The notes below the pieces were generated by a model. That model searched no databases, was not told the DNA's origin, and worked only from the letters and a program-made list of their open reading frames with translations. A stretch of 60,276 nt of DNA from Anaerolineae bacterium (GTDB taxonomy: Bacteria; Chloroflexota; Anaerolineae; Anaerolineales; Villigracilaceae). This document shows positions 1 through 60,276 of this stretch, piece by piece. A program made the translations under genes and the position numbers. Location of the stretch: contig QEXW01000129.1 of assembly GCA_003130845.1 (NCBI GenBank), positions 1-60,276 of the forward strand. Direction: 5' to 3'. Positions within the stretch are counted from its first letter, which is position 1. Each line of letters begins with the position of its first letter.

Positions 1-1
1 A

Positions 2-688
2 CAAGACATGGTCGAAGGCGTTTTTCGCTTACACGACCGGCGTGTATTTTCGCTCATGACCCCGCGCTCTGAAATCGTTTGGCTAAACATCAATGATACG
101 CCCGAAGAAATCCGCAAAGTGATTGAGGAAAGCCCCTATTCTCAATTTCCAGTGTGCGAAGATAGCCTAGATAAAGTCATTGGCACCATCAAAGCGCGTG
201 ACTTATTGATAGAGAGTTTGCGCGGTGAGTCGCTGCGCTTGCAATTGAATTTGCAACCGGTGATGTACATCCCTGAAACGGCCCATGCTTCGCGTGCTTT
301 GGAAATTTTCAAATCGGGTGAGGCTGAAATGTTGATGGTGGTGGATGAGTTTGGCTCGGTGGAAGGATTAATGACAATTAGCGATATTCTTGAAGAGATT
401 GTAGGTGATATTCAGGATGGTGAACCACAGGCTACACAACGACAAGATGGTTCTTGGCTACTGGATGGTATGCTGGCGGTAGAAGACTTCAAAGAAATTT
501 TCAACATTCGCCACCTGCCTGACGAATCAGAATACGAAACCCTGGGTGGTTTTATTATGAATTACTTGGGCAGTGTGCCGCACGCTTCAGACCACTTTGA
601 GTGGAACGGATTGCGTTTTGAAGTTGTAGATATGGATGGTAACCGGGTAGATAAAGTCATGGTCACACTTAAATCACCTGCGAGTTGA
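2..688 (+). CDS. CBS-pair / CorC-HlyC family protein, C-terminal part (5' truncated)
   Basis: The reading frame is open to the left edge, so the gene begins outside the window. The visible part starts in the linker that precedes the CBS pair of hemolysin C/CorC-type proteins (VFRLHDRRV, MTPR). Two CBS motifs follow at about residues 15-135, then the small CorC_HlyC transporter-associated domain (about 145-226) with the typical GGFIMNYLG stretch. Relatives carry an N-terminal DUF21/CNNM membrane domain and are linked to Mg2+/Co2+ efflux or membrane stress; that domain would lie upstream and is not seen. The next gene starts 2 bases after the stop, suggesting co-transcription. The family call is firm, the substrate is not. 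Confidence 0.88.
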   Translation, partial: QDMVEGVFRLHDRRVFSLMTPRSEIVWLNINDTPEEIRKVIEESPYSQFPVCEDSLDKVIGTIKARDLLIESLRGESLRLQLNLQPVMYIPETAHASRALEIFKSGEAEMLMVVDEFGSVEGLMTISDILEEIVGDIQDGEPQATQRQDGSWLLDGMLAVEDFKEIFNIRHLPDESEYETLGGFIMNYLGSVPHASDHFEWNGLRFEVVDMDGNRVDKVMVTLKSPAS

Positions 689-689
689 T

Positions 690-2342
690 ATGCGTCCTCC
701 AGAGTTCAATTCCTATCGCTCTGCTGTATTTGGTACAGGTGGAATGGTTGCGACCTCGCAACCTTTGGCAACCGCTGCCGGGTTAGAGATACTCGCTAAA
801 GGGGGAAACGCCGCCGATGCCTGTCTTGCTGCTGCCGCAGCGCTTAATGTCACCGAGCCATGTTCCACCGGCTTGGGCGGCGATATGTTTGCCCTTTTTT
901 ATGATGCTCAAACCTGCCAGGTGACGGCGCTCAACGGTTCAGGTCGTGCGCCGGCTGCGTTGACCCTGGAGCGTTTGCAGCGCGAAGGACTAAACCCAAA
1001 TCTGCCACCCTTGCATCCCTACACCGTGACTGTGCCGGGGGCCTGTGCGGGCTGGTTTGACCTGCATGAGCGGCATGGCACGCTTTCGATGAGTGACATT
1101 TTGGCGCCGGCCATCCACCTGGCGGAGAAGGGCTTTCCGGTCGCCCCGTTGACAGCTTATTTCTGGCAGCGTGGCGCGGAACGACAGTTGCGTCAGGCTT
1201 GGAATGGTCAAGAGCTGACCATCGCTGGTCGTGGCCCCAACCCCGGTGAGATGTTTCGCAATCCTGGTTTGGCGCGTACGTTGCGAACGATTGCCGAAGG
1301 TGGAAAGCAAGCGTTTTACCAGGGTGAAATTGCTCAGGCCATTGTCCACGCCTTACAGCAGGCTGGCGGGTGTATGACCCTGGAGGATTTAGCCAGCCAT
1401 GTTTCTACTTGGGAAACTCCGGCAAGCGTATCTTTTGGCAATTTTCGTGTGTACGAATGCCCTCCCAATGGGCAAGGCATCACCGCTTTGCTGGCACTCA
1501 ACATCTTAGAAGGATTTGATGTAGGCGCATACCCTGCTCTTTCGGTGGAGCGCTTGCACCTAGAAATCGAAGCCCTGCGCCTGGCGTTTGCTGATGCACG
1601 TCGCTATGTGGCCGATTATGCGATGAAGTCAGATGCTCCCTCTGATGAAACACAGCAAAGCAATTGGGAATGGCTGCTTTCCAAAGATTACGCTGCACAA
1701 AGGCGCAAACAGATTAATCCGCAGCGTGCTTCGCTTGACCAGCAAGCGGGTCGCCCTTTTAGCTCCTCTGACACGGTATATGTGTGTGCTGTAGATAAAT
1801 GGGGAAACGCTTGCTCGTTCATCAACAGTAATTACATGGGTTTTGGAACGGGTATCGTCCCCAAAGGCTGGGGCTTTAGCCTGCAAAACAGAGGACATAA
1901 CTTTAGCCTGGAGCCACATCACCCCAACTGCTTGGCGCCGCGCAAACGACCCTACCACACCATCATTCCAGGTCTGATTACACGGGAGAGCGACGGCTCA
2001 CTGTTTGGCCCGTTTGGTGTGATGGGTGGTTTTATGCAACCGCAGGGACATGTGCAGGTTGGCCTAGCGCTCATGTTAGACGGTCTAGACCCGCAATCTG
2101 CACTCAACTTGCCGCGCTTCTGTTTAGAAGATGGTCAGCCCTCTGACGCGGTTGCTCTGGAAGAAGGCATTCCTGTGCCTGTCATGGCTGCTTTGGCCGA
2201 AATGGGACACCCCGTGCGCCCGACGAGCGGCTGGAGCCGGGCAATTTTTGGGCGAGGCCAGGTCATTGTACGTGAGCCGAGTGGTATCTTAATTGGTGGT
2301 AGTGACCCGCGCGCTGATGGTTGTGCGATGACGCTGGTTTGA
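690..2342 (+). CDS. gamma-glutamyltransferase family protein
   Basis: 550 aa, normal length for the N-terminal-nucleophile gamma-glutamyltransferase family, which transfers or hydrolyses gamma-glutamyl groups of glutathione and related peptides. Signature stretches are visible: GGNAADA near the N terminus, GLGGDMF, the nucleophile context SSDTVY with Thr362 as the residue expected to become the small-subunit N terminus after autocleavage, and PYHTIIPG further on. No signal peptide is evident, so it may act in the cytoplasm like YwrD-type members. ATG 690 directly follows the upstream stop and has no strong ribosome binding site, consistent with translational coupling. The glutathione role is inferred; gamma-glutamyl peptides or acylase substrates are possible. 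Confidence 0.9.
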   Translation: MRPPEFNSYRSAVFGTGGMVATSQPLATAAGLEILAKGGNAADACLAAAAALNVTEPCSTGLGGDMFALFYDAQTCQVTALNGSGRAPAALTLERLQREGLNPNLPPLHPYTVTVPGACAGWFDLHERHGTLSMSDILAPAIHLAEKGFPVAPLTAYFWQRGAERQLRQAWNGQELTIAGRGPNPGEMFRNPGLARTLRTIAEGGKQAFYQGEIAQAIVHALQQAGGCMTLEDLASHVSTWETPASVSFGNFRVYECPPNGQGITALLALNILEGFDVGAYPALSVERLHLEIEALRLAFADARRYVADYAMKSDAPSDETQQSNWEWLLSKDYAAQRRKQINPQRASLDQQAGRPFSSSDTVYVCAVDKWGNACSFINSNYMGFGTGIVPKGWGFSLQNRGHNFSLEPHHPNCLAPRKRPYHTIIPGLITRESDGSLFGPFGVMGGFMQPQGHVQVGLALMLDGLDPQSALNLPRFCLEDGQPSDAVALEEGIPVPVMAALAEMGHPVRPTSGWSRAIFGRGQVIVREPSGILIGGSDPRADGCAMTLV

Positions 2343-2402
2343 ATTAGGAAGAATGGATTTCTGCCCCGATAGAATTTTTTATTTCATAAACTGAAAACGT
2401 GC

Positions 2403-2408
2403 TATAAT
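2403..2408 (+). promoter_or_regulatory. -10 box (TATAAT) upstream of rho
   Basis: A perfect TATAAT lies in an AT-rich gap between the ggt-like gene and rho, giving a predicted start near 2415 and a leader of about 165 nt before rho. No good -35 box is visible at the usual spacing. Confidence 0.55.
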
Positions 2409-2424
2409 TAGCGTAATTCCCCGC

Positions 2425-2601
2425 ATGGTTGACAAGTTACAGCAGAAACAGGGTGGCCGCGGGGCCTCATTTTCTGATGAAACCATTTCCCAGTTGAAAC
2501 AATTGAACATTCCCGAGCGTCCACTTCCAGGGCGTTTCTCCCCTCATTCCTATCATTCCCCATTGAAGAGAAAAACTCATGATGAATATCCTGGAACTTG
2601 A
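2425..2601 (+). CDS. possible rho leader ORF (58 aa, uncertain)
   Basis: A short ATG frame begins about 10 nt after the predicted transcription start and runs through the whole rho leader, ending 20 nt inside rho in another frame. The product would be hydrophilic (starts MVDKLQQKQ, ends DEYPGT) and matches no family I recognise. There is no clear ribosome binding site. It could be a leader peptide that couples to rho autoregulation, as rho leaders are regulated in other bacteria, or simply an open frame. Only positional evidence supports it. Confidence 0.25.
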   Translation: MVDKLQQKQGGRGASFSDETISQLKQLNIPERPLPGRFSPHSYHSPLKRKTHDEYPGT

Positions 2602-3862
2602 AAGCAAGCCTCTTTCTGACCTTCGCTATATGGCGCTGAAGGAGTATGGCATTCAAAATGCCAACCGTTTAAAAAAAGAGGCCCTGGTGTTGCGCCTACG
2701 CCAGGAAGAAGCGCTGCGTGAAGGGCTTGAAATTCGTGGCGGCATTCTAGAAATTATGGACGAGGGCATTGGTTTTTTGCGCTCGGCCCGCTATACGGTG
2801 AGCGACGATGACGTGTACGTCTCACAAGCCCAACTGCGCCGCTATGAACTACGCTCTGGCGACCTGGTCATTGGTCATGTACGCCCACCGCGCGAATCGG
2901 AGCGACATTGGGGCCTTATCAAAGTCGAATCGGTCAATGGCGTGGACCCGGAAGAAGCCCGTCGGCGTCCCAAATTTGAAAACCTGACGCCAATCTTTCC
3001 TGATAAGCGCTTTGACTTAGAAACCCGCAGTGATATTTTGGCCACCCGTATGATTAACCTGATTGCACCGATTGGGCGGGGCCAACGTGGGCTGATTGTC
3101 TCTCCGCCCAAATCGGGCAAGACCACCATTCTGAAACAGATTGCTAACGCGATTTCAACCCAATATCCCGATGTTCATCTCATGGTAGCGCTGATTGGCG
3201 AACGCCCTGAAGAAGTGACCGATATGGACCGTTCGGTAGATGCCGAAGTGATTGCTTCCACCTTTGATGAGCCGGTCACTTCACACGTCCGCACTGCCGA
3301 AATTGCCCTTGACCGCGCCAAGCGGCTGGTGGAGATTGGCCGCCATGTCGTCATTCTGATGGACTCCATTACCCGCTTAGCGCGTGCCTATAACCTGACC
3401 GTCAATCCTTCTGGGCGCACACTCTCCGGTGGTATGGACCCTTCCGCGCTTTATCCTCCTAAGCACTTCTTTGGCGCAGCGCGTAACATCGAAGAAGGCG
3501 GTTCGCTGACCATCATTGCCACCTGCCTGGTAGATACCGGCTCGCGTTTGGATGATGTTGTTTACGAAGAATTTAAAGGCACCGGCAACATGGAATTACA
3601 CCTCTCGCGTCGCTTGCAAGAGCGCCGCATCTTCCCGGCGGTAGATATTGAACGTTCCTCCACCCGGCGCGAGGATTTACTCCTTGGCCCGGATATTTTG
3701 CAGCGTGTGTGGACGATGCGCCGCATGTATGCTCAAATGACCGCTTCGCCCCCGCAGGGCGCGGGTATGGATCAGACCGTTGCTACCGAAGCCATTATTA
3801 ACCGTATGGCCAAAACCCGCAACAACCAAGAATTTTTGGAAACGCTCCATGAGAGCATGTGA
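2579..3862 (+). CDS. rho: transcription termination factor Rho
   Basis: 427 aa hexameric RNA helicase that terminates transcription. The order is the Rho N-terminal helical domain (about residues 5-45, LESKPLSDLRYMALKEYG), a cold-shock-like RNA-binding domain (about 50-125) and the RecA-type ATPase. Visible motifs are Walker A SPPKSGKT, ALIGERPEEVTDM, the Walker B region VVILMDSITRLARAYN and the Q/R-loop region with GGMDPSALYPPK. The length is standard, with no insertion. Start ATG 2579 is preceded by GAAGAG at 8 nt; ATG 2582 is the alternative. It has its own predicted promoter and a long leader. Confidence 0.97.
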   Translation: MMNILELESKPLSDLRYMALKEYGIQNANRLKKEALVLRLRQEEALREGLEIRGGILEIMDEGIGFLRSARYTVSDDDVYVSQAQLRRYELRSGDLVIGHVRPPRESERHWGLIKVESVNGVDPEEARRRPKFENLTPIFPDKRFDLETRSDILATRMINLIAPIGRGQRGLIVSPPKSGKTTILKQIANAISTQYPDVHLMVALIGERPEEVTDMDRSVDAEVIASTFDEPVTSHVRTAEIALDRAKRLVEIGRHVVILMDSITRLARAYNLTVNPSGRTLSGGMDPSALYPPKHFFGAARNIEEGGSLTIIATCLVDTGSRLDDVVYEEFKGTGNMELHLSRRLQERRIFPAVDIERSSTRREDLLLGPDILQRVWTMRRMYAQMTASPPQGAGMDQTVATEAIINRMAKTRNNQEFLETLHESM

Positions 3863-3876
3863 GCCGTTCTGGGTAG

Positions 3877-4908
3877 ATGACCGAATATTTCATGGAAAAA
3901 TTTTCTTCGCGTTGGTTTGACATAATCAGTTGGGGGATTACCTTCGTGATTGTTGTAAGCCTGGCAGGTTTTGCCTTTTGGCATACCCGCAATGTTTCTG
4001 CCGAAGGTGAAACCGTTGTGCTTCCAAGCGTTGCTTCATCACAACCCACGGCGCAGCCAGTCGTTACTCCTGGCCCGGCAGTGTCGGTGCTTTCTTTGCC
4101 CTCCCTGGATCGCGACCTGAAATTGGATACCATCATCCCCGAACGCCCTCGTTATGCGGTGTTGAATTACACAGTCCGCCGGGGTGATGCCTTAGTACGA
4201 ATTGCCAAAGAATTTGGCATTCAACCCGAAACGCTCCTGTGGGCAAATTTCCCTGTGCTCAAAGATGACCCGCATGGGCTGAAACCCGGCCAAGAATTGC
4301 AAATTCCGCCGATAGATGGCTTGCTCTACCAGTGGAAAGAAGGCGATGCCATCGAAACAGTGGCTGCCACCTACCGCGCCAAAGCCGAAGATATTGTCAA
4401 TTGGCCTGGCAACAATCTGGATTTAAGCGACCCGCGGCCTCAACCAGGGCAATGGGTGATGATTCCTGGTGGATGGCGTGAAACCAAAACCCCTATGGTG
4501 GATGCAGGCGGCGCACCTTCTGGAACGTGTAACGTTGCTTTTAGTGGGTTTGGCTGGCCTGCCGGGGAGACGTATCTTTCTGGAAACGATTATTTCCCTG
4601 GCCACTATGGAATTGATATTGCTGCGGTGGAAGGTGCGCCTATTTACGCTGCGGCGAGCGGCGTGGTGACCAAAGCCGCCTCGGGCTGGAATAGCGGCTA
4701 TGGCAATTACATCGTCATTGACCACTGTAATGGATATACTACCCTGTATGCTCACCTGAGCGCGATTAACGTTTCAGCAGGGATGGTGGTGGGGCGCGGC
4801 GCAGTGATTGGTGCTTCGGGCAACACCGGCAACTCGTTTGGCGCTCACCTGCACTTCGAGGTGCGTAGAAATGGCGCTTACATCAATCCCTGGAGCATCT
4901 TCCAATAA
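3877..4908 (+). CDS. LysM-containing M23 family peptidoglycan endopeptidase
   Basis: 343 aa. An N-terminal hydrophobic segment (about residues 14-35) anchors the protein or acts as an uncleaved signal. A linker leads to one clear LysM repeat (about 88-140, YTVRRGDALVRIAKEFGI) and a second weaker one (about 142-195). The C-terminal M23/LytM domain carries its zinc residues: H243 and D247 in HYGID, then H324 and H326 in HLHFEV, plus YAHL. It should cut cell-wall peptide cross-links at the cell surface. The gene follows rho by 14 bp and overlaps the start of the biotin ligase gene. The first ATG was chosen; ATG 3892 is possible. Confidence 0.92.
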   Translation: MTEYFMEKFSSRWFDIISWGITFVIVVSLAGFAFWHTRNVSAEGETVVLPSVASSQPTAQPVVTPGPAVSVLSLPSLDRDLKLDTIIPERPRYAVLNYTVRRGDALVRIAKEFGIQPETLLWANFPVLKDDPHGLKPGQELQIPPIDGLLYQWKEGDAIETVAATYRAKAEDIVNWPGNNLDLSDPRPQPGQWVMIPGGWRETKTPMVDAGGAPSGTCNVAFSGFGWPAGETYLSGNDYFPGHYGIDIAAVEGAPIYAAASGVVTKAASGWNSGYGNYIVIDHCNGYTTLYAHLSAINVSAGMVVGRGAVIGASGNTGNSFGAHLHFEVRRNGAYINPWSIFQ

Positions 4909-5686
4909 TTTTTCTCAAGAGGTTCAAGCCGCTCTGCAAGGGTTTCTGCCGGGCGGCTTGCGCGTTTTTACTTCGATTGGCTCTACCAATGATGAAGCGT
5001 TGGCTTGGGCCTCGACCGGTGCTCCCGATTTTTCGTTGGTCATTGCCGATGAACAAACACACGGTCGTGGCCGCATGGGGCGCAGTTGGTTTACCCCACC
5101 TGGGGCAGCACTGGCGTTTAGCCTAATTTTGCGCCCAACCCCTGTGGAACGTGAACGCATCGGCTTATTTGCTGGTTTGGGTGCGCTTTCACTGGTGGAT
5201 GCTTTACAAACCTTTGGTGTAGCCGCACAAATCAAATGGCCAAACGATGTGCTGTTGGCCGGGAAAAAAGCCGCCGGTATTCTGGTCGAAACGGTTTGGA
5301 TGGGGATGGAAGCAGATAGCGTAGTTCTTGGCATGGGGGTGAACGTCACTCCCCAAGCCGTCCCTCCGCCAGAAGGGTTGAACTACCCGGCCACCTGTGT
5401 CCAAGCCGAAGCGGGGAAACCGCTCTCACGCATTTTACTCTTGCGAGCCATTTTACAAGCCATTCTGCGCCGACGTACCATGTTGACTTCGCCGACCTTT
5501 CTTCATGACTGGGAATCGGCTTTGGCATTTCGCAACGAAATTGTGCGTGTTTGGGTGAGCAACGAAGAAGTGTTTGAAGGAAAGGTTCTTGGCCTGGAAT
5601 CTGATGGAAGCCTGCGATTGGAATTACCCGAGCGAACAGTAACCATCATCCGCTTTGGCGAAGTCCATCTGCGGCCGGCCTTATGA
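4871..5686 (+). CDS. birA: biotin--[acetyl-CoA-carboxylase] ligase (monofunctional)
   Basis: 271 aa. It joins biotin to carrier proteins through biotinyl-AMP. Visible motifs are STNDEA, the biotinyl-AMP loop GRGRMGRSW, KWPNDVLLAGKKAAGILVE and a C-terminal SH3-like BPL_C domain (about 225-271). There is no N-terminal helix-turn-helix, so it is the class that lacks operator binding. Start ATG 4871 was chosen because GAGGTG sits 7 nt upstream and the catalytic domain begins soon after; an in-frame upstream start would only add residues encoded inside the M23 gene. The 38-bp overlap with the M23 gene points to coupled translation. Confidence 0.93.
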   Translation: MALTSIPGASSNNFSQEVQAALQGFLPGGLRVFTSIGSTNDEALAWASTGAPDFSLVIADEQTHGRGRMGRSWFTPPGAALAFSLILRPTPVERERIGLFAGLGALSLVDALQTFGVAAQIKWPNDVLLAGKKAAGILVETVWMGMEADSVVLGMGVNVTPQAVPPPEGLNYPATCVQAEAGKPLSRILLLRAILQAILRRRTMLTSPTFLHDWESALAFRNEIVRVWVSNEEVFEGKVLGLESDGSLRLELPERTVTIIRFGEVHLRPAL

Positions 5687-5692
5687 TATACT
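5687..5692 (+). promoter_or_regulatory. possible -10 box (TATACT) for the small membrane protein
   Basis: TATACT within TATGATATACT overlaps the 3' end of birA and lies 19 nt before the next ATG. No convincing -35 box is seen. The following gene may equally be read from the birA transcript. Confidence 0.3.
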
Positions 5693-5711
5693 TTACCGCG
5701 CGAGGTGACCT

Positions 5712-5945
5712 ATGTTCGATGATTTGCGCAATAGCGACCAGCCTATTTTTCAAGGCGAGGAAGTGAACAAGCCCCAGCCGGTTTTTAAATCTGCGGGGAG
5801 CGTTTCTTCCCCAAAGAAGAAGAACAAAAAGTTTTTAGGCATGACGGCTTTCCAACGCTTTGTTGTTTCTACGCTGTTGTTTCTTTTGGTGTGTATGGCG
5901 GGTATAGCCGTCCTGTTTGTGACAGGCCGCATGGCGATTTTCTAG
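5712..5945 (+). CDS. small single-pass membrane protein, function unknown
   Basis: 77 aa. The N-terminal half is charged and rich in Pro/Ser, with a Lys cluster (PKKKNKK, about residues 35-41). One transmembrane helix follows (about 52-72), ending GRMAIF. The positive cluster before the helix predicts an N-in topology. GAGGTG lies 6 nt before the ATG, supporting a real gene. It is the last gene before a strong bidirectional terminator. I do not recognise a family. Confidence 0.7.
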   Translation: MFDDLRNSDQPIFQGEEVNKPQPVFKSAGSVSSPKKKNKKFLGMTAFQRFVVSTLLFLLVCMAGIAVLFVTGRMAIF

Positions 5946-5981
5946 CCAATTGGGCCGAGGCCATTCCCAACTCAAAAAAAC

Positions 5982-6011
5982 TGAGCGACCAGGTCTTTTG
6001 CTGGTCGCTCA
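5982..6011. terminator. bidirectional intrinsic terminator between the birA cluster and gyrA
   Basis: A perfect 11-bp stem (GAGCGACCAG core, arms 5982-5992 and 6001-6011) closes an 8-nt loop. On the minus strand it is followed by seven T, ideal for ending gyrA. On the plus strand a weaker T stretch (CGTTTTAATT) follows, so it can also stop transcripts from the small membrane protein gene. Confidence 0.9.
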
Positions 6012-6051
6012 TACGTTTTAATTCTCCGCTGTGCGTGGTAGAGTACGGGGT

Positions 6052-8562
6052 TTATAACAAGTTGGGTTGTTCTTTTCTCTCTGATTTTGCTTCACCATTG
6101 CCATTGGCGCCGACCGATTTCAAATCTGCACTGGCGATGCGGGCAATGGCGGCAATGCTATCGCCGGCTTGTGGCTTCATCAGCCGGACACCGCGCGTAG
6201 CGCGCCCTGCTTCTTTGATATCCTGCACTTTGAGCCGCAACACCATACCGTTGGTCGAAATAAGGGTGACATCATCGGTAGGTTGAACGACTCGCGCCGA
6301 AGCAATTTTGCCAATTTTATCGAGCGCTTTTGAGTCAATGGTAGCAATACCACCGGTCGCCCGTCCTTTGGCTGCGTATTCACGCAAGGGCGTGCGCTTT
6401 CCGTAGCCATCTTCGGTAACAACCAAAAGCGCACCACCGGCCTCGACTACTTCCATGCTGGTGACGCGGTCGCCGTTTGACAGCCGAATGCCCTGTACGC
6501 CGGCTGCCGCACGCCCCATTGCGCGGACCTCGTCTTCAGAAAAGCGCAACGCCTGACCGTTTTGTGTAATCAGCAAAATTTCATCATTGCCGGTTGTCAG
6601 GCGTGCCCAGCCCAACTCATCGCCATTTTCGAGCGTCATGGCTAACAATCCGGCCGGGCGCACGGTGGCAAACTCCTCTAGGGCAACGCGTTTGATTTTT
6701 CCGCCCGTTGTGGCAAGAACGCAATATCCATGCGAGTTGAAATCAGCAACCGCGAGCGCTGCGGTGATTTTCTCCCCTGGTTCCAGAGAAAGTACGTTGT
6801 AAATTGAGATGCCCTTGCCGGTGCGGTCGGAATCAGGAATTTGGTACACCTTTTCACTGTATACTTTGCCTTTGGATGAGAAGAACAGCACGGTCTGCAG
6901 GGTGCGCGCCGGGAAGATAAAGCGCACTTCATCTTCTTCTTTGGTGGTATGGCCGGTGACCCCTTTGCCGCCGATGCCCTGCGATTTGTAAGCAGCAGCG
7001 CTGGTGCGTTTGATATAGCCTCGTCCCGTCAACGTAATCAGGACGGCTTCATCTTGCACGAGGTCTTCATCGCGCAGTTCTTCTTTTGCTTCGGCGGCGA
7101 TGCGTGTGCGGCGCTCATCGCCGTACTTCTCAGCCAGTTCTTGCATATCGTTTTGGATGAGCGTCAAAATTTTGCGTGGATGTGCCAATAGGTCTTCTAA
7201 ATAGGCAATTTGTTCGCGTACTTGGCGGCTTTCTTCTTCGATTTTCCAACGCTCTAGCGCTGCCAAGCGGCGCAATTGCATATCCAGAATCGCTTGTGCT
7301 TGAATTTCGGTCAATTTGAAGCGCTTCACCAGCCGGGTTTTGGCTTCATCGGCATCTTGCGCCTGTCGAATGGTTTGAATCACATCATCTAAGTTGGCAA
7401 GCGCAATGAGCAAGCCCTCCAGGATATGAGCGCGAGCGCGGGCCTTTTCGAGTTCATATTGCGAACGGCGGGTGATGACTTCACGCCGGTGTTCAATGAA
7501 CAGTTGCAGCGCGCGTTTGAGCGTGAGTGTACGCGGCTCGCCATCTACCAATGCCAGCAGTTGCACACCAAACGTAGATTGAAGTGGGGTATATTTGTAA
7601 AGTTGGTTGAGCACCTTTTTGGGTTGTGCGCCGCGCTTTAATTCAATGACAATACTCATTCCACGTTGGTCACTTTCATCGCGCAAGTCTGAAATCATAT
7701 CAATTTTTTCTTCACGCACCAATTCAGCAATGCGTTCGATGAGGCTGGCCTTGTTCACCTGGTAAGGAATTTCGGTGATGACAATTTGATGCCTTCCGCC
7801 TTTGATTTCCTCGATGGCTGCCATGCCGCGCACAACCAGACGTCCTTTGCCAGTGCTATACGCGTGTAAAATGCCTTCACGTCCGATGATGACCCCGCCG
7901 GTAGGAAAATCGGGGCCGCTGATGAATTCCATCAGTTTTTCCACCGGGATGTTTTCGCTCTCGTCGTAATGTTCAATCAGGTACGAGATGGCAGCGGTGA
8001 GCTCGCGTAAATTGTGAGGCGGGATGTTGGTGGCCATGCCAACCGCAATCCCCGCTGAGCCATTCAGCAGCAAATTGGGCAGGCGTGCCGGTAGGACAAG
8101 TGGTTCTTGCAACGAGTCATCGAAGTTTGGTCCAAAGGACACAGTGTTTTTTTCGATGTCGGCCAGCATCTCTTCTGCCAGGCGGTTCAGCCGGGCTTCG
8201 GTATAACGCATGGCAGCCGGTGCATCGCCATCTATGGAGCCGAAATTGCCCTGTCCATCAATCAACGGATAGCGCATGGAAAAATCCTGCGCCATGCGCG
8301 CCATCGCGTCGTAGACGGCGGAATCCCCATGCGGGTGATATTTGCCCAGCACCTCGCCGACAATACGCGCCGATTTTTTGTAAGCACTCCCGGCGCGTAT
8401 CCCCATATCGTACATAGCATAGAGAATACGCCGATGAACCGGTTTGAGACCATCGCGAGCATCGGGCAGGGCGCGCGCCACAATCACGCTCATGGCGTAA
8501 TCTAGGTACGCTTCGCGCATTTGCGAATCGATATCTACAGTTTGGATATTGCCGGTTGTCAT
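6052..8562 (-). CDS. gyrA: DNA gyrase subunit A
   Basis: 836 aa. Breakage-reunion subunit of the type IIA topoisomerase that introduces negative supercoils. The winged-helix region holds [14 protein letters not shown], the quinolone-determining segment [16 protein letters not shown] with Ser81 and Asp85 (sensitive-type residues) and the catalytic Tyr120 in [10 protein letters not shown]. The tower and coiled-coil follow to about residue 490, then six beta-pinwheel repeats. A GyrA-box-like QGIGGKG (consensus QRRGGKG) supports gyrase rather than topoisomerase IV, although gyrB is not in the window. ACGAGG precedes ATG 8562. The leader carries a striking hairpin described separately. Confidence 0.96.
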
Positions 8563-8578
8563 GAAAACCTCGTAAAAA

Positions 8579-8606
8579 TACGCAATACGGGGGGCCGTAT
8601 TGCGTA
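8579..8606 (-). promoter_or_regulatory. perfect hairpin with T5 in the gyrA leader (attenuator-like)
   Basis: Two 12-nt arms (TACGCAATACGG and its exact complement) enclose a 4-nt loop. Read on the minus strand the hairpin sits between the predicted -10 box and the gyrA ribosome binding site and is followed at once by TTTTT. It therefore has the form of an intrinsic terminator inside the gyrA leader. As DNA it is also a 28-bp palindrome that could bind a dimeric regulator or extrude under supercoiling. Confidence 0.75.
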
Positions 8607-8632
8607 CGGTATATGCATATCTATCTCCCCCA

Positions 8633-8638
8633 ATTATA
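8633..8638 (-). promoter_or_regulatory. -10 box (TATAAT) of gyrA
   Basis: The minus strand reads TATAAT here, predicting a start near 8626 and a leader of about 64 nt that contains the hairpin. The -35 region is not well conserved. Confidence 0.6.
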
Positions 8639-8647
8639 CCAGACGCC

Positions 8648-8677
8648 TTGCCAAACTTGTGCTAGGTTTGATATGAT
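8648..8677 (+). promoter_or_regulatory. promoter TTGCCA-18-TATGAT for the NBR1-Ig lipoprotein
   Basis: TTGCCA at 8648-8653 and TATGAT at 8672-8677 with an 18-bp spacer point rightwards, 47 bp before the lipoprotein ATG. This promoter is back to back with that of gyrA. Confidence 0.5.
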
Positions 8678-8724
8678 GAAGGCGCTCGTGCCTTGCACTA
8701 TCTTGCTTGTCGAGAGAGATGGTT

Positions 8725-9417
8725 ATGAAGAGCGCTCGCTTAATTTTTCTTGGAACTCTGCTTGGGTTGGCTTCGCTGGCTTGTGTCATCACCATCCCCT
8801 TGCCTGGTGGTGCGCCACAGCCTACGTCAACGTCATTCGAGACGGCTACACCGCCTCCAACTGCCACTTTCACACTGGTTCCCAGCCGAACGCCCTTGCC
8901 CTCGCCGACGCGCCGCGAGGTTTCGACCGAGGCGGTCTATGCTTTTCCAACGATTACCCCTTTGTCGCCCATTCCAACCATGACCCTGCCGGTTATGCAA
9001 GAAACTTCAGCGCTGGGCACGTTTACCCCGACCAAAGCAGGCACGGTGGCAGTGAAAATTTATACCCCCACTCGTCAACCGCTCAAGTGTCGGGTGGACA
9101 TCGTCAAGCCAGAATACGGTGAAAAGGTTCTTGCCGGAAAGGATTTTGAAGTTGCCTGGCGCATTTACAATGAAGGCGGCAAAATTTGGATAATGAATGA
9201 GTTCTATTTTGATTTTGTCAGCGGCAAGCAAATGAGCAATCCGGGCTACGGTCCCAAATATCTTCCGTACACTGTTTTCCCTCGTGACCGCTTTCGGTTA
9301 AATGTACGCATGACTGCCCCGCGAGCGCCTGGCCTGTACACAGCCACCTGGGGAATGTGGCAAGTAGGGCGCGAAGAGCCGTTTTGCACGTTTTCTGTCA
9401 CAATCAAAGTGGAATAG
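8725..9417 (+). CDS. lipoprotein with NBR1-like Ig domain
   Basis: 230 aa. A signal peptide ends in a SLAC lipobox (Cys near residue 20), so the protein is probably lipid-anchored outside the membrane. A low-complexity Pro/Thr/Ser linker (about 25-105) resembles cell-surface spacer regions. The C-terminal part (about 120-230) matches the NBR1 central-domain Ig fold: FEVAWRIYNEGGKIW, then PRAPGLYTATWGMW. This fold is common in surface proteins of Chloroflexota. Start 8725 was chosen because GAGAG lies 6 nt upstream; ATG 8719 and TTG 8707 are in frame. Function unknown; a binding or cell-surface role is inferred. Confidence 0.82.
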   Translation: MKSARLIFLGTLLGLASLACVITIPLPGGAPQPTSTSFETATPPPTATFTLVPSRTPLPSPTRREVSTEAVYAFPTITPLSPIPTMTLPVMQETSALGTFTPTKAGTVAVKIYTPTRQPLKCRVDIVKPEYGEKVLAGKDFEVAWRIYNEGGKIWIMNEFYFDFVSGKQMSNPGYGPKYLPYTVFPRDRFRLNVRMTAPRAPGLYTATWGMWQVGREEPFCTFSVTIKVE

Positions 9418-9699
9418 CGGTGGAGATGGCGGTTTTTCATCTGTATTTGGAAGCAGCGCATATCTCCTAGATGATATGTCAATCGGCTTGGTCGGCAGGT
9501 CAGAGTGAGTGGGGGGCTGGTTCCAAGCGTTTGTGACAGAACTGGCTCCTTATGCAGGGCAAGCACATCTGCCGTACATTCTGCACTTCGTTTTTTTGGG
9601 GGCGCTTCCCGTCATCTCTGGGCGAATCTCTCACGGATGGCACCAACTAACAATTCGTGGGTATAATCTTCTCTCACTCGTTTACGCATAGGAGTCATT
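9418..9699 (+). promoter_or_regulatory. nadC upstream region with -10 box
   Basis: This 282-bp gap has no convincing gene. A perfect TATAAT at 9662-9667 is the likely nadC -10 box, with a predicted start near 9674. No NiaR, NrtR or riboswitch signature could be recognised by eye in the rest of the gap. Confidence 0.5.
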
Positions 9700-10536
9700 T
9701 TGGCCCCCTTACATCCTGATATTTTTGAAGCGATTCGGCGCGCATTAGCCGAAGATGTTGGCTCTGGCGATGTGACCAGCAACAGCATATTACCGGCCGA
9801 GGCTTGGATGCATGGTCAAATTATCGCCAAGCAACGTGGTGTCATTGCCGGTTTGGATGTCGCCGCGTTGGTGTTCCAGATGGTGGATGAGACGATTGCG
9901 TTTCATTCTGAGACACCGGAAGGCACGTGGGTTGAAAATGGCCAAGTGGTGGCCAGGCTGCATGGCCCGGCGCGCAGCTTGCTGACCGCGGAACGAACGG
10001 CGCTTAACTTCTTGGGGCGCGTTTCAGGCATTGCTACGCTCACGCGCCAATTTGTCGAAGCCGTTGCCGGCACCAAGGCCATCATCCTTGATACCCGTAA
10101 AACAGCCCCTGGCCTGCGTATGCTGGATAAACTCGCCGTCCAGCGTGGAGGTGGGCAAAATCACCGTCTGGGGTTGTACGATATGATTTTGATTAAAGAC
10201 AATCATATTGACTTTGCTGGCTCTATCACGGCAGCGGTGCAGCGTGCCCGGGCTGCCCAGAGCGGCTTGAAAATTGAAGTGGAAGCCCGCACCCTCGACC
10301 ATGTGCGCGAAGCCTTGTCGCTGGGTGTGGAGCGCATTTTATTGGATAATATGTCGCTGGAGATGATGCGCCAAGCCGTTCAACTGACTGCCGGACGTGC
10401 CACCCTGGAGGCCAGCGGAAATGTTTCACTTGAAACCGTGCGCGCTATTGCCGAAAGCGGGGTAGATTATATCTCTGTGGGTGCGCTTACACATTCTGCC
10501 AAAGTTTTTGACCTCAGCCTGGATTACATTCGCTAG
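9700..10536 (+). CDS. nadC: nicotinate-nucleotide pyrophosphorylase (carboxylating)
   Basis: 278 aa. Converts quinolinate and PRPP to nicotinate mononucleotide, CO2 and PPi in de novo NAD synthesis. Conserved stretches are LNFLGRVSGIATLT, ILDTRKTAPGLRMLDK, GGGQNHRLGLYDMILIKDNH and the C-terminal phosphate-binding EASGNVSLE and YISVGALTHS. The start is a TTG at 9700: AGGAG lies 5 nt before it and the first residues (APLHPDIFEAIRRALAEDVG) align with the family N terminus. It is the first gene of a nadC-nadA-nadB run, which makes the whole aspartate-to-NaMN route. Confidence 0.95.
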   Translation: MAPLHPDIFEAIRRALAEDVGSGDVTSNSILPAEAWMHGQIIAKQRGVIAGLDVAALVFQMVDETIAFHSETPEGTWVENGQVVARLHGPARSLLTAERTALNFLGRVSGIATLTRQFVEAVAGTKAIILDTRKTAPGLRMLDKLAVQRGGGQNHRLGLYDMILIKDNHIDFAGSITAAVQRARAAQSGLKIEVEARTLDHVREALSLGVERILLDNMSLEMMRQAVQLTAGRATLEASGNVSLETVRAIAESGVDYISVGALTHSAKVFDLSLDYIR

Positions 10537-10560
10537 CCTGTTATTCTCGAAAGGAAACCC

Positions 10561-11595
10561 ATGAATTCAGAAGCACAAGTACTTTATGAAGAAATGAAAA
10601 CCCGTTTGGGTAAGATGGTTCCTGATTTTGAGTTGTATTACAAAGCGGAAATCGCTGTTGAAATTAACCGACTTAAAAAAGAGCGTAACGCTGTGATTAT
10701 CGGCCACAATTACATGGAGCCGGTTTTGTTCTATTCCATCCCTGATTTTCGCGGCGATTCGCTGGACTTGAGCCGCAAGGCCGCTTCTACCGACAAGGAC
10801 GTGATTGTTTTTTGTGGCGTTAAGTTCATGGCGGAAACCGCCAAAATTCTCAATCCATCCAAAACCGTTTTGCTTCCGGCCGAAAAAGCCGGTTGTTCGT
10901 TGGCCGAGTCCATTACTGCTGAAGACGTGCGTGCGCTTAAGCGTAAATATCCAGGAGTGCCGGTAGTAAGTTACGTTAATACGTATGCCGATGTCAAAGC
11001 CGAAAGCGATATTTGTTGTACCTCAGGGAATGCAGTAGCGGTGGTGGAATCGCTCAAAGCCGAGACGGTCATTTTCCTGCCCGATCAGTATTTGGCAAGC
11101 AACGTTGCCAGAGAAACCGGTAAACACATCATCTTTCCATCACTCACTCCGCAACCGGATACTCTGCTCGATGTGCAATTGATTGGCTGGCATGGCAAAT
11201 GCGAAGTCCACGAAAAATTCACCGTGGAAGACATTCGCGCCGTGCGGGAACAATTTCCCGATGTAGTTGTCTTAAGCCATCCCGAATGCTCGCCGGAAGT
11301 CGTGGCAGCCTCCGATTATTCCGGCAGCACCAATGCGATGATTAAGTTCGTACAACAAAGCACCGCACCGCACTTTTTGGTTCTGACCGAATGCTCTATG
11401 GGCGATAATATCGCTGCCGCCAACCCCGATAAAGACTTGTTGCGCTTGTGCATGGTGCGCTGCCCGCACATGAACATGATTACGATGGAAAATGTGCGTG
11501 ACTCTCTGCTCTATAACCGCCAGATAATTGAAGTTCCAGAAGAAATTCGTGTTCGTGCTTTCCAAGCAGTGGACCGCATGATTAAGATTGGTTGA
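10561..11595 (+). CDS. nadA: quinolinate synthase
   Basis: 344 aa. Condenses iminoaspartate with dihydroxyacetone phosphate to quinolinate, using a [4Fe-4S] cluster. The three family cluster cysteines are seen in IVFCGVKFM, ICCTSGNA and VRCPHMNM. Other conserved stretches are IIGHNYMEPV and FLPDQYLA. AAAGGA precedes ATG 10561. The gene starts 24 bp after nadC and nadB starts 10 bp after it, so the three are almost certainly one transcript. The oxygen-sensitive cluster fits an anaerobic or microaerophilic host. Confidence 0.96.
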   Translation: MNSEAQVLYEEMKTRLGKMVPDFELYYKAEIAVEINRLKKERNAVIIGHNYMEPVLFYSIPDFRGDSLDLSRKAASTDKDVIVFCGVKFMAETAKILNPSKTVLLPAEKAGCSLAESITAEDVRALKRKYPGVPVVSYVNTYADVKAESDICCTSGNAVAVVESLKAETVIFLPDQYLASNVARETGKHIIFPSLTPQPDTLLDVQLIGWHGKCEVHEKFTVEDIRAVREQFPDVVVLSHPECSPEVVAASDYSGSTNAMIKFVQQSTAPHFLVLTECSMGDNIAAANPDKDLLRLCMVRCPHMNMITMENVRDSLLYNRQIIEVPEEIRVRAFQAVDRMIKIG

Positions 11596-11605
11596 CTCTC
11601 GAACC

Positions 11606-13201
11606 ATGAAAACAACCGATATCCTTGTGATTGGTTCTGGCATTGCCGGTTGCGCTGCAGCGCTTGAACTTTCCAGCGACCCCTCGCGTCAGGTTATTCT
11701 CATCACCCGTGAACCTGACCCGCACGAATCGAATTCTAACTATGCCCAGGGCGGCATCATCTATCGCGGCCCCGATGATAGCGCGGATTTGCTGGTGCGA
11801 GACATATTGGAAGCCGGGGCGGGCGCTTCCTTGCCCGAGATAGCCAACATTTTAGCGCAAGAAGGCCCCAGGCGGCTGGAAAAACTCTTGATGACCGAAG
11901 CAGGCGTCCCTTTCGACCGGCATCCGCATGGCGAGCTGGCCTTTGGGCAAGAAGCCGCCCATTCTCGGCGGCGCATTCTGCATGTGGGTGATAGCACCGG
12001 TCGTAGTATCGTTGCGCATTTGTTAGAAGCCGTGCGCCGTCGCCCCAATATCGAGCTGTTGACCAATGCCACCGCTGTTGACTTAATTACCTATCCTCAT
12101 CATTCGCGCAACCCGTTGGATACGTATCGCTCAATCGCTTGCTATGGGGCTTATGTCTTTGACCGGAATGGGCGTGCTGTTCACCGCACGCTGGCCAAAG
12201 CCACCGTTCTGGCCACCGGTGGCTTAGGACGCATCTACCGTTACACCACCAATCCGCCCGGTGCGCGCGGCGATGGCTTGGCGATGGCGCATCGGGCGGG
12301 CGCGCGCATCATTAACGCGGAATATATTCAATTCCACCCGACGGCGCTTGCTGTTCCTGGGGCAGAGGGCTTTCTCATTAGTGAAGCCGTACGCGGCGAG
12401 GGCGGCATCCTGCTTACCCCGGATGGCCAGCCCTTTATGCAAAAATATGATCCCCACTGGAAAGACCTTGCCCCGCGTGATGTGGTAGCGCGGGCTATTC
12501 ATAGTGAGATGGAAGCCCAGGGCTATTCACATGTCTTGCTCGATATTGCTAGCCACATGCCGGCGGAACGCCTGCGGGCGCGTTTTCCCACCATCTATGC
12601 CACCTGTTGGAAAGTCGGCATTGATATTACCCGTGAACCCATCCCTGTTGTGCCAGCAGCACACTATTCTTGTGGAGGCGTTGCCGTAGATGAATGGGGA
12701 CAGACCAATATCCTCAATCTCTACGCGGTGGGTGAAGTGGCTTGCAACGGCTTGCACGGTGCCAACCGCCTTGCCAGCACCTCTTTGTTAGAAGGGCTGG
12801 TCTTTGGCGCACGTGCTGCCGAGCGGATTTTACAGCAGATTGACCACCTTTCTCATCCTGAACCAGATGCCATTCCCCCTTGGGATGAATCTAATCTTAT
12901 ACACGACTCCGACCCTGCCCTGATTCAGGGCGATATGCAGACCATTCAAAACATCATGTGGCACTATGTCGGGCTGATTCGTTCTGGTGACCGACTTTCG
13001 CGCGCCATTCGCGAACTGCGGCATCTTCAAAATGAAATTGAGACTTTTTATCGCAAAACCAAGCTGAGCGATGGACTGATTGGGTTACGAAACGCGGTTG
13101 AGACCGCTCTGCTGGTTGCCCAGGCGGCTCGTCACAACCGTCAGAGCCGGGGCTGTCATTACCGCACCGATTCGGTCAATGGTGGCGACCGCTTGCTATA
13201 A
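11606..13201 (+). CDS. nadB: L-aspartate oxidase
   Basis: 531 aa flavoprotein of the fumarate reductase/succinate dehydrogenase flavoprotein family. It makes iminoaspartate for NadA. The FAD-binding motif GSGIAGCAAALEL is at the N terminus. Active-site and family stretches include NYAQGG, EYIQFHPTAL, RGEGGILL, APRDVVARAIHSEM and HYSCGGVAVDEWG, with a helical C-terminal domain. ATG 11606 was chosen over an in-frame TTG inside nadA because the FAD motif begins soon after. The ribosome binding site is weak, and translation is probably coupled to nadA. Confidence 0.95.
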   Translation: MKTTDILVIGSGIAGCAAALELSSDPSRQVILITREPDPHESNSNYAQGGIIYRGPDDSADLLVRDILEAGAGASLPEIANILAQEGPRRLEKLLMTEAGVPFDRHPHGELAFGQEAAHSRRRILHVGDSTGRSIVAHLLEAVRRRPNIELLTNATAVDLITYPHHSRNPLDTYRSIACYGAYVFDRNGRAVHRTLAKATVLATGGLGRIYRYTTNPPGARGDGLAMAHRAGARIINAEYIQFHPTALAVPGAEGFLISEAVRGEGGILLTPDGQPFMQKYDPHWKDLAPRDVVARAIHSEMEAQGYSHVLLDIASHMPAERLRARFPTIYATCWKVGIDITREPIPVVPAAHYSCGGVAVDEWGQTNILNLYAVGEVACNGLHGANRLASTSLLEGLVFGARAAERILQQIDHLSHPEPDAIPPWDESNLIHDSDPALIQGDMQTIQNIMWHYVGLIRSGDRLSRAIRELRHLQNEIETFYRKTKLSDGLIGLRNAVETALLVAQAARHNRQSRGCHYRTDSVNGGDRLL

Positions 13202-13220
13202 GCGGCCAAAGGACGAACTC

Positions 13221-13967
13221 ATGCAATCTCAGTTTCCCCTTGCGCTTATCACCGGTGCGGCGCATCGCCTAGGGCGCGCTTTGGCCCTGACGCTCGCCCG
13301 CCGTGCTTATGCCATTCTGCTGCATTATCACTCTTCCGAAAGGAAAGCCGGGCAAACTGCACTGGAGGTAAGCACCCTGGGGGTCCCCGTTTTTCCTTTT
13401 CGCGCCGACTTAACCGACCCGACTCAAATTGACGCGATGTTTGGCTTTCTCGATACTCTGTTGGCCGACCCTGCCAATCGTTTGACCGGTTTGCACGTTT
13501 TAGTCAACTCGGCAGCCATCATGCGCACGGGGGACTTGCGTTCCATGAATCTTGCGAGCTGGAACGAAATTTTTGACTTGAATTTGCGCGCGCCGTTTTT
13601 GTGCGCCCAATCCGCGTTTCGGCGCATGAAGCCGGGCAGTTTAATTGTTAATATGAGCGATATTGCTGCCGAAAAAGTCTGGACGCGCTATGCTGCTTAC
13701 ACCGTCAGCAAAGCTGCTTTAGAATCACTTACCCGCCTGATGGCGCGCGCGTTTGCGCCACAGGTGCGGGTGAATGCCATTGCGCCAGGCTTGGTGTTAC
13801 CTTCGGATGACATGCCGCCGGAAGACTGGAGCCGCCTGGTTTCGCGCCTGCCCATCCAACGCGCTGCACATCTTGATGAAATTACCCGCTCGCTTGAATT
13901 TTTGCTCGATAACGAATATATTACCGGACAAACCATTGCCGTTGATGGCGGCTACTCACTTTTGTAA
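13221..13967 (+). CDS. short-chain dehydrogenase/reductase, pteridine-reductase-like
   Basis: 248 aa. A classical SDR with NAD(P)-binding motif TGAAHRLGRA, of the TGxxxRxG form typical of pteridine reductases and FolM-type dihydromonapterin reductases. It also has the NSAA motif and an active site with Ser, Tyr and Lys in YAAYTVSKAAL, ending DGGYSLL. AAAGGACG precedes ATG 13221. It is embedded in a nad-to-moeA operon, so a role in folate or pterin reduction next to pterin (molybdenum) cofactor work is plausible. Substrate is inferred from one motif only. Confidence 0.85.
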   Translation: MQSQFPLALITGAAHRLGRALALTLARRAYAILLHYHSSERKAGQTALEVSTLGVPVFPFRADLTDPTQIDAMFGFLDTLLADPANRLTGLHVLVNSAAIMRTGDLRSMNLASWNEIFDLNLRAPFLCAQSAFRRMKPGSLIVNMSDIAAEKVWTRYAAYTVSKAALESLTRLMARAFAPQVRVNAIAPGLVLPSDDMPPEDWSRLVSRLPIQRAAHLDEITRSLEFLLDNEYITGQTIAVDGGYSLL

Positions 13968-13982
13968 TGCTGGAGAATTTGC

Positions 13983-14462
13983 ATGCCCGACACCCCCGCT
14001 TTCCTTGCCCAGCGCCTGATGACTGAAGGCGAGAAGGCGCTCGCCTTTTTTTCCAACCTGAAGCCTGAACACTGGCACATTCCCATTTATTCTGAAGGTG
14101 AAATCTGGACCGTGCGCAGTGTCCTGGCGCATTTTGTCACTGCCGAGCGTGGTTTTCTGGAATTGTTTGCCGATATACGCTCTGGTGGTATGGGGGCCTC
14201 GGAGGACTTTGATATTGACCATTACAATGCGCATCAGCAACAAAAGACAAGCACCCTTTCACCCGCCGATTTGCTCGCACAATTCCGTGCTGTTCGTGCG
14301 GAAATGACTGCCCTGGTTGCTTCTTTCACCGAAGATGACCTCGCCAAACAAGGCCGCCACCCTTTTCTTGGTCTGACCACATTAGCAGAAATGGTCAAAA
14401 TGGTCTATCGTCATAACCAAATCCATCTGCGCGACCTGCGCCAATTGCTGGTTGAGCCTTGA
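13983..14462 (+). CDS. DinB/YfiT-like four-helix metal protein
   Basis: 159 aa. The DinB/MDMPI fold shows three expected metal-ligand histidines: one in SVLAHFVTAER near residue 44 and two in YRHNQIHLRDL near the C terminus. Members include thiol-dependent transferases (bacillithiol or mycothiol S-transferases) and many unknowns. GGAG lies before ATG 13983. It is 15 bp after the SDR and 3 bp before the next gene, inside the nad-moeA operon. The thiol or other substrate cannot be told from sequence. Confidence 0.82.
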   Translation: MPDTPAFLAQRLMTEGEKALAFFSNLKPEHWHIPIYSEGEIWTVRSVLAHFVTAERGFLELFADIRSGGMGASEDFDIDHYNAHQQQKTSTLSPADLLAQFRAVRAEMTALVASFTEDDLAKQGRHPFLGLTTLAEMVKMVYRHNQIHLRDLRQLLVEP

Positions 14463-14465
14463 CCT

Positions 14466-15347
14466 ATGCTCTCACTCAATATCATCGTCCGTCTAATGCG
14501 CCCGATTCACTTGCTGTTAGCCTTGCTAGCGTATGGTCTTGGTTTGGGAATTGCCCGCTATCTGGGTGGCGTGTTGAACCCCCTCACCCAAATTGCAACA
14601 GGGATGGCTCTGCTGTTTCTTCTGGCTGCTTCTAGCTTGCTTGTGGACTATTTTCGCCGGCCCGATGACCCAATTTTACCTGCGGAAACACGCCAGCAGC
14701 GGGAAGTATTACGTCCTATCTTGCTGGCGGTTAGTGCGGCTTTTTTGGCAGTTGGCGCGTTGTTGGCCTTTTGGCTCTACCTGCAAGGTCACCTGACGGT
14801 TAATAACGCTTTACTTTTTGTGTTGTATCTCTTGCTTTGCCTATCACTGGCTGTGCCGCCTGTGCGTTTGATAGAACGGGGCATTGGGGAAATTGTGCTG
14901 GCTTTTCTCTTGGCGGTTCTCACTCCCGCCATTGCTTTTTTGCTGATGTTTCCTGGTTTGCATCCCTTTCTGCGCGGGTTCACCTTCCCTCTTTTTTTGC
15001 TGGCTCTGGCATGGCAGCTAGCAATTTCCTTTGAGCAATACCCGAATCATCTCAAGTATGGACGGCGGGTCTTACTGGTGCGATTAAGTTGGCAAAAGGC
15101 AATACCACTGCATAATAGCCTGCTGGTTGCTGCTTATTTTTTTCTGGCGATGTTGCCTTTTCTGTCGGTTCCATTTCACTTAACTTGGCCGGCTTTACTC
15201 ACGCTGCCGCTTGCGGCTTGGCAGGCTCTCATGTTGCGCAACATTGCGGATGGCGCCAAACCGGTTTGGAATGCTCTCAACATCGCCGCAACAGCGGTTT
15301 TTGGCCTGACCTCTTACCTTATCACAATCACCTTCTGGTTACGCTGA
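14466..15347 (+). CDS. UbiA-like polytopic membrane protein, degenerate motifs
   Basis: 293 aa with about eight or nine predicted membrane helices. The N terminus RLMRPIHLLLALLAYGLG resembles UbiA/MenA prenyltransferases, and the segment near residues 191-208 (HLKYGRRVLLVRLSW) resembles the DxxxGKRTLAVRLG part of their second motif. The usual NDxxDxxxD motif is replaced by VDYFRRPDDP and the second aspartates are missing. It is either a diverged prenyltransferase or a non-catalytic relative. It lies in the nad-moeA operon with 3 bp before it and 30 bp after. Confidence 0.6.
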   Translation: MLSLNIIVRLMRPIHLLLALLAYGLGLGIARYLGGVLNPLTQIATGMALLFLLAASSLLVDYFRRPDDPILPAETRQQREVLRPILLAVSAAFLAVGALLAFWLYLQGHLTVNNALLFVLYLLLCLSLAVPPVRLIERGIGEIVLAFLLAVLTPAIAFLLMFPGLHPFLRGFTFPLFLLALAWQLAISFEQYPNHLKYGRRVLLVRLSWQKAIPLHNSLLVAAYFFLAMLPFLSVPFHLTWPALLTLPLAAWQALMLRNIADGAKPVWNALNIAATAVFGLTSYLITITFWLR

Positions 15348-15377
15348 TGGTCATTTCCACATTACGAGTTGTCTACT

Positions 15378-16622
15378 ATGCCTGAGTTTTTGACTCTTTT
15401 GCCTCCTGATACCGCCCGCGAGAAACTGCTCTCAGAACTGCGGCCCAGTGTTCCTGCTGTGATGGTCGAAACCTCCGCTGCTCTAGAGCGGGTGACAGCG
15501 GAAGATATTCTTGCCCCGCATGCGTTGCCGGAATTTCCGCGCTCTACCGTAGACGGATACGCGGTTCGGTCACGCGATACCTTTGGAGCCAGCGACTCTT
15601 TGCCGGCCTATCTAAAATTGGTGGGTGAAGTGCCTATGGGGACGACTCCGGCTTTTGGGATTGACCCTGGTCAGTGTGCCTTGATTCACACCGGCGGCAT
15701 GTTGCCCGCCGGGGCCGATGCAGTTGTCATGCTTGAATATACTCAACAGGTAGGAGACGAAATCGAAATTCTGCGCGCAGTAGCCGATGGCGAGAATGTG
15801 ATTCGCGTGGGGGAAGATGTTCAGCAAGGGCAAGTGGTTATTCCTCGTGGCACGCGCCTACGCCCGGCCGAAATTGGCGGGCTGATGGCTTTGGGGATTA
15901 CAAAATTGCGCGTAGTCAATAAAGTGAGCGTAGGCTTGATTTCTTCAGGCGATGAAGTCGTTCCGGCAGACCAGGTACCGGCGCCTGGGCAGGTGCGTGA
16001 CATCAATGCCCATACCTTGGCGGCGCTTGTCCGGCGCGCTGGGGGGGAGGCGGTCTTTTATGGGATCGCGCCTGACAGATTCGATGCGCTTCAGGTCAAA
16101 GCCAAAACAGCGCTACAAGAATGTGCTCTGGTCGTGATTAGCGCCGGTTCTTCGGCCTCTACGCGTGATATGACAGCCCAAGTGATAGATTCACTTGGCA
16201 AGCCGGGGGTATTGGTGCATGGCATCAACACCAAACCCGGCAAACCGACAATCTTAGGCGTGTGCGATGGAAAGGCCGTAATTGGCTTGCCCGGGAATCC
16301 GGTGAGTGCGCTGGTCAATGGTTATCTTTTCGTGGTACCGGTGATTGAAAAACTATTAGGCCTTCCGCTCGACCGTCCACGCCCCTGTCTCACGGCGCGG
16401 CTGACCGTTAATTTGGCTTCTCAAGCCGGACGCGAAGATTGGTGGCCGGTTAAACTCATACGCGCTTCTGCCAACACTCGGCAAGAAGCCTGGTTGGCCG
16501 AGCCTATTTTTGGCAAATCCAATCTCATCTTTACTCTGGCTGCGGCTGATGGATTAATAAAAATTCCCCCGGATGCTACCGGTTTGACCGCTGGGGAGGT
16601 GGTGGAAGTGTTTTTGATGTGA
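15378..16622 (+). CDS. moeA: molybdopterin molybdenumtransferase MoeA
   Basis: 414 aa. Inserts molybdate into adenylylated molybdopterin. Motifs include PRSTVDGYAVRS, GEVPMGT, IHTGGMLPAGADAVVMLE, the MPT-binding VVISAGSSASTRDMT and VIGLPGNPVSALV, then the C-terminal beta-barrel. An in-frame TTG at 15369 exists, but ATG 15378 is preferred. It ends the nadC-to-moeA run and converges with selA, only 11 bp apart. A second, different MoeA fused to a PBP-like domain lies at 26694-28676. Confidence 0.94.
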   Translation: MPEFLTLLPPDTAREKLLSELRPSVPAVMVETSAALERVTAEDILAPHALPEFPRSTVDGYAVRSRDTFGASDSLPAYLKLVGEVPMGTTPAFGIDPGQCALIHTGGMLPAGADAVVMLEYTQQVGDEIEILRAVADGENVIRVGEDVQQGQVVIPRGTRLRPAEIGGLMALGITKLRVVNKVSVGLISSGDEVVPADQVPAPGQVRDINAHTLAALVRRAGGEAVFYGIAPDRFDALQVKAKTALQECALVVISAGSSASTRDMTAQVIDSLGKPGVLVHGINTKPGKPTILGVCDGKAVIGLPGNPVSALVNGYLFVVPVIEKLLGLPLDRPRPCLTARLTVNLASQAGREDWWPVKLIRASANTRQEAWLAEPIFGKSNLIFTLAAADGLIKIPPDATGLTAGEVVEVFLM

Positions 16623-16633
16623 TTTGGCTTTGC

Positions 16634-18022
16634 TCAGGACCGCTGTGTGCTACCCAGTGTTGCGGAAAGCGCAGCGAGCAGTGTGCTTTCTTGCTCCGGT
16701 AAGACGGTGCGTGGGTCGAGCAGAACGCGGTTGTTTTCCACGCGGGCTATGACCGGGGGCGTGTATTTGCGTAAGCGCTCCAAAACGGAAGAGGCTGATT
16801 GGACCGCTAGGCTCAAGACGAAAGTTTTCAGCGTTTCACCAGGCAGGCTGCCGCCTCCCACAGTGGATTCAGACGGCACGACCTCGCCACACCCAAGGTG
16901 TGTTTTCCAGGCCTCTGCCCTGGCACGCAGACTCTCTGGTGATTGCGCTATCATCTGCCAGATAGGAATTTCTCGCTCGGCTTCGTCTTTCAAATAGTGA
17001 AGCAGGGTGGCAGAGAGTGCAGCCAGGCGGGTTTTATCGGCTCGGACGGCGCGCGCCAATGGATGTTTTTTGATTTTGGAAAGCAAATCGGCACGCCCTA
17101 AAATGATGCCGGCTTGTGGGCCACCCAGCAGTTTATCGCCAGAGAACATGACCACATCTGCCCCTGCGGCTAGAGATTCTTGGACAGTTGGTTCGTGTGC
17201 CAATCCGTAGCGGGTTACATCTATCAATGTGCCAGAACCCAGGTCGTCAATTAGGATGGTTTGGTATTGGTGCGCAAGGTCTGCAACTTCGCGTAGCGAA
17301 GGTTCTTCGGTAAAGCCCAAGATGCGGAAGTTGGAGCGATGCGCACGCATGAGAATTGATTTTGAAACGGGGGAAAAGGCGGTGGCCGAGAAGTGATTCG
17401 CCGATAAGGCTTCTTCATAATCGCTCAGGCGTGTTTTGTTGGTGGTACCAATTTCCAATAACTTTGCACCGCTTTGCTTCATAACATCGGGGATACGGAA
17501 CCCGCCACCTATCTCTACCAGTTGTGAGCGCGCGATGATGACGCGTTTCCCTTTGGCCAGTGCCGAAAGCACTAAAAGTACCGCTGAAGCGCAGTTGTTG
17601 ACCACCACCGCCGCCTCGCTGCCGGTTAATTGTTTGAGCAGGGCTTCGGCATGAATCAGGCGCGAGCCGCGTTTGCCGGTTGTCAGGTCAAATTCCAGGT
17701 TGCTATATCCGCTTGAGGCAGCCAGCATAGCCGCTATGGCAGATTTGCTCAACGGGGCGCGCCCCAAATTGGTATGCAAGATGACCCCGGTCGCATTGAT
17801 GACCGGCTCAAGGGTAGGCTTTGTCCACTGTGCAAGTTGGGAGGCCGTCCAGGAAAGAAGTACTTCGGTAGAGGGCACTTCCCCGCCGTTGCGCACATGG
17901 GTTCGTGCCATTTCCAGCGTTTTACGCAGTGCCTGCAGGGTTAGCGGGCGGCCATACGATGCAAGCAGAGCGGACGATTGCAGGAGCAGAGCATCAACGG
18001 AGGGGAGGTTGCGGAGGGACAT
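16634..18022 (-). CDS. selA: L-seryl-tRNA(Sec) selenium transferase
   Basis: 462 aa PLP enzyme that converts Ser-tRNA(Sec) to Sec-tRNA(Sec) with selenophosphate. Family stretches are PVINATGVILHTNLGRAPL, GYSNLEFDL, NNCASAVLLVL, EIGGGFRIPDVM and the PLP-lysine context FSGDKLLGGPQAG. The ATG at 18022 begins MSLRNLPSVDALL, the family-like N terminus, preceded by GGAGGG. It overlaps the upstream membrane-protein gene by 29 bp, suggesting coupled translation. selB, selD and tRNA-Sec are not in the window, so Sec use is inferred. Some selA-like genes act on other tRNAs or substrates. Confidence 0.93.
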   Translation of the reverse strand: MSLRNLPSVDALLLQSSALLASYGRPLTLQALRKTLEMARTHVRNGGEVPSTEVLLSWTASQLAQWTKPTLEPVINATGVILHTNLGRAPLSKSAIAAMLAASSGYSNLEFDLTTGKRGSRLIHAEALLKQLTGSEAAVVVNNCASAVLLVLSALAKGKRVIIARSQLVEIGGGFRIPDVMKQSGAKLLEIGTTNKTRLSDYEEALSANHFSATAFSPVSKSILMRAHRSNFRILGFTEEPSLREVADLAHQYQTILIDDLGSGTLIDVTRYGLAHEPTVQESLAAGADVVMFSGDKLLGGPQAGIILGRADLLSKIKKHPLARAVRADKTRLAALSATLLHYLKDEAEREIPIWQMIAQSPESLRARAEAWKTHLGCGEVVPSESTVGGGSLPGETLKTFVLSLAVQSASSVLERLRKYTPPVIARVENNRVLLDPRTVLPEQESTLLAALSATLGSTQRS

Positions 18023-18407
18023 CGGTGGAATGGGAGAGCGTTTCGCGGGTACGTAGCAGATATTCAATCGCAGCCAAACCCAGTGCCAGCCACAGGCCGA
18101 TGGAAAAGTTCAGGATGCGACCAATGCTCAACCAGGCCAAGGCTGCAAAGTACAAGCCAAACCAAGTGGCTTGGCGGGTGATGACGTGTGCTTCGGCTGG
18201 TGGTTTGGAGGGAAAAAGCCGATTAAGCAGGTACACGATGGGTAAGGCCGTGCCGGTGCAAGCCAGCACGACAAGCACAAAGAAGCCCCAACGGGGCCAC
18301 AAAGTCGGTTCAGTTAAGTTGAGCAGTAAGTATAACCCGCCCCAACCTCCAATCATGAGCAGAAGATTGGGAAGGAGGAAAGGGCGGTAAGGTGGCATTT
18401 CATTCAT
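17994..18407 (-). CDS. polytopic membrane protein upstream of selA, function unknown
   Basis: 137 aa from ATG 18407 (MNEMPPYRPFLLPN), with about four hydrophobic helices at roughly residues 12-32, 39-60, 78-98 and 100-117. The C-terminal tail is polar. A -10 box ends only 7 nt before this ATG and there is no ribosome binding site, so the mRNA is probably leaderless; the next ATG at 18398 is the alternative. It overlaps selA, but nothing in it suggests a selenium role. I do not recognise the family. Confidence 0.65.
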   Translation of the reverse strand: MNEMPPYRPFLLPNLLLMIGGWGGLYLLLNLTEPTLWPRWGFFVLVVLACTGTALPIVYLLNRLFPSKPPAEAHVITRQATWFGLYFAALAWLSIGRILNFSIGLWLALGLAAIEYLLRTRETLSHSTDVPPQPPLR

Positions 18408-18414
18408 ACATCGG

Positions 18415-18420
18415 ATTATA
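18415..18420 (-). promoter_or_regulatory. -10 box (TATAAT) giving a probable leaderless mRNA
   Basis: On the minus strand TATAAT is followed by CCGATGT and then ATG, so transcription should begin at or within a base or two of the start codon. No -35 box is obvious. It drives the membrane protein-selA pair. Confidence 0.6.
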
Positions 18421-18521
18421 CCCTGGCTATTCTTAGGTTGTCTTTTTGTTGCAAGGTCAACCAATCGTAAAAGGGCTTGCTGGCGGTGCATAAAACCGGC
18501 TGATACTTCGTTTGGCGTTGT

Positions 18522-18549
18522 TTGCCGCGAAACCGTGTAAAATTATAAG
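18522..18549 (+). promoter_or_regulatory. promoter TTGCCG-16-TATAAG upstream of the nitroreductase
   Basis: TTGCCG at 18522-18527 and TATAAG at 18544-18549 are 16 bp apart and face the nitroreductase gene 39 bp downstream. An overlapping TAAAAT at 18538 offers a second -10 choice. Confidence 0.5.
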
Positions 18550-18588
18550 GGATAATCGCCGGGTTCAACGAACAGGAGCTGCGTTTCT

Positions 18589-19101
18589 ATGGATGTCGCT
18601 GAATCTATTCGCACCAAGCGTGCTGTGCGCAAATTTCTCGAGAAACCGCTCTCAGATGAGGAAGTTCGTATTATTCTCAATGCTGGGCGGCGCTCACAAT
18701 CTTCAAAAAATACCCAAGCCTGGCAGTTCATTGCTATTCGAGACCGACAAATTTTGAAGGCGCTCTCCACTTGTGGGGAATGGGCGGGTCATCTGGCCGG
18801 GGCAGCCTTGGGCGTAGCGATACTAACACCTGACCCAACAGCTAAATTTCAGACGATGTTTGATGCTGGGCAAGCCGCTGCCTATATGCAATTGGCTGCC
18901 TGGGAATTGGGCATTGGCTCTTGCCCTGCTTCTATTTACGAGCCAGAGCGAGCGCGTGAGCTTTTGGGCTTTCCGTCGGAATGGCATTTGCGCATCGCGC
19001 TCTCCTTTGGTTATCCGGCGGATGAAGAGGTGCTGACTGCCGCACCCCGTAAAGGAGGCCGGCGCGCGTTTGATGAAGTGATACATTGGGAGCGCTGGTA
19101 G
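18589..19101 (+). CDS. nitroreductase family protein
   Basis: 170 aa, short for the FMN-dependent nitroreductase family. The N terminus IRTKRAVRKFLEKPLSDEE and the FMN-phosphate segment RRSQSSKNTQAWQFIAI are typical, as is the later DAGQAAAYMQLAAWELGIGSC. It should use NAD(P)H to reduce nitro compounds, quinones or flavins, or act as a dehydrogenase. AGGAG lies 13 nt before ATG 18589, a longer spacing than usual. The histidine kinase gene starts 22 bp downstream, so it may be the first gene of that signalling cluster. Confidence 0.87.
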   Translation: MDVAESIRTKRAVRKFLEKPLSDEEVRIILNAGRRSQSSKNTQAWQFIAIRDRQILKALSTCGEWAGHLAGAALGVAILTPDPTAKFQTMFDAGQAAAYMQLAAWELGIGSCPASIYEPERARELLGFPSEWHLRIALSFGYPADEEVLTAAPRKGGRRAFDEVIHWERW

Positions 19102-19123
19102 TTATCTATTGAGGGGGTGAAGT

Positions 19124-22100
19124 ATGTCAAGTACCACCACGAATGTTGTGCGGTTGAACGAAGCAAAGCGCATCCGCCTGTTTTACAATTTCACCAAGAC
19201 GTTACATGAATTGGTCAACCTGCCGGTGAGTATCTGGATTCCCGATAAGCAACGCCGACAGTTGCGGATGGCGGCCTTTCAGGGTATGCCGGCAGTATTG
19301 AAAGAAGAGGCTGTGGTCTTCTTGCATGAAGCCGATGTGATAGCGGATGTTTTTCGCTCGATGAAGGCAGAAGTTATCTCGGACGTTTTGCGTGAACCAC
19401 GCTGGAAGCACAAAAAAGAAGCCATGGAGCAGGGGTGGGTTTCCGTGCTGTGTGTGCCGATTGTGGTCAACAGACAAGCCGAAGGTGTGATGACCTTGCA
19501 CGCCGGTCCTGGCCGCACAGGCAACTTAAATAGCCTAAAGACGCTCGCCGATAATTTCGTCAACCAAATTGCGCTCACCATTGAGGTCGAAAACCGGCGT
19601 GTGGTGTTAGAAGCGCTCATGCACATCAGTCAAAAATATGAAATTGTCTCGGAGAACTTGCGTGAGATTTTGCAGGGGATTGTCAAAGCGAGCTGCGAAG
19701 TGCTGGGAGCCGATTGCGCCGTTTTGTATCCGTTCGATGCAGAGCGCGAGTGGTATTATGACCGGGCGCATGTTGTTCATCATGGCTTAGTGACGCCGCT
19801 TGAGTTGAGTGAAAAGCCGCGTGTGAAATGGAGTATGGCAAGCCAGGTCATGCGGGAGGGGGAACTGGTGATTAATGACCTGGCAAGTGAGTATCCGCAA
19901 CGTTTGCATGACCATTTTATTGTCCGTGAGGGTGTGAAAGCGTTTATGGCAATTGCGCCGCGCGCAAACAACATTGGGTTAGGCTTATTGTTTATCAACT
20001 ATCGCACGCCGCACCGCTTTACCGAGGAAGAGAAAAATTCCATTCGCTTGTTTGCGCACCAAGCCGGGATTGCCATTCATAATGCCCAATTGTTTCGCCG
20101 CTCTCAACGTCAGGCAAGAGCACTCAAGGAATTGCATGAAATTGGCTCTGGGCTGTTGTCCATTCCCTCCCGGAGAAAACTCAAGGATGTTTTAGACGAA
20201 GTGGCTCAAACGGCCCTGAAGGTTTTAGGCGCCGATTTGGTTGACCTATATCACTACAACGAGGAAGAAGACCGCTTTCTCCTGCCGCCTTCGCTGGCCG
20301 GAAGCCGTAGCAGCCCTAGCCCAACGGCTATTTATAAAGATGACGTACTCTACCAACTGTTGGATGTACGTCAACCCATGTACATCACTGATTCGCAGCA
20401 TGATCCGCGTACCAACGGCCCCTTTCAACCCAACCGCCCTGCCGATACCCGCACGCGCCAGCGGTTCGTTGTCCGGGAAGGCATTCAATCCACCGCTGCG
20501 ATTCCGCTGATGGTGGCAGGCAAGACGGTTGGGGCTTTATTCATCAATTATCGTACACCCCAGACGTTCCCTGCGCACCAAAAAGAACTTATCGAAATTT
20601 TTGCTGCCGAGGCAGCGATTGCCATTGCCAATGTCATGCTTTACGAAAGCTCGCGAAAACGAGCCGAAGCGCTGAGTCGCTTGAACAGCGTATCCGAAAA
20701 CCTGATTCAACTGAGCGAAGGCAAAGCAGACCTACCGCGCTTGCTGACGCAGGTGGCCGAGGGCGCTTTGGAAGTGTTAGATGCCGATTTGGTGGATGTA
20801 TATCAATACGAGCAAAACCGAAATATCTATCTTATGCCGGTCATCGAGGCCGGACAGCGGTATCAGCCGATAGATAGACATGTGGTTTCTCGCGCCGATA
20901 TTGCTCGTAGGGTTTTGGAAGATGGTCGTCCCTGGTATGTGCATGATGCGCTTGGCGAGCCGATTTTAACTAGACCGCGTGAAGGGTCTGCAGAGCAAAT
21001 AAAAGAGCGCTTTGTGGTGCGGGAAAAAATTCAATCTATGGCAACCGTGCCGATGAAGATTGGCAATGAAGTGGTCGGCGTGCTGTTCGTCAGTTATCGC
21101 CAGCGACAGAGTTTCTCTGGGCCTCAGCGTGAATTGATTGAGCTTTATGCGGCGCAGACGGCGCTGGCCATCCGCAACGCACGTTTGCTTATCCGCCGCA
21201 AGGCATTGATTGAATCGGGCAATTTGTTAGCCTCCCAGGTGACACGTTCGGAACGTGAATTGCTTCATTTGGTTTATCAGCAGATTGACCGATTCATGGA
21301 TAGCCGCAATTTGACCATTGCTCTGTACGATGCTGAAAACAATGAAATTCGCCCCGCACTGGTTGTGCGCAATGGGCAGACGTTATCTGTCTTGGGGTGG
21401 GAAGCATCCAAGCATTGGCAGGCGCACATTAAACCTATCCTAGATTCCCGTCAGACGGTTTTTTCTTCCAAGCGCGCTGAACTGGATGCAGGGCATCTTT
21501 TACCCAATGAGGTCTTCTTCTCTTCTTGGATTGGCGCTCCCATGTTGGCCGGTGACCGTACCTTAGGAGCAATTGTGGTGTATCACGAGCGGGAGAATAC
21601 GTATACGATAGATGATATTTCTGTTTTACAGACAATTGCCAACCAAACCGCTGCTGCTTTAGAAAATGCGCGGCTTTACAACCAGGCGCGCAGTGAAGTG
21701 TTGGCCGAAAGACAGCTGGCTACGTTAGGGCGTGCGATGGCTGCTCTGGAACATCGCATTAACAATACGCTCAGCATCATTCCTCCCAATTTGGTGCGCT
21801 TGCGCAATCGTTTAGACACAAAAGATGATGAACTCGAAGAGATTCTGAGCATTATCGAGCGCAACACCCGCTACACTGCCACCCTGCTCAAGCGCATTCG
21901 CGCCCCGTTGTTGGAGGTTCATGCCGAGGAAGTGGATATCAATGCCCTGTTGCGTGAGATTTTCGAGGAACAACGTCATGAGTGGACAGCAGACCGCACC
22001 CGCTGGTTGGTTGAGGCCTCGATAGAAACTGCCCCCGATTTACCGCAAGTCTCTTTGCCCAAAGGACAAATTGCCGAAGTGTTTCACAACCTGATTCAAA

Positions 22101-22456
22101 ATGCTTACCGCGAACTCGATAAAGCGCATAAACGGCTGCATGCCTACCGCGATCGGATTCCGCCTGGTCTTTCGTTTGGTGGTGCGAAAATTCAGGTGTG
22201 GACTGCACTGGAGGATGGAAAAATTTGCGTGCGGGTCAAAGATAACGTGCCAGGGGGCATTTCGCCCAAAATCCAATCACGCTTGTTTGCCAAGCCGGTT
22301 TCTCCTGCCAATCAAGAAGAAGGTTCTGGTTTGGGGTTGTGGTTAAGCAAAATGATAATGGATAGCCTAGGTGGTGACATTCGGATTGAAAGCACAGGTT
22401 TGCTCGGTACCACGATGTTGGTTGAAATTCCATTGTCGAAAAATGGGGAAGGCTAG
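19124..22456 (+). CDS. soluble histidine kinase with five GAF domains
   Basis: 1110 aa, no membrane helices. Five GAF domains span about residues 15-155, 165-325, 340-510, 520-690 and 700-860. GAF2-4 share the phrases FxVREGxxS and LFINYRTPxxF, showing internal duplication. A HisKA-type region follows with the likely phospho-His877 in ALEHRINN, then an HATPase_c domain with N box NLIQNAYREL, G1 KDNVPGGI and G2 GSGLGLWL. It should sense small molecules or redox state in the cytoplasm. The stop is 2 bp before the receiver-kinase gene, its obvious partner. GAGG precedes ATG 19124. Confidence 0.93.
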   Translation: MSSTTTNVVRLNEAKRIRLFYNFTKTLHELVNLPVSIWIPDKQRRQLRMAAFQGMPAVLKEEAVVFLHEADVIADVFRSMKAEVISDVLREPRWKHKKEAMEQGWVSVLCVPIVVNRQAEGVMTLHAGPGRTGNLNSLKTLADNFVNQIALTIEVENRRVVLEALMHISQKYEIVSENLREILQGIVKASCEVLGADCAVLYPFDAEREWYYDRAHVVHHGLVTPLELSEKPRVKWSMASQVMREGELVINDLASEYPQRLHDHFIVREGVKAFMAIAPRANNIGLGLLFINYRTPHRFTEEEKNSIRLFAHQAGIAIHNAQLFRRSQRQARALKELHEIGSGLLSIPSRRKLKDVLDEVAQTALKVLGADLVDLYHYNEEEDRFLLPPSLAGSRSSPSPTAIYKDDVLYQLLDVRQPMYITDSQHDPRTNGPFQPNRPADTRTRQRFVVREGIQSTAAIPLMVAGKTVGALFINYRTPQTFPAHQKELIEIFAAEAAIAIANVMLYESSRKRAEALSRLNSVSENLIQLSEGKADLPRLLTQVAEGALEVLDADLVDVYQYEQNRNIYLMPVIEAGQRYQPIDRHVVSRADIARRVLEDGRPWYVHDALGEPILTRPREGSAEQIKERFVVREKIQSMATVPMKIGNEVVGVLFVSYRQRQSFSGPQRELIELYAAQTALAIRNARLLIRRKALIESGNLLASQVTRSERELLHLVYQQIDRFMDSRNLTIALYDAENNEIRPALVVRNGQTLSVLGWEASKHWQAHIKPILDSRQTVFSSKRAELDAGHLLPNEVFFSSWIGAPMLAGDRTLGAIVVYHERENTYTIDDISVLQTIANQTAAALENARLYNQARSEVLAERQLATLGRAMAALEHRINNTLSIIPPNLVRLRNRLDTKDDELEEILSIIERNTRYTATLLKRIRAPLLEVHAEEVDINALLREIFEEQRHEWTADRTRWLVEASIETAPDLPQVSLPKGQIAEVFHNLIQNAYRELDKAHKRLHAYRDRIPPGLSFGGAKIQVWTALEDGKICVRVKDNVPGGISPKIQSRLFAKPVSPANQEEGSGLGLWLSKMIMDSLGGDIRIESTGLLGTTMLVEIPLSKNGEG

Positions 22457-22458
22457 TT

Positions 22459-24048
22459 ATGCGTGGAAAAATACTGGTTGTGGATGACCTACCTGATGTG
22501 CGCAGCACGGTGAGCGGACTGTTGCGGGATGCGGGCTATCTCACCTGGTTTGCTGCTTCGCGCCAGGAAGCGCTCGATATATTGGAAACCGAGCATTTTC
22601 ATCTGGCTGTTTTAGATGTTCGCTTGGATGAAAGCGACGAAGATAACCGCGAGGGTATGGACTTGTTGCGAGACATCAATCAGCGCTACCCGGCCATAGC
22701 CGTCATTATGCTAACCGGCTATGCCGATGCTGATATGGTGCGTCAGGCCTTGCAGCCGGTGAATGGCCGCCAACCTGCGTACGGAGTGGTCTTTAAGCAG
22801 GAGATGACCGTCTTGCCCGATATGGTTCGGATGGCTTTTCAGGAGCATTTGCATCTAAATTTGGAACTTGTGATTGACGACCCTCACCAGTCCATTGAAA
22901 AGCTAGCCGAGCGTATCCGTTTGGTGGGCGACCATATCCCCTTGCGTGAGGATATTCTTTTGCAAATCCGTGAACTGTTTGGAAAGCTATTCTTCGAGTG
23001 CGAGCGCATTCGCTTAGGACAGATGCAGCAAGGCTTTAGCGGCGCAGCGGTGTTTCATGTTGTCCCAACATATCGTGAGCGGGGTGAAGGTCAGAGCGTG
23101 GTTGTCAAAATCGGTGAGCGGCACGAGATTAAGACAGAAATTAGAAATTACGAAAAATATGTGCGGGGTATCGTGGGCAATCACCGCATTCCTGAAGCTT
23201 TGCGCATGGCCGAAACGCACAACCTGGCCGGGATTTGGTACTCGTTTATCGGTTTGGGAGGGCAACCCGATACCTTTACAAACTATTATCATTCCGCCTG
23301 GCTGCCCGATATTTTGCCCGTTCTGGATAATCTCTACCGCGAGACGCTTTTTCCCCTCAAAGACCGCACCGGGCGAATGAAGGAAAAATATGACTTGCGT
23401 GCCTTTTACATGCAACACCTGCACTTGACCGACGAAAAATTGCGTTCGATTGTGACAGGTCTTGATGCGCGACAAGCAATTTTTAGCGAACAACCAGATG
23501 GCTCTTGGCTCTTTGGCACAGAGCGCCTTCCTAATCCTTTGCACTATGCGCGCACAGGAAATTTTTGGGCAGATGTCTTTTTTGCCACCATTCACGGCGA
23601 TTTGAATGGCCAGAATATCCTGATTGACCCGCACCACGATACTTGGCTGATTGATTTCCTGACCACAACCGATGATGGTCATATCTTACAAGATTATGCT
23701 GCCTTAGAAACCCATCTTCGCTTTCGCCTGGTGCGTGAAGCGGGCTGTAGTCTTGAAACGTTATTACACTGGGCGCAAATTTGCTTCAATGGCAATTTGC
23801 AGCATGTTCCCTTATCGGCGGTCGTTTACGACCATCCGGGTTTGCTCAAAGCACATCAAGTGATGCTTCACCTGCGTGCGTTGGCTGCGCAAAGCACAGG
23901 CTATACCGACCGCGCTTATTTGATTGCATTGTTTTTCAACACCCTGCGCTCGGCCACCTATCGTGAAGCAAGTGATTTCACGCGCAATCATGCCCTGTAT
24001 TGTGCAGCAAAAATTGCTGCGCGTTTGAATGCGTATTCAGGAAGTTAA
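22459..24048 (+). CDS. response regulator receiver fused to an APH/choline-kinase-like domain
   Basis: 529 aa. Receiver domain at about 1-125 with acidic pair D9/D10, phospho-acceptor D53 in LAVLDVRLDE, T86 and K113. After a helical linker (about 130-200) comes a kinase-like domain of the aminoglycoside phosphotransferase/choline kinase type: candidate ATP lysine in SVVVKIGERHE, catalytic loop H379-G-D381-L-N-G-Q-N386 and metal Asp399 in LIDF. All key residues are present, so it may be active. There is no DNA-binding domain, so the output would be phosphotransfer or a kinase-fold protein interaction. GGGGAAGG precedes ATG 22459. The substrate is unknown. Confidence 0.85.
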   Translation: MRGKILVVDDLPDVRSTVSGLLRDAGYLTWFAASRQEALDILETEHFHLAVLDVRLDESDEDNREGMDLLRDINQRYPAIAVIMLTGYADADMVRQALQPVNGRQPAYGVVFKQEMTVLPDMVRMAFQEHLHLNLELVIDDPHQSIEKLAERIRLVGDHIPLREDILLQIRELFGKLFFECERIRLGQMQQGFSGAAVFHVVPTYRERGEGQSVVVKIGERHEIKTEIRNYEKYVRGIVGNHRIPEALRMAETHNLAGIWYSFIGLGGQPDTFTNYYHSAWLPDILPVLDNLYRETLFPLKDRTGRMKEKYDLRAFYMQHLHLTDEKLRSIVTGLDARQAIFSEQPDGSWLFGTERLPNPLHYARTGNFWADVFFATIHGDLNGQNILIDPHHDTWLIDFLTTTDDGHILQDYAALETHLRFRLVREAGCSLETLLHWAQICFNGNLQHVPLSAVVYDHPGLLKAHQVMLHLRALAAQSTGYTDRAYLIALFFNTLRSATYREASDFTRNHALYCAAKIAARLNAYSGS

Positions 24049-24169
24049 AAGCGGGCAAGTTGGGATTGGGGGGACGTCCGTTCACTGACGTGTCAATGCG
24101 CTTGCGCCTGGTCAAACACAGCCGCCAATTGCAGCTATCTTGTATTCTCATCATAGTCCAAATGTCATA

Positions 24170-24197
24170 TTGATAATTCTGATGGAATACGTATAAA
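24170..24197 (+). promoter_or_regulatory. promoter TTGATA-16-TATAAA for the large lipoprotein
   Basis: TTGATA at 24170-24175 and TATAAA at 24192-24197 lie in an AT-rich stretch just before the lipoprotein gene, which also has AGAGG before its ATG. It separates this gene from the kinase pair. Confidence 0.55.
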
Positions 24198-24213
24198 TTT
24201 CTTAGAGGTTTAT

Positions 24214-26250
24214 ATGAACAAGAGTTTGTTTTTTTTAAGTATTGTCTTAATCCTTTCTTTGGCTTGTAATTTTCTCGCTGGCATCGCTCCGAATGGACAA
24301 CCTGCCAATGCCACAAGCACGCCTCTCAGTACAACCAGTGATGGATTTTATGCCGAAGTTGTAGATGGTGGAGTGACTCTCAAATGGGATGCTGTGAGTG
24401 GTGCCGAGCAATACTGGGTTGAACTGCAAGTCGGCGATGATTTTATTCCCTTAGCGGTGCTTCCAGCAGACCAGTTGACTTATCTTGATAGCGTTTTTGA
24501 TGGGGCACAGTACACGTATCGCTTGACCATCGTGGGTGATTCCGTCCGGACGAAACCCAAAACGGTGAAAGTTTTGGTGCCAGAAGAGCAAAGCGATCCG
24601 CAATCGGTCACGCTTGCTTTCGACATGGCCCCGCCCGCGATTGACCTGAACAATTTGGATTGGAGCCAAATTGACCCAAAGAGCCTGGAATCGGGCAATT
24701 TTTACTCCTCAATGTTTGCGCCGACATTTATTCAATCGGAAGCGAAAATCGGGCCAGAGGGCGGTGAATTGTCTGTGACCGGTGCGAATGGCGTGACGTA
24801 CACACTGACCGTACCTCCTGGCGCGCTGGCTTTCCAGACAACAATTAGACTCAAGCCGATTTCTACAATTCCCGATTTGCCCTTGAGTGGAGGCGTATTG
24901 GGGGCAGTATTTATTGAACCCCAGGAAATCGTTTTCGATCTTCCGGCGACCCTAAAAATGTTTCCTCCGAGTGACTTCTCTCCTCCTGCCGACTTATTGC
25001 AGGTTGGGTTTGGTTTTGAGGACGATGGCCAGGAATTTCATCTGTATCCTCTTGACCCGGAATCTTTTCGAAGTTCCAAGGATACTCTCGTTGCCAGCTT
25101 AAGTATGGTCCCTCTCCCTGCTCCACCGCTTTCTGATATTGCGAAACTGCAATATGGAGGCGGCTATGGGGTAGGAAGCGGTACGGTTTCGGATGTCAAG
25201 AAAGTCAAAATGCCTGCCAAAGCGGCCAATCGCGCTGCCCAGCGTGCTGCGCGCGCCCAAATGGATGAGTTGGCTCCCCTTACATCAATCGAGCCGCTTG
25301 CTCCTTTGCCCAACCTGCCGCCCGAAGCGGCTCGGTTTCAAAAAATTGGTGAAGCAATCCGTCAGAAGGTGGATAAAGCCAATGATTGGAATAGTCTGAT
25401 GGATGTTCTGGATGAGTTTAGGATGTACTTGGATTTAGGGGGGGATAAATTTAACAAGAGACTGAATGCTGAAATCCTAGACCAGCTGGTTGACAAAATT
25501 AAAGCCTTTCTGGAAAAAGCCAGAAAAGATTGTCTTTCGGTAGAAGAAATGAAAGTGCAGGAACTTATCCGCCGACTTGGTAATCCCAAAAGGGGAAATT
25601 TTGACCAGGCGCTGACTGAACGATTCAAAGAGAAGTTTGGCGAGAATCTCTTAAATAATCTGTTATCAGGATCGAAAGATTGTGTTTTCACTTTGGATGG
25701 GTATTCGAATCTGACGTTTGAAGTCGAGCAATCGATTATGTTTGTCACGATGAAAGTGCAAGGGCTGGTGTTATATGTTGGATACCACAAGGGGGATGTT
25801 TTTCTGCATGGGGACAAACAGATGACTCTGGAAGTGAGCATTTCTGGGCATGGCTGCAATTTCCCAGTTAAGCAATATACCAACCTGGATTTGGTTGTTA
25901 GCCGTTTGACCCCAATCTATGTCGCAGGGGTATTAAGAGATTTTACTCTTCAAATGAGCGTGAATGGCTGGGTTGCGCAGCAGGGTGGTGCGTTCATCGG
26001 ACAAGGGGATTGCCCAATAGCGTATCATCTGGATGGAGGAGGGGATTTTTGGACCGCCCTGTTCACGATATCTAGAATGGCACATGCAGATTATTCGATA
26101 AGCGGCTGGAAAATTACAGGTGGGCCGTTGATTAAAGGCGTGCCTTTGACGGCCAAGTGGGAGGCAGTTGACCCGACATTTTCTCCTAGAGAGGGCGTTG
26201 TGATGAGCGAAACCAGTCATTTTACGCTGAAAGGGACGCCGAGCAGGTAA
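24214..26250 (+). CDS. large surface lipoprotein with FN3-like and ZU5-like domains
   Basis: 678 aa. The signal peptide ends in SLACN (Cys near residue 18), so the protein is probably lipidated and extracytoplasmic. An FN3-like module covers about 45-130 (VTLKWDAVSGAEQYWVEL). A segment near 175-280 resembles a ZU5/GAIN-associated fold: IGPEGGELSVTGANGVTY, TVPPGAL, TTIRLKPI. A Lys/Ala-rich helical middle (about 325-500) and a beta-rich C terminus follow, with no recognised family. A cell-surface binding or sensing role downstream of the kinase pair is only inferred from position. Confidence 0.75.
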   Translation: MNKSLFFLSIVLILSLACNFLAGIAPNGQPANATSTPLSTTSDGFYAEVVDGGVTLKWDAVSGAEQYWVELQVGDDFIPLAVLPADQLTYLDSVFDGAQYTYRLTIVGDSVRTKPKTVKVLVPEEQSDPQSVTLAFDMAPPAIDLNNLDWSQIDPKSLESGNFYSSMFAPTFIQSEAKIGPEGGELSVTGANGVTYTLTVPPGALAFQTTIRLKPISTIPDLPLSGGVLGAVFIEPQEIVFDLPATLKMFPPSDFSPPADLLQVGFGFEDDGQEFHLYPLDPESFRSSKDTLVASLSMVPLPAPPLSDIAKLQYGGGYGVGSGTVSDVKKVKMPAKAANRAAQRAARAQMDELAPLTSIEPLAPLPNLPPEAARFQKIGEAIRQKVDKANDWNSLMDVLDEFRMYLDLGGDKFNKRLNAEILDQLVDKIKAFLEKARKDCLSVEEMKVQELIRRLGNPKRGNFDQALTERFKEKFGENLLNNLLSGSKDCVFTLDGYSNLTFEVEQSIMFVTMKVQGLVLYVGYHKGDVFLHGDKQMTLEVSISGHGCNFPVKQYTNLDLVVSRLTPIYVAGVLRDFTLQMSVNGWVAQQGGAFIGQGDCPIAYHLDGGGDFWTALFTISRMAHADYSISGWKITGGPLIKGVPLTAKWEAVDPTFSPREGVVMSETSHFTLKGTPSR

Positions 26251-26289
26251 GGGGGCGGCAATCTTGTTCTCTCGTTTGAGAAACAATCA

Positions 26290-26310
26290 AAATCCCCGCT
26301 TGTGGCGGGG
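26290..26310 (-). terminator. intrinsic terminator of the MoeA-PBP/receiver operon
   Basis: A six-bp GC stem (CCCCGC/GCGGGG) with a 5-nt loop is followed by ATTTTG on the minus strand, 21 bp after the receiver stop. The T stretch is short. Confidence 0.6.
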
Positions 26311-26331
26311 CGCTGGTGCGACAATGCGCGT

Positions 26332-26697
26332 TTAGAGCAGGCCAAGTTTCTTAAGCGCTTGCTCCAATGCATCTACGGTCACCGGTTTGACGAGGAAATC
26401 ACGCGCGCCGGCCTGGATGGCGTTGGTGCGGGTTTGGGGTTGGTCATCCGAAGTGCAGACAATGACCGGCACGTTGGCTAGGCGCGGTTCGCGGTTGGCA
26501 AAGCTCAAAATATCAAAACCGGTCACCCCTGGCATGTTAATGTCCAAAAAAATTACGTTGGGAGTTTCCGCACGCAAAATGGCCATGGCTGGTCCAGGGC
26601 CATAGGCTGGACGCGCTTGAATCCCCAATGCTTTCAAAACACGCACCATTGAATCTGCTGTAGAACGATTGTCATCAATTACAAGTGCTTGAATCAT
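26332..26697 (-). CDS. stand-alone response regulator receiver domain
   Basis: 121 aa, a bare CheY-like receiver with no output domain. D8/D9 form the acidic pair, D52 in IFLDINMPG is the phospho-acceptor, T82 follows VIVC, and K104 sits in FLVKPV. Its ATG overlaps the stop of the MoeA-PBP gene by 4 bases (ATGA), so it is translated with that gene. No partner kinase is adjacent on this strand; the nearest kinases are at 19124-22456 and 36848-39118. It may act as a phosphate relay or bind a target protein. Confidence 0.93.
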   Translation of the reverse strand: MIQALVIDDNRSTADSMVRVLKALGIQARPAYGPGPAMAILRAETPNVIFLDINMPGVTGFDILSFANREPRLANVPVIVCTSDDQPQTRTNAIQAGARDFLVKPVTVDALEQALKKLGLL

Positions 26698-28676
26698 GAA
26701 TTTGCCTCCGCAATGATTGTTCCCATGATGCTTGTATCATACCCTGGAAGTGCGTTTACAGCATGTTGGAATGATTGCGATTGAATTACTTCAAATAAAG
26801 GCTGTAATAACTCACTCGCTGCGTATTGTTGGGGAATGACCAGGTCGTAGCGTTCGTGAAAAAGAGGGATGAAATCGAGCTCTAGGGCGTATGCTGCCGC
26901 CGGAATGCCCAGACCGCAATCGGCGCGGCCAGATGCGACTGCAGCTGCTACACCCAGGTGAGTGTATTCTTCTTCATCATACCCGCGAACCTGTTCCGGT
27001 GCAATCCCCAAGAGGCTCAGTTGATAATCGAGCAAAACTCTCGTTCCTGCGCCTCGCTGCCGGTTGATGAAGGTAACCTCCTGTCGCAGCAGGTCATGCA
27101 ATGAACGTATGCCTTTGGGGTTGCCTTTGCGTACAATCAGCCCTTGTTCACGGCGCACAAATCCTATCAATTTAACCGGCAGGTTGGGTAGGTAGCGGGC
27201 AATATACGTGAGATTGTATTCGCCGGTTTGCGGGTCGAGCAGATGAGAGCCGGCGAGATGTGCCTCACCACGCCGGAGTGCAACCAAACCACCTTGTGAG
27301 CCTACGTTGGCCGAAACCAACCGTCGGTCGTATGCGCTAAGGTGCTGCGCCAGCAAATCCAGGATAACATCATGGGAGCCGACGCAGAAAATGGTCTGTT
27401 CGATGTCGCTTAACGGGCGCAGTAATTGCACTTGAACATTCTCGCCCGCTTCTGCTCCTTGTACACCCTGCGGTAACACCACCAATCCATCGGCGCGCAC
27501 CAGCGAAGTGATGACTCCCGCGCCGCGTGCAATCGGCGCAGCCAGTGTTTTCTCACCCACCTTGCCAACCACTACCCGCACAAAATCATCGTCCCCTGGC
27601 GGAGAGACTGTTTTGCGAGTCAGGCTGGCAGAGATGACGGGTGGTTTTGTGATGCGTCGTCCTAGCCAGCGTGCGATTAGTTCTTCCACAAAGATTTCTA
27701 CTGTCAAGGCAGCAGAAACGGGATACCCTGGAACCCCAATGATTGGGATTTTCGCGGTGGAGGTTGTGTTGGTTGAGGACCGATGAATCATCCCCAAAAT
27801 TACAGGATGCCCAGGGCGGACGGCAACCCCGTGTACCAACAGGTCGCCCAGCGCTTCGACAACCCGCGCCGAGAAATCTTCGCTCCCCGCCGAAGACCCA
27901 GCGTTGAGCAAGACCAGGTCGCATGTTTCGGCGGCCTGCTGCACGCGAGCGCGGATGGCTTGGAAGTCATCGGGGGTGATGGGAAAACGCACCGGTTCGC
28001 CGCCCATTGCCCGAATTTGCGCTGCCATGACCAAGGAGTTGTATTCGAGAATATCCCCTGGTTTGAGTTCTGTGCCGAGTGGCACCAATTCTGTGCCTGT
28101 AGGCAAAATGGCAATGCGGGGACGACGTGCGACAACCACTGCGGTATGCCCGGCCGCGGCAATTGCACCCAGGTCATACGGTTTTAATACGTGCCCGGCC
28201 GACAATACCAGTTGTGTGGCAACGATGTCCTCTCCCAACGGGCGAACATTGCTCCAGGGTGTGACCGATGCGCGCAGCCGAATCGCAACTGGATGACGCG
28301 GGTCAGTCGCTATTTCTCCCTGGGCATTCAGCGGCTCGACATTTTCGATGGGGATGACAGCGTTGGCCCAATCGGGCAACGGGTCTCCTGTATCCACGTA
28401 GGCGGCCTGTGCCCCCATTTGTAGTTGAATCGGAGCCGATGGCATGGCACCGTTTGTGGCTTCTGCGCGAATGGCAAACCCGTCCATGGCGCTGGCGTGG
28501 TAATGCGGAGAAGATTTTAGCGCCCAAATTGGTTGTGCCAAAACGCGCCCGAGAGCGTGCTCATCAAGTGGGATATGTTCACTTCCTAATACCCGCCACA
28601 GACCGGCTTCCTGCAATGCGCTTTGCAGCCGTTGTTTGGCTTCAGCGAGGGGAATATCATGAAGGTAGATGGTCAT
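26694..28676 (-). CDS. MoeA fused to a PBP-like (LysR-type substrate-binding) domain
   Basis: 660 aa. Residues about 1-405 form a complete MoeA-like molybdopterin transferase (YHASAMDGFAIRA, VDTGDPLPDWANAVIPIE, LLNAGSSAGSEDFSARVV, IIGVPGYPVSA). Residues about 415-655 are a periplasmic-binding-protein fold of the kind attached to archaeal and some bacterial MoeA proteins (IFCVGSHDVILDLLAQHL, NRQRGAGTRVLLDYQL, SGRADCGLGIPAAA). The second part may bind molybdate or tungstate for insertion. A -10 box ends 8 nt before ATG 28676 with no ribosome binding site, so the transcript is probably leaderless. Its 3' end overlaps the receiver gene. Confidence 0.93.
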   Translation of the reverse strand: MTIYLHDIPLAEAKQRLQSALQEAGLWRVLGSEHIPLDEHALGRVLAQPIWALKSSPHYHASAMDGFAIRAEATNGAMPSAPIQLQMGAQAAYVDTGDPLPDWANAVIPIENVEPLNAQGEIATDPRHPVAIRLRASVTPWSNVRPLGEDIVATQLVLSAGHVLKPYDLGAIAAAGHTAVVVARRPRIAILPTGTELVPLGTELKPGDILEYNSLVMAAQIRAMGGEPVRFPITPDDFQAIRARVQQAAETCDLVLLNAGSSAGSEDFSARVVEALGDLLVHGVAVRPGHPVILGMIHRSSTNTTSTAKIPIIGVPGYPVSAALTVEIFVEELIARWLGRRITKPPVISASLTRKTVSPPGDDDFVRVVVGKVGEKTLAAPIARGAGVITSLVRADGLVVLPQGVQGAEAGENVQVQLLRPLSDIEQTIFCVGSHDVILDLLAQHLSAYDRRLVSANVGSQGGLVALRRGEAHLAGSHLLDPQTGEYNLTYIARYLPNLPVKLIGFVRREQGLIVRKGNPKGIRSLHDLLRQEVTFINRQRGAGTRVLLDYQLSLLGIAPEQVRGYDEEEYTHLGVAAAVASGRADCGLGIPAAAYALELDFIPLFHERYDLVIPQQYAASELLQPLFEVIQSQSFQHAVNALPGYDTSIMGTIIAEANS

Positions 28677-28684
28677 ACAGCAAA

Positions 28685-28690
28685 ATTATA
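28685..28690 (-). promoter_or_regulatory. -10 box (TATAAT) giving a probable leaderless MoeA-PBP mRNA
   Basis: On the minus strand TATAAT is followed by TTTGCTGT and then the ATG of the MoeA-PBP gene. This repeats the arrangement before the selA operon. No clear -35 box is seen. Confidence 0.6.
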
Positions 28691-28712
28691 CATAAAAATT
28701 CAATAAAAACTC

Positions 28713-28743
28713 TTGACTTGGAGTCACCTCCAGGTGATAGACT
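28713..28743 (+). promoter_or_regulatory. MerR-type promoter with 19-bp spacer and palindromic operator
   Basis: TTGACT (28713-28718) and TAGACT (28738-28743) are separated by 19 bp, the overlong spacer that MerR-family activators correct by twisting DNA. An imperfect palindrome CTTGGAG-N4-CTCCAGG (28717-28734) lies in the spacer, as for NmlR/AdhR-type operators. It directly precedes the MerR gene, so the regulator likely controls itself and the genes behind it. Confidence 0.85.
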
Positions 28744-28761
28744 ATTGACGCGAGGTGAACT

Positions 28762-29160
28762 ATGAAAATTGCAGAAGTGAGTGAAAAATATGGCATTTCT
28801 CCCGATACCCTGCGTTACTACGAGCGGATTGGTTTGCTGCCGCGCGTCAATCGCAGCGAGAGCGGCGTTCGGGAATACACTGAACTCGACCTGCGGCGGG
28901 TGGAGTTCATCAAGTGCATGCGGAGCGCCGGGCTGCCCATCGAAGTGCTGATTGATTATATGCAACTCATCGAACAGGGCGATAGCACCATTGAAACACG
29001 CAAAGAAATTCTGATTGAACAGCGTGATTTGCTCCTGCAACGCATGCAGCAATTACAGAAAACGCTCGATGTGCTGAATCATAAGATTGAGGTCTATGAA
29101 AAAATCATCCTGGGTAAAGAAAAGCAAATGGTTCAGGCGGTTGTTGCCATAGAAGAGTAA
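28762..29160 (+). CDS. MerR family regulator of the NmlR/AdhR type
   Basis: 132 aa. The N-terminal winged helix has the MerR signature GISPDTLRYYERIGLLP, followed by a long coiled coil (about 80-120). It has a single cysteine, Cys52 in EFIKCMRSAGLPIE, at the position of the redox/electrophile-sensing cysteine of AdhR and NmlR; no metal-binding cysteine pair is present. Such regulators answer to aldehydes or other electrophiles. The operator lies in its own promoter and the eight genes behind it are mainly NAD(P)H oxidoreductases and small detoxification proteins, which fits that role. Confidence 0.92.
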   Translation: MKIAEVSEKYGISPDTLRYYERIGLLPRVNRSESGVREYTELDLRRVEFIKCMRSAGLPIEVLIDYMQLIEQGDSTIETRKEILIEQRDLLLQRMQQLQKTLDVLNHKIEVYEKIILGKEKQMVQAVVAIEE

Positions 29161-29220
29161 ACGCGCAACATCGTCTAGCGCAAATTACGGTGGTCGGCGA
29201 CCGCTATTAGGAGAGATAAA

Positions 29221-29544
29221 ATGCCTGACGAAAAAGAATTATCAACCGCGCAAAGGCTGGTCGGCGATTTCGCCCCCAAACTGGCGGAACTCACCGATGA
29301 GGTGTTGTTTGGCGATGTTTGGGAGCGGCCAGAACTCTCGAAGCGTGACCGCAGCCTGGTGACGGTGGCCGCCCTGATTGCCAACGGAAACACCGAGCAA
29401 CTGACCGGTCACCTCAAGCGGGCGAAGGGAAATGGCCTCTCCGAAGCAGAACTGGCGGAAGTCATCATTCACCTGGCGTTCTATGCCGGATGGCCGCGCG
29501 CCATGTCGGCCATCCGGGTGGCCCGCGAGGTGTTCGGAAAGTAG
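29221..29544 (+). CDS. carboxymuconolactone decarboxylase (CMD) family protein
   Basis: 107 aa, all-helical AhpD-like fold. SKRDRSLVTVAALIANGNTE and HLAFYAGWPRAMSAIRVARE are characteristic. The redox CxxC of AhpD is absent, so it belongs to the cysteine-free CMD group, often found in MerR-controlled operons with aldo/keto reductases and cupins. Role unknown; possibly isomerase or decarboxylase activity. AGGAG precedes ATG 29221. A 60-bp gap separates it from the MerR gene. Confidence 0.88.
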   Translation: MPDEKELSTAQRLVGDFAPKLAELTDEVLFGDVWERPELSKRDRSLVTVAALIANGNTEQLTGHLKRAKGNGLSEAELAEVIIHLAFYAGWPRAMSAIRVAREVFGK

Positions 29545-29562
29545 CGCCAAGGAGCGTGCAAA

Positions 29563-29979
29563 ATGGAAATCAAACGCAACGGTTCCCAACCTTCTGCCCA
29601 AGGCCCGGCCGAACGCTTTACCGGCCATGTGCGGGTGGACCCGCTGCACCAGGCTCCAGCGCCAGCGCGTGTCAGTTGCGCTTATGTCACCTTTGAGCCG
29701 GGCGCGCGCACGGCCTGGCACGCCCACCCGCTGGGGCAAACCCTGGTCGTGACGGCGGGCTGCGGGCGGGTGCAGCGCTGGGGCGGCCCGCTGGAGGAAA
29801 TTCGCCCCGGCGACGTGGTCTGGATTGCTCCCGGCGAGAAGCACTGGCACGGGGCAGCGCCCGCAACGTCCATGACCCATATCGCCATCCAGGAAACCCT
29901 GGATGGACAGGCCGCGGATTGGATGGAAAAAGTGAGTGATGAGGAATACCTAGCGGGATTCGCCCAGCACGAGGAGTAA
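29563..29979 (+). CDS. cupin domain protein
   Basis: 138 aa single-domain cupin. Motif 1 has His residues in [13 protein letters not shown], and motif 2 has the last ligand in [19 protein letters not shown] metal-bound active site is therefore likely, with Gln in place of the usual Glu. This subfamily is common next to carboxymuconolactone decarboxylase-like proteins, as here. The gene is 18 bp after the CMD gene and touches the next one without a gap. No substrate can be assigned. Confidence 0.88.
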
Positions 29980-31240
<1,261 letters not shown>

Positions 31241-31252
31241 GGATGCTTTCCG

Positions 31253-31645
31253 ATGACTGCTTGGACAAGTGATGAACTCAAGAAAATTGGTACTGCCGAT
31301 GAGTTGAACCTCTCCTCCATGCGACGTGATGGCACACTGCGCGCCCCGGTGACCATTTGGGTTGTGCGCGTTGGTGACAATTTGTATGTGCGCGCCGTCA
31401 GAGGGCGCACGGGACCCTGGTTTCGCGGCGTGTTGACGCGGCGCGAAGGACGTATCCGCTCCGGCGGGGTGGAGAAGGATGTCGCTTTCGTGGAGGAAAC
31501 GGACGCCGGGCTGAATGACCGCATTGACGCGGCCTACCGCGAAAAATATCGCCGCTATCCCAAGCAATATGTGGATGCCTGCCTGACGCCCGAAGCACGG
31601 GCGGCAACGCTCAAATTGGTACCACGTTCAAGTGGATTGTCGTGA
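31253..31645 (+). CDS. DUF2255 family protein
   Basis: 130 aa. The pattern TIWVVRVGDNLYVRAVRGRTGPWFRG is typical of DUF2255, a split-barrel-like family related in layout to flavin-binding pyridoxamine-oxidase-like folds. The remaining sequence is Arg-rich and alpha-helical near the C terminus. Its role is unknown. AAGGA is 8 nt before ATG 31253. Position inside the MerR operon suggests a redox or deazaflavin/flavin link, which is inference only. Confidence 0.83.
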   Translation: MTAWTSDELKKIGTADELNLSSMRRDGTLRAPVTIWVVRVGDNLYVRAVRGRTGPWFRGVLTRREGRIRSGGVEKDVAFVEETDAGLNDRIDAAYREKYRRYPKQYVDACLTPEARAATLKLVPRSSGLS

Positions 31646-31671
31646 TTTGAGCGGATATGAAAGGATTTTTC

Positions 31672-33108
31672 ATGCAACCGCGAGTCAACTTTGAGCAACC
31701 AAACCAACTATCTAGGTACAAGGCCATCCTCGGCGTTGGAGCGGTCTTTGTCACGCAGTTCGGTAGTTTTCTCTTCATCAACGCCCGCAACATCGCCCAG
31801 CCGGGGATGATTGCCGAACTGGACGGGATGGCGCTCTTTTCGTGGCTGATTGCCTTGCCCGCCCTGGCGGGGGCGGCCGGCACGCTGCTTTCCGGCAAAC
31901 TTTCCGATGTTTACGGGCGGCGGGCGGTCTTGCTGGCCTCGCTTGGGATTTTCGCCCTCGGTTTAGGCCTGACGGCGATGGTGAAATCTATGCCTGCGCT
32001 GGTGGCGGTGACGACCTTTATGAGCATTGGGCATTGGCCGATTATCCCGCTCTGCTTTTCGGCCATCGGCGACCTGTTCCCCCCGGCAGAGCGCGCCAAA
32101 TGGACCGGTTTGCTCAACCTGCCGGGCGGAATTGCCGCCTTCATCGGCCCGGTGCTGGGCGGGGTGGTGGCCGAGAGCGCCCTGGGCTGGCGCGGGTTGT
32201 ACTGGGGGACGATTCCGCTCATGCTGACGGCGGCGGGTCTGCTGGCTGCTGCCTTGCCCAACCCCGCGCAAACCATCCGGCCAAAGATGGACATTGCGGG
32301 TATGGTGGTGATGGTCTTTGCCACCTCCGCGCTGATTTTTGGGGTTTCCTGGCTGGGGCAGGCAGGAAAGTTTGCGATGGGCGCGCTCCTGCTCGTCCTC
32401 TCCCTGGCGGCCTGGGGCGCTTTTCTGCAAATCGAAAAACGGGCCGAAGCGCCCATCCTCGACCCGCAAATTCTCGCCAACCGCACCTTCATTACCGCCG
32501 CCGGAACGGGGTTGCTCTCCTTTTTTGGCACGGTCAGCATTCTGGCCTATTCACCCATCTTCGTCCAGGAGGTGATGCGCGTCAGTCCAACGATGAGCGG
32601 TTCGATGCTCACACCATACACGGTGCTGGCGGCGCTCATCGGCATTCCGGCTGGGTTGTTACTCTCCAAAACCGGGAAGTACAAGGGAATGTATCTTCTC
32701 GGCTATGGCTTGGGGACGCTGGCGCTCTTCATGCTCTGGCGGCTGACCGCCGAATCGCCGGCCTGGTTGTATGTGCTGGCGACCTCGCTGGCCGGGCTGG
32801 GGTTGGGCGGACTGCTCACGTTGAACACCCTGGTGGCGCAGTTTGCCGTTCCGAAGCGTCTCTTGGGTTCAGCCGTCGGCGCGGTCTTTTTCTTCCAAAT
32901 GGTTGGGATTGCGGTTGCGCCCTCCCTGTTGGGCCTGCTTCAGCGCAGCGCGCCGACGCTGGAAAGCGGCCTGAAACTGGTTTTCCTGGCGGGAGCGCTC
33001 GCTTTGTTGCTTGGCCTGCTCATTATCGCCACCATTCCCCAAATTTCGATGGAAGGCGAGGCGGCGGAAGCCGGTGAACCGCTGCCAGCCATCCCTGCGG
33101 AAAGTTAA
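31672..33108 (+). CDS. MFS transporter of the multidrug-resistance (DHA2-like) group
   Basis: 478 aa, about 14 hydrophobic helices. The MFS motif A loop SGKLSDVYGRRAVLLASL lies after helix 2, and the motif C-like GPVLGGVVAE after helix 5. It likely exports organic compounds with proton exchange. ATG 31672 was chosen because AAGGA lies 7 nt before it; an upstream ATG at 31657 would add five residues. It sits between DUF2255 and two aldo/keto reductases, and could export the toxic compound or product handled by the operon. Confidence 0.9.
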   Translation: MQPRVNFEQPNQLSRYKAILGVGAVFVTQFGSFLFINARNIAQPGMIAELDGMALFSWLIALPALAGAAGTLLSGKLSDVYGRRAVLLASLGIFALGLGLTAMVKSMPALVAVTTFMSIGHWPIIPLCFSAIGDLFPPAERAKWTGLLNLPGGIAAFIGPVLGGVVAESALGWRGLYWGTIPLMLTAAGLLAAALPNPAQTIRPKMDIAGMVVMVFATSALIFGVSWLGQAGKFAMGALLLVLSLAAWGAFLQIEKRAEAPILDPQILANRTFITAAGTGLLSFFGTVSILAYSPIFVQEVMRVSPTMSGSMLTPYTVLAALIGIPAGLLLSKTGKYKGMYLLGYGLGTLALFMLWRLTAESPAWLYVLATSLAGLGLGGLLTLNTLVAQFAVPKRLLGSAVGAVFFFQMVGIAVAPSLLGLLQRSAPTLESGLKLVFLAGALALLLGLLIIATIPQISMEGEAAEAGEPLPAIPAES

Positions 33109-33133
33109 TCATCGTTCGAGAAAGGAGAAACAC

Positions 33134-34114
33134 ATGGAATATGCACGGCTGGGAAACACCGGACTGAAAGTTTCGCGCATTTGCCTGGGCTGCATGGGCT
33201 TTGGCGACCCGGAACGCTGGATTCATAAATGGGTGCTCAAAGAGGACGAGAGCCGCCCCATCATCCAGAAAGCCCTCGAACTGGGGATCAATTTCTTCGA
33301 TACCGCCAATGTTTACTCGCTTGGAGTCAGCGAGGAAATCCTGGGGCGCGCCCTCAGGGATTTCGCCCGGCGCGAGGAAGTGGTCATCGCTACCAAGGTC
33401 TTTTTCAAAATGCGCGAAGACCCCAACGGTGGTGGCCTCTCGCGCAAAGCCATCCTGACCGAAATAGACAACAGCCTGCGGCGGCTGGGCACGGATTATG
33501 TGGACCTGTACCAGATTCACCGCTGGGACTATGAAACGCCCATCGAAGAGACGATGGAGGCCCTCAACGATGTTGTCCGCGCTGGCAAAGCCCGTTACAT
33601 CGGTGCTTCAGCCATGTGGGCCTGGCAGTTCCAGAAGGCGCTGCATGTGGCCGAAAAACACGGCTGGACGCGCTTCGTCTCGATGCAGAATCACTATAAC
33701 CTGATATACCGCGAGGAAGAGCGCGAGATGCTGCCGCTCTGCCGCGCCGAGGGAATCGGTTCCATCCCCTACAGCCCGCTGGCCTCGGGCCGCCTGACGC
33801 GCGATTGGTCTGAAAGCACCAAGCGCTATGAAACCGACCAGATTCAAAAAATGAAATACGATGCCAGCGCCGAAATCGACCGTCCGATTGTAGAGCGGGT
33901 GGCCGAACTGGCCGCCAAACACGGCATATCGCGCGCCCAGATTGCCCTGGCCTGGCTGCTCAACAAGCCGCCTGTTGTAGCGCCGATTGTCGGGGCGACC
34001 AAAATCTCTCACCTGGAAGATGCCGTTGCGGCCCTCTCGGTTCGCCTGAGCCAGGAAGAGATGAATTACCTGGAAGAGCCGTATCAGCCGCATCGCATCG
34101 TTGGGCATCAGTAA
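33134..34114 (+). CDS. aldo/keto reductase (YajO/AKR11-like)
   Basis: 326 aa. The N terminus MEYARLGNTGLKVSRICLGCMGFGD, shown here only in part by family resemblance, the FFDTANVYSLGVSEEILG catalytic Asp/Tyr segment, ATKVFF with Lys and DLYQIHRWD with His complete the tetrad. NLIYREEEREMLPLCR and GIGSIPYSPLASGRLTR match the YajO-like group. AAAGGAG precedes ATG 33134. It follows the transporter gene and is paired with another AKR. Confidence 0.94.
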   Translation: MEYARLGNTGLKVSRICLGCMGFGDPERWIHKWVLKEDESRPIIQKALELGINFFDTANVYSLGVSEEILGRALRDFARREEVVIATKVFFKMREDPNGGGLSRKAILTEIDNSLRRLGTDYVDLYQIHRWDYETPIEETMEALNDVVRAGKARYIGASAMWAWQFQKALHVAEKHGWTRFVSMQNHYNLIYREEEREMLPLCRAEGIGSIPYSPLASGRLTRDWSESTKRYETDQIQKMKYDASAEIDRPIVERVAELAAKHGISRAQIALAWLLNKPPVVAPIVGATKISHLEDAVAALSVRLSQEEMNYLEEPYQPHRIVGHQ

Positions 34115-34151
34115 AAACATCCGCCACACCATTTCTGAAAGGAGTCAAACG

Positions 34152-35150
34152 ATGGCAGTAACACATAAACGATTAGGCAAGCATGGCGTCCTGGTCAGCA
34201 ATCTGTGCCTGGGCACCATGAACTTCGGCTGGCAGACCAGCGAAGAAGAGAGTTTCAAAATCATGGACCGCGCCCTCGAGCTGGGCATCAACTTCTTCGA
34301 TACCGCCGATGTGTATGGCTGGAGCGTGGAACACGGCCTGACCGAAGAAATCATCGGGCGTTGGTTCGCGCAGGGTGGCGGGCGGCGCGAGGCGGTTGTC
34401 TTGGCGACCAAAGTCTACAACCCCGTTTCGCGCAAGGCCAATCGGAAGGAAGTCAACAGCGATGGGCGCAGTCTTTCGGCCTACAAAATCCGCAAGCACT
34501 GCGAAGGCAGCCTGAAGCGCCTGCAAACCGACTGGATTGACCTGTACCAGATGCACCACATTGACCGCGATTGCCCCTGGGACGAAACCTGGCAGGCCTT
34601 TGATAGCCTGGTGAAGCAAGGCAAGGTGGTTTACATTGGTTCGAGCAATTTTGCCGGCTGGGACATCGCCACCGCCTGCCAGGAAGCCTCCAAGCGCGGG
34701 ATGATGGGGCTGGTTAGTGAGCAGAGCATTTACCACCTCAACAACCGCATGGTCGAACTGGAAGTGATTCCCGCCTGCCGTCACTATGGCCTGGGGCTGA
34801 TTCCCTGGAGCCCGCTGGGTGGCGGCCTGTTGGGCGGCGCGCTGGAAAAGGCCCAGGCTGGGCGGCGCATGGGTGAGCATTTTGAGAAGGAAGTGGAAAA
34901 GAACCGCGAAAAGTTGGAGAAGTACGAAGCCTTATGCCGTGAATTGGGCTATCCCCCCGGGGAAGTGGCCCTGGCCTGGCTCTTGCACAACCCGGTCGTC
35001 ACCGCGCCCATCATCGGGCCGCGCACGCTGGAGCAGTTGGAAAGCGCCGTGCGGGCGACCGAAATCAAATTGGACGAAGAAACGCTCAAGAAACTGGATG
35101 AAATTTTCCCCGGTCCGGGCGGCGAAGCGCCGCAGGCCTATGCCTGGTAA
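34152..35150 (+). CDS. aldo/keto reductase
   Basis: 332 aa. A third TIM-barrel reductase in the operon with FFDTADVYG, ATKVYNPV, DLYQMHHIDRDCPWDE and GLIPWSPLGGGLLGG. Compared with its neighbour it has an insertion around 230-260 (ALEKAQAGRRMGEHFEKEVE), seen in the voltage-gated-channel-beta-like or YghZ-type branch. AAAGGAG is 7 nt before ATG 34152. A strong terminator follows, so this is the last gene of the MerR operon. Confidence 0.93.
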   Translation: MAVTHKRLGKHGVLVSNLCLGTMNFGWQTSEEESFKIMDRALELGINFFDTADVYGWSVEHGLTEEIIGRWFAQGGGRREAVVLATKVYNPVSRKANRKEVNSDGRSLSAYKIRKHCEGSLKRLQTDWIDLYQMHHIDRDCPWDETWQAFDSLVKQGKVVYIGSSNFAGWDIATACQEASKRGMMGLVSEQSIYHLNNRMVELEVIPACRHYGLGLIPWSPLGGGLLGGALEKAQAGRRMGEHFEKEVEKNREKLEKYEALCRELGYPPGEVALAWLLHNPVVTAPIIGPRTLEQLESAVRATEIKLDEETLKKLDEIFPGPGGEAPQAYAW

Positions 35151-35157
35151 AACCAGT

Positions 35158-35190
35158 GTGGGGCGAGAGACTATCTCGCCCCACGTTTTT
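35158..35190. terminator. strong terminator overlapping the 3' end of the GMC gene
   Basis: An 11-bp perfect stem (GTGGGGCGAGA and its complement) with a 5-nt loop is followed by GTTTTT on the plus strand, 7 bp after the last aldo/keto reductase. On the minus strand the right arm encodes the last residues of the GMC oxidoreductase and the loop contains its stop codon. A shorter T stretch (GGTTTTACC) lies beyond it, so it may work in both directions. Confidence 0.88.
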
Positions 35191-36793
35191 CAATCTTGCT
35201 CATCGCATACTCGGCCAGAGCGGTGATGGTCAGGCTGGGGTTTACGCCGGGATTGGCGGGCATAATGGAGCCGTCAATGATGTACAGACCGGGGTAGTTA
35301 TGCACCTGGAAGTTTTCATCCACGACCCCCTCGTCGGCATTCCGACCAATCGGCGCGCCGCCCAAGATATGGGCGGTGGTGGGCAGGTTGAAGACATTTT
35401 CGGTGACTGACCCCAGCGGCACGCCGTTAATGCGCCGCGAAAATTCGCGCACCACGTCATGCCCCACATCCACCCGCGCTGAAACCTGGCGCGCTTCATC
35501 GTGCAGCGCCACCAGCCCGCGCCGGAAGCCGGTCAACCACGAGCGGCCCAAGCGGAACTTCAGGGCGTTATCTACGTGCTGCATGACCAGGATGATGGTG
35601 GCGTTGTGCGCCCAGCCGGGCAGCACCATCACGCGCAGGAAGTCTATGGGATGGCGAAAGACCCAGGTCAGCGTGCGCCAAATGCGGGCCGGGACACTCG
35701 TCGCATCTGAAATCAGCGGCGCGCCCAAAAAGCGCATCAGTGACGAGCCGTCTGGGTAGCGTACCGGCTCAATGCGCGTCTCTGCGTCGGCGTTGAAAAT
35801 CGAGGTAATCGAGATGCCCTCCGAATAGTTCACGTCCGAGCCGCGCGCCAGCGACCCTAACAGGGCTTCGCTGTTCGTGCGAACCTGGTCTCCCAGGCGG
35901 GGGGAGAGATGCGGGAGCGATTTCTTGACATCGCGCAGCCGCAGCAGCAGGTTCATCGTCCCCATCACTCCGGCGGAGAAGATGACATGCCTCGCCCTGG
36001 CTCTCTGTTTCCGTTTGATGGGGCTGGTACTGGGCTGGAAGATGACCTCGTAACGCGCCCCGTCTGTGTGCAGGCGCGGCTGTCCACCGTCCACCGTCAA
36101 CGGTCTGACATCCGTCACTTCCACCTCGGCCAGTACCTTTGCGCCCCACTTTTCCGCAAAATACAGGTAATTTTTGGGCAGGGTGTTCTTGGCGTTGTAA
36201 CGGCAGCCGACCATGCAGCCGCCACAGTGACGGCAGCCGGCGCGCGCCGGGCCCTCGCCGCCAAAATAGGGGTCTGGCACGGTTTGCCCCGGTTCGCCAA
36301 AATATGCTCCTACTTCGGTCGCGCGAAAGGTGTGTTCCATGCCGCGTTCGGCGGCAATTTGGCGCAGGAGTTCATCGGCTTTCCAGAGTTGGGGGTTGCG
36401 TGCCACGCCGAGCATTTGGCGGGCGGTTTCGTAATAGGGCCGCAGCACCTTTCCCCAAGGAATCGGCGTGTTCCAGGCAGGCGTAGCGAACGTCTCTTCG
36501 GAGGGGACTTCCAGCACGTTAGCATAGCCCAGGCTGCCGCCGCCGACCCCGGCTCCGTGCAAGACCATTACGCCGTTTAAGATGCTAATTTGCAAGATGC
36601 CGTGCGCGCGAAGGGCCGGCAGCCAGAGGTATTTCCAGAACTGCCAATTGGTCGTGGCAAAATCTTCGTCACGGAAGCGTTTGCCTTTCTCCAGCACCAG
36701 CACCGAATAGCCTTTTTCGGCCAGACGCATGGCCGAGACCGAGCCGCCGAAACCGGAACCGATGATGATGTAATCGTAAACTATCTCTGACAT
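35171..36793 (-). CDS. GMC-family oxidoreductase (cholesterol-oxidase-like) with a four-cysteine motif
   Basis: 540 aa flavoprotein. FAD-binding GSGFGGSVSAMRLAEKGY at the N terminus, GMC segment HGAGVGGGSLGYANVL, and C-terminal GMC part with DGSIMPANPGVNPSLTITALAE. Residues C187, C190, C193 and C197 form CX2CX2CX3C, a ferredoxin-like spacing that may hold an iron-sulfur cluster or structural metal. This branch includes annotated cholesterol oxidases, but the substrate here is open. GAGGAG precedes the ATG. It lies 54 bp after the sensor kinase gene on the same strand and converges with the AKR operon. Confidence 0.92.
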   Translation of the reverse strand: MSEIVYDYIIIGSGFGGSVSAMRLAEKGYSVLVLEKGKRFRDEDFATTNWQFWKYLWLPALRAHGILQISILNGVMVLHGAGVGGGSLGYANVLEVPSEETFATPAWNTPIPWGKVLRPYYETARQMLGVARNPQLWKADELLRQIAAERGMEHTFRATEVGAYFGEPGQTVPDPYFGGEGPARAGCRHCGGCMVGCRYNAKNTLPKNYLYFAEKWGAKVLAEVEVTDVRPLTVDGGQPRLHTDGARYEVIFQPSTSPIKRKQRARARHVIFSAGVMGTMNLLLRLRDVKKSLPHLSPRLGDQVRTNSEALLGSLARGSDVNYSEGISITSIFNADAETRIEPVRYPDGSSLMRFLGAPLISDATSVPARIWRTLTWVFRHPIDFLRVMVLPGWAHNATIILVMQHVDNALKFRLGRSWLTGFRRGLVALHDEARQVSARVDVGHDVVREFSRRINGVPLGSVTENVFNLPTTAHILGGAPIGRNADEGVVDENFQVHNYPGLYIIDGSIMPANPGVNPSLTITALAEYAMSKIEKRGAR

Positions 36794-36847
36794 GAGTTTC
36801 TCCTCGCGCAGCGTTTTGTGGTGGTCGGCTGTGGAATGAATTCCACG

Positions 36848-39118
36848 CTATGTTTCGCTTAACGTGAAATAGAACGTCGCGCCCTGGCCGGGGCTGGATT
36901 CGGCCCAAATGCGGCCCCCGTGACGCTGAATGATGCGCTGGACGGTGGCCAGGCCGATGCCGTGACCGGGGTAGTCCTCGGCGCGGTGCAAGCGCTGAAA
37001 GGGTTGGAAGAGTTTATCGGCGTATTGCATGTCGAAGCCGGCGCCGTTGTCGCGCACGAAGTACACTATCTCGCCGTCTTTGGTTTCCGCGCCGAATTCG
37101 ATAATCGCTTCGGGGGTTTTGGCGGAGTATTTCCAGGCGTTGCCGAGCAAGTTTTCTAACACATTGCGCATGAGCGACGGGTCGGCGTGGGCAAACAGTC
37201 CCTCCATCACGTGGCAGGTGACAGCCCGGTTGGGTTCGGCCTGGCGAAGAGTTTCTACGATGGAGCGGGCTTCGGCGCTCAAATCCAGTTTCTGCCGATG
37301 CAAATCGGCTTTGCTCAATCGGAAGAGGGCCAGCAGGCTGTCTATCAATGCGTTCATTTCTTCAGCAGCCTGAAGCACTCGTTCCAGGTAGTTTTTTCCT
37401 TCTGTATCCAGTTGATTTCCAAACTCGTTCCTAAGAATTTGGCCGAATCCGCGAATCGCTCGCAAAGGGGAGCGCAGGTCGTGGGAGATGGAGTAGGAAA
37501 AGGCCTGCATTTCGCGGTTGGCCTGTTCGAGAGCGGCAGTGCGTTCGATTACGCGCTGTTCGAGTTGTTCGTTGAGCTGACGCGTTTCTTCTTCTGCCCG
37601 CCGCAATTCGGTGACGTCAATGCGCAGACCGGTTAGGCCGATAATCTGCTCATCCATTACGATTGGCGCCAGGGTGACAATATAACTTTTTCGCTTTCCA
37701 TCTGCGATGACATCAAAGGGGCCTTTATAAATGGTTTCGCCGCGCAAGACGCGTTCATGTTCTGCTTGCCATTCTTGGCGTAATTCTAATGGCATGTCAT
37801 CCAATTCGAGCGCAGTTTTGCCCAGCGAAGTGGAGTAATTGCCCCTGTTCCTGCCGCTGACGATGATATAGCGGCTCTCGGCATCACACACCCATAAGTC
37901 ATACGGAAATTGCGCAATGATAGATTGCAGCCGGGCTTCGCTTTCGCGCAGGGCGCCTTCTACCTGTTTGCGTTCTGCTAGTTCTTTTTGTAATTGTCTT
38001 AATAGCTCGTATTTTTCGACTGCGATGGCAGCTTGCGAGGCCAGCGTTTCTAACAGACGTATCTGGTCTTCTGAGTAGGTATTCGGTTCGCGCGCCTGCA
38101 CAGACATGACCCCCAGGATACGCCCCTCGTTAATCAGCGGAATGCCCAAGTAGGTGCGAATATCAGGGTCGGCAATCACGACGATTTTGAATCTCTGGAG
38201 CACTTCTGGCGATTGTACATCTGGCAAATAGAGCGTTTGCCTGGTGTGAATGACGTGCGCCGTCAGGCCAGGTTGCTGAACGAGATTGCGTGGCGATATG
38301 CTCACTTCCTGGTCGCGACTGATGTAAAGAGGAAAAGACATCAAGTGTGTTGTGTCATCGTAGAGTCCGACGTAAAACGCATCTACTTGTATGAGACTTT
38401 TTAGTTCTATGACCAGCGCACGCAGCGCTTGGTATAAGTTTTCCCCGCTGGTGATGGCTTTGCTCATTTTGTACAACAAAAACATCTCGTAAGCACGCTG
38501 TTTTAGTTTTTTCTCTGCCTCATTTCGCTCTTTCAATTCAGTCTGAAGCGCGCTTATGTTCGACTGATTGGCTTGCCAGGTGATGTGTTGAAGCACCAGG
38601 ACCGATAGCCCGAAAAAACTGTAAATGAAAAAAATAGCATAAGGAGTGTAATGGATGGTAGATGCCGGTAAGATATTTTTCTCTTCAGCATAAGCCAGCC
38701 CTAGTCCACTCATCATGCTTAATATGGAGACGAAAAACAGTGCTGTTTTGCCCATCAATAATCCGCCAACCACAATAATCACCAGATACCCCATAAAGAT
38801 GGGTGCACGCACTCCGCCGGCGGTTGCTGCGCCGATGGTCACGATAGCCCATAAGGTGGTGATGAGCCCGATGCTCGCCAATCTTACCCATCCGCGTCGT
38901 GCGATTTCCAGTAGAAGGAGCGCCAGGGGGATGATGATGGCGACGATGGTCGTGAATCGGGAAGAGAGAACTTCTGGAAATAGTGCGAAGGGAACGAAAA
39001 ACACACCGCTCAGCACGATAACCGCATGGAGAATGCGATAAACCTGCCGGGTGAGAGCAGTTTTGGCTTCATCGTCAAAGACCGGGGGGACGAGCAGACC
39101 GTATATCCAACGTTTCAT
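36848..39118 (-). CDS. membrane sensor histidine kinase (GAF-PAS-HisKA-HATPase)
   Basis: 756 aa from ATG 39118. Five or six membrane helices occur at about 30-175. A short coiled coil is followed by GAF (about 200-355), PAS (about 385-505) and a second coiled coil. The HisKA region holds FSYSISHDLRSPLRAIRGFG with the phospho-His, then HATPase_c with N box NLLGNAWKYS, G1 VRDNGAGFDM and G2 GHGIGLATV. This kinase core is the phytochrome-like/bacteriophytochrome HK group. No response regulator is adjacent; the stand-alone receiver at 26.3 kb is the nearest orphan. An in-frame upstream ATG at 39184 lacks support. Confidence 0.93.
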   Translation of the reverse strand: MKRWIYGLLVPPVFDDEAKTALTRQVYRILHAVIVLSGVFFVPFALFPEVLSSRFTTIVAIIIPLALLLLEIARRGWVRLASIGLITTLWAIVTIGAATAGGVRAPIFMGYLVIIVVGGLLMGKTALFFVSILSMMSGLGLAYAEEKNILPASTIHYTPYAIFFIYSFFGLSVLVLQHITWQANQSNISALQTELKERNEAEKKLKQRAYEMFLLYKMSKAITSGENLYQALRALVIELKSLIQVDAFYVGLYDDTTHLMSFPLYISRDQEVSISPRNLVQQPGLTAHVIHTRQTLYLPDVQSPEVLQRFKIVVIADPDIRTYLGIPLINEGRILGVMSVQAREPNTYSEDQIRLLETLASQAAIAVEKYELLRQLQKELAERKQVEGALRESEARLQSIIAQFPYDLWVCDAESRYIIVSGRNRGNYSTSLGKTALELDDMPLELRQEWQAEHERVLRGETIYKGPFDVIADGKRKSYIVTLAPIVMDEQIIGLTGLRIDVTELRRAEEETRQLNEQLEQRVIERTAALEQANREMQAFSYSISHDLRSPLRAIRGFGQILRNEFGNQLDTEGKNYLERVLQAAEEMNALIDSLLALFRLSKADLHRQKLDLSAEARSIVETLRQAEPNRAVTCHVMEGLFAHADPSLMRNVLENLLGNAWKYSAKTPEAIIEFGAETKDGEIVYFVRDNGAGFDMQYADKLFQPFQRLHRAEDYPGHGIGLATVQRIIQRHGGRIWAESSPGQGATFYFTLSET

Positions 39119-39268
39119 AATTGCACTTGGAAGCAGAGGACGCGCATTGGTACAAGTATAGTGCAAAATTGACCATTGCTGCACCGCCGGTTGGAATTCA
39201 TCGGCGCCTGTGTTTGTAAATCACCCGGTCGTGTGTCAATAGGTGGTAAATCTGGCTATTCAACACAT

Positions 39269-39298
39269 ACGTCCCGAACGCGAACGCCTTCGGGACGT
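39269..39298 (-). terminator. hairpin downstream of the Yip1-like gene
   Basis: Perfect 10-bp stem (ACGTCCCGAA and its complement) with a 10-nt loop, 24 bp after the Yip1-like stop. There is no T run on either side, so termination is plausible but not certain. Its CGTCCCGAA/TTCGGGACG arms resemble those of the terminator at 48283-48318. Confidence 0.45.
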
Positions 39299-39321
39299 GC
39301 TGTAATTCAACAGGGTTGCTT

Positions 39322-39882
39322 TTAGGCGAGTGTTACGATGGCTATGACCGCCCCCATAATTCCATTGATGATGAAAATTGCGACAATCGCAATCAGCACG
39401 ATGGCAAAGGTTACACCTTTGCTGATTCCAAGCGTTTCCCGGATGGCCGATGAAGCAATCACCAGAAACCAAAGGCTGATTGGGAATAAGAGACAGCTGG
39501 CGAATGGAAAGATGGCAGATAAGCCTGTCAGCAACCCGCTTAGCAGGTTAGGAATGGGATAGACGTATCCGAGAGCCGTGCGGATTTGGTTGAATGAAGC
39601 GGTTCCCCCTCCTATTTTTACTCCGAGCAGCCAGGCAATGACCGTGAGAATCAGGTAACCGAGCAGAAAGCTGATGAACCCCAAAACGCCGTTGACCAAA
39701 ACCTGCAAAATGGTGGCTTCCATTATGCCAATAGCCAAGCTGATAGAGATAGAGAAAATCACGCTGAGGCTGGCGGTTGCGAATATCAGGATTGTTGATT
39801 CTAGAGTGAGTTCTGGCTTATCTTTGATTTCCCCGTACAACTTTGTATCATTGAGAAAAGAGCGAAACAGGCGGGCGAGCAT
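39322..39882 (-). CDS. Yip1-family-like membrane protein
   Basis: 186 aa with five predicted membrane helices after a polar N terminus (about 30-55, 60-90, 110-135, 140-160 and 162-184). The length, layout and a Gly-rich loop (GVKIGGGTASFNQIRTALGYV) match the bacterial Yip1 (PF04893) group. AAGGAGG lies 11 nt before ATG 39882, a long spacing. No role can be given beyond a membrane protein. It stands alone between the kinase and the duplicated small-gene element. Confidence 0.78.
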   Translation of the reverse strand: MLARLFRSFLNDTKLYGEIKDKPELTLESTILIFATASLSVIFSISISLAIGIMEATILQVLVNGVLGFISFLLGYLILTVIAWLLGVKIGGGTASFNQIRTALGYVYPIPNLLSGLLTGLSAIFPFASCLLFPISLWFLVIASSAIRETLGISKGVTFAIVLIAIVAIFIINGIMGAVIAIVTLA

Positions 39883-39947
39883 TGTGGTTTTATCCTCCTT
39901 GTGTTGATGGATTTTAGAAACGTGTCCGACCAGGCATTACTAGCCGG

Positions 39948-40121
39948 TTATGACCAACCCTTCTTCAAGAACCTGTTCATAATTGAGCCCCCGTACGTAT
40001 CGTGACCATCCACGGCGCGCACCGGCGAGAGAATTTTCCAATCGGCATCCAGCGCAGAGAATACCCGCATCAGGTCGGCGAATTTGTTGGAGGGGCGGGC
40101 TGCTTCCGGCACGTTGAACAT
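39948..40121 (-). pseudogene. decayed copy A of a duplicated small unknown gene
   Basis: A 57-aa frame starting at ATG 40121. It is paralogous to the 94-aa gene at 45194-45478: over the 38 positions from ARPSNK to the GG following DT(Y/H), 29 are identical. Relative to that copy it lacks about 11 residues in frame after MFN, and its C terminus is replaced after the shared GG. The upstream DNA is also shared, including the palindrome TTGTAAACAA. It is best read as a decayed or shortened copy. The function of the family is unknown to me. Confidence 0.55.
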
Positions 40122-40233
40122 GGCGTGTACCTGCTTTGATTTAATACACGCATAGTATGCATGCCAAACGTTATTACCGCTCAAATATTTGATTAAGGAT
40201 TTGTAAACAATCTTTGGGCAAAGTTTTACCGTT
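39986..40233 (-). repeat. diverged direct repeat, copy A
   Basis: About 248 bp aligns with 45310-45592 in the same orientation. It includes part of the small gene and about 110 bp before it, with identical blocks such as GATTAAGGATTTGTAAACAA. Copy A has a deletion of about 33 bp. The rest of the 39883-40466 gap holds no gene I can support. Confidence 0.75.
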
Positions 40234-40343
40234 GGGATTTTCTCTCTCTGCGCCAAGCGGTGTTCTCAATTCTATCGGGTCGGTCGTTTTACCCCAAGTT
40301 ACCACCTTGCAAAATTGGCACGGGTTTTAACACAAAGTCACAG

Positions 40344-40378
40344 AGACGCCAAGAAAAAGCGTAAGAATCTTGGCGTCT
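40344..40378. repeat. long inverted repeat (hairpin) in the gap before the metal ATPase end
   Basis: Perfect 11-bp arms AGACGCCAAGA and its complement enclose 13 nt. There is no T run in either direction, so it is not a standard terminator. The flanking text (ACACAAAGTCACAGAGACGCC) resembles intergenic repeat text seen in many bacterial genomes; this is from general familiarity, not a search. Confidence 0.55.
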
Positions 40379-40466
40379 TATCGCCGTTGGATTAACAAAG
40401 CCCGCCTGAAAGCGATTCAAGAACCAAAGGTAGCCACTTGAGTTAATTTACGGGAGACCAAGTACG

Positions 40467-42549
<2,083 letters not shown>

Positions 42550-42557
<8 letters not shown>

Positions 42558-42900
42558 GCTTAACATCCTCTTCGGTATAGCGTGTGCATTCATATACCCC
42601 TTTGGCTACATCGGCCAGCAACTCATCTGCAAGGGTGAGCAATTGCTCCACACGGCTATCGCTGAGCGCGTAGTATACAAAGCGGCCTTGTGGGCTGGCG
42701 GTGACCAGGCCGCAATCGCGCAGGCAGCCTAAGTGGTTGGAAACATTTGGCTGCGATAAGCCGGTTTTTTCGACAATTTCGCCCACTGTCCTCGACCCAT
42801 CGCGCAAGCAGGTCAGAATGGCCAAGCGCGAAGGGTCTGAAAACCCGCGAAACAATTTGGCTTGGATTTCAATTGATTGGGGTTTGGCCGTCATTCGCAT
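42550..42900 (-). CDS. ArsR/SmtB family metal sensor, CmtR-like
   Basis: 116 aa winged-helix repressor (FSDPSRLAILTCLRDGSRTV, recognition helix SQPNVSNHLGCLRDCGLV). C59 and C63 in the recognition helix and C105 in the C-terminal helix reproduce the spacing of the Cd/Pb ligands C57, C61 and C102 of mycobacterial CmtR. The classic arsenic or CadC N-terminal cysteines are absent. It should repress itself and the downstream ATPase and release DNA on metal binding. An operator palindrome lies just upstream. Start ATG 42900 or 42894. Confidence 0.92.
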
Positions 42901-42922
42901 TGTTTTTCTTTCATATCATTAC

Positions 42923-42944
42923 ATCAGTATATGCTGATATTATA
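42923..42944 (-). promoter_or_regulatory. -10 box and palindromic operator for the arsR-ATPase operon
   Basis: On the minus strand TATAAT (42939-42944) is immediately followed by a 16-bp palindrome with arms ATCAG and CTGAT (42923-42938) at the predicted transcription start. This is a usual place for an ArsR/SmtB operator, 22 bp before the start codon. Confidence 0.7.
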
Positions 42945-43096
42945 CTGTGCCTTTTACGATTCAAACAGAGGCCTAATTTCCGTCGGCGTTATATATTTTT
43001 TCGTTCTATCCTGACCAAATTTGCTAAATTCTCGTGCTACAAATATCTAGCGAAAACTGCCTTCATTTGCCTAATAAGATGCGTTTTGCCGGATTT

Positions 43097-43112
43097 TGTG
43101 ACAAAAGTCATA
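43097..43112 (+). promoter_or_regulatory. CRP/FNR-family binding site upstream of nrfH
   Basis: The sequence has the form TGTGA-N6-TCATA, one base from the CRP consensus right half-site. Its centre (43104.5) is 41.5 bp before the start predicted from the -10 box at 43134-43139, exactly the class II activator position. No good -35 box is present, as expected for an activator-dependent promoter. Confidence 0.7.
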
Positions 43113-43133
43113 AAACCTTTCGATGCTACACGG

Positions 43134-43139
43134 TATGAT
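43134..43139 (+). promoter_or_regulatory. -10 box (TATGAT) of nrfHA
   Basis: TATGAT predicts a transcription start near 43146, 30 bp before nrfH. The -35 place (about 43111-43116, TAAAAC) is poor and overlaps the end of the CRP/FNR-type site. Confidence 0.55.
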
Positions 43140-43175
43140 TAAGCATAGATTAATTTATCTTCAAAAGGTTAGGCC

Positions 43176-43667
43176 ATGACCAGATTTTTCCCCGCTCTCG
43201 CCATATTGTTTGCAGTTTTTGCGCTGGGTCTGTTCGCGTATGTCACGGATGCAGTTGCCTTTGCCGGCAGCAGCCCGGAAACGTGTGCGAACTGCCACGT
43301 GATGGACGACATGTATGAAAACTGGTTTCATGCTCCCCACAAAAATGTGACGGAGTGCGTGGATTGCCATTTGCCCCACGATAACGTTTTCTCGTATTAT
43401 GCAGAAAAGGCCCGTACTGGGTTTCACGATGTGTACGTTTTTAGCACCGGGCAAACGCCTGAGATAATCCGCGCTACCGAACATACCAAAGGCATTATCC
43501 AGGCGAATTGTGTGCGCTGCCACCAAAGCACAGTGGATGTGGTAGTCAGCAGCTCCCATGGCAACGACCGGTATTGCTGGGAATGTCATCGCAACGTTTC
43601 ACACGGTCCACGAGGCTTGTCTCTGCTGCCTCTGCAAGATTCGCAACTTTACCCTGTTCATAAATAA
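43176..43667 (+). CDS. nrfH: cytochrome c nitrite reductase small subunit NrfH
   Basis: 163 aa. An N-terminal membrane helix (about 5-26) anchors a NapC/NirT-type tetraheme cytochrome with four CXXCH sites: CANCH, CVDCH, CVRCH and CWECH. It takes electrons from menaquinol and passes them to NrfA on the outer face of the membrane. AAAGG lies before ATG 43176. It is followed by nrfA after a gap of about 90 bp that contains a weak stem (GGTGCGT/ACGCACC, 43684-43718), perhaps for differential expression. The promoter bears a CRP/FNR-type site. Confidence 0.96.
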   Translation: MTRFFPALAILFAVFALGLFAYVTDAVAFAGSSPETCANCHVMDDMYENWFHAPHKNVTECVDCHLPHDNVFSYYAEKARTGFHDVYVFSTGQTPEIIRATEHTKGIIQANCVRCHQSTVDVVVSSSHGNDRYCWECHRNVSHGPRGLSLLPLQDSQLYPVHK

Positions 43668-43759
43668 TTTTGAAGGGCTCGGCGGTGCGTCTCGCTCGCT
43701 TGATTGCCGCAACGCACCCCGCTTGAATCACTACACTTCTTTTTATTGAGGAGATGCCT

Positions 43760-45103
43760 ATGCAAAGATACACTACCTTGATTTTGGCTGGATTGGTGGT
43801 CATACTGGCTGCCTTGCTGGCCGGCACGTTGATTTTTGTCAACAACCAGCCGGTGCAGCAGCGCGCCATCCAGCCATTGACGGAAATCGCAGCCATGGAG
43901 CCAAATTCATCCAAGTGGGGTGTCAACTTCCCCAACCAGTATGCTTCGTTCTTGAAAACGCGTGATAACAATATTGCCACCACGTATGGCGGTTCCAACG
44001 ATTTTTCTCACCTGGAAAAAGACCCTCGCCAGAAGATTCTGTTCACTGGTATGCCGTTTAGCAAAGACTATAACGAAGACCGAGGGCATGAATGGGCGTT
44101 GACCGACGTGCAGAAGACAAAACGCTTGAACCTTGACAAGGAAAACCCCAAGCGCACACCCGGCACATGTTACTCCTGTAAATCGGCCAATATGCCTGGT
44201 CTATGGGCTGAAATGGGCTTGGAAGGCGTTGGAAAGACGTTTTTCGGCGACCTGACCCCGCGCGTGAATAGCTCGATTGGCTGCGCCAACTGCCATGAAC
44301 CCGGCACAATGCGCTTAATTGTCACCAATCCGGCGCTGGAAGAAGCGCTGCAAGCTCAAGGCAAAGACTGGAAGACCTTTACCCGCCAGGAAATGCGCAC
44401 GGTGGTTTGCGCCAACTGCCATGTGGAATATTACTTTGCGGGCGAGAGCAAATACCTGACCTTCCCTTGGGAAAAAGGCACCAAAGTCGAAGAAATGTGG
44501 GAATACTATACCGAAATTGGCTTCAAAGATTGGGAATATCCCGATACCAAGACGCCCATGCTCAAAGCCCAGCACCCTGAGTATGAGATGTACACCGCCG
44601 GCTCCACGCACTATAACGCGGGTGTAGCCTGCGCCGATTGCCACATGCCGTATGTGCGCGAAGGCGCGGCCAAATATTCCTCGCATAACATCCATAGCCC
44701 CATGCTCAATCCCGAGCGGTCTTGTGGACAATGCCACACGGACACCGAAGCGGTCGTGCGTCGCGTCAATCTCATTCAGGAACAAACGTATAAAACCAAG
44801 ATTGCTACTGAAGACGCAATTATTGACGCCATCAATGCCATTAAGGCCGCAGCAGCCAACCCCAAGAGCGACGCTGCTCTGCTAGAGGAAGCTCGCTTGC
44901 TGCATCGTCAGGCGCAGTTCTATTGGGATTACGTTTCGGCTGAAAACTCGATGGGTTTCCACAATCCTGAATATGCCCTAAAGATTTTGGCCGAAGCAAC
45001 TAACTTGGCGCGCCAAGCGCAGATGAAAGCCGCCCAGGCTGCCAACGACCCCTCTCTCTTACAGACCGGTACATATTACCAAAGCGGACCATCTGGACAA
45101 TAA
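43760..45103 (+). CDS. nrfA: pentaheme cytochrome c nitrite reductase catalytic subunit NrfA
   Basis: 447 aa. Reduces nitrite to ammonium with six electrons; also known to reduce NO, hydroxylamine and sulfite. After an N-terminal hydrophobic anchor (about 5-27) come the active-site heme motif CYSCK, with Lys as axial ligand, and four CXXCH motifs (CANCH, CANCH, CADCH, CGQCH). ATG 43760 was chosen because GAGGAG is 6 nt before it; ATG 43754 sits too close. The uncleaved-looking N terminus suggests membrane attachment. A strong terminator follows. Confidence 0.97.
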   Translation: MQRYTTLILAGLVVILAALLAGTLIFVNNQPVQQRAIQPLTEIAAMEPNSSKWGVNFPNQYASFLKTRDNNIATTYGGSNDFSHLEKDPRQKILFTGMPFSKDYNEDRGHEWALTDVQKTKRLNLDKENPKRTPGTCYSCKSANMPGLWAEMGLEGVGKTFFGDLTPRVNSSIGCANCHEPGTMRLIVTNPALEEALQAQGKDWKTFTRQEMRTVVCANCHVEYYFAGESKYLTFPWEKGTKVEEMWEYYTEIGFKDWEYPDTKTPMLKAQHPEYEMYTAGSTHYNAGVACADCHMPYVREGAAKYSSHNIHSPMLNPERSCGQCHTDTEAVVRRVNLIQEQTYKTKIATEDAIIDAINAIKAAAANPKSDAALLEEARLLHRQAQFYWDYVSAENSMGFHNPEYALKILAEATNLARQAQMKAAQAANDPSLLQTGTYYQSGPSGQ

Positions 45104-45122
45104 AATATCAAGTTGGCAATGG

Positions 45123-45158
45123 ATGCCCCGAAGAATTGCTCTTCGGGGCATTTCTTTT
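45123..45158 (+). terminator. intrinsic terminator of nrfHA
   Basis: Perfect 12-bp stem (ATGCCCCGAAGA and its complement) with a 5-nt loop, 20 bp after nrfA, followed by TTCTTTTT. Confidence 0.92.
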
Positions 45159-45193
45159 TGAAGTGCTTCAAATCTGTCGCTTGCGCTGGCTAC

Positions 45194-45478
45194 TTACATA
45201 ACACACAAGCCCTCTTCACTCAAAAATTCTTCTATGCTTGCTTGTCGGCTCATCAACAATTGCCGCAATTCTCCGGTGGCAGGCTGGTACAGGTCAATTT
45301 CTAATACTTGGCCCCCATGGGTATCGTTGCAATCCAGGGCGCGCACCGGGGAGAGAATTTTCCAGCCGGTATCGAGCGCAGAGAGCAAGCGCATCAAGTC
45401 GGCGGATTTGTTGGAGGGGCGGGCCGGTTCCTGCAAGCGGTTCCAGCGAAAATCGGTGACAAGGATAGAGTTAAACAT
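45194..45478 (-). CDS. small unknown protein, intact copy B of the duplicated gene
   Basis: 94 aa. No membrane segment or signal peptide. The centre reads ARPSNKSADLMRLLSALD and WKILSPVRALDCNDTHGG, shared with the shortened copy at 39948-40121; the C terminus is acidic and ends EEGLCVM. Two cysteines are present. I do not recognise a family. It converges with nrfA and lies between the nrf terminator and the palindrome-rich region before the ArsR-SQR operon. Conservation of the reading frame between the two copies supports it as a real gene. Confidence 0.6.
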   Translation of the reverse strand: MFNSILVTDFRWNRLQEPARPSNKSADLMRLLSALDTGWKILSPVRALDCNDTHGGQVLEIDLYQPATGELRQLLMSRQASIEEFLSEEGLCVM

Positions 45479-45592
45479 GGCATGTCCCTGCTTTCGGTTA
45501 AGGTAAACATAGCATACCTGCCCAACGTTATCAGCGCGGAAACATTCGATTAAGGATTTGTAAACAATCCATCGGCGATACTTTTACCGTTT
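45310..45592 (-). repeat. diverged direct repeat, copy B
   Basis: About 283 bp matching 39986-40233, covering most of the small gene and about 115 bp upstream. Both copies keep the 10-bp palindrome TTGTAAACAA (40201-40210 and 45558-45567) at about the same distance from the start codon. Confidence 0.75.
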
Positions 45593-45631
45593 TCCGGCTG
45601 GGTGTCAAATAAAAGTTACACCCTGTCCTAT

Positions 45632-45657
45632 TTATTTGTGAACATTTTCACAAATAA
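45632..45657. promoter_or_regulatory. Rex-type operator (TTGTGAA-N4-TTCACAA)
   Basis: A perfect palindrome with 11-bp arms and a 4-bp spacer whose core (45636-45653) matches the Rex consensus TTGTGAA-N4-TTCACAA at every fixed base. Rex is an NADH/NAD+-sensing repressor of anaerobic respiratory genes. It lies 116 bp before arsR and about 150 bp before the small gene on the other strand. The rex gene is not in the window. Confidence 0.8.
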
Positions 45658-45665
45658 GGATGTTT

Positions 45666-45734
45666 GTCACCTGCTAGATGTGACGGGAATTACTTCGTTG
45701 AGGGGGGCATATTTGTTACGATAATCACAAATAT
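45666..45734 (+). promoter_or_regulatory. two more inverted repeats before the ArsR-SQR operon
   Basis: GTCAC-N9-GTGAC at 45666-45684 and ATATTTGT-N10-ACAAATAT at 45709-45734 are both perfect in their arms. The second lies over the likely -35 region of the arsR promoter (candidate -10 TATATA at 45748-45753) and is the best candidate for the ArsR operator. Confidence 0.55.
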
Positions 45735-45772
45735 ATGCAAATATCCGTATATAAAAGATTGAGAACAAAAGC

Positions 45773-46108
45773 ATGAATTCAACCCTTGAATTAGAAGTCA
45801 CCCAACTCCATGCGGAAATCTGCGCCGGCTTGGCCGACCCCAGCCGAATCTTGATTTTGTATGAATTGGCGCAATCGCCGCGCAATGTGACCGAACTGTG
45901 CAATAGTTTGGGCATGTCCCAGCCGCTCGTCTCGCGGCATCTCAAAGTGTTACGTGAACGCGGCATGGTTAACGCTGAACGCAACGGCACGACCATCACC
46001 TATTCGCTAGCAAACGCCAAAATTATCGAAGCGCTTGATTTGCTGCGCGCTGCAATGCGTGAAATTGTGGCCAAACGTGCCGCGCTCGTTCAGGCCATGC
46101 CTGATTGA
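45773..46108 (+). CDS. ArsR family regulator of the sulfide operon
   Basis: 111 aa winged helix (GLADPSRILILYELAQSPRNVTELCNSLGMSQPLVSRHLKVLRERGMV). The cysteines are C17 and C43. The metal-site patterns of ArsR, CadC or CmtR are absent; two cysteines and a position before a sulfide:quinone oxidoreductase suggest a persulfide- or redox-sensing role like SqrR/BigR, although the cysteine positions differ from those proteins. It starts a four-gene operon. Palindromes upstream are candidate operators. Confidence 0.88.
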   Translation: MNSTLELEVTQLHAEICAGLADPSRILILYELAQSPRNVTELCNSLGMSQPLVSRHLKVLRERGMVNAERNGTTITYSLANAKIIEALDLLRAAMREIVAKRAALVQAMPD

Positions 46109-46131
46109 TTTTCCATCTCAGGAGATATGCT

Positions 46132-47394
46132 ATGAAGACCCTTCTCATCCTTGGAGCAGGCACGGGCGGTACCATGGCCGCCAACCGCATGGCCGCGCGG
46201 CTCGACCCGCGCGAGTGGCGGATTGTGGTTGTAGATAAAGACCAGAACCACTACTACCAGCCCGGCTTTCTGTTCCTGCCGTTTGGGGTGTACCGCCCAT
46301 CAGATGTTGTCAAACCCAAGCGTAAACTGCTCCCAAGCCGGGTAGAAGTGATTTTTTCAGATGTTGAATGGATTGAGCCAGAGAAAAACAAAGTCTCCCT
46401 CGCCAACGGCGCAAGCATCCAATATGATTATTTGATTGTTGCCACCGGCTGCGACATCGCTCCCGAAGAAACGCCCGGCATGACCGACCGTTGGCATGAA
46501 AATGTCTTTGATTTTTACACCTTTGAAGGCGCCTGCAAACTGTTTGCCTTCTTTGAGAAATTCCAGGGCGGACGGGTGGTCTTAAACGTAGCCGAAATGC
46601 CGATTAAGTGCCCGGTCGCTCCGCTGGAGTTTATGTTCCTGGCCGATTGGTACTTCACCCAACGCGGTATTCGCAACAAAGTGGAATTGACCTATGCCAC
46701 GCCCCTGCCCGGTGCGTTCACCAAGCCGACTTGCTCTATCATGCTAGCCAAGGTGTTAGAGCGCAAAAATATCCACATCATCCCAGAGTTCAACCTGATG
46801 GAAGTGGATAACGACAAGCAGGTCATTCGTTCCTATGATGAAATCGAAGTGCCGTATGATGTCTTTGTGACCATTCCGGTCAACAAAGGGGCAGAGGTGA
46901 TGAAGCGCTCTGGGATGGGCGATTCTCTGAACTACATCCCCACCGACAAGCACACATTGCAATCGGAAAAATTCCCCAACGTTTTTGTCATTGGCGATGC
47001 CGGGAATGTACCGGCCTCCAAAGCCGGCTCGGTAGCGCACTTTATGCTCGACATCCTAGAAGCCAATCTGCTCAGTCATATTCAAGGCGAGCCGATGCGC
47101 GCCCGTTTCGATGGACATGCCAATTGTTTCATTGAAACAGGCTTCGACCAAGCCGTGCTGATTGATTTTAACTACGAAGTGGAACCGTTGCCGGGAACGT
47201 TTCCCCTGCCTGGCCTGGGGCCTTTTACCCTGCTGGGAGAGAGCCGCATTAACCATTGGGGAAAACTGGCGTTCAAGTGGATTTATTGGAACATGCTCTT
47301 GCGGGGAATCGAGATACCCCTGGTGCATTCTCACATGTCTATGCGCGGGAAACAGTCTATACCTGCCAAATCCGTCTTATCTTCTGCCGATTAA
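46132..47394 (+). CDS. sulfide:quinone oxidoreductase family flavoprotein
   Basis: 420 aa. N-terminal FAD site ILGAGTGGTMAANRMAARL and second nucleotide region VIGDAGNVPASKAGSVAHF. Cysteines C107, C160 (EMPIKCPVAPLEF) and C332 are in places comparable to the redox cysteines of SQR. The C-terminal amphipathic stretch (LAFKWIYWNMLLRG) would bind the membrane. It should oxidise sulfide and reduce menaquinone, forming polysulfide or persulfide. The adjacent DsrC and DsrE2 genes supply acceptors. AGGAG precedes ATG 46132, 23 bp after arsR. Confidence 0.9.
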   Translation: MKTLLILGAGTGGTMAANRMAARLDPREWRIVVVDKDQNHYYQPGFLFLPFGVYRPSDVVKPKRKLLPSRVEVIFSDVEWIEPEKNKVSLANGASIQYDYLIVATGCDIAPEETPGMTDRWHENVFDFYTFEGACKLFAFFEKFQGGRVVLNVAEMPIKCPVAPLEFMFLADWYFTQRGIRNKVELTYATPLPGAFTKPTCSIMLAKVLERKNIHIIPEFNLMEVDNDKQVIRSYDEIEVPYDVFVTIPVNKGAEVMKRSGMGDSLNYIPTDKHTLQSEKFPNVFVIGDAGNVPASKAGSVAHFMLDILEANLLSHIQGEPMRARFDGHANCFIETGFDQAVLIDFNYEVEPLPGTFPLPGLGPFTLLGESRINHWGKLAFKWIYWNMLLRGIEIPLVHSHMSMRGKQSIPAKSVLSSAD

Positions 47395-47411
47395 CGAATA
47401 AGGAGTAACCA

Positions 47412-47723
47412 ATGACAGCCCCTGTTTTGGAAAATCTTAAACTTGATGCAGAAGGGTTCATGACCGACCCTTCGCAATGGACCAAAGAAATTGCAATGGA
47501 AATTGCCCGTCAGGAGGGCATTGAGACGCTGACCGATGCCCACTGGAACATCATTGAGTTTTGCCGCAAAGTCGGTCAGCAAAGCGGCAAAGCGCCCACC
47601 CTGCGCCAGATTACCGAAGGCGCAGGCGTCAGCACTAAAGAGTTGTTTGCGCTCTTCCCCAAAGGCCCGGCCAAAAAGGTTGCCAAAATCTCTGGTCTCG
47701 GCAAGCCTGAGGGCTGTGTGTAA
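47412..47723 (+). CDS. DsrC/TusE family sulfur carrier with one C-terminal cysteine
   Basis: 103 aa. The DsrC fold includes DPSQWTKEIAMEIARQEGI, LTDAHWNIIEFCRKV and the C-terminal arm ending GKPEGCV, with the penultimate cysteine (CysA). The second arm cysteine (CysB) of dissimilatory DsrC is missing: Lys and Ala occupy that place. It therefore cannot make the DsrC trisulfide in the usual way and resembles TusE or DsrC-like carriers. It probably takes persulfide made by the neighbouring SQR/DsrE2. Confidence 0.92.
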   Translation: MTAPVLENLKLDAEGFMTDPSQWTKEIAMEIARQEGIETLTDAHWNIIEFCRKVGQQSGKAPTLRQITEGAGVSTKELFALFPKGPAKKVAKISGLGKPEGCV

Positions 47724-47756
47724 TCCTGGCACCATTTTCCCCAAGGAGATGTTGAA

Positions 47757-48260
47757 ATGACCGAAGAAAAGAACCGCCACATGGCATTCATTTGCTCCAA
47801 AGGCAACCTGGATATGGTCTATCCGGCGCTGGTGATGGGCTGGGCAGCGCTTGGGAACGGCATTGATGTGACCATCTTTTTCACCTTTTGGGGCCTGGAT
47901 ATGGTCAACAAAGCACGGGTAGACCACCTGGAAATTCCTCCGCTGGCAAACACCAGCATGAAGATGAATATGATGGGTGTCCCTGGTTATATCGGCATTC
48001 CGCAGTGGATGGGAATCCTGCCCGGCATGACGCCCTTTGCCACTGCTCTCATGAAGAGCAAAATGAAAAAACTGGGCGTGCCAACCGTGCGCGAATACTT
48101 GGAAATGCTCTCAGATGCGGGGGCGAAAATGTATGCCTGCAAAATGTCGGTGGATATGTTCGGTCTAAAGCAGGACGACTTTTTGCCATGCGTGGAAAAA
48201 ATTGTCACCGCAGGCGATTTTATGGATATGACCGAAGGCGCGCAAATTATCTTTATCTGA
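47757..48260 (+). CDS. DsrE2-like sulfurtransferase
   Basis: 167 aa of the DsrE/DsrF/DrsH-like superfamily, DsrE2 branch. Conserved stretches are ICSKGNLDMVYPALVMGWAA, FFTFWGLDMVNK and the likely active cysteine in KMYACKMSVDMFGL. Hydrophobic, Met-rich segments near residues 30-50 and 65-95 suggest membrane association. AAGGAG is 8 nt before ATG 47757. It moves sulfane sulfur between proteins, here most likely between SQR products and the DsrC-like protein. It is the last gene of the operon. Confidence 0.9.
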   Translation: MTEEKNRHMAFICSKGNLDMVYPALVMGWAALGNGIDVTIFFTFWGLDMVNKARVDHLEIPPLANTSMKMNMMGVPGYIGIPQWMGILPGMTPFATALMKSKMKKLGVPTVREYLEMLSDAGAKMYACKMSVDMFGLKQDDFLPCVEKIVTAGDFMDMTEGAQIIFI

Positions 48261-48282
48261 ACTCTCAACGTTTCCTGTAAAC

Positions 48283-48318
48283 AACGTCCCGAGGGTTCTT
48301 CCCCTTCGGGACGTTTTC
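48283..48318 (+). terminator. intrinsic terminator of the ArsR-SQR-DsrC-DsrE2 operon
   Basis: A stem of about 13 bp (AACGTCCCGA core, one G-T pair) with a short loop is followed by TTTTC. It starts 22 bp after the DsrE2 stop and ends just before the convergent protease gene. Confidence 0.88.
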
Positions 48319-48321
48319 TTG

Positions 48322-49554
48322 TCAGCCTTGTTCGCCAATGGCGCGCAAACGTTCTGGAATTGGTGGATGGCTGTAATGCAGCAAGACGTAGAGGGGGTGG
48401 GGGTTCAGGTTTGCCAGGTTTTCCTGGGCCAGGGTGCGCAGAGCGCTGCGCGTGGGCTGCGCGCCTGCCATCTGCGCGGCGAAGGCATCCGCGGCGAATT
48501 CGGCCCGGCGGCTGATGGCGTTGACCGGCAGGCTGAGCAGCAAATCGAGCGGTTCGGAGAGAATGCCGAACAAGACCAGGCTGAAGCCAAAGTGTACGCC
48601 CGAAAGCCCAAAGGCCTGCGCCAGCGCCGGGCTTTGTAAGATGAAACCAATCAGCACGGCGTAGATTCCAAGCACAGCGATTTGCACTGCCAGCAGGCGT
48701 GGCACATCTTTATGCACCGCGTGACCCAATTCATGCGCCAAGACCGAAAGAATTTCCTCCTTCTTCAATTTTTCAAGCAGCGTATCAAACAAGACCACCT
48801 CGCGCGTGCGTCCCAGGCCACTGAAAAAGGCGTTGAGTTTGGTGGAGCGCTTCGAGGCATCCATCACCGAGATGGCGCGCACGTTGAAACCCACCCGCGC
48901 GGCCAATGCTTCGATTTCCTCGCGTAGTTCGCCCTCTGGCAGGGGGGTGAGTTTGTTGAAGAGTTTGACGAACAGTTTGGTGTTCAACACGAACAGGACG
49001 ATGATGATGACCGAGAGCGCGCCCCAGGCCGAAAGAATGAATAGCCACAATTGGGCAGAGAACATTTGGTAGAGCAGGTACAACAGCGAGACGACCACAC
49101 CCCCCAACGCGATGCCCAGCCCAATGCTCTTCAGGGTATCCAGAAGGAACGTCTTGTGGGTGGTTTTATTGAAGCCGAACTTTTCTTCAATCACGAAGGT
49201 GCGGTAATAACTGAATGGCAGGCTGATGATGAGATTGAAGAGCGCAAACAAGCCCAGGAAGGCCAGCGTTTGCAGGAGCGGGTGACCAAACCAAGCGCTG
49301 GTCAGGCGTTCTAGCCAGCCAAACGTGCCCGAGGCCAGCAAAATGAGCAGCAGGGCGGTCATCACCGTTTTGGTCAGCAAGCTGTGCCGCAGGCTGACCA
49401 GCGAATAGTCCAGCCAGCGGGCGTATTGCGCGTCATCATAAATGCCACGCGCCGCTTCTGGCAGAGGCTGGCGGCTGTACCGGTCGTTAATGAGGGTGAC
49501 GAACAGGTCGAGCAGGTAGATGGCGAGGATTAGACCAAGAATCAAGGCTTGCAT
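48322..49554 (-). CDS. M48 family membrane metalloprotease (Ste24-like)
   Basis: 410 aa. The layout follows Ste24/CAAX protease 1: N-terminal helices, a stretch with SYYRTFVIEEKFGFNKTT, further helices, then the zinc site HELGH in VLAHELGHAVHKD and the third-ligand Glu in RRAEFAADAFA. The C terminus has HYSHPPIPERLRAI, typical of the family. It would degrade or trim membrane proteins or peptides. GGAG precedes ATG 49554 and a separate -10 box exists, so it may be read both on its own and with the TetR operon upstream. Confidence 0.93.
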   Translation of the reverse strand: MQALILGLILAIYLLDLFVTLINDRYSRQPLPEAARGIYDDAQYARWLDYSLVSLRHSLLTKTVMTALLLILLASGTFGWLERLTSAWFGHPLLQTLAFLGLFALFNLIISLPFSYYRTFVIEEKFGFNKTTHKTFLLDTLKSIGLGIALGGVVVSLLYLLYQMFSAQLWLFILSAWGALSVIIIVLFVLNTKLFVKLFNKLTPLPEGELREEIEALAARVGFNVRAISVMDASKRSTKLNAFFSGLGRTREVVLFDTLLEKLKKEEILSVLAHELGHAVHKDVPRLLAVQIAVLGIYAVLIGFILQSPALAQAFGLSGVHFGFSLVLFGILSEPLDLLLSLPVNAISRRAEFAADAFAAQMAGAQPTRSALRTLAQENLANLNPHPLYVLLHYSHPPIPERLRAIGEQG

Positions 49555-49581
49555 AACGGTCTCCTGAGGGAAGATGACCGA

Positions 49582-49587
49582 ATTATA
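49582..49587 (-). promoter_or_regulatory. -10 box (TATAAT) of the M48 protease gene
   Basis: TATAAT on the minus strand, 27 bp before the start codon, lies between the epimerase-like gene and the protease and suggests an internal promoter. No -35 box is clear. Confidence 0.5.
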
Positions 49588-49597
49588 CAAGGGATTT

Positions 49598-50545
49598 TCA
49601 ATGCGCTTGTGGGTGGCTCTTGTACCACGCCACCGTCTCGCGGATGGCTTCTTGAATTGGCGTGGCTTTCACCCCAAACGCCTGCTCAAATCGGCTTGAA
49701 TCTGCCACGAAGGGCTGGTCGAATTCGTACATCATCTCCACCGATTCTTTGGCTTCGGGGATGAACAGCCCGCCCAACATCATCATGAATTTGCCCATGG
49801 CGCTGAACTTTGGCTCAACCCCGGCGGCTTCGGCAATCAGCGTCACCATCTCGCGCTGGGTGATGCGCGGATTATCGTTTGGCACATGCCAGGCCTGCCC
49901 GTCGGCTTCGGCGCGCTCGCCCAACATGACCAGGGCGCGGGCGAAGTCGCGGGTGTAGGTGTGCGTGTGGGGGAAATCCACGTTGCCGACCAAATTTGCG
50001 GGTTTGCCCGCCAGGAGCGGATAAAATACCCGCTCACCCATCGTCGAACCCAACCCCCAGGGACCGAAAAAGTCAGACCCGCGCCCGGCGGTGACGCGCA
50101 GTTTTCCCGCGGCGTGCGCTTCAAAGGCGGCGTTGCTCATGGCGGCGCGTAATTTTCCTTTGCGGGTGTGGGCCTGGTAGGGCATGTCTTCCGTCATCGG
50201 TTTGCCGCCCGTTGCGCCGTACATATACAGGTTTTCCACTAGCACCAGTTTGGCGCCGGAGCCGGTCAGCCCTTCGAGGATGGCCTGTTGCAGGGGCGGG
50301 AATTTCTCAATCCACTGGTGATAGGCCGGTTGGGCGGCCTGATAGACCACCGCCGCGCCCTGGGCGGCCTGCCGCACTTGGGCCGGGTCGTACAAATTGG
50401 CGGCGAGAATTTCCACCCCCGCCGGGGCTTCGTCCATTTTGCCGCTGCGGTTGACCATGCGGATGGTTTTCCCGCGCATGGTCAGTTCCTCTGCAATGGC
50501 GCGCCCGATGGGGCCTGTGCCAAAAATAATGTGAAGTTCCGACAT
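49598..50545 (-). CDS. NAD-dependent epimerase/dehydratase-like protein
   Basis: 315 aa extended SDR. The N terminus LHIIFGTGPIGRAIAEEL is a GxGxxG-type nucleotide site in variant form. The active-site region has ENLYMYGATGG, with Tyr but without a clear YxxxK. The C-terminal part (FPHTHTYTRDFARALVML) is typical for the family. AGGAG precedes the ATG. It is the last of the tightly packed TetR-operon oxidoreductases. The substrate is unknown. Confidence 0.87.
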   Translation of the reverse strand: MSELHIIFGTGPIGRAIAEELTMRGKTIRMVNRSGKMDEAPAGVEILAANLYDPAQVRQAAQGAAVVYQAAQPAYHQWIEKFPPLQQAILEGLTGSGAKLVLVENLYMYGATGGKPMTEDMPYQAHTRKGKLRAAMSNAAFEAHAAGKLRVTAGRGSDFFGPWGLGSTMGERVFYPLLAGKPANLVGNVDFPHTHTYTRDFARALVMLGERAEADGQAWHVPNDNPRITQREMVTLIAEAAGVEPKFSAMGKFMMMLGGLFIPEAKESVEMMYEFDQPFVADSSRFEQAFGVKATPIQEAIRETVAWYKSHPQAH

Positions 50546-50556
50546 GGCGTGTTCTC

Positions 50557-51231
50557 CTACACAATAAATGCAAAGCGTTTTTCCACATCCGCCCGCGCCA
50601 GCGGCCCGCCGTGACCGACGTAAAAGGTCTGCACGCCAGCGTTGAGCAGGGCGCGGAGGCTCTGATGCACGGCGCGCAGGTCTTCGGCGTAGTAGTGATA
50701 GTTGGGGCGCGAACCGAACAGGTTGCCGCCCATCACCCCGCCCATCATCACATCACCTACCACCGCCGCGCCATCGGGCAGGAGGACGGAAATCGAACCG
50801 GCGGTATGTCCCGGCGTATGCAGGATGCGCCCCTCAACGCCAAACGCGGATAGGTCGAAGGAGTCGTCCACCAGCAGGTCGGGCGCAACGGGCGGGAAGG
50901 GCTTGTTCACCAGCGGCAGAATCAGGCGGGCTTCCAGGCGCAGGGGCGTGAGCGGGCGCATCGTGCCGGTGCGCAGCATGCCTTCATCGGCGCGGTGGAC
51001 TGCGGTGGGGACGCCGAGCGTCTTCACCAGCGCGGCGGTCGAACCGGCGTGGTCCACATGCCCGTGCGTGTGCAAAATCAGCGCAATATCGTTCGTCTTC
51101 ACCCCGGCGCGCTCGGCGGCGCGTAAAATTTTCGCTTCTTCGCCAGGCATGCCGGTATCTACAATCACTGTTTTGCGTCCGGTGAGCAGGTAGGCATTCG
51201 AGAAACTGAGTTTGATGGGCGTGATTTTCAT
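50557..51231 (-). CDS. MBL-fold metallo-hydrolase
   Basis: 224 aa. The zinc-binding motif HTHGHVDHAG is complete, followed by the further ligands in HTPGHTAGS, VGDVMMG and VGHGGPL. This is a glyoxalase-II-like layout without a detected extra domain. It likely hydrolyses a thioester, lactone or ester. It is 11 bp before the epimerase-like gene and 9 bp after the next one upstream, inside the TetR operon. Confidence 0.92.
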   Translation of the reverse strand: MKITPIKLSFSNAYLLTGRKTVIVDTGMPGEEAKILRAAERAGVKTNDIALILHTHGHVDHAGSTAALVKTLGVPTAVHRADEGMLRTGTMRPLTPLRLEARLILPLVNKPFPPVAPDLLVDDSFDLSAFGVEGRILHTPGHTAGSISVLLPDGAAVVGDVMMGGVMGGNLFGSRPNYHYYAEDLRAVHQSLRALLNAGVQTFYVGHGGPLARADVEKRFAFIV

Positions 51232-51240
51232 CGCGTCCTC

Positions 51241-51675
51241 CTAGGCGGGCGGCATGGGCGGCACAAAGCCGGGCTGCAGCGTTTCGGGCGCGGTTTTGCC
51301 GGCGGCGTGCAGGGGCGAAGGGTGCTTGACCTTGGAGAGTTTGCCCTCGGTTAGCACGCGGCGGTGCGCTTCTTTCCAGGTGGGCAGGGCAGGCGTCTCT
51401 TGCTGCCAGCGGACATAGGCGGCTTCGCTGCATATTTCGGAAAGCAGGCGCATAGCAACCTGGTGCGCCCCAGAGCCGCGATACTTCTTCATGGCGGCTT
51501 CGTCCTGCCAGATGGTTTTCGTCCACACCACGTTGTTTTTCTCGAAGCGCGTTTCCACGCCCAGCACGCCCTCGGCTGTTTGGGCTTGGGTCATCGTGCG
51601 CATGGCATGCAGCAGAAAGAGCGGCATGTAGAAAATGGAGCGGACTCGCAAGCGGGTAATTGAAACGTTGTACAT
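51241..51675 (-). CDS. small DUF3291/ABM-like protein, uncertain
   Basis: 144 aa from ATG 51675. The pattern WTKTIWQDEAAMKKYRGSGAHQVAMRLL and YVRWQQETPALPTWKEAHRR resembles dimeric ferredoxin-like folds of the antibiotic-biosynthesis-monooxygenase and DUF3291 type, where such proteins act on small aromatics or have unknown roles. The Pro-rich C terminus is probably disordered. An in-frame ATG at 51696 would overlap the upstream SDR gene. It is part of the TetR operon. Confidence 0.65.
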   Translation of the reverse strand: MYNVSITRLRVRSIFYMPLFLLHAMRTMTQAQTAEGVLGVETRFEKNNVVWTKTIWQDEAAMKKYRGSGAHQVAMRLLSEICSEAAYVRWQQETPALPTWKEAHRRVLTEGKLSKVKHPSPLHAAGKTAPETLQPGFVPPMPPA

Positions 51676-51688
51676 AGCATCTTTCTCG

Positions 51689-52537
51689 CTAGGCATTGGA
51701 TTTCAGTCCCTGCAGCCAGGTTTGCAGAGTGGTCGTAGGCGCGCCGAGCAGGGCGTTGGCTTCTTCGGGCGAGCCGCCTTCGCGCACTCTCTCCATGTAG
51801 CGGAAGAATGGAATGGCTGTTTTAAGCGATTCCGCGCCGGGCATCATTGCCAGTACACCTGCCAGCCAAAAGGGCAGACTGCCCGCCTTCAAGCCGGGAT
51901 GTATCGCGTCGCAATAGGCTTGCAGGGCTTCTTTCATCGTCATCGCTTGCGGGCCGTAGACGTAAAATTCCTTTTTCAAATTGGGAATTTCAAAAGACTT
52001 TGCTGCCATGCGGGCATAATCTGCCGCCGCTACCCAGCGTAGGGGGTTGGGCTGGCTGCCCAAGATGCTGGCGCGTCCATCGCGCACAAAGCGCGGCAGG
52101 GTTTCCATGAAAAAGGTGGGTTTGAAAATGGCATATTCCAGCCCGCTGGCACGGATGGCTGCCTCCGCTTCGAACTTGGCTTTTGTTCCGGCATACCCGG
52201 TATTTTCTACGCTGACGGTTGCCCCGGAAATGTAAGATACCCGGCGCACGCCAACTTTTTGCGCCGCCCGCACCGTATTTTGCACGCCGCGCCGCTCCAG
52301 GTCAGGGTCGGCGCCGCCGTCCAGGTTGATATGAACTGCCTGACAGCCATTGAGCGCGGCTTCGAGCGAAGCGGGGTTTTCGACATCCCCGGCGGCATAC
52401 TCAAACGTCTCTCCCAGCCGGGCGCGCGCCTTCTGTAGGTCGCGCGATAGGATGCGCACGGCGTGCCCTGCTGCCTGCAAGGCTTGGGCCACCGGCGCGC
52501 CGAGCATTCCAGTTCCTCCAATAACGAGAATTTTCAT
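51689..52537 (-). CDS. atypical SDR (NmrA/NAD(P)H-binding) protein
   Basis: 282 aa. The N terminus KILVIGGTGMLGAPVAQAL is a GGTGxxG cofactor site. AGDVENPASLEAALNGCQAV and a missing SDR catalytic tetrad fit the NmrA/atypical SDR group, which sense or use NADP(H) or reduce quinones. GGAG-rich sequence precedes the ATG. It lies 21 bp after the flavodoxin-like fusion gene in the TetR operon. Confidence 0.88.
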   Translation of the reverse strand: MKILVIGGTGMLGAPVAQALQAAGHAVRILSRDLQKARARLGETFEYAAGDVENPASLEAALNGCQAVHINLDGGADPDLERRGVQNTVRAAQKVGVRRVSYISGATVSVENTGYAGTKAKFEAEAAIRASGLEYAIFKPTFFMETLPRFVRDGRASILGSQPNPLRWVAAADYARMAAKSFEIPNLKKEFYVYGPQAMTMKEALQAYCDAIHPGLKAGSLPFWLAGVLAMMPGAESLKTAIPFFRYMERVREGGSPEEANALLGAPTTTLQTWLQGLKSNA

Positions 52538-52558
52538 TTTGTCTCCTTTTTGGTTCGA

Positions 52559-53872
52559 CTATTTTGGCATTTCAACCGAATAGGGCTGACGTGCCATGTC
52601 GTTTTGCGCGCCCCAACGCTTGGCTTGCTGTTTCCAGCCCAGACCGCCCATCAAGCGGTACAGCCAGGCGGGGATGAAGGGCTTTTCGATGAATTTCTGC
52701 GCTTCAGCCGGGATGGGCTGACCCTGCGCCAGCGACTCGGCGGCGCGTTCGATTGCCTTCTTGAGCGGGATGACCTGACCGCCCGCTTCGTTCAGCGGCG
52801 TGCCATGCACCATCCCTTCACCTGCCCCCAGCGCCAGGCTGCCAAGCCACTGCAGGCCGGTTTCGGTTGCAAATTCGGCGCAGATGGCGAGAGCATTGGC
52901 ATTGTGCCGCCACTCCGGAAATCCGCAGTTGGCGAGCGCGGCGAATCCCTGGCCGGGGGTGGAATGCGTGCTTCGGTGGGCGGCGAGCCGCTCCAGCAGC
53001 AGGATGACCGGCGCAGGCAGGGTATCCACATAGAGTGGAAAGGCGAGGACGGTCAGGTCGGCAGAATCCACTTGTTCCAACAGAGATTCCATTTTTTGCG
53101 GGTTGTTCAGAAGCGGGTAGATGGGAACGGTCTCGGTTTCCAGACCGCGCGCGGCGAGTTGTTCCATCAGATATGCGCCGATGGCGTGCGAGGTGCTTTT
53201 GCGTCCGCGCGGACTGCCCACCAGCAGGAGGGCGCGGCGCGGGGCAGATGCCTGAGCGGGGGAAACATTTGGGGATGGCAGAACAGGCGCGGGAGCGGTC
53301 TGGCGGCGGGAGATTGCCCGCAGCGCCGATTCGATTTGCGCGGTGAGATTCTCATCCGCCGGATTACCCGTCACCATCTCACAATGCGCGGCTTGGGCAT
53401 AAAAGTTCAGGCTGTTGCGCCAAACCAGATGCTTGAAGATGTTTTCGGCGGCGGGGTTCGGCGCGGATTGCCACCCAATGACCAGGAAATCGGGGTAGCG
53501 CTCGTAGCGCCGGGTGTGATGCGTTTCGCCGTTGAGGGTGGTGAAGAACGGCGCGATGTTTTGAATCTGATGGTCAACGGCTTTTTTGAGCGTGGCGCTA
53601 TACCCGCCAAAGGTGATGGGCGTGAGGTAAATGAGCAGGTCGGCCTGGATGATGGCGGCGGCGATGGTACGGTTGTCATCATCGGTGTTGCACACGCCGG
53701 GGCGGCGCACCCAGCAGAAGAAATCTCCGGCGCAGTTGCCGATTTTGTTTTCGCGCAGCGTGAAGAGTTCCAGCGCGTGGTGTTGCGCGTTGAGTTGACG
53801 CAGCAGTTCGTCGCGCACGCGTTGACCAAGCGCGTCATGGGCGGTTGAGCCGTCTAAAAGGGTGATTTTCAT
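52559..53872 (-). CDS. tandem flavodoxin-like NAD(P)H:FMN reductase fusion
   Basis: 437 aa with two flavodoxin-fold reductase modules in one chain. The first (about 1-185) has LLDGSTAHDALGQRV at the phosphate loop, a cysteine pair region and LTPITFGGYSATLKKAVDH. The second (about 210-400) has LLLVGSPRGRKSTSHAIGAYL and FPLYVDTLPAPVILLLERL. A Pro/Ala-rich linker joins them. Two FMN sites in one polypeptide could pass electrons or act on two substrates. It is the first enzyme gene behind the TetR regulator. Confidence 0.87.
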   Translation of the reverse strand: MKITLLDGSTAHDALGQRVRDELLRQLNAQHHALELFTLRENKIGNCAGDFFCWVRRPGVCNTDDDNRTIAAAIIQADLLIYLTPITFGGYSATLKKAVDHQIQNIAPFFTTLNGETHHTRRYERYPDFLVIGWQSAPNPAAENIFKHLVWRNSLNFYAQAAHCEMVTGNPADENLTAQIESALRAISRRQTAPAPVLPSPNVSPAQASAPRRALLLVGSPRGRKSTSHAIGAYLMEQLAARGLETETVPIYPLLNNPQKMESLLEQVDSADLTVLAFPLYVDTLPAPVILLLERLAAHRSTHSTPGQGFAALANCGFPEWRHNANALAICAEFATETGLQWLGSLALGAGEGMVHGTPLNEAGGQVIPLKKAIERAAESLAQGQPIPAEAQKFIEKPFIPAWLYRLMGGLGWKQQAKRWGAQNDMARQPYSVEMPK

Positions 53873-53884
53873 GTGGTTGTCCTT

Positions 53885-54574
53885 TCAGAACAAAAAGAAC
53901 TGTTTTTTGAGGGACTGCATTTCATACTCGTACAACGCTGCGCCATCGGGTCCAAACGGAGGGATTTGCCGTCCAATTTCCAGCGAGACCAGCCCATGCA
54001 CCCGCGCCCAGATGAGAATGGCAACGGACAGACTGAGGGGGTCGTAATCGCCGCCGAACTGCTTCCACATTTCAAAGGCAGGGATGAAATCCGGGTGAAC
54101 GGAGGGAAAGCCGGGGGCGTTCAACTGCCCGTTCTGGCGCAGCGCGTCCACCACGCTGACCAGGGCGCTGAGGGAACGCGCCGCCGAGGGCAGCACTTGT
54201 TCCATCGGCGCTACATAGCCGGGGATGGGCGTGCCGAAGATGAGTTGGTAGCGCTCCGGGTAGGTGAGCGCCCATTGGCGGTAGGCGTGACCGATGGCTT
54301 CCATGCGCCCGTTCAGGTCGTCGGCTGGGATGGAATCGCGCGCCGCCAGTTGGGCATCGCCGAAGGTGGTGTAGGCTTCGATGATGAGCGCCGTTACCAG
54401 CGCGTCGCGGTCGGGGTAGTAGTTGTAGATGGCCGGGGCGGTGATGCCCAGGTCGCGGGCAATGGCTCTCAGGCTGAGCGCTGGCGCACCATGTTCGGCA
54501 ATCTGCCGCCAGGCGGCATCTAAAATGGCGCGTTGCAAGTTGGGGGTTTGTTGTGATTTGACAGGACGTGCCAT
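53885..54574 (-). CDS. TetR family regulator
   Basis: 229 aa. N-terminal HTH AILDAAWRQIAEHGAPALSLRAIARDLGITAPAIYNYYPDRDAL is described here by its parts: the recognition helix region is ITAPAIYNYYPDRD. The C-terminal half (about 90-220) matches the WHG-type TetR ligand domain (YPERYQLIFGTPIPGY). It heads a six-gene oxidoreductase operon and its promoter is covered by a perfect 45-bp palindrome, so it should be autorepressed and induced by an organic ligand. Confidence 0.94.
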   Translation of the reverse strand: MARPVKSQQTPNLQRAILDAAWRQIAEHGAPALSLRAIARDLGITAPAIYNYYPDRDALVTALIIEAYTTFGDAQLAARDSIPADDLNGRMEAIGHAYRQWALTYPERYQLIFGTPIPGYVAPMEQVLPSAARSLSALVSVVDALRQNGQLNAPGFPSVHPDFIPAFEMWKQFGGDYDPLSLSVAILIWARVHGLVSLEIGRQIPPFGPDGAALYEYEMQSLKKQFFLF

Positions 54575-54590
54575 AGTTTCATCCTTGATG

Positions 54591-54646
54591 AAATAAACAC
54601 TGTATATTTATTCTGTAAATATACAGTGTTTATTTTTATTTGTCAA
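54591..54646 (-). promoter_or_regulatory. TetR promoter (TTGACA-17-TATATT) within a 45-bp perfect palindrome
   Basis: On the minus strand TTGACA (54641-54646) and TATATT (54618-54623) are 17 bp apart, near-ideal for sigma-70. Two 20-bp arms (AAATAAACACTGTATATTTA and its exact complement) with a 5-bp spacer occupy 54591-54635. They cover the -10 box and the predicted start, leaving 16 bp before the TetR ATG. Confidence 0.92.
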
Positions 54647-54658
54647 GAGGCAAAAATC

Positions 54659-54696
54659 AAACCGCTCCGCAGGCGGAAAGACCTTTGTAGCGGTTT
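54659..54696 (-). terminator. probable terminator of the Ca2+ ATPase gene
   Basis: An 8-bp outer stem (AAACCGCT/AGCGGTTT) with an inner CCGC-AG-GCGG stem is followed by GATTTTTG on the minus strand, 22 bp after the ATPase stop. Confidence 0.55.
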
Positions 54697-54717
54697 TGGT
54701 ATGAAATGCATTTGCTC

Positions 54718-57627
54718 TTACGCTTTTTGTCTGCGCAGGAAGAATTTGGTGATTTCTTCGGCAATAGCTGGGGTGAGTGCTAAGCCGATGACCACTGCCC
54801 ATTCGCGCGCGGAGGGGTTGTGGGTGTTGAAGATGGGTTGCAGGAAAGGAATGGTGCAAACCAGAATGAGAAGCGTCATCGAAGCGCCGACAGCATATTG
54901 CATCCATTTGTTAGAAAATACGCCAAGGGTGAAGATTGAAGCGCGTTCGGAGCGCACCGTGTAGGCGCGGAAGAGTTCGGCCATAGAAAGCGTCAGGAAG
55001 GCCATCGTTTCAGCGGTCTGCACATCGTATTGCGCCCAGTTGAATCCACTGAACAGGGTGGTGAGCGGGTTGAAGCCCAGTTCCCAATATAGCCCCACCA
55101 GGAATGCGGTGAGCACTGCGCCGGTTTGCATGATGGTCTGGACAAGGATGCCGGTTCGCATGGGGCCGTTGATGATGGGCTCATCCTTGGGGCGCGGTTT
55201 TTGCTGCATGATGTCGGGGTCGCCCTTTTCCATGGCTAAGGCCAAGGCGGGAGCGCCATCGGTCACCAGGTTGAGCCAGAGCAGTTGAATGGCGGTGAGC
55301 GGTGCGGGCAGGCCGGCCAGCGTTGCCAAGAAGATAATCATAATCTCGGCTACGTTGCTGGAGAGTAAGAAAAAGACGAATTTGCGGATGTTCGAGTAAA
55401 TGATGCGCCCTTGTTCGACAGCGGAAACAATGCTGGCGTAGTTGTCATCGGTCAAGACCATATCTGCCGCGCCTTTGGCGACATCGGTGCCGGTGATGCC
55501 CATCGCCACACCAATATCGGCGCGTTTGATGGCCGGGGCATCGTTCACGCCATCGCCGGTCATGGCGACGATTTGGTTGTTGGCCTGTAACGCATCTACG
55601 ATGCGCATTTTGTGTTCGGGTGAGACACGCGCAAAGACATCGGTTTCCATAACGGTTTTCTTGAGTTGTTCATCGCTCTGCGCATCCAATTCTGCGCCGG
55701 CCAGCACCTGATGGCCGGGTCGTAACAGGCCGATTTCCTCCGCAATGGCGCGGGCGGTGTTCGGGAAGTCGCCGGTAATCATGACGGTGCGAATGCCGGC
55801 TTGCATTGCTTTTTGCAAGGCGGGTTTCACTTCCTGGCGTGGCGGGTCAATCATGCCAATTAGGCCGACGAACACCAGGTCTTTTTCTACCATTTCGGGG
55901 GTCAGGTCGGTTTCCGGCACATCCCGGTCCAGCCGGTAGGCGACGCCTAGCACGCGCAGCGCGTCGCGCGTCATGCTGTCGTTGGCTGCTAAAATTTTTT
56001 GTCGCACATCTTCAGTGAGAGGAGCGGTTTGGTCATCCATTTTTTGATAGCGCGTGCACAATTTTAGGACGACATCGGGTGCGCCTTTGACGGCGACCAC
56101 ATCCCAATCTTTGACCGTTGCAGTATCGTAGAAGGGGGATGGGTCGTCGGGATGTGGGTCGAGAATGCTATGCACGGTCACCATGCGTTTGCGTTCGGAA
56201 TCGAACGGAATCTCGCTCTCACGCGGGTAGGCCTTATCCAGAGCATAGTGCGCCACTCCGGCTTTTTCGGCGGCCACAATTAGCGCGGCTTCGGTTGGGT
56301 CGCCGATGACACGGGCTTTTTGCTCGCTCGCTTCGACTTCGGCATCATTGTTGAGCGCGCCCAGCCAGAGTGTGGTCAGAATGGCGGGGTATTGTTTTAG
56401 GTTGGCCGTCTTGCCATCTACCAAGAAATCTCCATGGGGTGTGTAGCCAGTGCCGGTGACACTGATAAATTGCCCATCGGCCCAGATGCGGGTGACAGTC
56501 ATTTCATTTTGGGTGAGGGTGCCGGTTTTATCCGAGCAAATGACAGTGGCCGAGCCGAGCGTTTCTACCGAGGAAAGTTTGCGGATGAGGGCGTGTCGCT
56601 TAATCATTTCCTGCATTCCCAAGGCGAGGGAAATGGTTACGACGGCCGGCAAACCTTCTGGCACGGCAGCAATTGCCAGGCTGACGGCAATCATAAAAAC
56701 GTCTGTGATTTCTTTGACGTATTCGCTCAAGTATTCCAATGGTGTTCGGAAAAGCAAGCCGATGTCGGTGCGGTTAACGACAGCCACCACAAAGACGACC
56801 GCAACCAGAATCAGCGCGGCAATGCTGAGCGTTTTTCCCAGCTCGTCTAAGCGTTTTTGAAGCGGGGTTTCTTCGGTTTCTACATTTTGAAGCATTTCGG
56901 CAATCAATCCCAGTTGGGTCTTCATGCCGGTTGCGGTCACCACGCCTTTGCCGCGCCCATACGCGACGGTGGTCCCCATGAAAGCGGTGTTCTTTCGGTC
57001 GCCTAGGGGGGCTTCGGGGTCTAACTGCATGGCAGCATTTTTCTGCACGGCCAGCGATTCGCCGGTCAGAGAAGCTTCTTCAATGCGCAGGTTGACGGCT
57101 TCGAGCAGACGTACATCGGCCGGGATGAAATTGCCGGCCTCGAGAAAGACGATGTCGCCAGGAACCAATTGGTGCGCCGGAATGGTCATCCGTCGCCCAT
57201 CGCGCAAGACCTGGGCTTCGGGCGCAGCCAGTTTTTTGAGGGCTGCCAGCGCTTCTTCGGCGCGTTTTTCTTGGATGATGCCCAGGGTGGCATTCAAGAT
57301 AACAATCGCAATGATTGCTGCGGCATCTATAAATTCGGCCGTTGAACCGGTCTTTTGGTATTCACCCCAGCCGATAATGCCAGAGATGATGGCAGCTACA
57401 ATCAGCAACATGACGACGAAATCGCTGATTTGCTCCCAGAGCAAGGCAAGGAAGCCTGGGCGGGGTGCTTCGGTGAGTTGATTGGGGCCGAATTCAGCCA
57501 GGCGTTTTTCCGCTTCTTCGCTGGTCAAACCGTTTTCAGCGACGTTTAGTCGGATTAGCACTTCCTGTGGTGAGAGGGTATGCCAATTTTCTGTTCGTGA
57601 AGGAGAAAGGGGGGGAGTTTGTACCAT
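54718..57627 (-). CDS. P2-type Ca2+-transporting ATPase (SERCA/PMCA-like)
   Basis: 969 aa. N-terminal cation ATPase domain (about 15-85), then helices M1-M10. Motifs are TGES in the actuator, PEGLP in M4 ([12 protein letters not shown]), the phosphorylation site [41 protein letters not shown] and the M6 stretch [18 protein letters not shown] with conserved Asp for Ca2+. It probably exports Ca2+, with Mn2+ possible. The C terminus is short and lacks a calmodulin-like regulator. No strong ribosome binding site is seen before ATG 57627. Confidence 0.94.
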
Positions 57628-57765
57628 ACTGGGAAGGCTCCATACAAGATTTAATTGCTGTTCTATTGCCAGTCTAGCACTGGCAGCAGAGCATAGATAA
57701 CAAATAGCCTCCTCCCAGATGGGAAGAGGGGTTCTTTAGAATCCACTTGCGCATAAGTGTAGATA

Positions 57766-57827
57766 AACACCGTTGGCGTTTCACGTCAGGATTGTAATCC
57801 TTTCTTGGCGAATACGCCAACGGTGTT
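57766..57827. repeat. nested inverted repeat between glgC and the Ca2+ ATPase gene
   Basis: A perfect 14-bp outer stem (AACACCGTTGGCGT and its complement, arms 57766-57779 and 57814-57827) encloses a 34-nt loop that contains a second perfect 6-bp stem (AGGATT-GT-AATCCT, 57788-57801). No T run follows on the minus strand. A third small palindrome, CACTT-N6-AAGTG, lies at 57744-57759. It is not a simple terminator. The rest of the 235-bp gap shows no gene. Confidence 0.7.
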
Positions 57828-57862
57828 GTGTGGGCGTTTTAGGATGACATTTGTCACCAGTT

Positions 57863-59128
57863 TCAGGCTTCGGGGTCTATTTTGGTGTTGGGCAAAATGG
57901 TTGTGTCTTTGGGGATGACGACAATGCCATCGCGCACAACCCAAGTGCCGGCGTCTATATCTGTGCCGCGCGGGAAGGGTTTGATGATTGTCCCTTCGCC
58001 GATGCGCACGTTTTTATCCAAGATGGCGCCCTCGATGTGGCACTTTGCCCCGATTCCAAGCGGGACCTCGTTCTTGCGGCGGGTGGGACCGTCGTAGTAA
58101 TCTGCACCCATTACGATGCTGTCTTTGACGGTAGCGCCTGGCCCAATATGCGCACGTAAGCCGATGACCGAGTTGACAATGGTGGATTTAATCACCCGGC
58201 AGCCTTCAGACATTAACACGTCTTTCAGTTTGCTGTCTTCTACTTGCGAGCCAGGCAAGATGCGCGGGTTGGTGTAAATCGGGCGTTCTGGGTCGAAGAA
58301 ACTGAATTCGGCGTCGGGAGAGGCCAGTTCTAGGTTGGTATCATAGAAGGAACGAATCGTTCCGATGTCGCGCCAGTAGCCATCGAAGTTGTAGCCAAAG
58401 ACAACGTGCGTGCGAATGGCGTTGGGGATGACCTGGCTGCCGAAATCATCATGGTCGGGGAAGTTGGTGAGCAGGTCAATGAGCACCGAAGTCTTAAAGA
58501 CGTAAATGCCCATCGAGCCGAGGAAGGGGCGCTCGGGGTCATCGGGCCGGCTGACCAGCTGCGCCTGAAGGGCTGGTTCTTTGGGTTTTTCTACAAAAGC
58601 CGAAATGCGCCCATCTTCTCCGACTTTGAGAATGCCAAAGCGCGAGGCTTCTTTCTTCAGAACGGGCTGCACGGCAACGGTGATGTCGCAATCATGCTCC
58701 CAATGGAACTTGAGGAAGCCGGTGTAATCCATGCGGTAGAGATGGTCACCCGCCAGGATAAGCACGTCTTTGGCGTCAGATGCAATAATTTCACGGATTT
58801 GCTTGCGCACGGCATCGGCCGAGCCCTGGTACCAGTCTTCACTTTGCAGGGTTTGCTCGGCAGCCAGGATTTGCACCGAGCCGGTGTGGAAGTTATCAAA
58901 GTGATAGGTGCGGGTGATGTGTCGGTTGAGCGAAACGGAGTGAAATTGCGTGAGGACCGCAATGTTGTAGATGCGCGAGTTGATGCAGTTGCTGATGGGA
59001 ATGTCAATCAGTCGGTACTTTCCGGCAATCGGCACGGCGGGTTTGGAGCGCAGTTTGGTGAGGGGATACAGACGCACACCTTTGCCTCCCCCTAAGATGA
59101 CAGCCAGTACTTCGTCTAACGCGGGCAT
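57863..59128 (-). CDS. glgC: glucose-1-phosphate adenylyltransferase
   Basis: 421 aa. Makes ADP-glucose for glycogen. N-terminal nucleotidyltransferase motif GGGKGVRLYPLTKLRSKPAVP, then IDIPISNCINS, GSADAVRKQI, the catalytic LAGDHLYRMDY, FVEKPKEP and GSMGIYVF; the C-terminal left-handed beta-helix follows (about 300-400). The length and allosteric regions are standard. AAGGAGG lies before ATG 59128 and a -10 box is upstream. It implies glycogen storage, although glgA and glgB are not in view. Confidence 0.95.
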   Translation of the reverse strand: MPALDEVLAVILGGGKGVRLYPLTKLRSKPAVPIAGKYRLIDIPISNCINSRIYNIAVLTQFHSVSLNRHITRTYHFDNFHTGSVQILAAEQTLQSEDWYQGSADAVRKQIREIIASDAKDVLILAGDHLYRMDYTGFLKFHWEHDCDITVAVQPVLKKEASRFGILKVGEDGRISAFVEKPKEPALQAQLVSRPDDPERPFLGSMGIYVFKTSVLIDLLTNFPDHDDFGSQVIPNAIRTHVVFGYNFDGYWRDIGTIRSFYDTNLELASPDAEFSFFDPERPIYTNPRILPGSQVEDSKLKDVLMSEGCRVIKSTIVNSVIGLRAHIGPGATVKDSIVMGADYYDGPTRRKNEVPLGIGAKCHIEGAILDKNVRIGEGTIIKPFPRGTDIDAGTWVVRDGIVVIPKDTTILPNTKIDPEA

Positions 59129-59204
59129 ACTTGCCTCCTTGTGTGATGCGCATAGGATGGATGGACGCGCCTGATTGCGCGGTGGAGAAAATGTGTATGT
59201 CTAT

Positions 59205-59210
59205 ATTATA
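59205..59210 (-). promoter_or_regulatory. -10 box (TATAAT) of glgC
   Basis: TATAAT on the minus strand predicts a start near 59198 and a leader of about 70 nt. The -35 region is weak. Confidence 0.5.
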
Positions 59211-59299
59211 AGCTTTGTATAGAAAAACTAGCTACTTGCCGGTCGAAATGATACGCCCCTCCGCCCCCGATTTCAGATAAAATAAATGCGGAGGCTGTC

Positions 59300-59653
59300 A
59301 TGAGTTTGGTCAAGACCGATGTCGCCCCGACCGGTTTCCCTCCGGTGGCCGAGACGCTGCCGCAGGTCATCGAGCGGCTGGTGCAGGAATTGAAGCCGTA
59401 TAAAATCATCCTGTTCGGCTCCTACGCCTACGGCAACCCAACGCCCGATAGCGACGTGGATTTGTTGGTGGTGTGGGACGCCCCGCCGACGCGCCGGGAA
59501 CGGGCGGAAAGGATTGCCCAGGCCTTGACGGGCCATTTCTTTCCGATGGACATCTTGAGCAAGACGCCGGCCGAATTGGAACGAGAATTGGGGGAGAATT
59601 TCTTTCTGCGGGAAATTGTTCAGCGCGGGCGGGTACTATATGAGCGCAGATGA
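59300..59653 (+). CDS. minimal nucleotidyltransferase (MNT) of an MNT/HEPN pair
   Basis: 117 aa. The Pol-beta-like motif GSYAYGNPTPDSDVDLLVVW contains GSx10DxD with both metal aspartates. GGAGG is 6 nt before ATG 59300. MNT proteins of such pairs are often antitoxins that AMPylate or oligoadenylylate the HEPN partner. The gene overlaps the HEPN gene by 14 bp, typical of a toxin-antitoxin layout. Confidence 0.9.
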   Translation: MSLVKTDVAPTGFPPVAETLPQVIERLVQELKPYKIILFGSYAYGNPTPDSDVDLLVVWDAPPTRRERAERIAQALTGHFFPMDILSKTPAELERELGENFFLREIVQRGRVLYERR

Positions 59654-60020
59654 CTGGCGAGACTGGGCGCGCTTTGCGGAGCAAGACTGGAAACTGGCCG
59701 TTTCTTTGCTGCGCCGCAAGCAGCCGGTCGCAGCGCACGTGGCTTTCATGGCCCAGCAAAGCGCTGAAAAGTGCTTCAAAGCCATGTTGCGCTCTCGACA
59801 GGTGGAGTTTCCCAAGACCCATGACCTACGGGCATTGAATAGCCTGTGCGAGCAAGCGAACATCTGGACGGGATTTCGCAGCAGTGACCTGCTGTTTCTG
59901 ACCGATTGCGCCGTGAGCGTGCGCTACCCCGGCACGGAATTGACCCTGGACGAGGCCCGCCAAGCGGTGGAGATTGCCCGCACGGTGCGCGCCTTTGCAC
60001 GGCGGTTTTTGGGGGTGTAG
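59640..60020 (+). CDS. HEPN domain protein paired with the MNT
   Basis: 126 aa, helical. The HEPN pattern DWRDWARFAEQDWKLAVSLL and AFMAQQSAEKCFKAMLRSRQVEFPKTHDL is clear. The RNase motif RX4-6H of active HEPN toxins (as in HEPT) is not evident; the THDL His is too far from an Arg. It may be a non-RNase HEPN or a substrate/partner of the MNT. ATG 59640 overlaps the MNT stop region and begins MSADDW; an upstream in-frame start lies inside the MNT gene. Confidence 0.87.
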   Translation: MSADDWRDWARFAEQDWKLAVSLLRRKQPVAAHVAFMAQQSAEKCFKAMLRSRQVEFPKTHDLRALNSLCEQANIWTGFRSSDLLFLTDCAVSVRYPGTELTLDEARQAVEIARTVRAFARRFLGV

Positions 60021-60080
60021 CATACGGTCGGCTGCCGTCGTTTTCGTGCATTCGTGGCCCCCTTCGTGGACGGTTTTGCT

Positions 60081-60276
60081 TCAACTAGAGTAAAGAGAGA
60101 GGCCAGGCGCAGGGGTAAGGGTGGCAGTGGGGAAGATGGGAGGCGGGGGGTTGCCGCCGGTGGGGCTGGGGGTGGAGAGGTCGCAGCCGCACATCAGTTG
60201 AAACTGGTTGGAGTTTGGGGGAGTGAGGCAGTAGCGGATGCTGTAGGTATTGAAGGCGCCGCAGACGCCAACATTG
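60081..60276 (-). CDS. Pro/Thr-rich protein, C-terminal end (5' truncated)
   Basis: An open minus-strand frame runs from the right edge to a TGA at 60081-60083, about 64 residues. It contains four cysteines in a compact region (VGVCGAF, IRYCLTPP, LMCGCDLS) followed by a Pro/Thr/Ser-rich tail (TGGNPPPPIFPTATLTPAP). This composition matches the surface-protein linkers elsewhere in the window. The body of the gene is outside. The gap between it and the HEPN stop holds no gene. Confidence 0.55.
   Translation of the reverse strand, partial: NVGVCGAFNTYSIRYCLTPPNSNQFQLMCGCDLSTPSPTGGNPPPPIFPTATLTPAPGLSLYSS

Follow-up and report, generated by a model that had tools for sequence, protein, structure and literature searches.

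A histidine kinase gene adjoining a receiver-TCAD9 fusion in an Anaerolineae bacterium: a candidate two-component system with a kinase-type output

The gene pair and its locus

The window analysed here, a stretch of 60,276 nucleotides from an Anaerolineae bacterium, carries a histidine kinase gene (19124..22456, plus strand, 1110 aa) followed by a response regulator gene (22459..24048, plus strand, 529 aa) that fuses a receiver to a TCAD9 domain (REC-TCAD9). The kinase gene ends with a TAG at 22454-22456 and the regulator begins with an ATG at 22459, leaving the gap of 2 bp that an earlier note on this DNA had given. Within the 3' end of the kinase gene, 6 nt before the regulator's ATG, lies a putative Shine-Dalgarno-like element, GGGGAAGG (22445..22452, plus strand). 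A nitroreductase-family gene (Pfam PF00881; 18589..19101, plus strand) sits 22 bp upstream of the kinase and is possibly co-transcribed with the pair. Promoter-like sites were near background, and terminator-like sites were below it.

The order nitroreductase-kinase-regulator is retained in an ortholog locus of the same genus (L125), whose regulator is 77% identical to that of the window. Between the two loci dN/dS is 0.046 for the kinase and 0.094 for the regulator, with synonymous sites near saturation, and the TCAD9 part alone gives 0.077, a value that reflects purifying selection and falls within the range of the measured neighbours. We therefore reject chance or mis-annotation as the origin of the pair, because gene order is kept in L125, dN/dS is low and the architecture recurs in other loci. 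A phage- or plasmid-borne cassette was likewise set aside, as a check covering viral contigs (pattern search) and plasmids (tblastn) returned no relatives and L125 keeps the gene order. The lipoprotein gene downstream (24214-26250) was discarded as a part of the system since it does not adjoin the regulator in L125. At a further locus, L131, a nitroreductase gene also follows the cluster.

Five GAF stretches were found in the kinase by Pfam, followed by an H-box and a HATPase_c domain (PF02518, E 2.2e-12) at residues 983-1105 (22070..22438, plus strand). The predicted phosphorylated histidine, H877 in the motif HRINN (codon 21752..21754, plus strand), is present in 10/10 aligned kinase cores, and the H-box and ATPase motifs are common to these 10 relatives; no HisKA model was listed for this protein in the Pfam scan. 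There is no strong membrane segment in either protein (top 19-residue Kyte-Doolittle mean 1.76 for the kinase and 0.98 for the regulator), and the description of a soluble five-GAF kinase with H877 thus holds by Pfam, hydropathy profile and alignment. No PADLOC model matched the kinase at E up to 0.01, and matches to the regulator at the same threshold were confined to its receiver region (best 1.6e-4).

The receiver and the predicted kinase fold

The receiver occupies about residues 5-125 of the regulator (22471..22833, plus strand), with a Pfam Response_reg match at residues 5-99 (5.4e-16) and solved receivers matching its model at Z up to 20.6. The acceptor aspartate D53 (codon 22615-22617, plus strand) is where the earlier note had placed it and is conserved, and K113 is also present. 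From about residue 163 to 529 (22945..24045, plus strand) the protein is assigned to Pfam TCAD9 (PF19974; E 4.7e-32 in two stretches, 112.1 bits against a gathering cut-off of 40). TCAD9 stands for ternary complex associated domain 9, a name that, as far as the available part of PMC10910872 goes, refers to MoxR-vWA ternary systems. A classic APH enzyme was considered and rejected, as the regulator falls under the Pfam APH cut-off (PF01636, E 0.0027, 17.9 bits against 23.2) and far over that of TCAD9. That APH cut-off is passed by some relatives, for example L065:12116-13690 at 31.2. NCBIfam returned kinase matches to the TCAD9 domain, all sub-threshold, and residues 178-529 found no sequence match among PDB chains even at an E threshold of 10. 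The literature that we searched held no experimental work on TCAD9.

The full-length model (mean pLDDT 87.4, pTM 0.82) returned receivers when submitted to VIA-align, and for this reason an AlphaFold2 model of residues 140-529 alone was made (pLDDT 87.1, pTM 0.88). Among the 50 best matches listed for this domain-only model, with Z from 17.2 to 13.9, the top row was LxmK (Z 17.2, rmsd 3.7, 279 aligned), followed by a glucosamine kinase (Z 16.4, rmsd 4.8, 306 aligned) and PsiK (Z 16.4, rmsd 4.5, 287 aligned). The matches include aminoglycoside, choline, glucosamine and RiPP-type kinases, and the comparison suggested earlier as a check thus points to an APH/choline-kinase-type fold. The residues expected of such an enzyme were found at the positions given in the earlier note and are conserved: the predicted ATP-binding lysine K217 (23107..23109, plus strand), the catalytic loop from H379-G-D381 to N386 (23593..23616, plus strand) and the DFG-like aspartate D399 (23653..23655, plus strand), assigned to metal binding by analogy with kinases. 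By predicted fold and catalytic residues, the TCAD9 domain of the window would belong to the APH/protein-kinase-like superfamily.

Relatives, their residues and their neighbours

We compared 49 REC-TCAD9 rows, consisting of the window and rows from 76 fetched regions (20+20+20+16) that represent a subset of the matches. Six duplicate loci (L055, L065, L105-L108) were dropped before counting and near-identical pairs from different genomes were retained (L124/L142 at 99%, L111/L114 at 87%). One row, L145, was included on the strength of a purpose-built HMM, Pfam listing no receiver there. Trees were built without two too-short rows and, in a second version, also without three long-branch rows. 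Five further fetched regions served as hold-outs, with G199, G774, G780 and the second G778 match left out.

A histidine kinase lies on the same strand no more than three genes upstream of 45/49 REC-TCAD9 genes versus 0/19 TCAD9 genes lacking a receiver, counts that, like all neighbours and gap lengths in relatives, are approximate because genes were called by a longest-ORF heuristic. It is directly upstream in 37/49 and in 5/5 hold-outs. Among the 19 receiver-less rows, one has a kinase within four genes, not upstream on its strand, and one counted here (L121:2231-3283) is truncated where its contig ends and groups among the receiver-bearing rows in the tree. The pair, of which the earlier note knew no characterised example, is accordingly a recurrent architecture with a named Pfam family as its output domain, and its observation was confirmed in every detail checked. 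D53 is kept in 48/49 and K113 in 47/49 rows, the window counted in. L145, whose receiver has neither residue, has no kinase within four genes on either side.

All seven catalytic positions (K217, E227, H379, G380, D381, N386 and D399) are kept in 43/43 REC-TCAD9 proteins without a winged helix, in a sample gathered by similarity to the window's TCAD9 domain, which favours intact sequences. The ATP lysine K217 and catalytic aspartate D381 are lost in the 6/6 that carry a winged helix, and the hold-outs divided in the same way (4/4 without winged helix intact, 1/1 with it, L177, lost). The six catalysis-losing proteins form one clade, so that the loss amounts to about one event. As the earlier note's reading would require, homologues thus conserve the catalytic residues outside this one separate clade with its DNA-binding domain. 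Among TCAD9 rows without a receiver, the full set of K, E, HGD, N and D is present in 15/19; of the remainder, L071 stops before the motif, and L119, L121:1-2227 and L153:12407-15000 were matched over segments lacking the N-terminal part, the last additionally with altered N and D.

An AAA ATPase lies no more than two genes downstream on the same strand in 23/43 intact REC-TCAD9 loci versus 0/6 with a winged helix, a contrast that follows the same clade as the catalytic loss, and 12/23 of these ATPases themselves carry a winged helix. Other neighbours include REC-CHAT and, in other loci, REC-Schlafen, and L148 encodes a fusion of TCAD9 to a dual-specificity phosphatase. Effector types in related loci comprise APH-type kinases, CHAT, TIR, NACHT/STAND ATPases, FGE-sulfatase and a weak EAD7. 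CHAT domains are caspase-like, and the CHAT part of the L128 REC-CHAT protein matched the PADLOC models BovA (2.6e-6) and SAVED_CHAT (3.6e-4) at E up to 0.01. Among the portion of neighbours scanned, no transport or metabolic gene emerged as a recurrent partner. In relatives the pair belongs to a larger module not seen in the window. Neither the window nor L125 has an AAA or CHAT gene adjoining the pair, and the one full AAA relative that turned up in the window genome is on contig C136, in a different cluster. A search of that genome with the L128 REC-CHAT protein found no REC-CHAT, returning receivers and partial CHAT-region matches (C119, 4.3e-11; C136, 1.3e-8). Literature searches for REC-CHAT proteins, for census papers and for APH outputs turned up nothing on point.

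A proposed phosphotransfer output

We consider it somewhat better than an even chance that the pair forms a two-component system in the cytosol whose output is enzymatic and not DNA-directed, namely a regulated transfer of phosphate, probably onto a partner protein. The GAF array would sense a soluble signal, and the kinase would autophosphorylate at H877 and pass the phosphoryl group to D53, as the intact motifs and operon pairing suggest. Phosphorylation of D53 would switch the attached, catalytically competent APH-type domain, which, judging by its fold and the strict conservation of its catalytic residues, would move the gamma-phosphate of ATP to a target. That target would most likely be a protein rather than a free metabolite, the weakest step of the scheme, and in relatives it may plausibly be the neighbouring AAA/STAND ATPase (about half with a winged helix) or another member of the module. 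Counting against the scheme, the pair has no AAA or CHAT gene beside it in the window or L125, and small-molecule enzymes predominate among the nearest folds. Fold comparison and residue conservation both support the earlier reading of a two-component system with a kinase-type output domain.

It is unlikely, though worth weighing, that TCAD9, controlled by the histidine kinase, instead phosphorylates a small molecule (a sugar, or a compound resembling a nucleotide or an antibiotic) and thereby creates or erases a signal. Most of the nearest folds are enzymes acting on small molecules, and low-molecular-weight substrates are proposed for the ternary-system APH domain in the available part of Kaur et al. 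2020 (PMC7159879). However, the recurrent partners and fusions are proteins (AAA/STAND, CHAT, TIR, protein phosphatase), the scanned neighbours yielded no recurrent transport or metabolic gene, and LxmK, the top structural row, belongs to a peptide dehydratase complex. We think it quite unlikely that the domain is an ATP-binding scaffold or pseudo-enzyme whose partner binding alters on receiver phosphorylation, with no phosphate transfer. One clade did lose catalysis while carrying a winged helix (6/49 rows, plus L177), and most ternary-system kinase domains have disrupted catalytic residues according to the same available part of Kaur et al. 2020 (PMC7159879), but the seven positions are intact in every protein without a winged helix (43/43 and 4/4 hold-outs), and a pure scaffold would have no need of K217, D381 and D399 together. 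That the receiver acts without the kinase, as the nucleotide-responsive switch proposed for ternary-system receivers, and that the kinase is adjacent by accident is very improbable: ternary-system receivers are described as independent of histidine kinases in the portion of Kaur et al. 2021 (PMC8195603) available, but here a kinase is nearby in 45/49 loci and directly upstream in 5/5 hold-outs, and D53 and K113 are nearly always kept.

Several known arrangements resemble the phosphotransfer system that we favour. The window's output domain is a member of Pfam TCAD9, distinguished by its receiver fusion and adjoining histidine kinase. In predicted fold and catalytic residues it is like the APH, choline-kinase, maltokinase and glucosamine-kinase enzymes, from which it differs by its receiver and an identity of about 9-18% in the alignments listed. 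The output domain of a response regulator is usually of the DNA-binding or cyclic-nucleotide type. Receivers also gate enzymes, as in GGDEF, HD-GYP and CheB outputs, and the window would differ in that its output enzyme is an APH-type kinase. In the AfsK-AfsR system of Streptomyces, a kinase acts on a STAND/NOD-type ATPase with a DNA-binding domain, the arrangement proposed here for TCAD9 and AAA-wHTH proteins, although AfsK is a Hanks-type kinase with neither receiver nor histidine kinase input.

The MoxR-vWA ternary conflict systems share effector types with the related loci, but in the parts of PMC7159879 and PMC8195603 available no histidine kinase figures among vWA-associated effectors and receivers are treated as kinase-independent, whereas here histidine kinases adjoin receiver-fused effectors. 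The neighbours of relatives were sampled for this comparison, and the window was rejected as such a system, no MoxR or vWA gene being present among 17 window proteins scanned (part of the ORFs between 9.7 and 31.2 kb). In the best reading the system is related to conflict or stress effectors. The pair in the window resembles a reduced form of a modular system of Chloroflexota, one where effectors fused to receivers are served by a GAF-type kinase. More tentatively, and at rather less than even odds, there may be a Chloroflexota hub in which such a kinase controls interchangeable conflict or programmed-death effectors (TCAD9, CHAT, Schlafen AlbA_2), with the AAA/STAND regulator as partner of the TCAD9 kinase and the window as the minimal, kinase-only form.

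The family offers a natural experiment: members fused to a winged helix have lost catalysis and have no AAA gene downstream, and members without one have kept catalysis and commonly have an AAA gene. Given this contrast, a few mutants would be enough for a direct test of kinase against scaffold. The relatives also suggest that histidine kinases act directly on effector types that the available portions of the ternary-system accounts describe as independent of such kinases. If a His-Asp relay does switch a second, ATP-dependent kinase, two phosphorylation chemistries would be joined in one bacterial protein.

Kinase-regulator pair and predicted fold of the output domain

The soluble histidine kinase (HK; 19124-22456, forward strand; 1110 aa) carries five GAF stretches plus HATPase_c. 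The 529-aa response regulator (RR; 22459-24048, forward strand) follows after a gap of 2 bp; ORF and domain reading thus bear out the pairing claimed in an earlier note. A nitroreductase-family gene lies 22 bp upstream of the HK, and the order nitroreductase-HK-RR is kept at L125, the same-genus ortholog locus. Between window and L125, dN/dS was 0.054 for the nitroreductase, 0.046 for the HK, 0.094 for the RR (receiver 0.14, remainder 0.077) and 0.072-0.135 for three other neighbour genes, all rough values because synonymous sites are nearly saturated. The window genome belongs to the Chloroflexota, its nearest named relative being the Anaerolineales MAG SKYG2, and among 10 same-genus genomes searched only G009 held a close ortholog. 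A probable lipoprotein of 678 aa (24214-26250), with no Pfam match above cut-off, lies 165 bp past the RR; it is not adjacent to the RR in L125. Farther on, two reverse-strand genes share 4 bp, a MoeA-PBP_like fusion (26694-28676) with its end and a standalone receiver (26332-26697) with its start; the corresponding gene of L125 has no receiver beside it.

Pfam names the RR output domain TCAD9 (4.7e-32), with the APH model under cut-off and NCBIfam kinase matches all sub-threshold. AlphaFold2 models built with 11 sequences gave a mean pLDDT of 87.4 for the full RR and 87.1 for residues 140-529 (pTM 0.88). Using the domain alone, Foldseek placed APH(3') enzymes, choline kinase LicA and glucosamine kinase within the first eleven matches (E 4e-6 to 1.1e-5); their query-based TM-scores were low (0.31-0.44). 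The top VIA-align match was LxmK (Z 17.2, rmsd 3.7, 279 aligned), which belongs to a lexapeptide dehydratase complex; glucosamine kinase (Z 16.4, rmsd 4.8, 306 aligned), PsiK (Z 16.4, rmsd 4.5, 287 aligned), methylthioribose kinase (Z 15.9, rmsd 5.2, 298 aligned) and mycobacterial maltose kinase (Z 15.6, rmsd 4.8, 287 aligned) were matched as well, and by title or known identity we take the best 50 rows to be kinases or phosphotransferases of the APH-type superfamily. From both searches, therefore, the predicted fold is of APH/choline-kinase type, and the phosphotransferase-type fold proposed earlier holds in the model. Such a fold does not reveal which class of substrate is used.

Conservation and loss of the catalytic residues

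Alignments with relatives confirmed every residue named beforehand (H877, D53, K217, H379-G-D381, N386, D399), and the presence of the key catalytic residues extends to homologues. Among 49 REC-TCAD9 proteins (receiver fused to TCAD9, window included), K217, E227, H379, G380, D381, N386 and D399 are all kept in 43/43 that lack a C-terminal winged helix. In the remaining six, TCAD9 is followed by a winged helix of Trans_reg_C type, and each of these proteins has lost K217 and D381. Five hold-out loci from outside the class, found after this rule was set and unused in setting it, gave the same division (4/4 without a winged helix intact, 1/1 with it lost). Since the winged-helix proteins fall on one side of a single branch (support 100; 6 rows in one tree, 7 in a second), the loss counts as about one evolutionary event and not seven. 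Judged from the alignments, the family is still able to lose catalysis once its output becomes DNA binding, which the window lineage has not done.

Matches above the Pfam TCAD9 cut-off occur in 15/151 genomes of the order. The window TCAD9 part was matched at E <=1e-5 in 70/396 class genomes, many matches spanning the catalytic region only, and the A6 profile at E <=1e-15 in 10/301 genomes across the phylum; outside it, scan patterns drawn from a close subfamily returned receiver-region matches only.

Histidine kinase linkage and the wider module

An HK gene stands directly upstream on the same strand in 37/49 REC-TCAD9 and within three same-strand genes in 45/49; it is directly upstream in all five hold-out loci. 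TCAD9 proteins lacking a receiver have a same-strand upstream HK in 0/19; one of these has an HK gene in another position within four genes, and L121:2231-3283 is truncated at a contig edge and groups with REC rows in the tree. Left outside the 45/49 are L127 (contig edge), L146 (a 3.6 kb contig), L130, where an HK is present and an opposite-strand ORF is called between it and REC-TCAD9, and L145, whose receiver, absent from the Pfam listing, has lost D53 and K113 and which has no HK within four genes on either side, a weak HK-like ORF lying farther away in that locus.

The closest relatives having complete neighbourhoods (L126, L128, L129) share the order GAF-HK, short receiver-like gene, second receiver, REC-TCAD9 and REC-CHAT. 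L133, L134 and L135 have related HKs; there the REC-TCAD9 place is taken by a receiver joined to a SLFN_AlbA_2-type domain (Pfam for L134; our own HMM for L133 and L135, 3e-91 and 2e-90), and REC-CHAT is next. What we take to be the CHAT dyad was checked by sequence pattern in seven REC-CHAT proteins: the His motif is present in six, the Cys motif in six and both in five. Overall, a CHAT domain lies in the same protein or within two genes downstream in 4/49 REC-TCAD9. The short receiver-like proteins at L126:9196-9549 and L128:9594-9944 seem by eye to lack the usual acceptor aspartate and are possible pseudo-receivers. Six relatives encode, immediately ahead of the GAF-HK, a protein of ~446 aa matching only tRNA-synt_2c (alanyl-tRNA synthetase; L126:3562-4929, L128:3918-5210, L129:4935-6275, L134:5386-6726, L135:2946-4289 and, 242 aa at a contig edge, L133:1-729); it may belong to the module or have a housekeeping role. 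Also nearby are a Trypco1 gene (L129), a weak EAD7-REC match (L131; 21.1 bits vs cut-off 32), a nitroreductase gene that follows the cluster in L131 (12860-13573; in window and L125 one precedes the HK), and a gene for DNA polymerase III alpha that also matches intein-splicing and LAGLIDADG models (L126:1-3460).

A second, more distant cluster type comprises a Band_7-like gene (matched by Pfam in L056, the copy in L128 having no listed match), an unassigned ~370-aa gene, S1-REC-GAF-HK, REC-GAF-HK, REC-TCAD9 and an AAA ATPase. The window genome carries one on contig C136 (L056), and both types lie side by side in L126 and L128.

ATPase neighbours and the proposed output

Module ATPases match AAA_16, NACHT, nSTAND or NB-ARC models, several under cut-off. 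In 23/43 catalytically intact vs 0/6 winged-helix REC-TCAD9, one of the next two genes downstream encodes an AAA protein on the same strand, and 12/23 of these ATPases carry a winged helix themselves. Fusions extend the repertoire. In L150:6589-11063 a single protein holds TCAD9 and CHAT and ends in a weakly TIR-like stretch (0.0013), its receiver being detected by our own HMM but missed by Pfam under the limit applied; because the next, overlapping ORF matches DUF4277/DDE transposase, an insertion at the 3' end of this gene is suggested. Without a receiver are Pkinase-TCAD9-TIR-AAA_35 in a single 1315-aa protein (L159:5298-9245), TCAD9-NB-ARC-TPR (L069), TCAD9-NACHT-FGE-sulfatase (L153:433-4404, one of three paralogs with 6472-10431 and 12407-15000) and TCAD9 with a dual-specificity phosphatase-like domain, kinase and phosphatase in one protein (L148:6744-9089).

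Gene structure, domains, predicted fold, residue conservation, HK linkage and recurrent neighbours make up the observed part of our model, in which the GAF domains would sense a signal, H877 would pass a phosphoryl group to D53, and the receiver would gate ATP-dependent phosphotransfer by TCAD9. We favour a protein as the target because a recurrent ATPase partner and a phosphatase fusion exist, and because the pseudokinase clade, which lacks the AAA partner, has its winged helix joined straight to TCAD9, as though the step from kinase to regulator had been skipped. On the other side, the majority of fold neighbours use small-molecule substrates, and no AAA partner adjoins the window pair; searches of the window genome turned up only one full AAA relative, that of the C136 cluster, and no REC-CHAT.

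Kaur et al. 2020 (PMC7159879) place APH-superfamily kinases among ternary-system effectors and report finding no HK domains among vWA-associated effectors, and Kaur et al. 2021 (PMC8195603) regard ternary-type-system receivers as HK-independent, whereas the REC-TCAD9 proteins described here are HK-linked. Our searches of an open-access paper collection, judged mostly at listing level, brought up no account of REC-TCAD9, REC-CHAT or REC-Schlafen as an HK-linked system. The finding itself is real, and its interpretation in the earlier note withstood both computational checks set there, fold comparison and catalytic residues in homologues. HK/REC-TCAD9 is a two-component pair whose predicted output is a kinase of conflict-system type.
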